A stretch of DNA of 41,925 nt from a virus, in the IMG/VR virus record IMGVR_UViG_3300050821_004611, positions 1 through 41,925 of that record; one strand, 5' to 3'. A model generated the notes under the pieces. The model searched no databases. It was not told where the DNA came from and saw only the letters and a program-made list of their open reading frames with translations. Positions 1 to 41,925 of the stretch are shown here, piece by piece (the first letter of the stretch is position 1; the number at the start of each line of letters is the position of its first letter). Both the position numbers and the translations under genes were made by a program.

Positions 1-97
1 CGCGCTTCCACGCCAGGAGCATTCCAGTTCGATCCCCCCCTACCCGCCGAGTCGGTGGCCGGCCTCGCCGCCCTATCGACTTGAGCGCGCCGCGCGG
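1..97. repeat. Left copy of 97-bp terminal direct repeat (circular join)
   Basis: These 97 bases are identical to 41829-41925. The HNH endonuclease frame runs straight through the repeat when the ends are joined, so this looks like the k-mer overlap of a circular contig and not a biological terminal repeat. The unique genome is 41,828 bp. Confidence 0.95.
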
Positions 98-410
98 CTT
101 CCTCTTCGCGGCGCTTGGGTCCGTTGTGACACGGGTTGCACAGCGCCTGCCAGTTGCTGCGATCCCAGAACAACACCGGATCGCCACGATGCGGGATCTT
201 GTGGTCGACGCACTGGCACGGCGTGATGCGGCCGCGTCGCAAGCACATGGCACACAGCGGATGCTCGGCACGGAAGTCCGCGGCCGCGCGCAACCAATCG
301 TTGGTATAGCCCTGCTCCTGGCGTGTGCCGCGTCGACGATAGTCCTCGCGCGCGCGCGATTGAATGGTCGGTTGACCGACGACGCGATGGGTCGGCGGCA
401 TGGTTGGCAT
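1..410 (-). CDS. HNH endonuclease, N-terminal 136 residues (gene continues across the circular join to 41753)
   Basis: Read leftward from ATG at 410, this frame has no stop before base 1. On the circle it continues from 41828 to a TAG at 41753-41755, giving a 161-residue protein. Residues 53-95 form a classic HNH module: CAMC (53-56), VDH (68-70), SNW (85-87) and CNPCH (91-95), i.e. two zinc-binding Cys pairs with catalytic His/Asn. Its stop abuts the TerS start codon (TAG then ATG). HNH proteins beside the terminase genes are usual in HK97-like phages, where they assist TerL in packaging-site cleavage (known for HK97 gp74). The start overlaps the upstream stop as TAATG. That it assists packaging here is inferred from position and family. 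Confidence 0.9.
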   Translation of the reverse strand, partial: MPTMPPTHRVVGQPTIQSRAREDYRRRGTRQEQGYTNDWLRAAADFRAEHPLCAMCLRRGRITPCQCVDHKIPHRGDPVLFWDRSNWQALCNPCHNGPKRREEEAARRAQVDRAARPATDSAGRGGSNWNAPGVEA

Positions 411-613
411 TACGACGATCGCTGCTTCGACGCTGCATGCATCAACGCATCGGCATAGTCGGCCATTGCCTCGACGCTATCAGGATCGAGCGTCTTGCCG
501 CGCGCAATCCATGTCACCGTGAACACAGCGCACAACACCAAACGGATCACTTGATCGCTGTCATTGACATCAATGATCGGTGGCTTTGTCGTTGATTTGT
601 CTGGTTTAGCCAT
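410..613 (-). CDS. Small hypothetical protein, 67 aa
   Basis: Starts at ATG 613, overlapping the end of the RusA-like gene by 8 bases, and ends as TAATG on the HNH start. The middle (about residues 21-37) is hydrophobic and could be a single membrane-spanning or buried helix; the C-terminal part is helical and Ala/Asp-rich. I do not recognise a family. Its place between RusA and HNH suggests a late or DNA-processing role, but that is only context. Confidence 0.65.
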   Translation of the reverse strand: MAKPDKSTTKPPIIDVNDSDQVIRLVLCAVFTVTWIARGKTLDPDSVEAMADYADALMHAASKQRSS

Positions 614-1040
614 TCGCCGCACTATACGCGCGCGCGTCGCGACGTCCACCAATGAGCCACTGCCACGACGACGATGCTGAGCATTCTTCGATGTGCACGA
701 GGATCGCGCCGTGCGGCGCATGCACGTCGCCGCGCGCGATCACGATCAGGTCGACAAACTTGTCATCGGGAATGACGCCGGCGTCCGTCAAGCAATCAAG
801 CAACGGTTTGACGCGATTATCGATATCGAAAGTATGCGCATTCGGCGGATGACAAATCAGGCCGATCGCCAGCCGTTCGTCTTTCCATTGAAAGCGTTTG
901 ACGCACTGCTCGAGGACGGCGCCCCCGAACGCCTTTTTATACAGTCGATAAGCCTCGGATCGATGCACTTTCCCAGCGACCGATCGCCAAGCGGCATTCG
1001 CGCTCGGCGGCCACGGCAGCTCACAGCTGACGCTAGCCAA
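606..1040 (-). CDS. rusA: RusA-family Holliday junction resolvase
   Basis: RusA enzymes are small dimeric endonucleases that cut Holliday junctions; phages use them to resolve replication or recombination intermediates before packaging. The protein shows the RusA N-terminal ELPWPPSAN segment (residues 7-15 from the chosen start) and the catalytic FDIDNRVK motif (71-78: Asp72, Asp74, Lys78), followed by Asp92/Asp93. From a TTG at 1040 it is 144 aa, close to the roughly 120 aa of E. coli RusA. The frame is open upstream to 1127, but that extension overlaps the previous gene and looks unlike RusA. No strong Shine-Dalgarno site supports the TTG, so the start is uncertain; the family call is firm. 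Confidence 0.88.
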   Translation of the reverse strand: MASVSCELPWPPSANAAWRSVAGKVHRSEAYRLYKKAFGGAVLEQCVKRFQWKDERLAIGLICHPPNAHTFDIDNRVKPLLDCLTDAGVIPDDKFVDLIVIARGDVHAPHGAILVHIEECSASSSWQWLIGGRRDARAYSAANG

Positions 1041-1368
1041 CGGTCGGCCGCAGCAAATCGCGAAATTTAAGGCCGACTTCGGTCTCGTCGGCATGCAGGT
1101 CACGCTCATTTCCAATGAGCTGCACAAACGACTCCAGCGCCTGAAGTCGCATCGCCTGGGCTGACAAATCGATCGACTGCAGCGTCACCGTACCGTCGCG
1201 ACGCGCCAGGATCTTGAACACGCGCCCGATATCGGCGGTTGCCATCAGGCGGAACAATTCCATCGAATATTTGATGCCGAAAATCGACACCGTTTGGATA
1301 TCGTCGCTTTCCTTGATCACGAGATCGTGCGAGCCGATATTGACGTAATCGCTCACGGGTTCGGTCAT
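1033..1368 (-). CDS. Hypothetical protein, 111 aa
   Basis: ATG at 1368 has a good ribosome site (GAGGAAA) and overlaps the upstream zinc-ribbon gene as ATGA, so I reject the longer frame starting at 1626. The protein is acidic at the N-terminus, with mixed alpha/beta character and no motif I recognise. It is soluble by appearance. It sits in the small-gene leader of the late unit just before RusA. Confidence 0.75.
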   Translation of the reverse strand: MTEPVSDYVNIGSHDLVIKESDDIQTVSIFGIKYSMELFRLMATADIGRVFKILARRDGTVTLQSIDLSAQAMRLQALESFVQLIGNERDLHADETEVGLKFRDLLRPTVG

Positions 1369-1493
1369 GGTTTCCTCGCTTCGAGCACGCCGCCGCACAA
1401 TGCGCAGCGCTTGATTTTGATCATGATGCGTTGGAAGAGATAACCGCAGCTCTTGCAGATCAGAATCACATTCGAGTGGCGATTGTTGGTCAT
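1365..1493 (-). CDS. Zinc-ribbon peptide, 42 aa
   Basis: A very short gene starting at ATG 1493 and ending in an ATGA overlap with the next gene; its own start overlaps the upstream stop the same way. It encodes two CxxC pairs (Cys13/Cys16 and Cys30/Cys33) separated by 13 residues, the layout of a rubredoxin-like zinc ribbon. Such peptides may bind nucleic acid or RNA polymerase; the target here is unknown. Confidence 0.7.
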   Translation of the reverse strand: MTNNRHSNVILICKSCGYLFQRIMIKIKRCALCGGVLEARKP

Positions 1494-1675
1494 CGGCCGC
1501 TCGCCACCGCATACGAATCGCGCTCGCAGGCAGCTTCGGCCAATTCCTGCAGCGCAAAGTGGCCCGGAATTTTCTCGATGTGATCACCGTCAGTGGCTTT
1601 GCGCTCCGCGAGCCAATACGAATCATGGATCGTGCAGACGCGGCGAATGCGATGCGTCGCAGTCTCGTAGGTCAT
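1490..1675 (-). CDS. Small hypothetical protein, 61 aa
   Basis: Chosen start is ATG 1675, which overlaps the stop of the winged-helix gene as ATGA; a longer start at 1699 would overlap it by 28 bases. The stop at 1490 also forms ATGA with the zinc-ribbon gene. The protein is mixed-charge, with Cys at 14 and near the C-terminus. No family recognised. Confidence 0.6.
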   Translation of the reverse strand: MTYETATHRIRRVCTIHDSYWLAERKATDGDHIEKIPGHFALQELAEAACERDSYAVASGR

Positions 1676-1941
1676 CGCGTTGACGAAGTGCCATTGCATT
1701 TCTGGTCGCTCGGCGGCTCCGGAAAATCCTCCGGACGAATCGGAATCATATGGTAGCGGCCATCGTCATCCTTGGCGACAAAGCCCAAGCGCTCCAGTTC
1801 GATCAATCGACGATGGAACACCGCGCGCGGAATGAGCGAGAGCGCGGAGAGCTGCTGCACGTTCGAGCCGGGAAACTGTTTCACCGCCTCGCGCACCGCC
1901 CAGGCCTGCAGCGCCGGTGGCTTTTCCTTCAGCCCGTCCAC
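1672..1941 (-). CDS. Winged helix-turn-helix DNA-binding protein, 89 aa
   Basis: The stretch from about residue 13 to 68 predicts helix-helix-turn-helix plus a beta wing ending in a Gly-Arg-Tyr strand, as in MarR/ArsR-type winged helices. Start is a GTG at 1941; no better ATG exists. It is the first gene of the leftward late unit and lies opposite the rightward block starting at 2133, so it could control either or both. That regulatory role is inference from fold and position. Confidence 0.75.
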   Translation of the reverse strand: MDGLKEKPPALQAWAVREAVKQFPGSNVQQLSALSLIPRAVFHRRLIELERLGFVAKDDDGRYHMIPIRPEDFPEPPSDQKCNGTSSTR

Positions 1942-2132
1942 TCCGCTTTCGCTCCAATAACTGTTAAATCGGCATTCTAGGGGCGTTCCTGCAGAACTCC
2001 CACATACGGCCTCGATTAAAGGCAGCTTTATTTAGCTAGATAGTTGATTTGAGCACACTTTTTCATCATTTTGCTGCTAATATTCAACCTCGGAAACAAG
2101 CTATCTACCTCAACGAACCCGGAGCAACGAAC
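1942..2132. promoter_or_regulatory. Divergent intergenic region between late unit and rightward moron block
   Basis: This 191-bp non-coding stretch is clearly richer in A and T than the surrounding genes and separates diverging genes. On the plus strand an extended -10 (TG-C-TAATAT, 2075-2083) is the best promoter signal; no good -35 stands 17 bp upstream. I see no convincing leftward promoter, although one must exist for the late unit. Two copies of CAACGAAC (2111-2118 and 2125-2132) precede the rightward start. Confidence 0.5.
2075..2083 (+). promoter_or_regulatory. Extended -10 promoter for 2133 gene
   Basis: TG at 2075-2076, one base, then TAATAT at 2078-2083. This matches the extended -10 class of sigma-70 promoters, which tolerate a weak -35. 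It lies about 50 bp before the start codon of the H1-like gene. Confidence 0.45.
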
Positions 2133-2378
2133 ATGAAGAAATCCAGCAAATCGAAGTCCTCGCCGAAGTCGGTCTCGAAGGCCGCCGCGGCCAAAGTCAC
2201 CGTCTCGAAGTCGGTGATCGTGCCGGCCGCCGATAAGGCGAAAACCCGCTCGATGGCCGCCTACAAGGCGCACATCACGCGCCAGCAGAACGCGCTGAAA
2301 GCGGCGAAGAGCCCGGCCGACAAGTCGGCCGCCACGGCCGCGATCGCCGCCATCACGGCGAACATGCGCGCGGCGTAG
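2133..2378 (+). CDS. Histone H1-like Lys/Ala-rich basic protein, 81 aa
   Basis: ATG 2133 follows GGAG with a 9-base spacer. The product is almost entirely Lys, Ala and Ser with short Pro breaks, like the tails of bacterial H1-like proteins (Hc1, AlgP); residues 40-81 look like one amphipathic helix (MAAYKAHITRQQNALKAAK...). Such proteins bind DNA without sequence preference. In a phage it could compact viral DNA or act on the host nucleoid; neither is shown. It is the first gene of the rightward block behind its own promoter. Confidence 0.75.
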   Translation: MKKSSKSKSSPKSVSKAAAAKVTVSKSVIVPAADKAKTRSMAAYKAHITRQQNALKAAKSPADKSAATAAIAAITANMRAA

Positions 2379-2389
2379 GCCGCAGCCTG

Positions 2390-2413
2390 GAGCGCCTGGG
2401 CAACCGGGCGCTC
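2390..2413 (+). terminator. GC-rich hairpin after H1-like gene
   Basis: GAGCGCC (2390-2396) and GGCGCTC (2407-2413) form a perfect 7-bp stem with a 10-base loop, 12 bases after the H1-like stop. No T tract follows, so it may be an attenuator, an RNA-stability element or chance. Confidence 0.3.
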
Positions 2414-2448
2414 TGGAGTGCGACCTTCGCAACCGGGAGCAACGAACC

Positions 2449-2580
2449 ATGTACCACGTCAGGATCATTTGGGCCGATGGCAGCGTCACGCGCGCCACGG
2501 TCAACCTTGCGACGCTGCGCGGCTTCCGTCTCGCCGCCTGTCGCGGCGCCTCGGTGCGCATCATCAAGGTGCGCCCGTGA
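2449..2580 (+). CDS. Small hypothetical protein, 43 aa
   Basis: ATG 2449 has the same leader as the previous gene (GGAG plus CAACGAAC), which supports translation. The product reads as a beta hairpin followed by a helix and a final strand. Its stop overlaps a GTG start as GTGA. No family recognised. Confidence 0.65.
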   Translation: MYHVRIIWADGSVTRATVNLATLRGFRLAACRGASVRIIKVRP

Positions 2581-2675
2581 ATCGGCGCCTCGACCGGCTC
2601 GCCCTGCACATCGACAAGGTGATTGTCGGCGCGTCGATCATCTTCGTCACCTACGCATTCATTTACTTTTACTGA
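2577..2675 (+). CDS. Single-span membrane peptide, 32 aa
   Basis: GTG 2577 overlaps the stop of the preceding gene (GTGA). A basic N-terminus (NRRLDRL) is followed by a hydrophobic C-terminal helix ending in Phe/Tyr, predicting one inner-membrane span with the C-terminus outside. Too short for homology; the support is coupling plus topology. Confidence 0.55.
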   Translation: MNRRLDRLALHIDKVIVGASIIFVTYAFIYFY

Positions 2676-2704
2676 GGCGATCTACCAACGACAAGGAGCT
2701 TTTT

Positions 2705-3226
2705 ATGAACCTTCGATTTCTCATTCTCGCGGCGCTCGTGGCCGCGTCGCCGGCATTTGCGTTTGACCTCAAAGGCGTCGATGTCGGCCATCCGGTCGAC
2801 CCGGCGCAGATCAAAGCGGCCTTCAATTTTCACTTTGGCAGCGATATGGAATCGACCCAATCGCGCTGCGTCACCTCCTGCGGGTGGGGCTTCGCCATGA
2901 TCGCTGGCGCGACGGCCGATATCGGCCTCACGATCGAGCACCAGGCGGTGCAGGAAATCCGCGCGACCTTCCAGCCGATCTTTTTCGACGCAATCAGCGC
3001 GGCGGTCACCGCCAAATACGGCAAGCCCACCCAAACTCTCCACGGCAAAGCGCAGACGGTCGCTGGCGCGCAGCTCTCGCAGATCATCGAGACCTGGCGC
3101 AATGCCGCCGGCGACGAGCTCGTGCTCGCGAACTTTGCCGACGGCGCGCACGGCGCCTTGACCCTCACCAGCAAAGCAGAGATCGAAGGCAAAGCGGCGC
3201 GGACCAAAAAGGCCGGCGAGATCTAA
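2705..3226 (+). CDS. Secreted protein with signal peptide, 173 aa
   Basis: ATG 2705 lies behind AAGGAG. Residues 1-19 are a clean Sec signal peptide (basic n-region, hydrophobic core, SPAFA cleavage site), so the mature protein should be periplasmic. The mature part has a CVTSC pair and a KYGKP segment, seen in some small proteobacterial periplasmic proteins of unknown function. It stands between a membrane peptide and a second secreted protein. A prophage-expressed host-modifying 'moron' is plausible but unproven. Confidence 0.75.
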   Translation: MNLRFLILAALVAASPAFAFDLKGVDVGHPVDPAQIKAAFNFHFGSDMESTQSRCVTSCGWGFAMIAGATADIGLTIEHQAVQEIRATFQPIFFDAISAAVTAKYGKPTQTLHGKAQTVAGAQLSQIIETWRNAAGDELVLANFADGAHGALTLTSKAEIEGKAARTKKAGEI

Positions 3227-3301
3227 TCAACTGGCTGCGCCTTCTCACGAGGGTGCAGCCGGGTGCAAAATCGCACCGGTACAACGAACGAACGAGAAAA
3301 C

Positions 3302-4246
3302 ATGAAAACTCAACATCGACTCTTGGGAGCGGCGATCGCCGGCATCCTCGCAAGCCCGGTGGCCGTCCAGGCCTTCGGCAACATCCCTCCGCAGTGCTCG
3401 CAGGCCATCATCCTGCACGTGCCCTGTACCAACATGACCACCAACGCGAGCCTGGTATGGTCGGGCAACATCACGACGCCCGCAAAGACGATGCCATGGC
3501 AGGGGAACACGGTGGCCACGGTGCATTCTCAGTTCCCGGTCGTCATCAATTGGGAGTTCGAAACCGAGACGGCGGCGGCGCTCAATGCGCAGATCAACAA
3601 GCTGACGCCGCTAGGTCTCGCGCGCTTCTCGCACCATTATTACCTCGCGAGCGGAGGGAACATCGGCTTGCTGATGCAATTGGCTGCGCAGAAGCTGACG
3701 GCGGCGAACCTGGTTCGATGGAATACGGCATTTGGGCAAGCCAACACCGACACCGCGGTGAACGACTTCTCACCGGCGACCATCAAGGCTCAATATCTGG
3801 CGGCCGCTAAACCTGCAGCACTCCCACAATCGCACGCGGCGCACATCATCAAAGGAACGATGAGCATCCGGACGATGAATGGCGCGGCCGCCGGCGTCGC
3901 AGCCCCGTCCGTCAACATGACCATTTCGGAAATCTTCGAGGAATACCTCTGGACCTCGGCCGAGACCGAGCTGGGGGCATACGCGTTGACGGCGGTGTTC
4001 GTGAAGGTGAACCTGGGCAAAGCGCTTCTGATCGGGTATCAAATCGGCTCGACCTTTTATGGGTTCGCCGAATCGATCGACCCGAGTTACGGCTATGACC
4101 TGGTGACCGAGTACGGCGGGCTGGCGACCGACTATCAGGGCGAACTGTCGGAGACCACCGGCACCGGCTATGTCGACATGGCCAACATGGTGGAGTGGAA
4201 CACCGCCGGCGCCGATGCCGTCAATTGGGATTACCTCTTTGAATAA
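3302..4246 (+). CDS. Secreted protein with signal peptide, 314 aa
   Basis: ATG 3302 follows a CAACGAAC element and GAACGAGAAAAC. Residues 1-24 form a Sec signal peptide ending VAVQA. The mature protein is Ala/Thr-rich with two Cys near its start (about 33 and 42) that may pair in the periplasm. The C-terminal third is rich in Gly, Tyr and acidic residues. I recognise no domain. It may act in the periplasm or at the surface, for example in superinfection immunity, but nothing in the sequence proves it. Confidence 0.75.
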   Translation: MKTQHRLLGAAIAGILASPVAVQAFGNIPPQCSQAIILHVPCTNMTTNASLVWSGNITTPAKTMPWQGNTVATVHSQFPVVINWEFETETAAALNAQINKLTPLGLARFSHHYYLASGGNIGLLMQLAAQKLTAANLVRWNTAFGQANTDTAVNDFSPATIKAQYLAAAKPAALPQSHAAHIIKGTMSIRTMNGAAAGVAAPSVNMTISEIFEEYLWTSAETELGAYALTAVFVKVNLGKALLIGYQIGSTFYGFAESIDPSYGYDLVTEYGGLATDYQGELSETTGTGYVDMANMVEWNTAGADAVNWDYLFE

Positions 4247-4535
4247 CCAGCGACGCAAAGCACTGGCACTGGCGCTGTGCCTCGGGTCCGCGACGCTCGC
4301 GGTTTACTTGGTCATTCACGGCAGGAGCCGCGCCTGGACGATCTTCGACTTGGGGTGCGTGTGGACGATCACCGGCGATTGGCTCGGTCGGCGCTTGTAT
4401 CTGTTCGGGCTGTCCGTGGGGCAGATCCGCGCGGAAGCCGGCGTGCGATCGCTCATGCCCCAGGGGCTCGCTCGAACCATGGCGATTGGCGGCAATCTAT
4501 TGCTGGCCGCAGCTGCCGTGATGGCGCTTAACTAG
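4215..4535 (+). CDS. Two-span membrane protein, about 100 aa
   Basis: The frame has an ATG at 4215 and a TTG at 4239 overlapping the end of the preceding gene; neither has a strong ribosome site, so length is 98-106 aa. One hydrophobic helix near the start (ALALALCLGSATLAVYLVI) and one at the C-terminus (about the last 17 residues) flank an Arg-containing middle, predicting a hairpin in the inner membrane. It closes the rightward block just before a strong hairpin. Family unknown. Confidence 0.6.
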   Translation: MPSIGITSLNNQRRKALALALCLGSATLAVYLVIHGRSRAWTIFDLGCVWTITGDWLGRRLYLFGLSVGQIRAEAGVRSLMPQGLARTMAIGGNLLLAAAAVMALN

Positions 4536-4540
4536 GAGGC

Positions 4541-4578
4541 AAAAAAAAGCCCGCCGAGGTTGGAGCTTCGGCGGGCTT
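4541..4578 (-). terminator. Strong hairpin with T8 on the minus strand; possibly bidirectional
   Basis: AAGCCCGCCGA (4547-4557) pairs perfectly with TCGGCGGGCTT (4568-4578) around a 10-base loop. Bases 4541-4548 are eight A's, so read leftward the hairpin is followed by T8, a textbook intrinsic terminator. Read rightward the tail is only CTCTAAA. It ends the 2133-4535 block and would stop leftward transcription coming from 6004. Confidence 0.8.
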
Positions 4579-4622
4579 CTCTAAAATGCAAGGCGAATAC
4601 AACGAACGGAGCAGAGACTAAC

Positions 4623-5525
4623 ATGACGACGACTGAAAAGGCGAACCGATCCACCGGCATCGAGTGGACCGAACATACCTGGAACCCCTTTGTCGGCTGC
4701 ACCATCCACACAGCCGGATGCACGAACTGCTATGCGATGCGCGCCGCGCTGCGGCTGCAGGAATTTGGCATGGAAAGCTATCGCGGCGTCGCGAAGCAGG
4801 CGAACGGCGTTCCGGTCTGGACGGGACGCATCAATCGATCGAGCGATGCGCAGATGCGTAAACCGTTCAAGATCAAAACGCCGTCGCTGATCTTCGTGAA
4901 CTCGATGTCGGATTTCTTCCACGAAGCGGCCGACGACGCCTGGCGCCTGGAGGCCCTGCAGGTGATGGTCAAAACGCCGCACCAATACCAGGTGCTCACC
5001 AAACGGCCGGAGAACATCGCGCCGTTTATCGCGCGCATCAATGACCCACAGGCCGGGATCTCGGACGGTGGGTATTACAGCTTTACCACGTTCCCGCCGA
5101 ACGTGTGGATTGGCGCGACGGTCGAGCGCGCGGACTGCGTGCACCGGATCCAGACCTTGCGCCGTGTGCCCGCGACGATTCGGTTTCTCTCGATCGAACC
5201 ATTGATCGGTCCCATCGGCACCATCGATTTGACCGGGATTCACTGGGTCATCTTGGGCGGAGAGTCCGGCCCCGGCGCGCGACCCATGGATCCGAAATGG
5301 GCGCGCGACGTGCGCGATCAATGCGCGGAGCAGCATGTGCCGCTGTTTTTCAAGCAGTGGGGCAAGGCGACTAACAACCCGATTTATTGGCAAGCGCATA
5401 TCGACCGGCCGAAGGGCATGAGCGGCACGGAATGGGTGACGCGCCAAGATCCGAACGGCAAAGGCGGCTCGCTCTTGTACGGCCGCGAGTGGAAACAATA
5501 TCCGACCTTTGGGAGCAGCCTATGA
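4623..5525 (+). CDS. DUF5131 / phage Gp37-Gp68 family protein, 300 aa
   Basis: The N-terminus carries the family signature IEWTEHTWNPFVGC...GCTNCYA (from about residue 13): a Cys cluster C-x7-C-x2-C after a Trp-rich stretch. Later family blocks are visible (SMSDFFHE, YQVLTKRPE, FLSIEPLIGP, GGESGPGARPM). The conserved Cys triad suggests metal or Fe-S binding, and the fold has been compared with radical-SAM enzymes, but the activity is unknown. Start ATG 4623 follows GGAG; its stop overlaps the next start (ATGA). Common in phages and prophages. Confidence 0.9.
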   Translation: MTTTEKANRSTGIEWTEHTWNPFVGCTIHTAGCTNCYAMRAALRLQEFGMESYRGVAKQANGVPVWTGRINRSSDAQMRKPFKIKTPSLIFVNSMSDFFHEAADDAWRLEALQVMVKTPHQYQVLTKRPENIAPFIARINDPQAGISDGGYYSFTTFPPNVWIGATVERADCVHRIQTLRRVPATIRFLSIEPLIGPIGTIDLTGIHWVILGGESGPGARPMDPKWARDVRDQCAEQHVPLFFKQWGKATNNPIYWQAHIDRPKGMSGTEWVTRQDPNGKGGSLLYGREWKQYPTFGSSL

Positions 5526-5806
5526 GCGCCAGCGTCGAAATCAACATGGACTACGCCCGCCTGGTGCAGCTCTCGGCCGCATCGCTCGGGCAGCTGCTCA
5601 TTTGGACGATCTACGATCACCCGAAGGATTTTCCGGAGTGGTTCGTGGCGCGTCCCTTCATCATTCGGCCGAAGACGTCCGGGCCGATGCCTATGCACCT
5701 GATCGCCAAATCGCTCGATACGCTGCGCCTGATGCTGCCCGATGGGTTGACCTGCCTGCAGCGGCAGCCGACCGACGACCCTACCATCATCGAAGTGTGG
5801 GTCTAG
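5522..5806 (+). CDS. Hypothetical protein, 94 aa, paralogue of 6004-6342
   Basis: ATG 5522 overlaps the DUF5131 stop (ATGA). The core LIWTIYDHPKDF-(x)-FVARP, then PMPMHL, SLDTLR, LPDGLT and a DDPTIIEVW ending, align with the protein encoded leftward at 6342-6004. No catalytic motif is evident; a small beta-rich domain is likely. The duplicate on the opposite strand is described in the findings. Confidence 0.75.
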   Translation: MSASVEINMDYARLVQLSAASLGQLLIWTIYDHPKDFPEWFVARPFIIRPKTSGPMPMHLIAKSLDTLRLMLPDGLTCLQRQPTDDPTIIEVWV

Positions 5807-5810
5807 CCCC

Positions 5811-5993
5811 GTGCGCCGGCGAGACACGGTGATCGAGCTGCTGCGCCAGCACGTCGATGCGTGCTTGAAGCGCGACGGCTACGCGATGCGCGCCATTGAC
5901 CTGTTCGAGAAAGGCGAGGATGCGGCTGCACTGGACGCGGCCGACAAAGCCGAGCTATGGGACCTCCGAGCCAAAGCGCTCGAACGCAATTAA
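5811..5993 (+). CDS. Small helical protein, 60 aa
   Basis: GTG 5811 lies 4 bases after the preceding stop. The product is mostly helical and charged, with heptad-like spacing from about residue 5 to 55. No family recognised and the ribosome site is weak. It lies between the two paralogous genes. Confidence 0.5.
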   Translation: MRRRDTVIELLRQHVDACLKRDGYAMRAIDLFEKGEDAAALDAADKAELWDLRAKALERN

Positions 5994-6003
5994 TGCAATG
6001 CAT

Positions 6004-6342
6004 TTATTGCCAGGTCTCGACCACACGCGGGTCGTCATCCGGCAGCCGATCGGTCCGCGTCAGGCCGGCCGGCAGCTGGACGCGCAGCCCATCGAGGGTG
6101 CGCGATTCCAAATGCACGGGCATCGGCGTGACGCCGCCCAACGTCATGCAGGGCCGCGCGACGAACTTATCCGGCGAGCCGTAGACGGTCCAGAGCAGCG
6201 TCTCGCCGACATGCTCGGCGCCCATCTGCAAGCGCTGCGCCGCCTTCGCATTGATCTTGCGGCTGCCCTTGCCGGTGCCCAGGATCGAGAGGGTCGCGAC
6301 CACCACTTGCAGGCCGTCGAGGACGCCCCTCAAATGATCCAC
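6004..6342 (-). CDS. Hypothetical protein, 112 aa, paralogue of 5522-5806
   Basis: Read leftward from a GTG at 6342; the start codon falls inside a DnaA-box-like 9-mer. The C-terminal 75 residues align with the 94-aa protein encoded convergently at 5522: LLWTVY, KFVARP, PMPVHL, TLDGLR, LPAGLT, DDPRVVETW. The extra N-terminal 35 residues are unlike the paralogue. It follows the replisome-organiser-like gene in the same orientation, so a replication-linked role is possible but unshown. Confidence 0.75.
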   Translation of the reverse strand: MDHLRGVLDGLQVVVATLSILGTGKGSRKINAKAAQRLQMGAEHVGETLLWTVYGSPDKFVARPCMTLGGVTPMPVHLESRTLDGLRVQLPAGLTRTDRLPDDDPRVVETWQ

Positions 6343-6390
6343 AGCGTGACTCCCAGCTTGTCCACAGGGTTATGCACAGAGTTATCCCCA
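6335..6390 (+). promoter_or_regulatory. Cluster of four DnaA-box-like 9-mers
   Basis: TGATCCACA (6335-6343), TTGTCCACA (6358-6366), TTATGCACA (6370-6378, exact TTATNCACA consensus) and TTATCCCCA (6382-6390). Starts are 23, 12 and 12 bp apart, all in the same orientation. Clustered, phased DnaA boxes mark replication origins that recruit the host initiator. Confidence 0.7.
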
Positions 6391-6393
6391 AAT

Positions 6394-6783
6394 TCATCGT
6401 TGTTCCCGCCGTGCACGCGCGGCCGAAAGCTCATCGAAGGGCAGCAGCCGCGACTCGGGCGGCGCCGGTAGTTTAGACGGAGTCGGGTGAGAAACCGCCT
6501 GCGTGTTCCAATCCAAGATCACGATATACCGGAAGCTGCGCACGTCATAACGGCCGATCAGGCCGTTGTGCTCGATCTCCCGCAAGCATGCTTCGATCTT
6601 CAAACCAAACCCTGATTCGCCTGGGAAGAGTTCGTAGGCGAGCAGGCCCGGATCCTCGCGCATCCGACCTTCATCGTCGGCGATCGTGTAGAGCAGCAAA
6701 TAGACCAACCGCGCGTCGTGCGAACAGGCCTTAAATCCTGTCCAGTGATGAACGTCGGGAGGCAGCTGGCGCTTACGGCTCAC
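6394..6783 (-). CDS. Replisome-organiser-like protein (phage replication N-terminal domain), 129 aa
   Basis: The N-terminal half reads like the winged-helix domain of phage replication organisers: HHWTGFKACSHDARLVYLLL, then ADDEGRMREDP, LFPGE, a helix ending EHNGLIGRYDV, and a C-terminal SHPTPSKLPAP segment. These proteins bind origin DNA and help load the host helicase. I choose GTG 6783 because GGAGG lies 10 bases upstream; a GTG at 6801 would be longer. It is short, with no DnaD/helicase-loader C-terminal domain. DnaA boxes lie just after it and a palindrome array just before it. Confidence 0.7.
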   Translation of the reverse strand: MSRKRQLPPDVHHWTGFKACSHDARLVYLLLYTIADDEGRMREDPGLLAYELFPGESGFGLKIEACLREIEHNGLIGRYDVRSFRYIVILDWNTQAVSHPTPSKLPAPPESRLLPFDELSAARARREQR

Positions 6784-6893
6784 GCGGACAAAACCTCCCA
6801 CTCCTTGGCGTTAGGTTGCTGCGGGGATCGCGAGTGAGAATAGCGATCTGCTGCACTGCTCGCAACCTGAAAATCGCGCGCGCCCGCGCGTCA

Positions 6894-6922
6894 GATTTCA
6901 ATCTTAATCTTGGATTTAAAAC
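6894..6922. other. AT-rich stretch, candidate unwinding element
   Basis: About 75% A+T over 29 bp in a GC-rich genome, containing the tandem hexamers ATCTTA/ATCTTG (6900-6911). It lies between the DnaA boxes and the palindrome array, where an origin's DNA-unwinding element would be expected. Confidence 0.45.
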
Positions 6923-6964
6923 TCCGACGCGCGCGCCGCTCGCGCGCCCGGTTCTTTGATTCTT

Positions 6965-7032
6965 TTCGCGAAGCGTTTCGCGAATCACTTCGCGAAGTAT
7001 TTCCGGAATCATTTCGCGAAGTATTTCGCGAG
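6965..7032. repeat. Array of six 8-bp palindromes at exact 12-bp spacing
   Basis: TTCGCGAA at 6965, 6977, 6989 and 7013, TTCCGGAA at 7001, and TTCGCGAG at 7025, each starting exactly 12 bp after the last. The 4-base spacers are GCGT, TCAC, GTAT, TCAT, GTAT, so units 3-6 also show a 24-bp higher-order repeat. It looks like an iteron or operator array bound by a dimeric protein in phase, either for replication or for control of the divergent genes. Confidence 0.8.
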
Positions 7033-7040
7033 GAAACTTA

Positions 7041-7238
7041 ATGCGCTCAGGGGCTTGCGCACGCGCCGCGACGTGTGCGACGGTCGTTGCGAATCCGGCG
7101 CCATGGATCGATGGCGAAGTGATGAGGATTTTAGACAGGGAGGCGGCCGAGGCGCCGGCGGCGAAGTTCGGTTTAACATACTGGCGATTATGTGTAGTCA
7201 CGGTGCAGCAAAAATGGACCAACATCAGTTACGCATGA
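7041..7238 (+). CDS. Small hypothetical protein, 65 aa; first gene of early operon
   Basis: ATG 7041 has a GAGG site 6-7 bases upstream, right after the palindrome array, and the stop overlaps the next start as ATGA. The C-terminal half looks helical with a basic, aromatic end (YWRLCVV...). No family recognised. Confidence 0.5.
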   Translation: MRSGACARAATCATVVANPAPWIDGEVMRILDREAAEAPAAKFGLTYWRLCVVTVQQKWTNISYA

Positions 7239-7417
7239 ATGCCCTGGATCAGGCTCTCCGCGCACACACAGTGCCCCAGCCGACCATGCAGGTGCCGGAC
7301 GCCAAAGCCGTGGTCGCGACGGCCGAGATTTACTACGCCTTTCTGGCGCAGACGACGGTAATGGGCGGCGAGCAGCGCCCGGCGGCCGGCGTCGACTTCG
7401 CGCCCGTCGACGTTTGA
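7235..7417 (+). CDS. Small hypothetical protein, 60 aa
   Basis: Start at ATG 7235 is favoured because it makes an ATGA overlap with the gene before; ATG 7214 is in frame but has no better signal. The middle (VPDAKAVVATAEIYYAFL) is one amphipathic helix. Its TGA overlaps a TTG (7414) of the next frame. No known function. Confidence 0.6.
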   Translation: MNALDQALRAHTVPQPTMQVPDAKAVVATAEIYYAFLAQTTVMGGEQRPAAGVDFAPVDV

Positions 7418-7422
7418 AGTCG

Positions 7423-8130
7423 ATGAACACGCAGCTGCGCCAGCCCCGCTCCGACCTGCCGCCGATCCCGGAGCGCATGCGCTTGCTCCCGATCGACGCG
7501 CGCGGCTATCCCGTTCCCTGGTTCGTCGACTGGATCAACGGTGTGCCCGACTTTCGCGTCATGGACCGGCGCAAGTGGTGGCTCTCGATTCGCTTCGGCG
7601 ACTGCTGGCTCTGCGGCGAACCGGTGGGCAAATGGAAAACGTTTGTGATCGGCCCGATGTGCGCGGTCAACCGCACCACGTCCGAGCCGGGCTGTCACTA
7701 CGCCTGCGCGGAATTCGCCGCAATGGCCTGCCCGTTCATGACGCTGCCCCGGGCACAACGCCGCAACGCGAATCTCCCGCCGCACCAGCACCAGGGCGGC
7801 ATGCCGATCGACCGCAATCCGGGCGCGACCTGTCTCTGGACCACGCAATTTTTCGAGCTGTTCGACGGGCTGCTCGAAGCGGGCCCGGTGCCCGGCGCCA
7901 ATCCTGGCCAGCTGCTGCGCCTGGGCGATCCGAAAACGGTGCAGTGGTATGCGGAGGGGCGGCTCGCGACCCGCGAGGAAGTATGGGCCTCGATCGAATC
8001 CGGCCTGCCGCTACTCGAGGACCTGGCGCGCCAGCAGGATGAGATCCAGCGCCGCGGCCACGAGTGCCGCGACGAGCTCGCCAAACAGGTCGCTGCCTTT
8101 CAGCAATTTCTGCCGCCGGCGGCCGCATGA
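7423..8130 (+). CDS. Cys-rich putative zinc-binding protein, 235 aa
   Basis: After a conserved-looking PIDARGYPVPWFVDW segment (24-37), Cys residues cluster: CWLCGEP (61-67), MCAVNR (Cys80), then Cys91, Cys95 and Cys103 (ACPF). This suggests two zinc sites. I recall similar uncharacterised proteins in other phages, so the family looks real, but no activity is known to me. A TTG at 7414 could add three residues and would give a TTGA overlap. The C-terminal 60 residues are helical. Confidence 0.7.
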   Translation: MNTQLRQPRSDLPPIPERMRLLPIDARGYPVPWFVDWINGVPDFRVMDRRKWWLSIRFGDCWLCGEPVGKWKTFVIGPMCAVNRTTSEPGCHYACAEFAAMACPFMTLPRAQRRNANLPPHQHQGGMPIDRNPGATCLWTTQFFELFDGLLEAGPVPGANPGQLLRLGDPKTVQWYAEGRLATREEVWASIESGLPLLEDLARQQDEIQRRGHECRDELAKQVAAFQQFLPPAAA

Positions 8131-8354
8131 CCGTCTGCGGCGCAGCCTCGTTTCGGCAGCGGCTCGACGAGATGCAGCGAGATCTCGTCGCCATCACAAA
8201 CGAGCTGAACAAGTCCCAGTATTGGGACGCGGCGCTGCGCGCCCAGCAGGTGCTGCTCGCCATCGATCACCTGTTCGGGGCGGACGTCGATCTCGACGAT
8301 CCGGATGATTGGCGCTGGCCGCCGGAAGTGTTGCCAATGGAGCAGGAGGCGTGA
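8127..8354 (+). CDS. Small acidic helical protein, 75 aa
   Basis: Coupled to its neighbours on both sides (ATGA at 8127; GTGA at 8351). Two amphipathic helices (residues 8-48) precede an acidic DLDDPDDW segment. No recognised domain. Confidence 0.65.
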   Translation: MTVCGAASFRQRLDEMQRDLVAITNELNKSQYWDAALRAQQVLLAIDHLFGADVDLDDPDDWRWPPEVLPMEQEA

Positions 8355-8626
8355 AGCGGATTTACAAATATCCGCTGCTGCTCTGCCCGGAGCAGCACGT
8401 CGAGATGCCGATCGCGGCGCGCATTCTCTGCTGCGAGGTCCAGCGCGACACGGTCTGCCTATGGGCCGTCGTCGATCCGGAGGCCGGCAAAGTGCATCGC
8501 ACCTTCCGGATCGTCGGCACCGGCAACGCGTTCGATGACGACAATCACACCCATCACCTCGGAACCGTGCAACTCGAGGGCGGTCAATTCGTGTTTCACG
8601 TATTCGAACAGCTGGGGACGACGTGA
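8351..8626 (+). CDS. DUF7352-like phage protein, 91 aa
   Basis: GTG 8351 overlaps the previous stop, with AGGAGG just upstream. The start RIYKYPL, the EMPIAARIL segment, LWAVVDP, the FRIVGTGNA strand and a C-terminal FVFHVFE match a small phage family of unknown function that I recall as DUF7352. The protein is all-beta in appearance and probably compact. Coupled by GTGA to the membrane peptide that follows. Confidence 0.75.
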   Translation: MKRIYKYPLLLCPEQHVEMPIAARILCCEVQRDTVCLWAVVDPEAGKVHRTFRIVGTGNAFDDDNHTHHLGTVQLEGGQFVFHVFEQLGTT

Positions 8627-8712
8627 AGCCCGAAGTATTCGCCAAGGCGTGCTCGGTCGGCCGCGACGTCGCCGTGATCGCCTGGGTGCTCTATTGGTTC
8701 GTGTCGCACTAA
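8623..8712 (+). CDS. Single-span membrane peptide, 29 aa
   Basis: GTG 8623 overlaps the upstream stop (GTGA) and the TAA overlaps the next ATG (TAATG). The C-terminal half (DVAVIAWVLYWFVS) is a membrane span. The tight coupling on both sides argues that this tiny gene is real. Confidence 0.55.
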   Translation: MKPEVFAKACSVGRDVAVIAWVLYWFVSH

Positions 8713-8942
8713 TGCAGCTCTCGAAAGACGAAGCCCTGCGAATGGCGGTCGCACTCGATACCGCGATCACGTGCATGGAATTTTCTTCGAACAATTTCCT
8801 GCCGACTGCCGTGACGCCATCCCTCGCCGAGAATTGCCTGATCCACCTGCGCGAGCTCCGCTCGGCCGCGCTGCGCGTTAACCGCCGCGATCCGGAGCCG
8901 GAGGAAATCGCACCTTACGATCCGTTTCAGGTGCACGGATGA
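8712..8942 (+). CDS. Small helical protein, 76 aa
   Basis: Starts in a TAATG overlap, ends in ATGA. Helical throughout residues 3-58 with a single Cys in each half, then an acidic tail (PEPEEIAPYDPF). Unrecognised. Confidence 0.65.
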   Translation: MQLSKDEALRMAVALDTAITCMEFSSNNFLPTAVTPSLAENCLIHLRELRSAALRVNRRDPEPEEIAPYDPFQVHG

Positions 8943-9145
8943 ACGCGCCGATCGTGCCCGACAGCGTGATCCTTCAGCTCGAGCTGACAGACGACCAGGC
9001 GCTCGCGCTCGCGCAGTTCTGTAAGCGCCTGTCGTGGTCGGAGTTCCGGCACAATGCGGTCAATGAATCGGAGGCCTATACCATCCGTACGGCGGTGACG
9101 CTGCTGCGTGAGGAATTGGCTTACAAGGGGTTTGCGCCGCGATGA
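8939..9145 (+). CDS. Small helical protein, 68 aa
   Basis: ATGA overlaps at both ends. The sequence is two to three helices with LTDDQALALAQFCKRL prominent; a similar small domain occurs in other phage early regions, but I cannot name it. Likely cytoplasmic. Confidence 0.65.
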   Translation: MNAPIVPDSVILQLELTDDQALALAQFCKRLSWSEFRHNAVNESEAYTIRTAVTLLREELAYKGFAPR

Positions 9146-9471
9146 GCGAAGATCGAACAGAACTCGATTTGGGACCCTGCTGCTGCTGTGGCAAAGCGCA
9201 GGACGGCACGGTGCGAACGCTGGTGATGCTGCCTTTCGAGGCACCGCGCGGCACGGTGGGCTGGGGCTGCGTTCAATGTCACGCGCCGATGCGCGGCGCC
9301 AATGCGATTGTCTGCGACGAGTGCATCGATCAGCACGGCGGGGATCTGCCACGATGGCTGAAGTGGATTCAGGGCGGCGAATATCCGAAGGATAAAATCC
9401 GCGTGCCGCTCAACGGCTTCGAGCGCGTACCCTTCGATCACAATCTTGAACTGCATCCGGAGGTCGCGTGA
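9142..9471 (+). CDS. Zinc-finger-like protein, 109 aa
   Basis: Cys13-16 (CCCC-GKA), CVQCH (about 44-48) and CDECI (about 59-63) give three Cys pairs in the first 65 residues, the pattern of a treble-clef or double zinc finger as in ClpX-type N-terminal domains. The rest is basic and Pro-containing. A protein- or nucleic-acid-binding adaptor role is plausible. Coupled by ATGA and GTGA. Confidence 0.7.
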   Translation: MSEDRTELDLGPCCCCGKAQDGTVRTLVMLPFEAPRGTVGWGCVQCHAPMRGANAIVCDECIDQHGGDLPRWLKWIQGGEYPKDKIRVPLNGFERVPFDHNLELHPEVA

Positions 9472-9623
9472 AAAAATCCAACGTCACCCGCCTCGAGCCC
9501 AAGCCGGCGCCGGAATTTCGGCCGCGCTTTACGCGCGAAGGCCTCGACAGCTTGATCAACGTTCTGGTGAACAAAACGGTCGCGAGCTTGCGAGCGCGCG
9601 AGGCCTCGGAACGAAAGAGATGA
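9468..9623 (+). CDS. Small basic protein, 51 aa
   Basis: GTG 9468 overlaps the previous stop; ends in ATGA with the next frame. Rich in Lys/Arg with one helix (about 24-51). No family. Confidence 0.55.
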   Translation: MKKSNVTRLEPKPAPEFRPRFTREGLDSLINVLVNKTVASLRAREASERKR

Positions 9624-9763
9624 TCGCCGTCCGCCATACCTTCGATCGCCTCGGTGCCGACCAGACCGGAACCGGTCATGCCGTACGTATCTATCCTTTG
9701 GCTCGCACTTCGCAGGGTCGCGGCTCATCTCACAACCGCGCCCGAAGTGTAGTCCCGGATTAA
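9620..9763 (+). CDS. Possible small protein, 47 aa
   Basis: ATG 9620 overlaps the preceding stop as ATGA, the operon's usual junction. The product is basic with low-complexity Arg/Ser at the end. Nothing else supports it, so it may not be a gene. Confidence 0.35.
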   Translation: MIAVRHTFDRLGADQTGTGHAVRIYPLARTSQGRGSSHNRARSVVPD

Positions 9764-9774
9764 AAGCAGCGCAA

Positions 9775-9803
9775 TTGCGGCGCAGCATTAAAGCTGCTAA
9801 AAT
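9775..9803 (+). promoter_or_regulatory. Sigma-70-type promoter for the RHH regulator and downstream operon
   Basis: TTGCGG (9775-9780) and TAAAAT (9798-9803) are separated by exactly 17 bp, matching the sigma-70 consensus at four of six and five of six positions. It lies in the only real gap of the rightward operon, 35 bp upstream of the GTG at 9838. Confidence 0.65.
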
Positions 9804-9837
9804 ACCCCTGTGTTCCAAATGCGGATGGGGTCTAACG

Positions 9838-10074
9838 GTGGCAGAAAAAATTAAACGTGGTCGCGGACGTCCGCCCCTCTCAGCAGAGCCGGGCGTGCGC
9901 TCGATGGTGCATCTGCCCGAAGAACTCACCGAGGATCTGCGCGCCGCCGGCGGCGGCTCCCTCTCACGCGGGATCATTCGCCAGGCCGCAGGCCATCCGC
10001 CCATTCAGACGCCGGCCCAGGGCCGAGCCCGCAAACGCGCCAAGGCACGCGCGGCGGCCGAGCCCAAGCCGTGA
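9838..10074 (+). CDS. Ribbon-helix-helix DNA-binding protein with AT-hook-like N-terminus, 78 aa
   Basis: GTG 9838 follows GGGG. Residues 6-12 (KRGRGRP) contain the GRP core of an AT hook. Residues 21-50 give one beta strand (RSMVHLP) and two helices, the Arc/CopG-type fold in which a strand dimer enters the major groove. The C-terminus is a basic Ala/Arg/Lys tail. It has its own promoter just before the recombinase genes, so it may regulate them or itself; that is inference. Ends GTGA. Confidence 0.7.
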   Translation: MAEKIKRGRGRPPLSAEPGVRSMVHLPEELTEDLRAAGGGSLSRGIIRQAAGHPPIQTPAQGRARKRAKARAAAEPKP

Positions 10075-10394
10075 GCACCTATACCTGCGAGGAATGCGGG
10101 CGCACCTTCGATAAGGGTGTCAGCGACGAAGAGGCGCACGCCGAACGGGTGGCAAATTTCGGCGAGGCCTTCGCCGACGACCTAGCCGTCATTTGCGACG
10201 ATTGTTACCTGGAGCTGCAGCAGAGAGCGATTGCCGTTGATGGCATCGTCGCAATTGCGGGGCAACCGGATCGTGAGGGAACCGTCCTCGATGCCACCGC
10301 GCTGCGCGCGCTCGCCGATGGCAAATTTCTGTTTTGGGAAGAAGCGCGGCAGGCGCTGATCTATCGCGGTCCGATGCTGGAGCAGAAGCCGTGA
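10071..10394 (+). CDS. Zinc-ribbon protein, 107 aa
   Basis: GTG 10071 overlaps the RHH gene. CEECG (residues 6-10) and CDDC (about 43-46) make a CxxC-CxxC zinc ribbon, followed by a helix and a mixed alpha/beta part. No further homology recognised. Lies between the RHH regulator and the possible recombination factor. Confidence 0.65.
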   Translation: MSTYTCEECGRTFDKGVSDEEAHAERVANFGEAFADDLAVICDDCYLELQQRAIAVDGIVAIAGQPDREGTVLDATALRALADGKFLFWEEARQALIYRGPMLEQKP

Positions 10395-10699
10395 CAGCGA
10401 CTAGACCTCCGCCGCGCTCCTGGGAGCTAAACACATGGCCAACAGAAATCTGGCCGCACACCAAAGCGCGAGGGCAATGGATCGGGCGCGCATACCGTAA
10501 GGAGCTGCTCGCCGCCGGCGCAATGACGCGCATCGGCATGAAACTCGTGTTCATCGGGGCCAAGTACGAAAAATGGCTCGAACGCCGCGCCAATCATGTC
10601 GTCGAGTTCCAGAGCAACAACCCGGCTCTCGGCAAGCGCGTCGCCAAGGGTTCGACGGAGTACGCGGCATTGGCAAACAGAATTATTACGGAAGATTAA
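10391..10699 (+). CDS. Possible excisionase/recombination directionality factor, 102 aa
   Basis: Start GTG 10391 (GTGA overlap); stop lies 3 bases before the serine recombinase ATG. The central block, roughly RIGMKLVFIGAKYEKWLERR, resembles the wing and last helix of MerR/Xis-type small DNA-binding proteins. Serine integrases need a directionality factor to excise, and such factors can lie next to the integrase gene. The family is too diverse to call by eye, so this is an inference from position and a short motif. Confidence 0.5.
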   Translation: MTATRPPPRSWELNTWPTEIWPHTKARGQWIGRAYRKELLAAGAMTRIGMKLVFIGAKYEKWLERRANHVVEFQSNNPALGKRVAKGSTEYAALANRIITED

Positions 10700-10702
10700 A
10701 AT

Positions 10703-12334
10703 ATGAAACGAGCCGCGACCTACGCCCGATTCTCCACCGACAAGCAGACCGAGACCTCAATCGACGATCAGCGCCGCGCCTGCAATGAGTACGCGAAGCA
10801 GAACGGCCTGAAAGTTGTCCACGAATTTGCGGACCTCGCGATCTCCGGAGCGAGCTTCGGCAATCGCCCGGGCGTCACGCAGTTGCAGAAAGCCGCCTTC
10901 GCCGGCGAGATTGACGTGATCATCATCGCGGATCTGACGCGCCTCTCGCGCAATAGCGCGGACCTTCCCAAGTTCCTCGAGCGCGTTCGCTTTCGCGGCG
11001 TGCGGGTGATCGGAGTACTCGACCGCTTCGATTCGGATCAGCGCCACTCGCGCATGCAGGCAGGCCTCTCCGGCATCATGTCGGACGAATACCGCGCGGC
11101 CGTCGGCGAGCGCGTGCACCTGGCGCTCGATACCCTCGCCAAGAACAGCAAGTCGACCGGCGGCGTCGCCTACGGCTATACCTCGACGCGGGTGAAGGTC
11201 CCGGATCAGGCCCGCATCGTCAAAGAAATCTTCCGCCGCATCGCCGCCGGCGAGACCATGAAAGCGGTGGTCTCGGATTTGAACGCGCGCGGCGTGCCCT
11301 CGCCCGGCTCGGTCTGGAAGCGCACGACCAACCGGCGCGACGGTCGGTGGCTGATCGCGACCTTGAACGCGCTGCTGCAGAACGAAATCTATATCGGCCG
11401 CGTGATCTGGAATCGCTCGCAGTGGGTAAAGGAACCCGACACCGGGATCCGCAAGCGCCGCGAGCGGCCGCGGAAGGAATGGGTGATCGACGAGCGCCCG
11501 GAACTCGCGCTCGTGGATCGGCCAACCTGGGACGCGGTGCATAAGCGGATGCAGGATCGCAAGGTCGGCCGGGTATCGCCCCAGGCGCGCAACCGCTATG
11601 CGCTGTCGGGCATTCTCGAATGCAAGATCTGCAGCGGCAGTTTCGTGATGTCGGGCGGCGGCAAGAACAGCCGCGGCTATGGCCGCGCCGGCCCGCGTTA
11701 CTACGTCTGCTCGACCTTCCACAATGGCGGCGTGAACGCCTGCACCAACGCGGTCCGCGTCGAGCGCGAGCTCGTGCAGGACTTGCTGGTGCAGCCGGCG
11801 CTCGACGAGCTGCTGTCGGAGGCGGCCGTGAACGCGGCCGTGATCCGTATCAAGCAGGCCATGAAGGACACGCCGCCGGCGCCGGTCGTGGACCTGACCG
11901 CAATTGAGGCCAAGATCGCCAAGATCCGCGCGCACGTCGCGAGCGGGGTACTGGATGCGGAGGACGCGGAGCCCGTGTTTGCCAAACTGGAAGCCGAGCG
12001 CCAGGCCCTCGTGCGCGAGGCGCAGCGCGCGGTCAAGGGGCCGCTCATCTCCGGGCCGTGGGGGGTCGAGGCGGAATACCGGAAGCAGGCGCAGCAAATG
12101 CGCGAGGACCTCACAGGGGAGGATGCGGACGCGGCGCGTGCCGCCCTGGTCGCCGCCTACGGCCCGCGCATTCCCTTGCGGCCGGACCCGACCGGGCGGT
12201 TCCTCATCGCGGAGACCGTCCTACAGGCCAATGTCGTCCTTCTGGCGTCCGGCTCCAACCTGGGTCGGATACGCGAGAGTAGCGGGGGGCCGCTATGTGC
12301 GCATATACCCCTGATTAGACGGGGGCAAAAATGA
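10703..12334 (+). CDS. int: Large serine recombinase (phage integrase), 543 aa
   Basis: The catalytic domain starts YARFS (Arg9, nucleophile Ser11) and has DLTRLSR at 77-83, the resolvase/invertase signature. A recombinase domain follows (about 155-275), then a zinc beta-ribbon with CKIC near 311 and a second Cys pair near YYVCSTFH...AC, and a coiled-coil region (about 390-450). Length fits large serine integrases, which insert phage DNA between attP and attB by double-strand breaks through a Ser-DNA link. It starts 3 bases after the previous gene and overlaps the next by ATGA, leaving no intergenic attP. Confidence 0.95.
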   Translation: MKRAATYARFSTDKQTETSIDDQRRACNEYAKQNGLKVVHEFADLAISGASFGNRPGVTQLQKAAFAGEIDVIIIADLTRLSRNSADLPKFLERVRFRGVRVIGVLDRFDSDQRHSRMQAGLSGIMSDEYRAAVGERVHLALDTLAKNSKSTGGVAYGYTSTRVKVPDQARIVKEIFRRIAAGETMKAVVSDLNARGVPSPGSVWKRTTNRRDGRWLIATLNALLQNEIYIGRVIWNRSQWVKEPDTGIRKRRERPRKEWVIDERPELALVDRPTWDAVHKRMQDRKVGRVSPQARNRYALSGILECKICSGSFVMSGGGKNSRGYGRAGPRYYVCSTFHNGGVNACTNAVRVERELVQDLLVQPALDELLSEAAVNAAVIRIKQAMKDTPPAPVVDLTAIEAKIAKIRAHVASGVLDAEDAEPVFAKLEAERQALVREAQRAVKGPLISGPWGVEAEYRKQAQQMREDLTGEDADAARAALVAAYGPRIPLRPDPTGRFLIAETVLQANVVLLASGSNLGRIRESSGGPLCAHIPLIRRGQK

Positions 12335-12729
12335 GCGCCAAGCGCCCTCGCCGCCCCAAACGCCCCCCGGGCCGCACGGTAACCAACCCCCCGGGGCCGC
12401 GCCGCTCTCAAGCCTTCCCAGGGGCTCCCAGGCCGGACCGGGGCAGTTCCCGGCGCCCCTCGCGTACTGCCAACGTCCATACAACGCCAGTACGCCGGCC
12501 CGGTTTCGCGTTTGAGACGGTCTGCATCGGCTGCAGCTGTACGGATAACCAGGCCTGCGTTTCGGACCTGGGAATGCCCTGCCATTGGGTCGCGGTCAAT
12601 GCGGAGCGGCTACGCGGCGTCTGCAGCGAGTGCGCCACGCGGATGTGCACCGCGCTTCTGGATGTGCATTCCCCGGATGCAGATTGGCCTCGGCCGAGCG
12701 ATGACCAGCGGCGGGAGATGGACCTATGA
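12331..12729 (+). CDS. Cys-rich phage protein with Pro/Arg-rich N-terminus, 132 aa
   Basis: The first 55 residues are basic, Pro-rich and probably disordered. The rest carries a Cys module widespread in phages: CIGCSCTDNQAC, then MPCHW and CSEC, likely binding zinc. The start overlaps the recombinase stop (ATGA). Function unknown; a C-terminal acidic tail follows the zinc module. Confidence 0.7.
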   Translation: MSAKRPRRPKRPPGRTVTNPPGPRRSQAFPGAPRPDRGSSRRPSRTANVHTTPVRRPGFAFETVCIGCSCTDNQACVSDLGMPCHWVAVNAERLRGVCSECATRMCTALLDVHSPDADWPRPSDDQRREMDL

Positions 12730-12962
12730 AGCCGGTCGCCTTTCCGCAAGCGACCGTGACCTTCGCCAAGGATCAGCCCGAGTACACGCCATTGCCCGCG
12801 CACGTCTCGCGGCAGGGCGTCGTGACCAGCTGCTGGGAGCTGACCACTGATGAACTGACGCGGCTGCTCGAGACCAAACGCATTTGGATTTCGCAATTGA
12901 CATTCGGCGATCCGCTGCAGCCGCAGATCCCCTCGGTCGACAAGCCGGACCTCACGACGTGA
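12726..12962 (+). CDS. Small hypothetical protein, 78 aa
   Basis: ATGA with the gene before and GTGA with the gene after. The middle (SCWELTTDELTRLLETKRIWISQLTFG) looks like helix-strand, as in small phage beta-grasp proteins, but I cannot assign it. Confidence 0.65.
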   Translation: MKPVAFPQATVTFAKDQPEYTPLPAHVSRQGVVTSCWELTTDELTRLLETKRIWISQLTFGDPLQPQIPSVDKPDLTT

Positions 12963-13222
12963 AGTCTTCGGAAGTGCCTCCGACGATCTGCCCCAGCTGT
13001 GGCAAGCGGCTCGATGGCGCCACGGACCCGTTGACGAAGGCGACGCCCAAGGAAGGCGATGTGAGCGTGTGTGCCTACTGCCAGAACATTGCCGTGTTCC
13101 GCGCCGATCAGACCTTGCGAGCGATGACCGCCCGCGAATGGGCGGAGATGCCCGCGACCTGCCGCAAGCAGCTCGAGGCCATCCAACTCGCCATCGACCA
13201 GTTTCCGCCACCAGGAGGTTAA
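12959..13222 (+). CDS. Zinc-ribbon protein, 87 aa
   Basis: GTG 12959 overlaps the upstream stop. CPSCGK (11-16) and CAYC (about 38-41) form a two-pair zinc ribbon; the C-terminal half is helical (LRAMTAREWAEMPATCRKQL). This pattern is common in small phage proteins of unknown role. Confidence 0.65.
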   Translation: MKSSEVPPTICPSCGKRLDGATDPLTKATPKEGDVSVCAYCQNIAVFRADQTLRAMTAREWAEMPATCRKQLEAIQLAIDQFPPPGG

Positions 13223-13224
13223 CC

Positions 13225-13794
13225 ATGAACGTTGAAAAACTCTCGATGGACAAAGACCAGGCGCGCGACCTCTATCGCCGCTACCAGGAAAGCCGCGCCG
13301 GCATGACGCCAAACGATCGCGCAATCGCCGCGATCTATAAACGCATCGCGCAAGGCAAGCTCATCATCCGCGCGCTGGCATCGATCGCGGCCGCCGGCCT
13401 CGGCGCGGACGGACTGCCGAAGCTCGCGATCATGCGCGCCGATATCCCCAAGGTTGCCTGCGCGTGCTATTTCAACGAGATTCGATTCGATGCGGTGCAC
13501 GGCAATGGCCGCGCCTTCCAGGGCTACGCGAAGGATCGATATTTCAAAGTGTCTATGCCCGGCGCAAGCAGCAACACGAGAAGCCGCGTGGCCAGCGTGC
13601 CGCTGATTCCGGTGCATCTGCGGCCGCGCAAGGCGCTAGGGCAATACCATGTTCTGTGGGAAGCGGATTGGAATCAGTATCCCGTCGATCCGTACCTGCT
13701 GCGGCGCTTCGGCCAGGATGCCTGGGTGGTTGTCGCGGCCTGGGATCTGACCGACGTCGAGCGCGCGGTCATGTCGACGCAGCTGCATGGCTGA
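13225..13794 (+). CDS. Hypothetical phage protein, 189 aa
   Basis: ATG 13225 follows a strong AGGAGG. An N-terminal helical segment (1-75) precedes an alpha/beta core with VPLIPVHLRPR, YHVLWEADW and a DPYLLRRFG...VVAAWDLT ending; I recall related uncharacterised phage proteins with these blocks. No catalytic residues are obvious. Its last 8 bases overlap the HNH gene. Confidence 0.7.
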   Translation: MNVEKLSMDKDQARDLYRRYQESRAGMTPNDRAIAAIYKRIAQGKLIIRALASIAAAGLGADGLPKLAIMRADIPKVACACYFNEIRFDAVHGNGRAFQGYAKDRYFKVSMPGASSNTRSRVASVPLIPVHLRPRKALGQYHVLWEADWNQYPVDPYLLRRFGQDAWVVVAAWDLTDVERAVMSTQLHG

Positions 13795-14479
13795 TGTTCC
13801 TAAGCGGCGCCGGCGGCGGTGGACGCGAAGCGACATTGCGATCGTGCGCCGCCGCTACCCGCACGAACCGACGCCACGGCTAGCAAGGGAATTGAAGCGT
13901 TCGATCTGTAGCTTGTACGGATTGGCCACGAAGCTCGGTCTGCACAAGAGCGCGGACTATATCGCCCGCAAGCGCGCCGTCGAGCGCAAGCGCCTCAGCC
14001 GCAGCGGCGTCGCTTATCGATTCGGTATGGGCCATGTGCCCGCGAACAAAGGCATGCGCCGCCCTGGCTGGTCGCCAGGACGCATGGGCGAAACCCAGTT
14101 CAAAAAGGGCCAGCGATCCTGCACGTGGATGCCGATCGGCTCCTACCGAATCACGCACGATGGCTATCTGCAGCGGAAGATCTCGGACACTGGCTACCCT
14201 CCGCGCGACTGGGAAACCGTACATCGCCTGCTCTGGATCTCAGCGCACGGACCGATCCCACCAGGGCACAAGGTTGTTTTTAAATCCGGGCATGCGACCA
14301 CGGTGCTCGCGGAGATCACACTCGACGCGCTCGAGCTGGTGTCGCACGCGGAGCTGATGCGACGGAACAGCTATCACAATAATTACCCGAAAGAGATCGC
14401 GGAAGTCATCCGGCTGCGCGCGCAGGTGGTACGGCAAATCAACCGAAGAACGGGGGCTCAGCATGAAAAACAAAATTGA
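13787..14479 (+). CDS. HNH endonuclease with N-terminal helix-turn-helix, 230 aa
   Basis: Residues 1-55 form a basic stretch plus a SANT/HTH-like domain ending KLGLHKS, as in a family of phage homing-type HNH nucleases. The nuclease half has ETVHRLLWISAHGPIPPGHKVVF (His and Gly-Pro-Ile-Pro-x-Gly), a later ELVSHAELMRRNSYHNNYP with the final Asn/His residues. Such enzymes nick or cut DNA and often behave as selfish elements. It overlaps both neighbours and may have inserted into the operon. Which residues are catalytic is inferred from family pattern. Confidence 0.8.
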   Translation: MADVPKRRRRRWTRSDIAIVRRRYPHEPTPRLARELKRSICSLYGLATKLGLHKSADYIARKRAVERKRLSRSGVAYRFGMGHVPANKGMRRPGWSPGRMGETQFKKGQRSCTWMPIGSYRITHDGYLQRKISDTGYPPRDWETVHRLLWISAHGPIPPGHKVVFKSGHATTVLAEITLDALELVSHAELMRRNSYHNNYPKEIAEVIRLRAQVVRQINRRTGAQHEKQN

Positions 14480-14720
14480 GGATCTCCGCGACCACTTGTT
14501 CGCGACGCTCGAAGCACTGCGCGACAAGGAAAAGCCCATGGAAATCGAGCGCGCGCTCGCCATCTCGGAAGTTGCTAACTCGATCATTGAATCGGCCAAG
14601 GTTGAGGTCAAATTCCTGGACTTGGTCGGCGGTAAGGGCTCTGGCTTTGTAGGCGACGCCGCTACGCTCCCGGATACGCGCACGCCGAAGGACGCTGCGC
14701 TGCCGCGGCTGGTGAAATAA
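14463..14720 (+). CDS. Small conserved phage protein, 85 aa
   Basis: ATG 14463 overlaps the end of the HNH gene by 17 bases. The sequence is helical (DHLFATLEALRDKEKPMEIERA...VANSIIESAKVEVKFL), a type I recall from many proteobacterial prophages near ParB-like genes. It may pair with the downstream DNA-binding protein, but no function is established. Confidence 0.7.
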   Translation: MKNKIEDLRDHLFATLEALRDKEKPMEIERALAISEVANSIIESAKVEVKFLDLVGGKGSGFVGDAATLPDTRTPKDAALPRLVK

Positions 14721-14724
14721 ACTT

Positions 14725-14907
14725 ATGAAGCTGCGCTGGCCATGGAGCAAGAAACCGGCGCCGGTGGCCATTCCGCCCTACGTGCCGCCCGTGCGCGAGC
14801 CTGCGAAACCGGAGGAGACCATGGTGGTCGAGGAACACGACACATCGGCCATGACGCAGACGGGCGTGCACAAAGCCTGGAAGCGGCTCACGGACAGAAC
14901 CCCATGA
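14725..14907 (+). CDS. Small Pro-rich protein, 60 aa
   Basis: Starts 4 bases after the previous stop, ends ATGA with the ParB-like gene. Basic/Trp N-terminus (KLRWPWSKK) and a Pro-rich linker; likely disordered or membrane-peripheral. No family. Confidence 0.6.
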   Translation: MKLRWPWSKKPAPVAIPPYVPPVREPAKPEETMVVEEHDTSAMTQTGVHKAWKRLTDRTP

Positions 14908-15662
14908 CCAGCTGGCGCAACCGCATTGTGGCCAGCGGCGAGGCGGATCCGGCCGCGATCACCGACAACCCGCTCAATTGGCGCGTGCACCCGAAAGTGC
15001 AGCGCGTGACGCTGGAAGACTCGCTCGACAAGATCGGCTGGATCCAGAAGGCGATCGTGAATCGAACCACGGGGCATCTGATCGATGGGCATCTGCGCGT
15101 GGCCTCGGCCGTGGCGCGCGGCGAGACCTCGATCCCGGTGGACTACGTGGAACTCACGCTCGAGGAAGAGAAAGCCGCTCTCGCCTCCCTCGATCCCCTG
15201 TCCGCCATGGCGGTGATGGACGGCGAGAAGTTGACCGAGCTGCTGCAGGACTTCGAGTTCGGCGGCGGCCCACTCGATCAGATGTTCGACGAGCTGCGCG
15301 AGCAGGCCGAAGGCTCAACGCTCGCGGCCGCGAGCAAGAATCCGGAAGGGATCTTGACCAAGGGGGCGCCGGTGGTCAAAGCGGTGATCGCGGTCAGCGA
15401 CATGAACCTGATCGAACGCGCGCTCGCCGCCAGCGGCAAACCCTCCCGGGGCGATGCGCTCCTTCACCTCTGCCGAGTATTTCTCCATGAAAAAGGACAA
15501 CACGACGCTGAACCTCAAAGCGTCGTTACGCTGGAGCCTCTTGAAAAAGATCCCGCGCCCGATCGTCCTCGAGACGCACGCGGGAACGGGGCAGGTGTGG
15601 AAGCGGGTGTACAGCGAGATAAGCCAGGGCGTCGCGTTCGACGAAAAACCCGCAAAGGCTGA
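14904..15662 (+). CDS. ParB/Srx-like nuclease-domain protein, 252 aa
   Basis: The N-terminal domain has the ParB/sulfiredoxin-fold motif GHLIDGHLRVASA (Asp61-Gly-His-Leu-Arg65) and ASLDPLSAM further on. In phages such proteins are usually linked to DNA methyltransferases or DNA transactions and not to plasmid partition. A second block (IAVSDMNLIERALAASGKPSRGDAL) is typical of the C-terminal region. The last 58 residues overlap the methyltransferase frame and look non-conserved (Arg/Gly/Pro), so the true C-terminus or an indel in the sequence needs checking. Confidence 0.75.
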   Translation: MTSWRNRIVASGEADPAAITDNPLNWRVHPKVQRVTLEDSLDKIGWIQKAIVNRTTGHLIDGHLRVASAVARGETSIPVDYVELTLEEEKAALASLDPLSAMAVMDGEKLTELLQDFEFGGGPLDQMFDELREQAEGSTLAAASKNPEGILTKGAPVVKAVIAVSDMNLIERALAASGKPSRGDALLHLCRVFLHEKGQHDAEPQSVVTLEPLEKDPAPDRPRDARGNGAGVEAGVQRDKPGRRVRRKTRKG

Positions 15663-16164
15663 GCTCGTCGCTATTCAGCGGCCGACCTGGAGCGTGTTCG
15701 AATCCGACTGCATCGAGAGCCTGCGAGCCGGCGCCGGCGAGCACCTGGCCATCAATCTGATCGACATCGATCCTTATGGCGAACCCTGGCCTGTGATCGA
15801 GGCCTTCTTCGCCTGGGAGCGGCCCTGGCCCGATCGCATCGGCTTTGCGGTCAACGACGGCGTGCGCATGAAATTGAAAATCACCGGCGGCTGGGACGTC
15901 GAATCCTTAAAGCCGGCGGTCCAGCACTTCGGCAACTCCGCCATGTATGGCGAGTATCTGCAGGTGGCGCGCTGGAATTTGAAGCGCCTCGCGGCGGTGC
16001 GCCAGTACGAGCTCGCGCATTGGACCGGCTACTACTGCGGCCACGGCGACTGCATGACGCACTACGCCGCGGTGTTCGACCGATTCGACAAGCCCTCATC
16101 GTCATCCTCGTCGCCCGCATCATCGTCGTCATCATCGCCGGGGCCTACGGCCGCCGGCGGCTGA
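15487..16164 (+). CDS. Class I SAM-dependent methyltransferase-like protein, 225 aa
   Basis: Motif I is LETHAGTGQ (28-36) and the catalytic-region motif is DIDPYG (93-98), followed by ITGGWD and CGHGDCMTHYA near the end. DIDPYG resembles tRNA guanine-N2 methyltransferases (Trm1) more than DNA amino-methylases (DPPY), so the substrate is open. Starts: ATG 15487 (chosen) or 15454; both lie inside the ParB-like frame. The last 24 residues are mostly Ser/Pro and overlap a convergent gene. Confidence 0.75.
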   Translation: MKKDNTTLNLKASLRWSLLKKIPRPIVLETHAGTGQVWKRVYSEISQGVAFDEKPAKAELVAIQRPTWSVFESDCIESLRAGAGEHLAINLIDIDPYGEPWPVIEAFFAWERPWPDRIGFAVNDGVRMKLKITGGWDVESLKPAVQHFGNSAMYGEYLQVARWNLKRLAAVRQYELAHWTGYYCGHGDCMTHYAAVFDRFDKPSSSSSSPASSSSSSPGPTAAGG

Positions 16165-16406
16165 AAGCGCGTATGGATATCCGCGCGCTGCTTGGCTCGC
16201 AGCTCGAGCGGCCGCGCGAAGCAAATCTCGTACGCCGCGGCATAGCTCATCTCCGGGGCGAACATCTCCCGCAGCAGGCCGCGCTGGTGGATGGCGATGC
16301 GGATCCGCTCGCGCCGATCATGCGCGGAGATCTCATGGCCCGAGAGCACCAGGCCGCCGGTCGATAGTTCACGGATGAAGGCCATTTCGATCTCCTCGCG
16401 CGTCAT
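16062..16406 (-). CDS. Hypothetical protein with Asp-rich tail, 114 aa; last gene of late unit
   Basis: ATG 16406 overlaps the spanin stop (ATGA). Residues 1-80 are helical and charged (MTREEIEMAFIREL..., MSYAAAYEICFARPL). The C-terminus is an acidic run (residues about 90-104) encoded antisense to the Ser tract of the convergent methyltransferase. No family recognised. Overlap with the plus-strand gene is 103 bases. Confidence 0.65.
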   Translation of the reverse strand: MTREEIEMAFIRELSTGGLVLSGHEISAHDRRERIRIAIHQRGLLREMFAPEMSYAAAYEICFARPLELRAKQRADIHTRFQPPAAVGPGDDDDDDAGDEDDDEGLSNRSNTAA

Positions 16407-16909
16407 GGGGCGGCCGCCGCGGCCGCGAGCGCGCGCGCCCTCACCTGGTTATACGCCTTGATCACGGCGACGCGGCCGGCGTAGTCGGCGTCGCAATCGT
16501 CGAGGACTTTGGCTTCGGCGGCGATGCGAGCGTCGAGAGCGCGTCTTTGTCCGTCGGATAGGTCGACGGGACAGAGATCGCCGGCGGCAGCGGATCCGGT
16601 ACCGGACACGGACTTCGCACGTACTTGGTTGTCGTGCAGCCGCTGCACCAGATCAGCATTGCCACGCTGAAGATCCGCCACTTGATCGTCATAGGTTTTC
16701 ACCACGAGTTGGAGTTGCGCGGCGCCGATCGCCGCATCGGTCGTATTGGCGCCGACGGCCTGCGCTTTCGTTTCGGTGGTCTGAGCGATGCAGGCGACCG
16801 CGCCCAATTGCTGCTCGGTGTGGTTGTGGATTTTCCACCAAACGACCGAGGCCATGATCAGAAGGAGCGCGCCGATCACTTCCCCCGCGATGCGCTCCAG
16901 CGTGGTCAT
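16403..16909 (-). CDS. Rz: Rz-like inner-membrane spanin, 168 aa
   Basis: The i-spanin sits in the inner membrane and joins Rz1 in the outer membrane to fuse the two membranes at the last step of lysis. Residues 8-25 (AGEVIGALLLIMASVVWW) are the single N-terminal span; the rest is periplasmic with long helical, coiled-coil-prone segments (60-100, 115-165). Rz1 is encoded within it in another frame. ATGA overlaps at both ends. Confidence 0.85.
   Translation of the reverse strand: MTTLERIAGEVIGALLLIMASVVWWKIHNHTEQQLGAVACIAQTTETKAQAVGANTTDAAIGAAQLQLVVKTYDDQVADLQRGNADLVQRLHDNQVRAKSVSGTGSAAAGDLCPVDLSDGQRRALDARIAAEAKVLDDCDADYAGRVAVIKAYNQVRARALAAAAAAP
16462..16692 (-). CDS. Rz1: Rz1-like outer-membrane lipoprotein spanin, 76 aa, nested in Rz
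   Basis: ATG 16692 opens a frame wholly inside the Rz gene. The product has a signal sequence ending LIWCSGC, so Cys19 is the likely lipidated residue, and a mature part very rich in Pro, Ser and Thr. That is the hallmark of Rz1 o-spanins, and the embedded arrangement is the same as in lambda. The mature chain of about 58 residues would reach the periplasm to meet Rz. Confidence 0.85.
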   Translation of the reverse strand: MTIKWRIFSVAMLIWCSGCTTTKYVRSPCPVPDPLPPAISVPSTYPTDKDALSTLASPPKPKSSTIATPTTPAASP

Positions 16910-17142
16910 TTGAGCGAGCGCAGCTTCGCGGTGAGCTTATCGAGTTCGCTGATGAGCCATCGGACGCGCTCCTTGGTATTCTCGATTTGGTGGCGGAACT
17001 CATCATCGGCCACGGACATCTGCCGGCGCGCGCCGTCAATGCGGTCGAGCACCGCGGTCGCATCGAACGCGGCGCCGCGCAGCAGTTGAAGCTTGTCTCG
17101 GGCCTCGACGATGGCCGCAATGGCTGCCTGATCCTCGCTCAT
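16906..17142 (-). CDS. Small coiled-coil protein, 78 aa
   Basis: ATGA overlaps with both neighbours. Almost fully helical with heptad patterns (AAIVEARDKLQLL; IENTKERVRWLISELDKLTAKL). No membrane span. Possibly a partner of the lysis membrane proteins; no family recognised. Confidence 0.65.
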   Translation of the reverse strand: MSEDQAAIAAIVEARDKLQLLRGAAFDATAVLDRIDGARRQMSVADDEFRHQIENTKERVRWLISELDKLTAKLRSLK

Positions 17143-17549
17143 TTATGAAAGCCCCATCCAATGACCGCTAACAGTGCCGCGAATACTACGCCGAGCGCGG
17201 CGACCAATTTGAAAATGTTGTCGACGCGCCTCTCAATCCGAGCGGCGAGCTGCCGTTCGAATTCGGCGGCGCCGGCCTTCGGCTGCTTCAATTTAAGCGA
17301 CGTGATGATTTTCTGCATCACCTCGGCATGCTTCTTCGCGGTCTCGGTCAGGTCGCTGATCGCCTTGAACTGGTAGCGCTGTTCCTCTTCGCTCGAATGC
17401 GAGCGCTCGCGAAACACGCGCAAGTTGCGCACCGTCTCATCGAGTTCCTTATTCGCCCCCGCGACCGTCTCATCGAAATCGGGAAAGAGATCGACCTCGG
17501 GCTTCGGCGGTCGGTGATACTCGCCGGGCCAGCGATCGAGCTTGGTCAC
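17139..17549 (-). CDS. Membrane protein with C-terminal span, 136 aa
   Basis: The N-terminal 100 residues are soluble and helical with a coiled-coil-like centre (FRERSHSSEEEQRYQFKAIS...); residues about 114-132 (IFKLVAALGVVFAALLAVI) form one membrane span at the very C-terminus. This topology recalls XhlA-type lysis proteins that work with holins. Position between holin and spanins supports a lysis role, but the match is topological only. Confidence 0.65.
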   Translation of the reverse strand: MTKLDRWPGEYHRPPKPEVDLFPDFDETVAGANKELDETVRNLRVFRERSHSSEEEQRYQFKAISDLTETAKKHAEVMQKIITSLKLKQPKAGAAEFERQLAARIERRVDNIFKLVAALGVVFAALLAVIGWGFHK

Positions 17550-17779
17550 GGCGGCGGATCGACCCAGCCAAAAAATTGCGCCAGGCTGTTGTAGGTCCCT
17601 ACCAGCGCGACCACGACGCCGAAGATCATCAGCAGCACGCCCTGCTGCGGCAGATGAATCTCCGGATGGCTCGCGAGCTGATATTGCACGGCGCCGGCGG
17701 CGATGCCGATGCCGCCCACCGTCTTGGTGCGATGGCGCCAGATCCAGCGCGCGCGCGCCTTGCAGCCCTCCCAGATCAC
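17546..17779 (-). CDS. Probable holin, two membrane spans, 77 aa
   Basis: GTG 17779 overlaps the endolysin stop (GTGA), which fixes the start; the longer frame upstream is a shadow. After a basic N-terminus there are two hydrophobic helices (about residues 20-35 and 49-69) joined by a short polar loop, the class II holin layout. Holins open the inner membrane to release endolysin. Call rests on topology, size and position next to the endolysin. Confidence 0.7.
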   Translation of the reverse strand: MIWEGCKARARWIWRHRTKTVGGIGIAAGAVQYQLASHPEIHLPQQGVLLMIFGVVVALVGTYNSLAQFFGWVDPPP

Positions 17780-18270
17780 GCGAGCACGCCGCCGGCGCCG
17801 GTATAGAACGTGGTGAGGCCTGCGAGCACGCGCTCGGGCTGGCCGCTCTGGCCGCCCGGGAAACTCGCCCACTCGTTATCGCATTTTAGAATCGCGCTCG
17901 AGATGCGCCCCAAGCTCACATCGTCGAGGGCGCCGCGCGCGCGGATGCGCAGGATCGCCGCCTGGTTCTGCGAGTCGGCGCGAAAGTCCGGCAGGTTGAG
18001 CGCCTGCTTGCAGGTGAGCCAGGTCGCGCGGGTGATCTGATAGCGCCCGGCCGCGGTCGACCATTCGCCCACATACCTGGCCCCCAAGCTGTCGAGCTTT
18101 TCGCCCTTCCACTCCTGCAGGCCGTTCGGCGGCCGGTGCTCAGCCGGGTGGTAGTCCATGTCCTCGACCGTGTGGATGAAGCCATAGCACACGCGATACG
18201 GATCCGGCCGCCGGTCGGTGCCCTCGGCGCGCGCAATCATGGCCAGGAACGCGGCGACGTTCGGATTCAA
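17776..18270 (-). CDS. R: Lambda R-like endolysin (lytic transglycosylase), 164 aa
   Basis: Lambda R cleaves the MurNAc-GlcNAc bond of peptidoglycan, leaving an anhydro product. The match is clear: ARAEGTD at 13-19 with catalytic Glu16 (Glu19 in lambda R), TAAGRYQI, then ILRIRARGALDDV and WASFPGG near the end. Size fits (lambda R is 158 aa). Start is TTG 18270, which overlaps the upstream stop (TTGA); the frame stays open upstream but that part is not endolysin. No signal peptide, so it needs a holin. Confidence 0.9.
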   Translation of the reverse strand: MNPNVAAFLAMIARAEGTDRRPDPYRVCYGFIHTVEDMDYHPAEHRPPNGLQEWKGEKLDSLGARYVGEWSTAAGRYQITRATWLTCKQALNLPDFRADSQNQAAILRIRARGALDDVSLGRISSAILKCDNEWASFPGGQSGQPERVLAGLTTFYTGAGGVLA

Positions 18271-18467
18271 TGGAAATGCCGGCCGATCATGAAGGCGAGC
18301 AGCGCCACCGGGACCGAGACGATCACGAGGAATTGGATCGCGAGGCCCTGATGCTCGGTGATGAAGGTGATCAAATCTTTTTCGTAGTGCTCGACGGTGG
18401 GCAGAATCTCCGCGGCGCGCGCGGCACCGGCCTTCTCGATCGCGGCGATCTCGGTGGGAATATCCAT
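18267..18467 (-). CDS. Small membrane protein with C-terminal span, 66 aa
   Basis: ATG 18467 follows a weak CGAGG; ATG 18506 is an alternative. Residues about 40-60 (GLAIQFLVIVSVPVALLAFMIG) form one span, preceded by a helical soluble part. First gene of the lysis group, coupled to the endolysin by TTGA. It could be an antiholin or second holin, but nothing decides this. Confidence 0.6.
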   Translation of the reverse strand: MDIPTEIAAIEKAGAARAAEILPTVEHYEKDLITFITEHQGLAIQFLVIVSVPVALLAFMIGRHFH

Positions 18468-18578
18468 GCAGCAGCCTCGTGTGGGAGAAAGTGGGACGCG
18501 GCGCATGCTCTGCCGGAGGCCGCATCGAAACGTTGACGGCTGTCGCGAATTGCCCGAATGTGGCGCTGCGATGGGGGA

Positions 18579-19268
18579 CTAGACGCCCCACTTCGCGTGG
18601 AAATAATTTTCGACGTCGGTGATCTCGGTCGAGGTGCACACCCGGTTGACCAGGATCAGCTCGGCGATCTCGCCGTCGAACGGCGCGCTCGCGCCATCCC
18701 AGGCGAGGATGTTCGTGCCTAGGCCGATGGTGCACACATGGGCGCCGCTGCCGTCCGCCGCGCGATCGCGGCGAAAGGCGAAGTTGCCGCTCCCGGTGTT
18801 GCCTTCATAGGTGACGTTCGATTGATACCAGGTGCTGGCGGTGAGCGAGGCGCTGGCGCTGCCGATGAGCGCCACAAACTCCGACACCAGCGCGAGCTGC
18901 TGGCTCGCATTGATGTACCAGAGCAAGGAGGAATTGGCCGTGCTACCCACGAAGAGCTGATTCGCCGTGGCGGCCGCCATGTTGAAGACCGCGAACAGCG
19001 TGCTCACATTCATGGCCGGGAGCGTCGGCAGGTTATAACCGGTCGACGCGAAGGTCGCGACGTTCAAACCATTGAGCTGTGAGCCCACCGTCGCACCGGA
19101 GCCGCTATTGATCGTCGCCGCGGTGTTGGGCGGCGCGGAATTGGGCAGCGTGGCGGAATAGTTGCCGCCCGTCGCGAGCAGGTCGCCTTTGAGCCAGTAC
19201 ACCAGATCCGCGAGGCTCGAGGGATCGAACGGCGCCGCGGCCCCAAACGCATACGGGTTGATCAACAT
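18579..19268 (-). CDS. LamG/concanavalin-A-like tail protein, 229 aa
   Basis: The start MLINPYAFGA and the sequence LADLVYWLKGD...VATFASTGYNLPT...FDGEIAELILVNR...YFHAKWG match the jelly-roll LamG-3 domain common at the ends of phage tail fibres and tip proteins. Such domains bind sugars or other surface ligands, so this may help receptor binding. Start overlaps the previous stop (TGATG). It is the last tail gene before the lysis group. Confidence 0.75.
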   Translation of the reverse strand: MLINPYAFGAAAPFDPSSLADLVYWLKGDLLATGGNYSATLPNSAPPNTAATINSGSGATVGSQLNGLNVATFASTGYNLPTLPAMNVSTLFAVFNMAAATANQLFVGSTANSSLLWYINASQQLALVSEFVALIGSASASLTASTWYQSNVTYEGNTGSGNFAFRRDRAADGSGAHVCTIGLGTNILAWDGASAPFDGEIAELILVNRVCTSTEITDVENYFHAKWGV

Positions 19269-19879
19269 CAGACGTGTCCGATCAGCGTGACGATGAGCCC
19301 TTTCGCGCCGGTGCCTGCCGCGGTGATGTCGATGGTCAACAGGGCATCATCGCCGATCGCCGGCGCCGAGATGACGGCCGGTGTCGCGGCGGTCACGCTC
19401 GTGAACTCGGTGGCATCGATCGAGAGATCGGTCGACAGAATGTCGCTGCCCGCATTTTTGATCGCGACCGTGACCAGCCCCGAACTCGAATCGACCAGCA
19501 CCGACGAACGCACCGCGGTGAGCGTGAAGGCCTGCGGCGCGCGCACATAGGCGACGCTCGCGCCGGTTGCGAGCGCGGTCACGAGATCCGAGCAGGCGAG
19601 CTGCAGTACGACATCGGCGCTGCCGGTACTCGACGCGCCGCTGCTGGTATCGCTCACCACGCGCACGCGACCGTTCGATTCGCCGATGACCGTGGACCCC
19701 TCGAAGATCAGGGTTCGCACATCCGAGATGCCCGGCGAGTCGCCCAGCTGCTCGACGGTGATGCTGCCGCCGAGCTCGAGCAGCAGCGCGTCGAGCTTGT
19801 TCCAATTGAAGTCGAGCGGGACCTCCGGCTGTTCCTGCGATGGGTTTAAGAGCTCGAAGCCAAAATTCGGGGTGATCAT
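19268..19879 (-). CDS. Tail-tip/fibre-associated protein, 203 aa
   Basis: ATG 19879 overlaps the stop of the big tip gene (ATGA). The N-terminal PNFGFELLNPSQEQPEVPLDFNWNKLD segment looks like tail adaptor starts that fix fibres to the tip; the rest is beta-rich with repeated Thr/Ser/Ala, ending in a Gly/Val-rich strand (GLIVTLIGHV). Likely a trimeric fibre or adaptor. Assignment is by sequence style and position. Confidence 0.6.
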   Translation of the reverse strand: MITPNFGFELLNPSQEQPEVPLDFNWNKLDALLLELGGSITVEQLGDSPGISDVRTLIFEGSTVIGESNGRVRVVSDTSSGASSTGSADVVLQLACSDLVTALATGASVAYVRAPQAFTLTAVRSSVLVDSSSGLVTVAIKNAGSDILSTDLSIDATEFTSVTAATPAVISAPAIGDDALLTIDITAAGTGAKGLIVTLIGHV

Positions 19880-22800
19880 GTGGGGATCTCCAGCAGCGCG
19901 ATCGCGGGCGTGCCGCGCCCGACGATCGCCGAGAGTTGATACACCGCGACTTTCAGCGTGGTGGGCGGTGAAGAACCAAAATCGGCGAGCTGCTCGGCGC
20001 TCGTATAGATCGCCTGGGTGGTCGTGGTTGCGAGCGTGCGCAGCACCACGGGCGGCGAGGCCGGCGAGGCGGGATCCAAGATATCGACCGAGAAGGCCTC
20101 GGTGGCTTCGCCTAACGGAATGTCCACACCGCTCATGAGCGTGCGGCCGAGCCGCGAGCGGCGAAACCAATGGATGCGGATATCGCCATCGGTGAGCCGA
20201 TCGGCGCCGAGCGTGACCGGCGAGAAGCACACCAGCGCCTGGGCGTGGCCGGCGAAGGTCTGATCGATGCCGCTCGAATAGGAGGCGCCGATCGACACGG
20301 CCTTGTAGACGCGCGGGGTGCCGATCTCCGACTGATTGAGCACCAGGCGCTTTAACGTCGTCAGCGAGAGCAGCACGAAGGTATCGCCCGCGCGGCTCGA
20401 GCCCATCACGTGCTCGGTGCCGCGGCGGCCGCGCAGCAGCCGCGACAGCTGCCAGTGCGTCGCATCGATCTGCGTTGCGGTCGCGAACTGCACGATCTCC
20501 CAGCGGCCATCCGCGCCCATCGCGGCCGCGTTCGCGCCGGCGAGCACCGCATCATCCGTGCAGCTCTCAAAGGTCGAGAGCGAGGAAGCGACAGTGACAT
20601 CAATGACCGTCTCGACGTCCCAAGTGAGCGCCGGCGACGCCGGCACGGCGCCGCCCAAGTGCCCGATGGTCGATTCGACCAATAGCGAGAACTGCGAGGT
20701 AAAGGTCGCGCCGCCGTCGGTCGATTTGTAAATGACGCAGCCCTTCCAGCCGTTGCCGATATCGCTCGAGCGCTGCGCGGCGACGTAGAACCCCGGATCA
20801 TTGTCCGCATCGCGCAGGCACGGAAGGTCCAGCAATTCGTAGGACGTCGGGCCGATGAAGGTCAAGGTCTGCGGCTGGCTCTGCGGCGCGCTCGCGACCG
20901 CAAAGGAAATGTAGGCGCCATCGTCATCGCGCACGCACGAGAGCTTGCGCAGGACGCCGGAGGCGGTCGCGTCGTGATCGATGCGCAGGCGCCGAATCAC
21001 GCCGTCGACCGGCACGCCGATACAGTCGGCGGGATCGAGGCCAAGCCACGCCTGATCGACCGAGAGCTCGTGCGCCGTGCGGCCGGCCCAGGCGTTCGCC
21101 CACAGCACCTCGGCGCAGCGCGCCGCCTGCACATCGCTCAGGCAAATCGGCAGCGTGACATCGACGTCGTTGGTCGCGGCGCTGTTCAAGCGAAACTTCG
21201 AATCCTGTTCGCCGTCCTGATAGTCGCGCATCGTCGCCATGTAATGCAGGCGGATCGAGCGCGGCAGGTCCTCATCCTGCGAGCGCGCGGTCGTGACCGA
21301 GGGCGGACACTGCGACGGATTGGTGGCCGCGTCATAGGCGCCGATATCATCCGTGGTGAGCGTCGCGACGATCGGCTTGCCGCGCGTCACGAACTTGAGC
21401 GTCCCGGTCGATTCCACCACATCGAAGAAGCCCACCGAGCGGAGCGGCGTGATAATGGCGGAACCCGAGCACAGGCTCGCGATCGGGTACCCGTCCACGG
21501 TCACCTCGGCGAGATCCGAGCAATCGACGGCGGTGAGGCCTGCGCGCTTGCACACCGCCGCGATGATCGTGCAGAGCGAGACATTGCTGCCGAGCCCCTG
21601 ACACAGGCGCTGATCGGTGATCCAGGCAAACGCTTGCGCCAAGGGATAGTCGGTCCCATACACGAGGCCGGGCGCCATCATGCCGGCCGTGACCGCGGCG
21701 TTATAGGCGGCGGTCCAAAAGGCGGCGTCGTTGTATTTCGGATCGCCGAGCGGCAGGCAGGGATTCAGCGGGTATTGCGCCTTGGTTTCATCGCTCGCGA
21801 CGAACTGCTGCAGCACCTTATAGGTGGTCGACGTATCGCGCACCCACGGGTTGCACTTAACCAGCGTGCCATCGGGGCGCACCGCGTAGCCCGGTGCCTG
21901 GGCCGACACCGGCAGCCCGGAGCATTGAGCCACCGGCGCCGACGGGCTGCGGGTGACCACGACGTTCGCGCCGACCACGTACTGATACCAAAAGCCCGGG
22001 TCCCAATCATTTTGCGCGGTGAAGGGCGGAATGAGCGCGGGCTCGCCGGCCTCCGCGCCTTGCGCGGTGACGTAGACGATACGATTCGGTTCCCACCAGG
22101 TGTTGCCCGGCGTGTAGTACAGGCCCGACTGCGAGGGGTTCGGCGTCGGCCGATGCGAATAATCGAAGTAGCCATCCCGCGGCACGGTGTACTGATAAAA
22201 CAGATTGAGGATCGTCGGATCCGGGGTGAGCGGCGGCTGCGCGACCGTCGGGCCGCCGGTCGTCGAGATCTCGAGATCGACCTCGACGTTGTCCCAGCCG
22301 ACGGCATAGCCCACGAACGAGCGGAACGGCACGCCGTAGAATTCGCCCAAGATCGCCGTGACGTCATTCTCATCGGTGTAGGTCGCGGAAAAATTATAGG
22401 TCGCGTGCGCCGGCAGCGAGTTGTCGAAATCATTGATGACGAAGGTGTTGACGTTCTGCGTGTTGACCGGATCACCGATGCCGCTCGCCCAGGGATAGAG
22501 CACCTCATTCGAATAGATCGTGGCCTCGGTGCACTCGCCGATGCCGGCCTGGTATACCTCGAATTGAAAATTCGGATGCCGCAGGCCTTGCGCGATGGTG
22601 AGCGCCCGATTCGGATACACGATATAGGCGAGGCCGCGGAACGCCGGGACCTGGCCCACGCCCTGGATCGCTTCGATGGTCGGATCCGGCAGCTGCAGCT
22701 CGTCGCCCAAATACAGCGTGAAGGTCTCGGCATAGGCGGCGCTCGCGATCAGGCGATTCGCATAGGCCTGATCGGTCTCGGCGAGAGAATTCAAATCGGA

Positions 22801-23238
22801 GCTCGCGGCCAGCTGCGGGCGAATGTCATACACGATCGCGCCGTTCTCCCAGATGCGGCTGATGCCGGCGATCGCGCCCACGTCATCGGGCGCCTCCGGA
22901 TCGACGCGCTCCGCGAGGCCGATGGCGATCGACTGCGTGTAATTGAACGTCTGCTGCTGCGGGCCGCCCTTGCCGCCGCCGCTCGAATGCTCGACATAGG
23001 GCGCGAGCCAGATGACCGTGCCCGCGACCGAGCAGGTACCGAAGATGATCGGCACGGGACCGCCGACCGTCGCGGTCGTGGTGCGTGTGTCCTGGATGCG
23101 CGGGCCGGCGGGCAGCTGGGTCGGAAAGAGCGCGGCGCCGGCGAGCGAGCCCAACGCAAAGCCCAATTGCGGATAGCCGAGGTAATACCCGACGACGGTG
23201 CCGACGACGATGAGGGCGGCTTGGCCGAGGTTCGACAC
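19876..23238 (-). CDS. Large tail-tip/host-specificity protein (GTA gp15-like, phage-tail_3), 1120 aa
   Basis: Start GTG 23238 overlaps the NlpC/P60 stop by one base (TAGTG). A hydrophobic, Gly-rich N-terminus (about 5-38) is followed by PVPIIFGTCSVAGTVIW, an element of this family, a long receptor-facing body with many Tyr/Trp/Pro, and a C-terminal RLLRGRRGTE block that is diagnostic for GTA gp15-like 'megatron' tip proteins. It probably forms the tip below the hub, contacts the host surface and opens on infection. Function follows the gene transfer agent and lambda J models. Confidence 0.85.
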   Translation of the reverse strand: MSNLGQAALIVVGTVVGYYLGYPQLGFALGSLAGAALFPTQLPAGPRIQDTRTTTATVGGPVPIIFGTCSVAGTVIWLAPYVEHSSGGGKGGPQQQTFNYTQSIAIGLAERVDPEAPDDVGAIAGISRIWENGAIVYDIRPQLAASSDLNSLAETDQAYANRLIASAAYAETFTLYLGDELQLPDPTIEAIQGVGQVPAFRGLAYIVYPNRALTIAQGLRHPNFQFEVYQAGIGECTEATIYSNEVLYPWASGIGDPVNTQNVNTFVINDFDNSLPAHATYNFSATYTDENDVTAILGEFYGVPFRSFVGYAVGWDNVEVDLEISTTGGPTVAQPPLTPDPTILNLFYQYTVPRDGYFDYSHRPTPNPSQSGLYYTPGNTWWEPNRIVYVTAQGAEAGEPALIPPFTAQNDWDPGFWYQYVVGANVVVTRSPSAPVAQCSGLPVSAQAPGYAVRPDGTLVKCNPWVRDTSTTYKVLQQFVASDETKAQYPLNPCLPLGDPKYNDAAFWTAAYNAAVTAGMMAPGLVYGTDYPLAQAFAWITDQRLCQGLGSNVSLCTIIAAVCKRAGLTAVDCSDLAEVTVDGYPIASLCSGSAIITPLRSVGFFDVVESTGTLKFVTRGKPIVATLTTDDIGAYDAATNPSQCPPSVTTARSQDEDLPRSIRLHYMATMRDYQDGEQDSKFRLNSAATNDVDVTLPICLSDVQAARCAEVLWANAWAGRTAHELSVDQAWLGLDPADCIGVPVDGVIRRLRIDHDATASGVLRKLSCVRDDDGAYISFAVASAPQSQPQTLTFIGPTSYELLDLPCLRDADNDPGFYVAAQRSSDIGNGWKGCVIYKSTDGGATFTSQFSLLVESTIGHLGGAVPASPALTWDVETVIDVTVASSLSTFESCTDDAVLAGANAAAMGADGRWEIVQFATATQIDATHWQLSRLLRGRRGTEHVMGSSRAGDTFVLLSLTTLKRLVLNQSEIGTPRVYKAVSIGASYSSGIDQTFAGHAQALVCFSPVTLGADRLTDGDIRIHWFRRSRLGRTLMSGVDIPLGEATEAFSVDILDPASPASPPVVLRTLATTTTQAIYTSAEQLADFGSSPPTTLKVAVYQLSAIVGRGTPAIALLEIPT

Positions 23239-23681
23239 TAGACCGGCGCTCCGGCGCTCTCGTCGAATTGATAGCGCACCAGCGGCAGCGCCCACAGGCT
23301 CGCCGTGCGCTTGACCCACACGCCGCGATAGCCATGCTCGACGACGCAGCCATTTTCGGCCGTGCAATGAATCAGGTTCACGCCGGTGTAGATCCCCGCA
23401 TGAGAGGGATACGTGGTGTCGGGCCACTTCACCAACACGAGCGCGCCCGGCTGCAGCGGGATCTCGCGGCACAGCTCGCGGAGCATCGCCTCGAGCTCGC
23501 TCTGCGGCGCGCGCGCATAGTTGATCGGTAACCGCTCGAGCGGCATCGGCGAGCCCAATTCGCCGAGCAGCGCCGCGATGAACCCCAAGCAATCGGCGCC
23601 GTGCCGCGTGCGGCCCTGGTGCAGGAACTTGACCCCAATCCAGGTGCGCGCCTGTGCGATCAAATCGTCCGGGGCGATCAC
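23238..23681 (-). CDS. NlpC/P60 tail peptidase (GTA gp14-like), 147 aa
   Basis: Tail-tip endopeptidase of the NlpC/P60 class, expected to cut peptide stems of peptidoglycan as the tail passes the wall. Catalytic Cys31 lies in GADCLGF and His94 in SHAGIY. Start GTG 23681 overlaps the DUF2163 stop (GTGA). Gene order DUF2460, DUF2163, NlpC/P60, gp15-like is exactly that of alphaproteobacterial gene transfer agents. Confidence 0.92.
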   Translation of the reverse strand: MIAPDDLIAQARTWIGVKFLHQGRTRHGADCLGFIAALLGELGSPMPLERLPINYARAPQSELEAMLRELCREIPLQPGALVLVKWPDTTYPSHAGIYTGVNLIHCTAENGCVVEHGYRGVWVKRTASLWALPLVRYQFDESAGAPV

Positions 23682-24616
23682 AGCTCGGCCACCGTGGCCG
23701 GGCCCGCCATGATCGCGAGCACGCCCGGGATGAAGATCCCGTAGCCGCGCCAGTTGTCGAAGTTCTGATAGATCACGATGCAGGTCATCGGCTGCCGGTC
23801 GCAGCCCGGCGAGAGCGTGAACTCGTCTGCCGGCGCCATGTCCGCGGGGAAATCCTCCCAGACTTCCACCACGCCACCGTTGGTGTTGGGATCGAGTTTC
23901 ACTTCGCGCGAAAAGCCGGCATTGGCTCCGCTCGTGAAGAGCAGCGCGCCGCCCGCATAACTGTAGGGCGGCCGCGGGCTCGCCTGGTCGAGGTCGACCG
24001 AGAAGGCGCGCCGGTCCGTTTCCGAGACCACAGTACCGGTGATGGTGATCGCGGCCACGTTGAATTTGCAGCGTCGGTCGCCGAACTTCGCCACGTTGCA
24101 GGTGGCGCTGAAGGTGTTGATGATCATCTGCGACAGCAGCTGCGTGAGGCCGCGTACCTCGGTCACATACTTGCCATCGCTGTCGCGATTGATATCGCCC
24201 AGAAACCCGCTCTTGATCGCAAAGTAGCCATGACTCGGCGCCTGCCAATTACAGATGAGCACGGTCACCGGCGCCATATCGAGCAGGCCCGCTTCGATCT
24301 CATCCACCGTGACGTCGGGGATCGCGGTGTAAGGCGTCTGCGGCATCGCGCCGGTGACTTCCAAATTGTCGACCGACATATCGCTGGTCGAGGCGATATC
24401 GCCCGCAGTGACGTTCGCGATCGCGTAGTAGGTGCCGGCGTACTTGTCGGCCGGAGAATCCGCCGGCGAGTTGATCGAATCGCCCAGCGTGATATCGCGG
24501 TCGTGCTCGGTGCCGCGAATCATTTTCCCGTTTGCCATCTCGATGGTCCAGAGGAAGGCGAGGCAGGTCAGATCCTTGCGCAGATCCGCCAGCAGCAGCG
24601 GCGGAATCGTTTTCAT
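23678..24616 (-). CDS. DUF2163 baseplate hub protein (GTA gp13-like), 312 aa
   Basis: ATG 24616 overlaps the stop of the upstream 79-aa gene (ATGA). The family blocks LTCLAFLWTI, VTVLICNW and FSATCNVAKFGDRRC...SPGCDRQPMTC are present. Cys173, Cys183, Cys272 and Cys279 are placed like the four Cys of lambda gpL and GTA gp13, which hold an iron-sulfur cluster (known for those families). The hub closes the tail tube and carries the tip. Cluster binding here is inferred from the residues. Confidence 0.9.
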   Translation of the reverse strand: MKTIPPLLLADLRKDLTCLAFLWTIEMANGKMIRGTEHDRDITLGDSINSPADSPADKYAGTYYAIANVTAGDIASTSDMSVDNLEVTGAMPQTPYTAIPDVTVDEIEAGLLDMAPVTVLICNWQAPSHGYFAIKSGFLGDINRDSDGKYVTEVRGLTQLLSQMIINTFSATCNVAKFGDRRCKFNVAAITITGTVVSETDRRAFSVDLDQASPRPPYSYAGGALLFTSGANAGFSREVKLDPNTNGGVVEVWEDFPADMAPADEFTLSPGCDRQPMTCIVIYQNFDNWRGYGIFIPGVLAIMAGPATVAEL

Positions 24617-24852
24617 ATCCCGATGCCCACATCGATCGGGCCACAAAACACATGGTGGAAGTCCTGTGACTGATCGATGCACGGACGGCGCCACCAGCTG
24701 AGCGGCCAGACATTGATCGCCACGTACACCGCATATATTTTGAAGTGAGCCTTGCGAGCGCTGATCCACACATTGCGTGCGCGCTGCCATTGGCTCATCT
24801 TGAGGAAGGACTCGTAGCGGAACCCAGCGTCGCGATATTCTTCGGCGGTCAT
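24613..24852 (-). CDS. Small hypothetical tail-region protein, 79 aa
   Basis: ATG 24852 makes ATGA with the DUF2460 gene and its stop makes ATGA with DUF2163. Rich in aromatic and basic residues (FRYESFLKMSQWQRARNVW; WPLSWWRRP) with one possible hydrophobic helix (IYAVYVAINVWPL). It sits between two conserved baseplate genes and is probably a minor tail part; not recognised. Confidence 0.6.
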   Translation of the reverse strand: MTAEEYRDAGFRYESFLKMSQWQRARNVWISARKAHFKIYAVYVAINVWPLSWWRRPCIDQSQDFHHVFCGPIDVGIGI

Positions 24853-25496
24853 GCGAGTGGCACCCGAATCTCGGCCAGCTGGACGGTGACGTTCATTGCC
24901 TGGTAATCGGTGATCGACGGATTGAAGATCGCGTCGAACCGAACCCATACATCGAACTCGCCGCCCCAGCTCGTGGGTGTCCCCGAAAAACCGCCGCCGA
25001 TGGTCACGAGGCCGGTCGATTCATCCAGCGTCCACGCGCTTTGCACGGCGCCGGTTTCATTCGCGATCGCCACAGTCGATCCCAGCGGCCGCGTGATCTC
25101 GCGCTCCTGAATCGTGCGGCCGCTTTTCGTGACGTACTGCTTGACCAGGCGAAAGCTCGGCGGCGAATCGCCGGAGGCGATGAGCGGCTGATCGGTCGCC
25201 GCCGGCGCGCTGCCCAAGCGACAGGATTTGTAATCGATCCAATCCTTGAAGCGAAACCCGGACGACATGCCGCCCATCGCGTGCCAGAAGTCCAGGAGGT
25301 CCTCGATGTCGTCTTGCGGCTGATCGCCCGTGGGTACGCCCGTGTACTTGGTGAGCGGCCGCGCCCACATCCGCTGCCGCCGCTCGAAGCCGCCCTCCCG
25401 TGCGGTGATCTTGACCAGGTAATTCGGCTCCGCGATAAAGCCGAAGGTCGGACAGGTCGGAAAGGTTTCGGCGAGATCGGGAACGATCGTGCTCAT
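24849..25496 (-). CDS. DUF2460 distal tail protein (GTA gp12-like), 215 aa
   Basis: Family features: an early PxFGFxxEP-like start, RRQRMWARPL, LLDFWHAMGGMSSGFRFKDWIDYKS and a C-terminal VWVRFDAIFNP segment. DUF2460 proteins form the distal tail ring between the tube and the hub. ATGA overlaps link it to the tape measure and to the 79-aa gene. Confidence 0.92.
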   Translation of the reverse strand: MSTIVPDLAETFPTCPTFGFIAEPNYLVKITAREGGFERRQRMWARPLTKYTGVPTGDQPQDDIEDLLDFWHAMGGMSSGFRFKDWIDYKSCRLGSAPAATDQPLIASGDSPPSFRLVKQYVTKSGRTIQEREITRPLGSTVAIANETGAVQSAWTLDESTGLVTIGGGFSGTPTSWGGEFDVWVRFDAIFNPSITDYQAMNVTVQLAEIRVPLA

Positions 25497-28012
25497 TGAT
25501 TATTCCGGTGATTCGCCTGGCCGATGCTGCGCGCGGCGGCCGCCGCGGTCTGCATCTGCGACTGACGCGAGATGGTGCCCCCGGGCGCCTGCACGGTGAA
25601 GTGATTGGTCACGCTGACCGGCCTACTCTGCCCGGCCGGCACGATGTTCATGTTCTGCGATCCGGAGTACACGAGCTCGGGGCCGCTCTCGCCCACCAGG
25701 CCGACGCCGCCCGCGCCCAACGTGCCGCCCGACGCGAACGCCGGGATGCTGCTCGCGAGCGCGCCCGTATCGGTGCCGACTGCGGCCGCGCCGGTCGACG
25801 CGATCGCGCTACCGCCGCCGCCGGCGCCGCCGCTGCCGAGCAGCTGCGCGAGAAACGGAGCGAGGCCGCCGGCGCTGCCGCCCTGGCCGAAAATATTCTG
25901 CGCGAGGTTCTTCGAGATGATATCGGCGAACTGTTTCTCGATGTCCTTCGCCATGTTGACGATGGCCTGGCGGAAGGATTCGGCGCCGGTGATCAGCTTC
26001 GAAAAGTTATCGGCGAACGCCGTTTCCAGATTATCGCGCACGGTCTTTTCGAGCGCGCTGGTCTGGGTCTGCAAATTCTTGATCGAGTTTTGGAACGCCT
26101 GCGTATCCAGAATGAGCTTCGGATTCCCGGCCGCGGTCGCGATGTTGTTCATCGACGCATAGACCGCATTCAAATCGGTGATCTCCTGCTGGCGAGCGGC
26201 CTCGGTCTGCGCCTGCGCCTGCAGGTCGCTTAACTGCCCCTTCGATTGCTGCAGCTGAATGTTCGCCTCGATGGTCGCGAACTGCTGCTGGATCACGGCG
26301 CCTTTTTGCACCTCTTCGTTGTAGGCCGCCTGCGCCAGCGTCTGCTGTTTCAATTCATCGAGCTTTTTCTGGCCTTCCGTATCGCCGGTCGCCGCGAGAT
26401 CCTGCGACAGCACCCGATGCTGCAGATCGAAGGCGGCCGTCGCGGCCTCGAGGAGATTGCCTTTGAGCGTGAGCAGTTGGTCGTTGATGCCCGCGATCGC
26501 GGTGGCGTCCTGCTGACGGACGAAGACCGCTTCGAGCGCGAGCGCCTGATTGCGCACATCGGGAATGGTCTTGCTCAAGCGAGTGAATTGCTGGCCCAAG
26601 GTGCCCGTGGAAATGCGATAGGCCGTGGCGGCGATCGCGCCGGAATTATAGGTAAGGATCTGCTCGTGGATCTTGTTGGTGAAGTCATCGAAGGCCTTCG
26701 TGTCCTGCTTCGTCTGCAGCGCGGCCGCATTCGCGCGGATCGACGCGGCCAGCGTCACGCCCTCCGCGCCCGCTTTCTTGATGGCATCGGCGAGCGGGCC
26801 GAATTGCAATTTATAGTTGGTGAGCGCGGCGCCGCCCAAGCCAAAGGCGGCCGCCTGATCCTTCAGGTTATCGTTATATTTCTGCAGCTCGGCGATCGCT
26901 TTGTCGGATTCCTGGATGGCCGTCAGGTTCGGCGCCTGCGCCTGGATCTTTTTCTTTTCCGCCTCGGTGGTCGAGATGATCGACAGCTGTTTGTCAGTGC
27001 CCGCCTCGAAGATCGCGGTGATTTGATCCTGGGCGGTCTTCGCCGTCGCGACGTTGTCGGCGTTGCTCTGTTTCCAGATCGCGGAGGCCTCGGAGAAGTC
27101 GCCGTGCGCCACGGCCACCGCGATCGCGCCGAGCGCGCCGATGGACGCGCCCAGCTGCTTGAACTCGCTCACCGCTTCGATGACCACGGCCGCCACAATC
27201 TTGACGCCGCCGACGATGACGCCCGCGACCTCGGCGAACGCCTGGCCGCTTGAGGTCGACGCGGTGAACTGCTCGGCCAGGGTCGAGAGCACGGGCAGCA
27301 ACTGCGCGGAGAGCTGGTTGCCAAACCCTTCGGAGAGCGTCGCCTTGATCACGGCAAACTTTTGTTCGAACTCCTCGGCCGCGGCGGCGAGGGGACCGGA
27401 CAGCACGATGCCCGCGGCTTCGGCCTGGGCGCGGAATCGATCGAGGCCGGCGGATCCCTGATCCAGAATCGGGATCAGGTTCTGGCCTTGCTTGCCGAAG
27501 AGCTGCACGGCGATAGCCGTCTTATTGGGGCCGTCGGCGAGCGTCGCGAACTTATCCGCGATCTCCGCCATGACGACGCCGGCATCCTTCAAATTGCCGC
27601 TGGTATCGGTGACCGAGATGCCGAGCGCGCGGAACGCCACGCCGGATTTGCTCTGCGCGTTGCCAGCGGCATCGCTCAAATTGACGTTGAGTTTTTTGAG
27701 CGCCTGGCCGAGCTCGTCGACCGAGAGGCCGGAGGCGGCGCCGGCGAGCGACAGGGCGGATAGATTCTCGACCGAAATGCCCGCAGCCTCCGACATCTTC
27801 TGCAGGTTGGCTTCGCTCTCGATGGAGCTTGCGGAAAAGTCGACCAGCGCGCCGATGGAGAACGCGGCGGCGAATTTATCGGCGAGACCGGAGAGCAGGC
27901 TCTCCTGATCCTTTTGGAACGCGGAGAGTTTGGACGTCGCTTGATCGAGCGCCTTGATGTAGGAGCTGTTGTCCGCCTGCATCCGGACTACGAGCGCGGC
28001 TAAATCCGTCAT
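25493..28012 (-). CDS. Tail tape measure protein, 839 aa
   Basis: Long helical protein starting DLAALVVRMQADNSSY, with extended Gln/Ala coiled-coil (about 320-650), hydrophobic patches near 270-300, and the typical C-terminal TLGAGGVGLVGESGPEL segment. Tape measures set tail length and are ejected ahead of the DNA; at about 0.15 nm per residue this predicts a tail of roughly 125 nm. ATGA overlaps at both ends. Confidence 0.93.
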   Translation of the reverse strand: MTDLAALVVRMQADNSSYIKALDQATSKLSAFQKDQESLLSGLADKFAAAFSIGALVDFSASSIESEANLQKMSEAAGISVENLSALSLAGAASGLSVDELGQALKKLNVNLSDAAGNAQSKSGVAFRALGISVTDTSGNLKDAGVVMAEIADKFATLADGPNKTAIAVQLFGKQGQNLIPILDQGSAGLDRFRAQAEAAGIVLSGPLAAAAEEFEQKFAVIKATLSEGFGNQLSAQLLPVLSTLAEQFTASTSSGQAFAEVAGVIVGGVKIVAAVVIEAVSEFKQLGASIGALGAIAVAVAHGDFSEASAIWKQSNADNVATAKTAQDQITAIFEAGTDKQLSIISTTEAEKKKIQAQAPNLTAIQESDKAIAELQKYNDNLKDQAAAFGLGGAALTNYKLQFGPLADAIKKAGAEGVTLAASIRANAAALQTKQDTKAFDDFTNKIHEQILTYNSGAIAATAYRISTGTLGQQFTRLSKTIPDVRNQALALEAVFVRQQDATAIAGINDQLLTLKGNLLEAATAAFDLQHRVLSQDLAATGDTEGQKKLDELKQQTLAQAAYNEEVQKGAVIQQQFATIEANIQLQQSKGQLSDLQAQAQTEAARQQEITDLNAVYASMNNIATAAGNPKLILDTQAFQNSIKNLQTQTSALEKTVRDNLETAFADNFSKLITGAESFRQAIVNMAKDIEKQFADIISKNLAQNIFGQGGSAGGLAPFLAQLLGSGGAGGGGSAIASTGAAAVGTDTGALASSIPAFASGGTLGAGGVGLVGESGPELVYSGSQNMNIVPAGQSRPVSVTNHFTVQAPGGTISRQSQMQTAAAAARSIGQANHRNNQ

Positions 28013-28347
28013 GGTTTTTTCCCTTTACGGATGCGCCGCGTCGGCCGGTCGGCCATCGCGGACAGGGACGCGAGCAGGCGGCCGCGCGCGATCGCGTCGC
28101 GATCCTCTTTCGGCCGAAGCATGAAATCCGCCATGTTCAACGTCGCGCCCTCTTTCAAATGCGGCCGCAGCAGCTCGGTGATGATCAGCGCCGCATGCAT
28201 GTTGTCGCGCATCGGGCCCCAGGGTTCCTCGCTCCAATACATCGTCCAGCGCTCGAGTTCGCGCGCCGGCAGCTCGTCGAGTTCGCCCAACGACCGCCCC
28301 AGGAGCGCTGCGAGCCGATGCTCGAAGAGCTGCTCGGGCGTCAGGCG
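28009..28347 (-). CDS. Tail assembly chaperone T-like part, reached by -1 frameshift, about 112 aa
   Basis: This frame has no ATG or GTG upstream of its conserved part; its first possible codon is a TTG near 28290, after sequence that already looks conserved (LTPEQLFEHRLAALLG, as in DUF4035-type T proteins). Joined to the upstream chaperone by a -1 shift at the AAAAAAC heptamer (28353-28347), it gives a fusion of about 202 aa, the G-T form used to recruit the tape measure. It overlaps the tape measure start by ATGA. Confidence 0.82.
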   Translation of the reverse strand, partial: RLTPEQLFEHRLAALLGRSLGELDELPARELERWTMYWSEEPWGPMRDNMHAALIITELLRPHLKEGATLNMADFMLRPKEDRDAIARGRLLASLSAMADRPTRRIRKGKKP

Positions 28348-28616
28348 TTTTTTGCGCCGTCCTCCGCCGGCGGCGCCGCCGACAGGCGAAACGCTTCCTC
28401 GCTGATCGCCTTCAAGATCGCGTGCGGCTCATCGGCCGCCGCGGACTCGGACGCGAACTTGGGCTCGACCGTGCACGCCCAGGCCATGAACGCCTCGACG
28501 GTTTCCGGCTGATCCTTCAGGCGCTTGCGGATTTCCCGCATGATGCGCCCGCTGATTTCCCGCACTTCGTACGACACGCCTCGAACCGTGATCGTATTGG
28601 CGACCAGGGAGCTCAT
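28341..28616 (-). CDS. Tail assembly chaperone G-like protein, 91 aa
   Basis: Short helical-acidic protein directly after the major tail protein and before the T-like frame and the tape measure, the universal place for the G chaperone. The ending ...EDGAKNA-stop covers the slippery heptamer. Start ATG 28616 overlaps the tail protein stop (ATGA). G and G-T together coat the tape measure and bring tail subunits to it. Confidence 0.85.
   Translation of the reverse strand: MSSLVANTITVRGVSYEVREISGRIMREIRKRLKDQPETVEAFMAWACTVEPKFASESAAADEPHAILKAISEEAFRLSAAPPAEDGAKNA
28347..28353 (-). other. -1 programmed frameshift site A AAA AAC
   Basis: In the chaperone frame the codons are GCA AAA AAC GCC TGA, so the heptamer A AAA AAC is correctly phased for tandem -1 slippage two codons before the stop. 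The -1 frame stays open from here to 28009. Matches the placement of frameshift sites in tail chaperones of many tailed phages. Confidence 0.8.
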
Positions 28617-29044
28617 GCGCGAACGATCTTGCCGGTGATCTTGCCGATGAACTTGATGACGTTTTGCTTCGCGACCTGGGGATCCAATTCCCAGTCGAGC
28701 ATCGCGAGCGTCAAGCTGAACAGCTTAAAGGGCGAATCGCCATCGATCTGCACTTCGAAGTTGCGCTTCACCTTGTTCTCGACGTCGTTGATCAGCTGCT
28801 CCTGAATCGGATCATCCATCACGTAGTTCGCGCCGATCGTCACCTGCTTGCCGTCGGACAGGCCCGGGATATATTCCTTGACCCCGAGGCTGCAGAACGT
28901 GGTGACATCGATCAGCGCATTCGAGGTGCCGATGCCGCTCATCGAATCGACCGGGCAATAGCGCGTGAAGACTTCCGGCGAGCCGCCGTCCCCCACTGCC
29001 CAAAAGATTTGCCCAACGAAAGGGCCGCCGTCAATGGTGTCCAT
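28613..29044 (-). CDS. Major tail protein, 143 aa
   Basis: ATG 29044 lies 7 bases after GGAGG; a TTG at 29050 would give TTGA coupling but a poorer site. The sequence is beta-rich (GQIFWAVGDGG; IGTSNALIDVTTFCSLGVKEYIPGLSDGKQVTIGANYV), as in lambda-type tube proteins, and sits between the tail terminator and the chaperones. Subunits stack as hexamer rings to form the tail tube. Confidence 0.85.
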   Translation of the reverse strand: MDTIDGGPFVGQIFWAVGDGGSPEVFTRYCPVDSMSGIGTSNALIDVTTFCSLGVKEYIPGLSDGKQVTIGANYVMDDPIQEQLINDVENKVKRNFEVQIDGDSPFKLFSLTLAMLDWELDPQVAKQNVIKFIGKITGKIVRA

Positions 29045-29046
29045 AA

Positions 29047-29439
29047 TCAATCCTCCAGGTACCAGAAGTTATAGGTCTGCACGATTCGAATGATCCCGGG
29101 GTCGGGATCGGTCAACGGAAACTCATTCGTCAGAAACACTTTTTTGACGACCGTCTCCGCGACGTCGCCCGAGAAATTCTCGAACAGCTTGCGCAACGCC
29201 TTCGCGACGGTCCACGCATCGTCGCCGTCGATCCCATACGAATCGATCATGAGATCCGCCGACACCAGCGGCGAGACGCCGCAGAAGAGCTGCTGCCGCA
29301 TCGTATGCGTACGCTGAACGTTGATCGAGGGCAGCGGCGTATTGGGTTCGCGGATGACCCCATAGACGCGCTGCGCGACCAGCGCCTCGATGGTGGGCTC
29401 CGCGATCAGGAACGTGCGCAGATCGGTTTCGAGCCTCAT
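29047..29439 (-). CDS. Tail terminator/completion protein (DUF3168-like), 130 aa
   Basis: ATG 29439 overlaps the upstream stop (ATGA). Start LETDLRTFLIAEPTIEALV, the RVYGVIREPNTPLPSINVQRT block and a closing IIRIVQTYNFWYLED match DUF3168 proteins, which cap the tail and join it to the head. Position just before the major tail protein agrees. Confidence 0.82.
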   Translation of the reverse strand: MRLETDLRTFLIAEPTIEALVAQRVYGVIREPNTPLPSINVQRTHTMRQQLFCGVSPLVSADLMIDSYGIDGDDAWTVAKALRKLFENFSGDVAETVVKKVFLTNEFPLTDPDPGIIRIVQTYNFWYLED

Positions 29440-29870
29440 GTGGTTTTCGCCGCCTTCTCGACCGCCCGGGCGATGCTCGCGCGAAACGCCTCCTCGCAGT
29501 CGGATCGCGACTCCAAGAGCGCGCGGTCGATCCACGGTTGCGCCGGCGTCTTGCGCGTGCCCAACTGGATGAATTGCAAAATATAAAAGGCGAGCTTGCG
29601 CACGCCCAGGATTCCGCTCGCGATGTTCTTCGCGCCGTTGATGGTCGAGATCGTGCGCAGTGCCGCTTTGGCGTAGCCGTAGTTCACCAGCAGCCCGTTC
29701 GTGAGCCGATGCGGCCGCGTGCCGACGGGGATGATTTCCTGCGCGCGCAGCAGCGCCGGCTTGATGCCGGCCTTGACCGCACGCCTGAGCGCCCGCCCTT
29801 CCTCGAGCGAGGACAGCGCATTCAGCTGCTTGGTGAGCGCCGCGACGCCTTCGAGGCTGGAGCGTGCCAT
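29436..29870 (-). CDS. HK97 gp10-like head-tail protein, 144 aa
   Basis: Start ATG 29870 (TAATG overlap). Family pattern: N-terminal GVAALTKQLNAL, ALRRAVKAGIKPALLRAQEIIP, then Tyr/Leu/Ile-rich strand LAFYILQFIQLGTRKTPAQPWIDRAL, and a helical C-terminus with Ala/Lys. HK97-gp10-like proteins act at the head-tail interface or as neck proteins. Confidence 0.85.
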   Translation of the reverse strand: MARSSLEGVAALTKQLNALSSLEEGRALRRAVKAGIKPALLRAQEIIPVGTRPHRLTNGLLVNYGYAKAALRTISTINGAKNIASGILGVRKLAFYILQFIQLGTRKTPAQPWIDRALLESRSDCEEAFRASIARAVEKAAKTT

Positions 29871-30283
29871 TACGCGGGTGCTCCCACACGATAGCCCGAC
29901 GCATCGCGCAGGCTGCAGGTGAGCTGCAGCTCGACGCGCAAATTGATGTCGCGCACCGCGCCCATGACGTCGTAGATCTCGTACACCGGATCGCTCTGCC
30001 CGGGATTCGTCAGGTACACCAGTCGAAACTGCGAGGGGCCCGCGCCAGACATGCCCGGGCGATAGCGGATCCGGATCCGCGTGATCACCGAGCGCTCGAC
30101 CGCTTGCGCGAGCTGATTCTCGTACGGCTTCCAATCATCGATCGCGAAGTGCACGTTTTCCGCCCACAGCACATAGGCGACCGATGGCGCGCCGGTGGTA
30201 TCGGTGCCCGGAACGCGGCGCTCGATGTTGCCGACGTGGCGCAGCTCGCCCGATTGCGTGGGCCGGATCTCGCGGCGCTTCAT
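29870..30283 (-). CDS. Head-tail joining/closure protein (phage_H_T_join-like), 137 aa
   Basis: Beta-barrel-type pattern with PTQSGELRHVGNIERR, a VLWAENVHFAI strand, ITRIRIRYRPGM and YEIYDVMGAVRDINLRVELQLTC: the last strand block is typical of this adaptor family. It forms the ring closing the portal after packaging. Lies in the expected order between connector and gp10-like gene; overlaps the next start as TAATG. Confidence 0.85.
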   Translation of the reverse strand: MKRREIRPTQSGELRHVGNIERRVPGTDTTGAPSVAYVLWAENVHFAIDDWKPYENQLAQAVERSVITRIRIRYRPGMSGAGPSQFRLVYLTNPGQSDPVYEIYDVMGAVRDINLRVELQLTCSLRDASGYRVGAPA

Positions 30284-30495
30284 CGGTGTTCCGCTCCCCC
30301 CTCGCCACCCGGCGGGAATGCCGGCAAAGGTCGTGGCGAGGGTGCGGCCGTAGCCGCTGGCGGCTTCGTGGTGGTGTATGAAATAACGATAGCCGATTTT
30401 TTCTTGGCGCGCATGCGCGCCTCGACGGCTTCGAGCCGCGCGCGGATCGCGGCCGGCAGATGGGCGCGCACCTTGGCACAGCCGCCGCAGCTCAT
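30280..30495 (-). CDS. Small hypothetical protein, 71 aa
   Basis: ATG 30495 is chosen for its ATGA overlap with the connector gene. MSCGGCAKVRAHLPAAIRARL: an early CxxC, then a basic helix, then a Pro/Gly-rich tail. Similar Cys-Gly-Gly-Cys peptides occur between connector genes of other phages, with no known role. Confidence 0.6.
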   Translation of the reverse strand: MSCGGCAKVRAHLPAAIRARLEAVEARMRAKKKSAIVISYTTTKPPAATAAPSPRPLPAFPPGGEGGAEHR

Positions 30496-30980
30496 ACGCC
30501 CATCCCGATGCGATAGGGAAAGAGCATCGATTCGGCCGTGCTTTGGATCAGCTCCCAATTATCGACGTTGCGGTCGAACAGCAGCTCGATCTTGAGCAGG
30601 ATCGCTGCCTTGACGTCACGGCGCAGCGGCTTCGCGTCGTCGCGCAGAATCGGATTGTTCGCCCAGTAGTTGCGCCAGGTTTTCTCATCCCAGCCTTCCC
30701 AACCCTCGACCCCGATCACGCCGTCGGGCCCGGGCCACGTCGCCGGCGGCGACCAGGTCGGGGAATCTTTCGGGTCGGGCAGCGGCGTCGCCTCAGTGTC
30801 GGCCGGGGAGTTCAGCTCGAGCAGCTCGCCCAAACTGCGCGACGTGAAATTCTCCGCCCAGTCGATCGCGGCGCCGATCAGCAATTCGATCCTGTCGTCA
30901 TGAATCTTGAGATCGTCATCGATCGACAGCTGCTCTTTCGCCTCGGTGAGCGAGATGTAGGGGTTCGCCGGACTGCTCAT
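30492..30980 (-). CDS. Head-tail connector protein (gp6-like adaptor), 162 aa
   Basis: ATG 30980 overlaps the upstream stop. The family start PYISLTEAKEQLSIDDDLKIHDDRIELLIGAAIDWAENFTSRSLG and the C-terminal KAAILLKIELLFDRN helix match HK97 gp6-type adaptors that dock below the portal. The middle carries an extra Pro/Trp-rich insertion (about residues 65-105) that most family members lack. Confidence 0.85.
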   Translation of the reverse strand: MSSPANPYISLTEAKEQLSIDDDLKIHDDRIELLIGAAIDWAENFTSRSLGELLELNSPADTEATPLPDPKDSPTWSPPATWPGPDGVIGVEGWEGWDEKTWRNYWANNPILRDDAKPLRRDVKAAILLKIELLFDRNVDNWELIQSTAESMLFPYRIGMGV

Positions 30981-31705
30981 CGATAGTGCTCCTTGATCCA
31001 CGCATGCTTACGTTGCATCAGCGGATTCCAGGGGTCCACGTGGCCGTGCATGATGACGATTTTCGCGGTCGTCGGCAGCATGCCGCCCTGCGGCGCGATC
31101 TGGTTGCGGTAGGAATATACGCCGTCGCGCGCCGTAAACTTCGCTTCGTTGGGTCCCAGGCAGGCGCCGATCCAGGCTTGATCGGAGCCGATGTACTTCA
31201 ATTTCAGCCCCAAGAGCGGCGAGACCCGGGGATCGAATTGCTCCCACAGCTGGGTGCGGGTGCCGGCGGTGTGCTGGATCAGCGAGCCGTTATAGGGCGT
31301 GCCGCGGGCGGTGTCGCCGTACATTTTGAAGTCCACGCCAGAAGCGAACATCGGGGTGATATCGCCGCAGATAACCACATCAAGATCAATGCTGACAAAG
31401 CGAGGAGCCAGGATCGTCGCCGCCTCGCGCGAGAACATCTTGAGGCGACGATAGCAGCTCGGACTTCCGCGGCCGTGCGGGCTCGGCACGTTCGCGTAAT
31501 CTGACCAAAGTTTAACGGTACGGACATAGGGCGAAATTCCCGCAGCATCGTCGGTCACGCAGACCAGTTCGAAGGGCGCATGGTAGTGCCGCTCGAGCAT
31601 CGAGTGCAGCACATTCACCGTCGCGGCCGCGAACACCGAGCGGTAGCCCGGCGGCGGCTTCCACTTCCAGCATACGAACGTGAGCGGGCGCGATCCGTTG
31701 ATCAT
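30977..31705 (-). CDS. Glycosyltransferase (GT8-like/GT-A fold), 242 aa
   Basis: ATG 31705 overlaps the next glycosyltransferase (ATGA). TFVCWKW starts a nucleotide-sugar-binding strand; SIDLDVV at 105-111 gives the DxD metal motif (DLD 107-109), followed by GSDQAW and MHGHVDPW-type blocks. It would transfer a sugar from a nucleotide donor in the cytoplasm. It is the last gene of the sugar cassette and its stop overlaps the connector start, so it is co-translated with head genes. Substrate unknown. Confidence 0.75.
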   Translation of the reverse strand: MINGSRPLTFVCWKWKPPPGYRSVFAAATVNVLHSMLERHYHAPFELVCVTDDAAGISPYVRTVKLWSDYANVPSPHGRGSPSCYRRLKMFSREAATILAPRFVSIDLDVVICGDITPMFASGVDFKMYGDTARGTPYNGSLIQHTAGTRTQLWEQFDPRVSPLLGLKLKYIGSDQAWIGACLGPNEAKFTARDGVYSYRNQIAPQGGMLPTTAKIVIMHGHVDPWNPLMQRKHAWIKEHYR

Positions 31706-32439
31706 GGATAGATCTGCCGATAGGGAAACTGCAGGCGCAGCGGCCGCCACTCGGGATCCAGTTCGCGAATCAATTTGATGCGCCGGACGGCGCCGTGATC
31801 CTCCGGCGCCCCCTTGCGCTGGTAGGTCGTGGTCGAGGCATCGGGAATGACCTCGCGCGGCACGCGGATCAGGGCGGCCGTCAGCATCTCGACGTCGGCC
31901 GCCTTGACCACGCGATCGCGAAAGTCCGCGTCGGTCCCGTAATGGCCGGCGAAGCGCTCATCGTAGCCGCCGATCTTCTCGTACAGGTCGCGCGTGATCA
32001 GCCAGCTATTCGGGTGCGGCTTGTAGGGCGTCGTGACCAGCGCGGCCCCGGCCTGCGGCGGGCTCATGAGCGTTTCGCGCGAGAAGCGGTAGACGGTCGA
32101 CGGCGAGAGTTTGCGGCCGAGAATCCGGCCGAAGGTTTCCGGCGGGATCAGGTGATCCATGTCGGTGAGGAGCAGCCAGCGGGTCTCGGCGTGGTAGGCG
32201 CCGATGTTGCGCGCCGCGTCTTGATTCCAGCGCACGTCGACCCCGATCCGAAAGATCGACAGCGGACAACCGATTTCCTCGCCCTGGGCCTCGCCATCCG
32301 GCGATCCGTCATCGACCACAATGACCGCCAGGGCGGCCTTGAGATCGCGTGGCAGCGCCCGCAGGCGCTCGAACTGCACGCGCAGCATGCCGGGGTTCAT
32401 GTAATACGGCAGGCACAGCGTGAGCTTGCGCGGCTTCAT
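31702..32439 (-). CDS. Glycosyltransferase family 2-like, 245 aa
   Basis: GT-A features: LTLCLPYYMNPGML at the N-terminus, VIVVDDGSPDG (40-49), ARNIGAYHAE, TDMDHL with the DxD motif (92-95) and GGYDERFAGHYGTDADF. Two starts are possible: ATG 32439 (chosen) and ATG 32505, both preceded by CCGTGGAAC. Coupled to the GT8-like gene by ATGA. Likely a polymer or surface glycan transferase; donor and acceptor unknown. Confidence 0.82.
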   Translation of the reverse strand: MKPRKLTLCLPYYMNPGMLRVQFERLRALPRDLKAALAVIVVDDGSPDGEAQGEEIGCPLSIFRIGVDVRWNQDAARNIGAYHAETRWLLLTDMDHLIPPETFGRILGRKLSPSTVYRFSRETLMSPPQAGAALVTTPYKPHPNSWLITRDLYEKIGGYDERFAGHYGTDADFRDRVVKAADVEMLTAALIRVPREVIPDASTTTYQRKGAPEDHGAVRRIKLIRELDPEWRPLRLQFPYRQIYP

Positions 32440-32554
32440 GGTTCCACGGGTCCGGCCGAACGCCGATAAGTGGCTGATTCGGTTCGAATAGACATAAAAA
32501 AACATGGATGTTCCACGGAACGAATCACGCTTCGGCGTAGACCGGCCTGTGCGA
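32440..32554 (-). promoter_or_regulatory. Largest gap inside the sugar cassette
   Basis: This 115-bp spacer is one of the few real gaps in the late unit. It contains CCGTGGAAC twice on the minus strand (one before each possible start of the GT2 gene), a GTTCC-GT-GGAAC palindrome (around 32509-32520) and a T7 run. It may hold a leader or weak terminator; I see no clear promoter. Confidence 0.4.
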
Positions 32555-33175
32555 CTACAGCACAGGGCATGCGGCCGCCTCGAGTCCGACTCGGTTGATG
32601 CGCGGGAACGGCAGATGGACGGTCATGCCGCCCGTGGTCGCGACGAAGGTGCGGATCCCGGCCGCGCGCAGCTTGAGCGCGGCGCCCTCGAACTGGGTCG
32701 ACCAGACGGCGAGGCGCGCGATCCCCGTGGAGTGGCCCGACCAGGGATAGGGCGGAAACCAGTGCGCCTGGCCTTTGGGCCCGCGCTGCATGTCGAAGCC
32801 CACGAGGTAAAGCTCGCACGGCCGCAGTTGGTACGCCAGGTTGAGCGCGCAGAAGCCCGAATGCGTGCCGTTGAGGGTGCCCGGGACCTCCGACAGGATG
32901 GTCGAGGTGTGGTCGTTCTCGAACGGCGTGACCCAGGGCGCATCGGACACATCGAGATTGATCAGCGTCTTGCGCCGCAGCCAGGTGGGCTTGCGCCGGC
33001 CGCGCAGCTGGTCGAAGCGAAACTCCGCCCAGAGCCGATCCATGGAGACGATGATATCGACGTGCGGCAGCAGCAGGCCCGCGTCGTTCACGCCAATGAC
33101 GGTGCCGGGAAGCTTCGACAAATCAAATTGCGATGCCGACCAGCCGCCGGCGACGATCGTGATGGGCCCGTTCAC
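32555..33175 (-). CDS. DUF115-like (MptE-like) protein, 206 aa
   Basis: GTG 33175 overlaps the methyltransferase stop (GTGA). A Rossmann-type start ITIVAGGWSAS, then GVNDAGLLLPHVDIIVSMD, and HSGFCALNLAYQLRPCELYLVGFDM resemble the DUF115/sialyltransferase-like fold, also seen in the frame at 35945-35292 with the parallel SGYQAISLA...LLLGFDF block. Members are linked to sugar (nonulosonate/flagellin glycan) metabolism or transfer. Which reaction it does here is unknown. Confidence 0.65.
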   Translation of the reverse strand: MNGPITIVAGGWSASQFDLSKLPGTVIGVNDAGLLLPHVDIIVSMDRLWAEFRFDQLRGRRKPTWLRRKTLINLDVSDAPWVTPFENDHTSTILSEVPGTLNGTHSGFCALNLAYQLRPCELYLVGFDMQRGPKGQAHWFPPYPWSGHSTGIARLAVWSTQFEGAALKLRAAGIRTFVATTGGMTVHLPFPRINRVGLEAAACPVL

Positions 33176-33837
33176 TTCGCCTCGAAGTGGTGGGTCTCGA
33201 CCTTGATCCCGTAATAGATCATGCCGCGATGCTCGAACGCGGCGTGCAGCGAGCGCATGTAGTGATAGTGCTGCTCCGCTTCCGCATCCGAGCCGAGCCT
33301 GGCGCGGCGGCCGCCGCGGACGTCGACGAAGAGCTGGGTATGCTTCGGCGTGCACGCGGAGAGCACCAGATCGAGATACCGCTCGGGCTCGACGTGAAAA
33401 CACCACGACTTGAAGCTCACGATCAGATCGTACTGGCGCACCACATGGGCATGCGCATCGTTGGCATCGATAAAATCGAAGTGCGTCACGCCGTTCATCA
33501 GCAGAAACTGTTTCGCGGTATCCATGTGGTTGAAGGTGACGTTGTGCCGCGAGACTTCGGGCGGATCGTCGACACCGTCGAGCAGTGTCACCTGACACTC
33601 GCCGCCGTAATGCTCATTGAGCAGCGCATCGATGCCGCCGAGGCCTGAGCCGACGTCGAGGATCGAGCGGCACGTCGCCGGCAGATACGGCTCGATCAAG
33701 CGGAACTCGGAATAGAGCACGTCGATATATTTTGCGCACCAGGTGCCCGGATCGCCCTTCATGTCATCGAGTGCACCCCGCTGCAGCACCAAGTAGGGAT
33801 AAGCGTCGCGCGAGATGTTGAGCGATTCGATGTTCAT
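33172..33837 (-). CDS. Class I SAM-dependent methyltransferase, 221 aa
   Basis: Motif I is ILDVGSGLGG (59-68), followed by an acidic motif II strand VTLLDGVDD and a VSFKSWCFHVEPERYLDLVL region. Typical small-molecule or sugar methyltransferase layout, with an N-terminal helical lid (1-55). Start ATG 33837 overlaps the upstream stop (ATGA). Its place amid glycosyltransferases suggests O-methylation of a sugar, an inference. Confidence 0.8.
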   Translation of the reverse strand: MNIESLNISRDAYPYLVLQRGALDDMKGDPGTWCAKYIDVLYSEFRLIEPYLPATCRSILDVGSGLGGIDALLNEHYGGECQVTLLDGVDDPPEVSRHNVTFNHMDTAKQFLLMNGVTHFDFIDANDAHAHVVRQYDLIVSFKSWCFHVEPERYLDLVLSACTPKHTQLFVDVRGGRRARLGSDAEAEQHYHYMRSLHAAFEHRGMIYYGIKVETHHFEAK

Positions 33838-34025
33838 CGCCGTTTTTTTTCGACCACTTCGCGCATCCATTCGGCCGGGACGCACTCCTGGAGGCCACGA
33901 CAGAACAGCGTCTCCACCACTTCCTCCGGCGTGTCACCCGACAATCCGCGGGCCAGCAATCGCTCGACATACAGGCGCCGAGCGGGGCCGAGATGGAGCG
34001 TCACTTTTTTGGGCATGCGGCTCAT
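33834..34025 (-). CDS. Small protein, RHH-like, 63 aa
   Basis: ATG 34025 overlaps the upstream stop and its own stop overlaps the methyltransferase start (both ATGA). One strand (KKVTLHLGP) followed by two helices (RRLYVERLLARG; TPEEVVETLFCRGLQECV) fits a ribbon-helix-helix DNA-binding fold, odd for a place between sugar genes. It might regulate the cassette or be a fortuitous fold. Confidence 0.55.
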   Translation of the reverse strand: MSRMPKKVTLHLGPARRLYVERLLARGLSGDTPEEVVETLFCRGLQECVPAEWMREVVEKKRR

Positions 34026-35194
34026 GGTTTGGTGGCCAGGATCGTGACGTCTTTTCCGCCGGTATCGCCGATCACCTCTACCCCCGCCCAGCCGCATGCC
34101 TCGAGCTCGGTTACCCACCAGTCGGCCGGGTGAATCGACAGATGCGCATTGCGGCCGTCGGGCAGCAGCGCATTCGCGGCCCGCGTACAGATCACGAAGT
34201 AACCGACCTTGCCCGTGATGCGCCACAGGTGATCGAGCACCGCGGTGAGCTTGTCGGGTTCGACGTGCTCGAGCACATCGGTGCACACCACGAGCTCGCA
34301 GGGCTTCGGCATGGTTGCGCGCTCCGGGATCCCGGGGTCGTAGCCTGAGACGCGGATCGGCGCCAAGGCCAGCGCCAATCTGTTCTCGCCGCAGCCATAA
34401 TCCAAAATCGTTTTCGGATGATAGCGATCGATGAGCTGGCGCACAGCGACAGCGTGCTTGAGGCCATCTGCGCCCCAGCGGCGTTTCGCATGCAGGAGCT
34501 CGAGCTGCGTGCGATACGCCGGCGAGGTCAAATCATCCTGCCCGTAGCGATAGGCGCCGGCGTGTTTCATGAACATGCCGATGTGGCCCAGGTCGATCGC
34601 GTGGATCCCTTTCACCGAGAGCCGATACGCGAGCACGGTGGCCGTGGTGCCCAAGCACAGTAAGACCCGAGCGCTCGTTTTACCGATCTCTTCCTCGATC
34701 CGATCAATCTCCGCGTAGGCATGCTGGCGCGGTCCGATCACCTCACGCACCGAGAGTGCTTCGGTGCCGATCATGTCCGTCGTGATCGATTTTTTGTCGC
34801 CGGAGACCAGGACGATCTCGGCGCCGCGCCAGAGCCCATGCACCCTCGCCCAGTAGTCCGGGCGATCAATCCACGGCGCATTATCGGGGCGCGTGATGAA
34901 CGCGCTCCCGTAAGTCTTCGCGCCGCAGTACTTGACGTATTTTTCTTCCGTGTATCGCATCCAGCTGACCTTGCGCGGGCAGCCGTTGAAAATATTCGGC
35001 AGGCATACGACGCAGCCGTTGGGCCGCAGCAGGATGTGCTGCAGCTCGCGCGACAGCGCGACGTCCGGACGCTGCGAGGTGCAGCCGCCGCCGACCGCGC
35101 AGCGCCATTCGCCATCGCCGAAACGTGCGATCGATTTGGTCGCCGCGATATCGAGCGTCAAGTCTTCGGAGAGTATTTCCGGATACTTTTTCAC
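34022..35194 (-). CDS. GT-D (DUF1792-like) glycosyltransferase fused to a SAM methyltransferase, 390 aa
   Basis: Residues 1-210 resemble the DUF1792/GT-D glucosyltransferase domain: SIARFGDGEW (21-30), LPNIFNG, AFITRPDN, LVSGDKKS, LGTTATVLAYRLS (181-193) and IDLGHIGM. After a linker, residues 250-390 are a class I methyltransferase: ILDYGCGENRLA (263-274), VSGYDPG, VVCTDVLEHVEPD. GT-D enzymes extend O-glycans on serine-rich adhesins in streptococci (known). A single chain that adds a sugar and methylates it, perhaps the end cap, is my inference. Confidence 0.75.
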   Translation of the reverse strand: MKKYPEILSEDLTLDIAATKSIARFGDGEWRCAVGGGCTSQRPDVALSRELQHILLRPNGCVVCLPNIFNGCPRKVSWMRYTEEKYVKYCGAKTYGSAFITRPDNAPWIDRPDYWARVHGLWRGAEIVLVSGDKKSITTDMIGTEALSVREVIGPRQHAYAEIDRIEEEIGKTSARVLLCLGTTATVLAYRLSVKGIHAIDLGHIGMFMKHAGAYRYGQDDLTSPAYRTQLELLHAKRRWGADGLKHAVAVRQLIDRYHPKTILDYGCGENRLALALAPIRVSGYDPGIPERATMPKPCELVVCTDVLEHVEPDKLTAVLDHLWRITGKVGYFVICTRAANALLPDGRNAHLSIHPADWWVTELEACGWAGVEVIGDTGGKDVTILATKP

Positions 35195-35292
35195 GACTTG
35201 CCGAAGCCGACCAGGATCGAGCGGATCACATTGGTCGCGAAAATAAAGAGCGTCACGGCGCCGCCGGCGAGGAGCGAGGCCGCGATGAGCAT
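35191..35292 (-). CDS. Single-span membrane peptide, 33 aa
   Basis: ATG 35292 overlaps the upstream stop (TGATG) and its stop overlaps the next start (ATGA), which argues for translation. One hydrophobic span (LIAASLLAGGAVTLFIFATNVI) with a basic C-terminus. Possible membrane anchor for the sugar enzymes; unproven. Confidence 0.5.
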   Translation of the reverse strand: MLIAASLLAGGAVTLFIFATNVIRSILVGFGKS

Positions 35293-35945
35293 CAGGAATC
35301 GCACAGCACGTCCTCGATCGCCTGGCGCGGAAAACACGTGAGCGAGGTCTTGCGGCTGCAGTTGATGATCGTGATCCCGGCTGCCGCGGCGTCGGCCGCC
35401 AGTCGATTCATATGCGCCGTCCAGCGGCCGAAATACGCGCCCCCGTTGCTCAAGCCCTTCGGATGATCGCCGTGCCAGTGCGACTTGCCGCCGGAGCGCG
35501 CGAAATCGAACCCCAGCAGCAGAATCCGCGCGGCGCCAAAGAGGCAGGCGAGTGAAATGGCCTGGTAGCCGGAATTGCTGCCCTGATGGATCAGCGTCGG
35601 ATCTTTCGAGAGGCCGGGTCGATCCATGCCATAGATCCAGTGCAGGTCGAATTGATCGCGAGCGCGAGCGCTCACGGTCCACTTCTCGCCGCGGAACGTG
35701 CGCGAGACCTCCGCGAAGTAGGCGATCCACCACGTGATGTCACACGCATACAGCACATCCGCCCACGGCGCGCGCCGGAAACTCGTGTTGATGACTATCG
35801 TTTTGCATCGGCCTTGGACGTGGTTGCAGTCCGCCGCCGTAAGGCTCGGCCCACTCGCGATAATGCAGACGGTGTCGCCTCGCCAGCGGCCAGCGGGTCC
35901 GCCGTACTTGGCGCCGCCGGCGGCGGCGGCTCGGCCGGCGGGTCT
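35292..35945 (-). CDS. DUF115-like protein, apparently reached only by -1 frameshift, about 217 aa beyond the site
   Basis: The conserved domain starts VCIIASGPSL (Rossmann loop), then DVLYACDITWWIAYF, NSGYQAISLACLFGAARILLLGFDFARSGGKSHWHGDH and a TCFPR ending. The frame has no ATG, GTG or TTG between its last upstream stop (about 36090) and this domain; the first GTG (35756) lies inside it. A -1 shift at GGGAAAA (35951-35945) in the upstream gene puts it in frame, predicting a 281-aa fusion. A rare start codon or an indel are the alternatives. Confidence 0.68.
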   Translation of the reverse strand, partial: RPAGRAAAAGGAKYGGPAGRWRGDTVCIIASGPSLTAADCNHVQGRCKTIVINTSFRRAPWADVLYACDITWWIAYFAEVSRTFRGEKWTVSARARDQFDLHWIYGMDRPGLSKDPTLIHQGSNSGYQAISLACLFGAARILLLGFDFARSGGKSHWHGDHPKGLSNGGAYFGRWTAHMNRLAADAAAAGITIINCSRKTSLTCFPRQAIEDVLCDS

Positions 35946-36136
35946 TTTCCCTGGACGCGCGGCGCCCCGGGGAGCGCCTGGACGCGCGCGGGCTCGAGCG
36001 GATCCGGCAAGATCTGGATCAGGCCTTTGCTCTGCAGCTCGATCGCGTAGCCCTTCTCCGAGCTGAACCGCGAACCCAGGCGGATGAAACCGTATTTATC
36101 ACTGTTGAACGTTCGAAGCGCTTTGCACTCAGGCAT
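35795..36136 (-). CDS. Small head-region protein, 113 aa, with candidate frameshift site
   Basis: ATG 36136 follows GGAGG. Residues 1-50 (MPECKALRTFNSDKYGFIRLGSRF..., IELQSKGLIQIL) form a small beta-rich domain seen after the capsid gene in related phages. The rest is Pro/Ala-rich and probably disordered, and may be replaced by the DUF115-like domain in a frameshifted product. The frame contains GGGAAAA at codons 62-64. Confidence 0.7.
   Translation of the reverse strand: MPECKALRTFNSDKYGFIRLGSRFSSEKGYAIELQSKGLIQILPDPLEPARVQALPGAPRVQGKDPPAEPPPPAAPSTADPLAAGEATPSALSRVGRALRRRTATTSKADAKR
35945..35951 (-). other. Candidate -1 frameshift site G GGA AAA
   Basis: In the 113-aa frame the codons are CAG GGA AAA GAC; the heptamer G GGA AAA is phased as X XXY YYZ and is close to lambda's GGGAAAG. 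The -1 frame beyond it runs open into the DUF115-like domain, which has no start codon of its own. Confidence 0.55.
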
Positions 36137-36152
36137 GGGATTCCTCCGGGCT

Positions 36153-36178
36153 AAAAGGCCGGGTGTCAGTCCCCGGCC
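36153..36178 (-). terminator. Intrinsic terminator-like hairpin after the capsid gene
   Basis: On the minus strand GGCCGGG (36178-36172) pairs with CCCGGCC (36163-36157) around 8 bases, followed by TTTT (36156-36153). It lies 15 bases after the capsid stop and before the next ribosome site. A partial terminator here would lower expression of downstream head and tail genes relative to capsid. Confidence 0.65.
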
Positions 36179-36192
36179 CCCCAGCAAGTACT

Positions 36193-37539
36193 CTAGTGCG
36201 TGCTTTCACCGGCGGGAATCGCGCCATAGACGATGGCGGCCGCGCGCGTCACCGCGAGACCCAAGCGTTCCTCGAACAGGATGCTCACCATGTTGCGGAC
36301 GAAGTTGTCCTGATCCTCATTCGATACGAGGATCTGCGCCTGCTCGCGATCGAACAGCGTCGCGGCCAATTTGAACGCGCCCACCAGAAAATCGCCGGGC
36401 TCCATGGAGAACCCTTGCACCACGGGCAGACCCCAGAGCATGCCGGGCGTCGACTGCGACGGGCTCGCGATCATGTACCGGCCGAAGCTATCCTTGGTCA
36501 GTTCCAAATCGTGCCAGTCGGTCGGGCTCATGACGATGCCGGTGCAGGGATAGAACGCCAAGTTGACCTGCAACATCGCGTGGCGGATCACATCGATGCG
36601 CGTGTCGGTCGGGCGTGCCCCCAAGTTGCTATAGGGCGTCGCCTGCGGAACCAGCCCCAGCAAATGATCGCCGGTGCCGTCGCCGAACAGGATTTCCTGT
36701 TCCTCCTTGAGCTTCAGCCCGAACGTGCCGCGGCCGTTGATCAGCGTCATCAGTTGCTTGAAGTCCGCGAGGATCTGCTTCGAGGCCTTGAACCAATGCG
36801 CGATGGTGCGGATCGGAATGCTCACCCGGTCGTAGGTGATATCGGACTGCGGCTTGAGCGCCCCTTCCGAGACTACCGACGCGTTGTTGGTGAACAGTGT
36901 TTCCTTGACCCACTCGATCAGGTTGGTTTCGGTCGTGCCGACGTCGAGCAAATCGCGCATCGTCAACGGCTGAAACGGTGGAATGACCGGCGTCGGGAGG
37001 AACTCCGGAAACGCGCCGGCGCCGCCCGAGCCCAGGTTGCTGATGATGGTCTTCGTCTGGAACGGCTTCATGGTCGAGCGCAGCGAGCTCGCGCGGGTCG
37101 CGAATTCTTTCCATTGCTCCGACTCGATCACCTGCTCGCCCAAGGACTTGGCGCGACCGCCGCCCGGACCGATCTTGCCCGAGAGAATTTTTTGCTCGAG
37201 ATCGAGCAGACGTGCATCGTTCGCGGCCTTCTCGGCTTTGAGCGTCTGGAACTCGGCGATCAGTTTGCCGCCGTCGGTGTTGAGCTTCGCGACCGCCTCT
37301 TTGACGCCCTCCTGGACGCTGCCGTAGGTTTTGATGTCGTCCTCGAGCTTCTTCATGACCTCGGTGACTTTTTTACCGTGCGCTTCGAGCTCGGTTTTGA
37401 TCGCGGCCTTGAGCGCATCCGCCGACGCGGAGTCGGCCCGCGCCACGGGACCGGAATAAAAATAGCTGTCGGTTTCGAGCACGCGGCTCGTCGCCATATC
37501 GATCACGCCGCGCGTGATGATTCTGCGGGGAAGATTCAT
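36193..37539 (-). CDS. HK97-type major capsid protein, 448 aa
   Basis: Residues about 40-135 are a charged coiled-coil (the scaffold-like delta domain removed by the protease), ending near KSLGEQ. The capsid core follows, with WVKETLFTNNASVVSEGALKPQSDITYDRVSIPIRTIAHWFKASKQIL typical of the E-loop/N-arm region and P-domain. It assembles the icosahedral shell. Start ATG 37539 follows GAGG. The gene is set off from its neighbours by gaps of 11 bp (upstream) and 56 bp (downstream). Confidence 0.95.
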   Translation of the reverse strand: MNLPRRIITRGVIDMATSRVLETDSYFYSGPVARADSASADALKAAIKTELEAHGKKVTEVMKKLEDDIKTYGSVQEGVKEAVAKLNTDGGKLIAEFQTLKAEKAANDARLLDLEQKILSGKIGPGGGRAKSLGEQVIESEQWKEFATRASSLRSTMKPFQTKTIISNLGSGGAGAFPEFLPTPVIPPFQPLTMRDLLDVGTTETNLIEWVKETLFTNNASVVSEGALKPQSDITYDRVSIPIRTIAHWFKASKQILADFKQLMTLINGRGTFGLKLKEEQEILFGDGTGDHLLGLVPQATPYSNLGARPTDTRIDVIRHAMLQVNLAFYPCTGIVMSPTDWHDLELTKDSFGRYMIASPSQSTPGMLWGLPVVQGFSMEPGDFLVGAFKLAATLFDREQAQILVSNEDQDNFVRNMVSILFEERLGLAVTRAAAIVYGAIPAGESTH

Positions 37540-37550
37540 TGGGTATACCT

Positions 37551-38240
37551 CTACAGGGTGATGGGATTCTCGCGGATAACCGCCAAAATCGAGTCGACGT
37601 CATGATCGTCATGCTCGTCGCCTTTGCCCTTGTCAGCATCACGCTGTGCTAGCAATCGCTCCAGACCGTATTTGGCTACTACTTTGGCCTGGCTTCGAGA
37701 AAAACTCCCGGCCTCGCGCAGGAAGTCTTCGAAATCGGATAGCGTCGGGAGATCCCCGCCCGCCAATAACGTTTTGACCTGGGTGATGGTCGCCTCGGTA
37801 TTCGCCGGGAAGGTGGCGAACGAGTATTCCCAGAGATCAACCTTCATCAACCGATTGACGTTGGTTTTGCCGTCGTACTCTTCCTCGACCGGGTCGTAGC
37901 CGATCGAGAGGCCGCGCACGACTTTCGCCTTGGCGAGGGCATGCGCCTCGCGCGCCTGCTGCACATCCTTGATGAGCAGCTGGCCGGCGACTTTCAGGCC
38001 CTTGCCGTCCTCGGCGATCGCCGTGGTCGCGCCGATCGGCGCGTAGCTCGAATGCTGCCAGAGGATCGGCGGCATCGCGTCCTGCGCGGCCCAATCAACC
38101 AACGAATCGGCGAACGCGCCCGGCATCACGACATCGCGATACGAGTCGGTATTGCCGAACACGGAGGCATAGCCCTCGAAGGTGCCATCGTCTTTGACGG
38201 CCTTGAAGGTGAACGGAACCTGGCGGTGTTTCAGTTTCAT
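37551..38240 (-). CDS. HK97-family prohead protease, 229 aa
   Basis: Peptidase U35-type: FEGYASVFGNTDSYRDVVMPGAF near the start, catalytic His63 in LWQHS and Ser112 in GLSIGY. It cuts the capsid delta domain and then itself during maturation. The C-terminal 70 residues are charged with a DEHDDHD tail. ATGA overlap with the portal gene. Confidence 0.95.
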   Translation of the reverse strand: MKLKHRQVPFTFKAVKDDGTFEGYASVFGNTDSYRDVVMPGAFADSLVDWAAQDAMPPILWQHSSYAPIGATTAIAEDGKGLKVAGQLLIKDVQQAREAHALAKAKVVRGLSIGYDPVEEEYDGKTNVNRLMKVDLWEYSFATFPANTEATITQVKTLLAGGDLPTLSDFEDFLREAGSFSRSQAKVVAKYGLERLLAQRDADKGKGDEHDDHDVDSILAVIRENPITL

Positions 38241-39601
38241 GGCGGATCCTTCGGCGGCTCCGGCGTGGCCCCGGGCATGTTAATGATATGCGTGGGCGGC
38301 GCCGGCGGCGGAGCCTCGCCCAGTTTATCGAGCGGCGTCAAGTTCGATTGCACGGTGAGCTTATCGCCGCCGTCCATCGGCGCCAGATTTTCCTTGGCGC
38401 GAATTTCGTTGCGGGTCATGACCCCGTTCTGCGCAAAGGCCCCATAGAGAGCCGTACGCGCGGCCGAGTCGGCCGCCAGCAAATCGTCGAGATCGATCGC
38501 GGCGAAGAGTGCCGCGCGATCCTTGACCGCAATCAGCGAACGCCCGATCTCCTGCTGCATGCCGCGACAGTAGGACCGAAGCGACAGCGCCGACCAGCCG
38601 AGGAGCAGCTGCTCGATGCCGGAGCCCCAGGCGGTGACGCCGGCGGCCGCGTGGCCGATTAGCACCGGCGGGATCTGAAACCAGCGGCAGATGTCCTCGA
38701 CCGAGAACTGCCGAGAGGCCAGGAGCTGCACATCCTGCGGGTTCATGGTCAAGGATTTGAAGTCGAGGCCGCCTTCCAAGACCATGATCCCGCCCTCTTC
38801 CGGACCTCCCTGCACGAATTGCTTGAGCGAGGATTTCAATTCGTCGCGATTCGGCTTGGTCAAGTACTTCACCGACGTGACGAAGCCGCCCGAGCGCAGC
38901 CCATTTTTGAACGTGGCGGAGGTCGCGTCCTCGGCCGCGCGCGCGATGCCCATGGAATGACGCGCATATTCGATGCGCGATAGGCCCACCAGGCCATCGA
39001 GCGTGCGATCTTTCCAGTGAAAAATCTGGTCGGCGGAGTAATCCACGGTCTCGAGCGGCGAATAGTAGCGATAGCGGATCTCGTACTGCTTGGGCTCGGT
39101 GCCCGGGATCCACAACCGATACGGCACCATGTACTCCGGCCGGATCGGATCGAGCGCGATCAGCTGGCCCTGGCCGTTGCGGGTCTTGACGGCATAGCCG
39201 TTGCCCCACAGCAGCTCCGACGCAATGATGAATTTCCAAAAGCTCACCGCCGACATGTCCTGATTCGGCTGGCTGTTGATGACCGTGTAGAGCGGCACGT
39301 CGATCGCCGGCGAGCCGTAGCTCACCTGCCCGACGGTTCGCCGGTTCAGATAAAACGGCAGCGAGGCGACCGCGCCCGCCATCAACCACACGCAGCTCCA
39401 CACCGCGGAGAGCGCGAGCGCGGTATTCGGCGTGACGATCGTGCCCGTGCCGGCGCGCGCGGCGTTGATCGGCGGCCGCGCCTGGCCGCCGGCGGCGACC
39501 GGGTACCAGCCACGGGCGATCGAGCCCGATCCATAATCGAAAAAGCTGTTGAAGAATTCCGCGGTCTTGGTGGCGATCGCCGCACGAATCGAGGTGGCCA
39601 T
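38237..39601 (-). CDS. Portal protein (HK97 family), 454 aa
   Basis: Dodecameric ring at the DNA-entry vertex. The N-terminal GTIVTPNTALALSAVWSCVWLMAGAVASLPF segment, YRYYSPLETVDYSADQIFHWKDRTLDGLVGLSRI and the region with VEDICRWFQIPPVLIG are characteristic. C-terminus is Pro-rich. The start overlaps the TerL stop by one base (TGATG); ends ATGA with the protease. Confidence 0.95.
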   Translation of the reverse strand: MATSIRAAIATKTAEFFNSFFDYGSGSIARGWYPVAAGGQARPPINAARAGTGTIVTPNTALALSAVWSCVWLMAGAVASLPFYLNRRTVGQVSYGSPAIDVPLYTVINSQPNQDMSAVSFWKFIIASELLWGNGYAVKTRNGQGQLIALDPIRPEYMVPYRLWIPGTEPKQYEIRYRYYSPLETVDYSADQIFHWKDRTLDGLVGLSRIEYARHSMGIARAAEDATSATFKNGLRSGGFVTSVKYLTKPNRDELKSSLKQFVQGGPEEGGIMVLEGGLDFKSLTMNPQDVQLLASRQFSVEDICRWFQIPPVLIGHAAAGVTAWGSGIEQLLLGWSALSLRSYCRGMQQEIGRSLIAVKDRAALFAAIDLDDLLAADSAARTALYGAFAQNGVMTRNEIRAKENLAPMDGGDKLTVQSNLTPLDKLGEAPPPAPPTHIINMPGATPEPPKDPP

Positions 39602-41352
39602 CAGGCTTTCACCGGCGCCGAGAAGAACCCGGCGGCGTCGCCGTCGCCCTCGTCGGTCGCGGCCAGGCCGAAGGCCATCAGGAGCGCGGCCATGCCGTCG
39701 ATTTTATCGGCGCTGCGCTTTTTGTCGGGGGCTTTGTTGAGGTTGACATCGATCCGAGGCACCAGGTTGGCCGCGTTCCACAGCAGGATGGGATTCCCGC
39801 CGTGGCGTAAATGGCCGGCATAGTAGGCGATCTCGCAGGCCTGCATGGCAGGATTGTAGGAGCGTGGACCCTGGATAAACTTCTCCATCGGCACCCCAGC
39901 CTCGGCCAGTTCGAGCGCTAATTGCGTCGCATTCCATTGATCGTACGCCACTTTTGACGGCGAGAAGCGTTCCCAGTCCTGCAGGATGTCGGTCCGGATC
40001 ACCGAATAATCGACGACGTCGCCCTCGGTTTGCGTCAAAAAACCGGCCTGCACCCAGCTGCGATACGGCACCGATCGGCGCTCCGTGCGCTGCTGCACGG
40101 CCTGCGCCGGCACCCAGTAGCGGCCCCAGGTGTAATAGATTTCATCTTTGAGCCAGAGCAAGCGCCATGCACACATGTCGCGCGAGCTCGCGAGGTCGAG
40201 TCCGCCCCAGCAGGGGCAGCCGATGAGCTGCTCGAGCGGCACGGGGCCGTCGCACTTGCGCCAGCGCCGCAGGTCGATCCACCCCTCCGCCGCGGCCGCC
40301 TGGCGATTCAGCCGCTTGATCTGAAACTCCGAGAGCGCGCCCGGCTGCGCCTTGGCCTCGATCGCGTACTCCTGCATTTTCTTCAGCTGGATGGACACGC
40401 CGAGCATCGGGTTCGCCTTGATCCACTTCGATTCGTCGAAGTCATCGTCCTCATCGTCGAGCGCAAAAATTAACACGAGCATGTGATCGGCCTCGATCAC
40501 CCGATTGAGCACGTGGTTCGCGAAGCCGCGGATCTCCGGCCACGGCCCGGGCGTCTCATAGCCCTCGGTGGTCGTGTACAGGAACAGCGGGTCATTGCGC
40601 GCGCCCACGGCCGAGCGCAGCACGTCGAACAGATCGCGGGTTTTGTGCGCGTGCAGCTCATCGAAGCACAGCGCCGAGGGGTTCAATCCGTCCTGCGTCG
40701 AGGCCTTCGAGTTGATGGGTAGGAACGTGCCGCCCACTTCGTAGCGCACGATTGAATTGGCGAAGGCCTCGAGCGTGAAACTCTTCTGCAATCCGCCGTT
40801 CTGCTCGACCATGCGGCGCGCGATATTGAACACGATGCGCGCCTGGCTGCCGGTGGTCGCGGCCGAGAGCACCTGCGGCCCGTGCTCGGGCTCCATGCAA
40901 AAGACGTAGAGCAGAATCGCGGCCGCCAGCGTCGACTTCGCATTCTTGCGCGCGACGCAGTACAGCAATGTCGTGAAGCGGCGCGTGCCATCGGGCCGGC
41001 GGAAGCCGAAGAGCTGCACCAGCAAAAAACATTCGCACGGCTCGAGGGTCAGCGTCTCGGTCGACCAGCTCCCCTCGACGTGCGGCAGTCGCTCGATGAA
41101 TTTGCAGGCCTGGATCGCGCGGTTTGCGCTCCATAGGAACGGCGGCCGCTTCGATTGGGTGGCTTTCAGGTCCCGAATGAAGCGCCGCGCGGCGAGGCGG
41201 ATCCGTTTTCCATGGCGAGCCCCACGCCGATCGGCGATCGCCTCCTCCGCAAAGACGATCGCCTCGAGAATGTAGTCCCTAGTCCCCGAGCTCCTTGAGG
41301 TCGTCGAACGGGGTTTCGGACTTGCCTTTGCGCTTTTGGGCGATGCTGACAC
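39601..41352 (-). CDS. Terminase large subunit (HK97/Terminase_1 type), 583 aa
   Basis: ATPase motor and nuclease of packaging. The Walker-A-like motif is ARKNAKST (134-141), the non-canonical form usual in this family; Walker B is LCFDELH (228-234) followed by AHK. Motif VLSAATTGSQARIVF precedes it and the nuclease domain contains GLDLASSRD-type residues (CWGGLDLASSRD). Start is GTG 41352, which overlaps the TerS end by 74 bases; no other start codon occurs before the conserved part. Confidence 0.95.
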   Translation of the reverse strand: MSASPKSAKASPKPRSTTSRSSGTRDYILEAIVFAEEAIADRRGARHGKRIRLAARRFIRDLKATQSKRPPFLWSANRAIQACKFIERLPHVEGSWSTETLTLEPCECFLLVQLFGFRRPDGTRRFTTLLYCVARKNAKSTLAAAILLYVFCMEPEHGPQVLSAATTGSQARIVFNIARRMVEQNGGLQKSFTLEAFANSIVRYEVGGTFLPINSKASTQDGLNPSALCFDELHAHKTRDLFDVLRSAVGARNDPLFLYTTTEGYETPGPWPEIRGFANHVLNRVIEADHMLVLIFALDDEDDDFDESKWIKANPMLGVSIQLKKMQEYAIEAKAQPGALSEFQIKRLNRQAAAAEGWIDLRRWRKCDGPVPLEQLIGCPCWGGLDLASSRDMCAWRLLWLKDEIYYTWGRYWVPAQAVQQRTERRSVPYRSWVQAGFLTQTEGDVVDYSVIRTDILQDWERFSPSKVAYDQWNATQLALELAEAGVPMEKFIQGPRSYNPAMQACEIAYYAGHLRHGGNPILLWNAANLVPRIDVNLNKAPDKKRSADKIDGMAALLMAFGLAATDEGDGDAAGFFSAPVKA

Positions 41353-41752
41353 GCGACCTCGAGGACGGCGAGAAGCCCATTTCGGCGGCCGCCCGCATCA
41401 TGAGCGCCGCCTGGCGATTCAAAATGGAGACGTAGGGCGACTGCATCGGCGCACCGGTCACCGGCGTCTTGATGAGCTGTCCGTATTTGGAAATCTGCTG
41501 GGCGGCGAATGCATGCATGACCTTGGCGCAGACCCACACCACGAGCACGGACTTATCGAGCTGCTTGAGGAGGCCCGCCGGCGCCGCGGCGATCGCCTCC
41601 GACCATTCCTTGCGCTGAGCGTCGTCGAACCAGGGCGGGCACTCGACGATGTCGCCGATCGGGATCGGCTCGGCCTCATTGATCGGCCGATGGCCAGGAT
41701 TTCCCGTGACGACCTTGAGCCAGGAGGGTTTCGGCTTGCGCCCCGGCGCCAT
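41279..41752 (-). CDS. Terminase small subunit, P27 family, 157 aa
   Basis: Begins APGRKPKPSWLKVVTGNPGHRPIN, the diagnostic P27-family start (GRKPKPT...L..GNPG.RP.N), then CPPWFDDAQRKEW and a helical core. TerS recognises the packaging site and regulates TerL. ATG 41752 directly follows the HNH stop codon. The last 74 bases overlap TerL. Confidence 0.93.
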   Translation of the reverse strand: MAPGRKPKPSWLKVVTGNPGHRPINEAEPIPIGDIVECPPWFDDAQRKEWSEAIAAAPAGLLKQLDKSVLVVWVCAKVMHAFAAQQISKYGQLIKTPVTGAPMQSPYVSILNRQAALMMRAAAEMGFSPSSRSRVSIAQKRKGKSETPFDDLKELGD

Positions 41753-41925
41753 CTAGAGCCCCTCCCCGTCGTCAATTCGGGAGATCCCCCCTAGTTTCAT
41801 TTCGCGAGTGCATTTTTTTGGCACAGGACGCGCTTCCACGCCAGGAGCATTCCAGTTCGATCCCCCCCTACCCGCCGAGTCGGTGGCCGGCCTCGCCGCC
41901 CTATCGACTTGAGCGCGCCGCGCGG
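41753..41925 (-). CDS. HNH endonuclease, C-terminal end (continuation of the gene at 1-410)
   Basis: Bases 41828-41753 encode the last 25 residues (about RPVPKKCTREMKLGG...) and the TAG at 41753-41755; bases 41829-41925 repeat 1-97. The tail is basic and may contact DNA. The stop is immediately followed by the TerS ATG. Confidence 0.85.
   Translation of the reverse strand, partial: ARRAQVDRAARPATDSAGRGGSNWNAPGVEARPVPKKCTREMKLGGISRIDDGEGL
41829..41925. repeat. Right copy of 97-bp terminal direct repeat
   Basis: Identical to 1-97; the two copies should be collapsed to close the circle. Confidence 0.95.

Follow-up and report, generated by a model that had tools for sequence, protein, structure and literature searches.

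A small protein encoded just behind the capsid gene of a siphophage is very likely continued, by -1 ribosomal frameshifting, into a domain that its predicted structure and sequence place near the MptE, Maf, and sialyltransferase glycosyltransferases. The gene pair lies in an IMG/VR viral sequence of 41,925 nucleotides, the whole of which we refer to as the window; we call the small protein p1 and the domain reached from it DUF115a. Such a frameshift would join a glycosyltransferase-like domain to a protein of the head module; in the open-licence papers searched, we found no earlier description of this arrangement and no report of a p1-DUF115 frameshift.

The 41.9-kb window carries an HK97-type head module on the minus strand and a serine-type integrase on the plus strand. 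Most of the scanned early genes (2477-16164, plus strand) are without a Pfam or PHROG match, the exceptions being the integrase (10703-12334), an HNH endonuclease, and a ParB-like/methyltransferase-related protein. All of the glycan-related genes that a sequence-only reading had placed between the capsid and connector genes, namely, those for GT8-like and GT2 enzymes, two DUF115 proteins, a methyltransferase, and a GT-D/methyltransferase fusion, were recovered there on the minus strand by Pfam and PHROG matches (Table 1). The coupling overlaps that it described are also in place (TGATG at 35292, GTGA at 35194, ATGA at 34025, ATGA at 33837, GTGA at 33175, ATGA at 31705, and ATGA at 30980), except that DUF115b and GT2 do not overlap and are separated by a gap of about 115 nucleotides; the 44-aa ORF at 32570-32436 is probably no gene. 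The small membrane and ribbon-helix-helix (RHH)-like peptides that it listed are present but particular to this lineage: the former is partially matched in a single relative (L004), and the latter has no match in the relatives or to a Pfam or PHROG family. An Rfam scan of the cassette region gave no match.

Table 1. Features of the head-module cassette in the window
Feature	Coordinates	Strand	Evidence and remarks
HK97-type major capsid protein, upstream flank	36193..37539	-	PF05065 1.1e-48, phrog_10
p1, small head-module protein, 113 aa	35795..36136	-	ATG with Shine-Dalgarno; first ~64 codons form the N-terminal part of the predicted fusion
Predicted -1 slippery heptamer G_GGA_AAA	35945..35951	-	In register with p1 codons CAG GGA AAA GAC
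DUF115a/MptE-like domain, -1 frame, without own start codon	35292..35950	-	phrog_4603 2e-55
DUF115a conserved domain	35888-35295	-	
33-aa predicted membrane peptide	35191..35292	-	TGATG overlap; lineage-specific
GT-D glycosyltransferase + methyltransferase fusion	34022..35194	-	PF08759 5e-29, PF13489 1.6e-8
60-aa RHH-like peptide	33834..34016	-	ORF with ATGA overlap; lineage-specific
SAM-dependent methyltransferase	33172..33837	-	PF13489 2.7e-6; kept in relatives
DUF115b, second MptE-like protein, own GTG start	32555..33175	-	phrog_4603 1.7e-15
GT2 glycosyltransferase	31702..32439	-	PF10111 4.6e-11; D93/D95 invariant
GT8-like glycosyltransferase	30977..31705	-	phrog_1962 5e-10; D107-L-D109 invariant
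Head-tail connector, downstream flank	30492..30980	-	PF05135 5e-7, phrog_40 2.3e-12

The one member of the cassette that does not behave as the ordinary gene it had been taken for is DUF115a. Its reading frame, open from 36095 to 35292, overlaps p1 (36136-35795) in the -1 relation and offers no ATG, GTG, or TTG codon ahead of the conserved ASGPSL motif (A at 35858), leaving p1 as the only evident way in. An in-register GGGAAAA, whose last base is 35945, is found at -93 from this motif, and a slip at 35951-35945 yields a computed p1-DUF115a fusion of 281 aa. The RNA downstream of this heptamer has a structure z score of -0.07. Elsewhere in the window, there is a typical tail-assembly-chaperone -1 frameshift (28616-28009, minus strand), with an A_AAA_AAC near 28353 that is in register just before the stop codon of the first ORF, the -1 frame being open beyond it.

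The same junction recurs across relatives. Homologues of DUF115a among the best 80 IMG/VR matches and in GTDB genomes gave 115 non-redundant loci; since p1 as a direct tblastn query had no match against phages, its relatives were gathered through their overlap with DUF115a and clustered at 75% identity into 62 clusters. Among the matches listed, the frame-0 ORF encodes a p1-family domain in 92 of the 115 loci, with DUF115 in the -1 relation, and in one (L060) that domain is in the third frame. In a further locus (L070), the p1 domain sits in the DUF115 frame itself, constituting a natural in-frame p1-DUF115 fusion, and a second such fusion (L093) was judged by eye. Among the 23 loci that lack a p1 overlap in frame 0, 18 have a normal start codon within 105 nucleotides of the motif; among the 92 that possess one, 8 do. 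Sequencing error was considered as a source of this frame relation and ruled out because the relation repeats in dozens of independent assemblies.

Heptamers of the form X_XXY_YYZ (Y being A or T) are present in the right phase in 30 of the 62 p1 clusters, whereas the wrong phases yield 2 and 6, and codon shuffling predicts only 3.9 ± 1.9 clusters (maximum of 11 in 500 shuffles). When Y is also allowed to be C, the right phase accounts for 37 clusters and the wrong phases for 3 and 7. The 25 clusters without any heptamer include 18 in which a C_CCY proline codon keeps almost the same position (8.0 expected), so that 7 of the 62 have neither. Moreover, substitutions among 23 close relatives are concentrated in the wobble positions of p1 upstream and in those of DUF115 downstream, with the switch occurring between -105 and -45 from the motif. 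Downstream RNA structure is weakly enriched (mean z of -0.8, n = 28). The absence of start codons, seen in 54 of the 62 clusters, does not exceed what codon shuffling predicts (55.6); hence, the case for frameshifting is built on the phase of the heptamers, the frame relation, and the wobble pattern. Rare non-AUG starts exist, and a near-cognate codon lies between the heptamer and the motif in 5 of the 30 heptamer-bearing clusters; both speak for DUF115a being translated alone, its overlap with p1 being incidental. However, that interval is devoid of NTG and ATN codons in the other 25, including the window, and an independent start would leave the phase-specific heptamers, the fixed -1 relation, and the in-frame fusions unexplained, making it a very improbable alternative to frameshifting.

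The AF2 model of DUF115a is of high confidence (pLDDT of 95.8). Its matches are MptE-like and DUF115 models, with viral sialyltransferase models lower in the list; the GT29 enzyme ST6GALNAC2 (TMq of 0.45, probability of 0.90) ranks below many weak Rossmann-type PDB matches. At the sequence level, the strong match is to phrog_4603. Although the fold resemblance and a match to PF01973 (MptE-like/DUF115) liken the domain to the MptE/Maf/DUF115 and GT29/GT42 folds, that match, at 24.3 bits, is below the family cut-off of 34.6, and a profile search against PDB sequences found no homologue. Across 63 diverse members, the GPS motif and the residues N34, D50, H137, and H142 do not vary. In GT42 enzymes, CMP is bound by similar GPSL and Asn motifs, and flagellin is glycosylated by Maf proteins; as a lead, the GPSL-type motif of DUF115a may be one shared with the MptE, Maf, and sialyltransferase (GT29/GT42) folds. 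We accordingly regard DUF115a as a putative glycosyltransferase-like domain of this kind.

The p1 family recurs immediately after the capsid gene, and by gene position alone p1 would be a head-module protein. In the window it matches no Pfam or PHROG family; its relatives match phrog_2616 and DUF7210/DUF7302. It is confidently predicted to form a small beta/alpha domain, for which no significant match was found among PDB sequences, and Foldseek returned only weak matches to YqbF (2hjq) and GINS (E > 0.1). Across the 62 clusters, the frame-0 tail of p1 contains 22% Ser and Thr versus 11% in the N-terminal domain or the third frame, a richness partly forced by overlap with the stretch coding for GPSL.

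The enzymes encoded beyond the junction have intact catalytic motifs and appear to be maintained. The GT-D domain exceeds the PF08759 cut-off (102 bits versus 27); the DMD motif of GT2, the DLD of GT8, the GDGE of GT-D, and the DYGCG of the methyltransferase are kept in 11 aligned relatives, in which the GDGE and DYGCG of the GT-D/methyltransferase fusion are invariant; and dN values of 0.15 to 0.26 against dS values of 0.65 to 1.0, similar to those of the capsid and connector genes, indicate purifying selection. By tblastn, the order capsid, p1, DUF115a, GT-D/methyltransferase, methyltransferase, DUF115b, GT2, GT8, and connector is found in many IMG/VR contigs. Conservation as a block, a check set beforehand, is borne out from capsid to connector: at least 20 of the 115 non-redundant loci, counting the window, carry the full set of five enzymes beyond DUF115a in the same order, which points to a unit rather than scattered morons; others have subsets of the five or a different order. 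Among the matches listed, the capsid gene lies directly upstream in all 80 of the p1 loci with enough sequence and the connector downstream in 65 of 71.

The slot between DUF115a and the connector is itself variable. It is empty in about a dozen loci and elsewhere holds GT2, DUF4422, or TOD1/MUCI70-type glycosyltransferases, FkbM and other O-methyltransferases, or a sulfotransferase. The earlier view that most siphophages have nothing between capsid and connector is thus partly wrong, a DUF115 gene being common there (D3 and many prophages); the idea that the cassette builds a glycan gains support, in that this variety of glycan enzymes in other phages argues for glycans being built as virions assemble. 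In some prophages and viral contigs (L137, L138, L136, L144, L058, L075, and L079), DUF115 is extended in frame by 300 to 470 aa; only in L079 is there a hint of what the extension is, a Glyco_transf_9 match below the cut-off. Phage glycosyltransferases can also hypermodify phage DNA (Pyle 2024, as cited in PMC12619734). Such a role for the cassette is extremely improbable, given the location of the genes in the head operon and the lack of a base hydroxymethylase or thymidylate synthase homologue among the window genes that were scanned (some of its ORFs).

Taking the above together, we favor, as fairly likely, a reading in which the frameshift-tethered DUF115a starts or anchors the glycosylation of a virion protein and the downstream enzymes elaborate the glycan. 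Some ribosomes would slip by -1 at G_GGA_AAA (35951-35945), giving a minority product with DUF115a on a p1 anchor; p1 would bring the transferase to the head as it assembles, and there DUF115a would start or transfer a glycan on a virion protein, to be extended and methylated by the GT-D/methyltransferase, methyltransferase, DUF115b, GT2, and GT8-like enzymes. We infer that the frameshift product is made, that p1 carries it to the head, that DUF115a transfers sugar, and that the acceptor is a virion protein; that the anchored transferase acts on such a protein and the downstream enzymes build on its glycan seems to us somewhat better than an even proposition. The layout thereby suggests that phages possessing it attach sugars to their own particles.

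The sequence-only reading had offered the host surface as a second target of the glycan. Seroconverting phage glycosyltransferases exist, and enzymes acting on sugars, like those of the cassette, could alter lipopolysaccharide or capsule late in infection and so prevent re-adsorption. However, the cassette encodes neither a flippase nor a large membrane enzyme, its one membrane product being the 33-aa peptide, and its genes are inside the head operon, the first being translationally tied to a head-module protein. This tie favors a virion target, and we consider host-surface modification rather improbable. A link to the virion is also supported by the PAJU2 homologue (ORF010, which has its own start), recorded as a structural protein. 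The same record would suit a DUF115a that merely decorates the head through the frameshift fusion, without catalysis, in the manner of Ig-like coat domains, the downstream enzymes doing something else; frameshifted coat extensions offer a precedent (PMC5009743), and lytic growth of P1 does not require its homologue PmgO (PMC10695390), which equally fits a non-essential decorating role for an enzyme. We judge this unlikely, in that a display domain would hardly keep the GPS motif and four further residues invariant over 63 members and the neighboring genes encode glycan enzymes. Returning to a catalytic DUF115a, one doubtful though possible elaboration is a counterpart of Gag-Pol, with many p1 copies bearing the Ser/Thr-rich tail and a few in which the glycosyltransferase replaces it. 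Both forms would dock on the head via the same domain, and the enzyme-bearing copies would glycosylate neighboring p1 tails or capsid subunits, the downstream enzymes elaborating the glycan of a self-decorating capsid.

Tail chaperones and coat extensions are the main known settings of frameshifting in phages, whereas the frameshift proposed here would bring an enzyme to the virion. It would also account for the wrong or missing annotation of a common head-module gene in D3 (orf7), phi1, phPA-G, and Psp6, and it provides a testable function for a large family labeled "sialyltransferase" or "hypothetical." Further, it suggests that many HK97-type phages glycosylate their virions.

The closest parallel in a cultured phage, in which the p1-DUF115 frameshift becomes testable, is Pseudomonas phage D3 (orf6.5/orf7), along with phi1 and phPA-G: between their capsid and connector genes, a p1-family gene is overlapped by DUF115 in the -1 frame, with a slippery C_CCA_AAG in D3 at the site equivalent to the window heptamer. 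In these phages the junction is annotated as two hypothetical genes, truncated, or absent, D3 orf7 and the phPA-G gene being annotated as starting after the motif and phi1 having no annotated gene between capsid and connector. Unlike the window, D3 has no glycan enzymes from orf7 to the connector, its methyltransferase (orf13) being further downstream. In Tetraselmis viridis viruses S20 and SI1, the stretch from capsid to head closure likewise encodes DUF115, GT-D, methyltransferase, GT2, and GT8, but these are only 30 to 50% identical and annotated as separate genes, with GT-D and methyltransferase separated. A tailed phage with a window-like head module (L018, NC_020840) is listed with the green alga Tetraselmis viridis as its host; the true host is probably a bacterium in the algal culture.

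As in the window, frameshifting in T7 (10B), T3, A2, and PSA gives a minority extended structural protein, but there the coat or tail protein itself is extended, by Ig-like or unrelated domains (PMC5009743), whereas the predicted extension in the window is glycosyltransferase-like. Mycobacteriophage Che8 and its relatives encode glycosyltransferases linked to covalent capsid glycans (Freeman 2023, as cited in PMC11256854); in Maravista, likewise of the F1 group, these genes are found outside the head module, close to the 3' end of the genome, and are not part of a frameshift fusion. Frameshifted coat extensions (PMC5009743) and, by the latter account, glycosylated phage capsids (PMC11256854) are thus each known, separately. 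Phage P1 (L173) may carry a related glycan operon, pmgN-pmgO-pmgP-pmgQ, in which two DUF115 proteins (PmgO and PmgP) and a glycosyltransferase likewise share one late operon; however, PmgO possesses a start of its own, and the operon does not adjoin the capsid gene. There, the small gene before pmgO, pmgN, scored as essential by CRISPRi, contradicting a deletion study (PMC10695390). Finally, the likeness to retroviral Gag-Pol is one of effect: frameshifting would keep the enzyme scarce relative to the structural protein and bring it to the particle.
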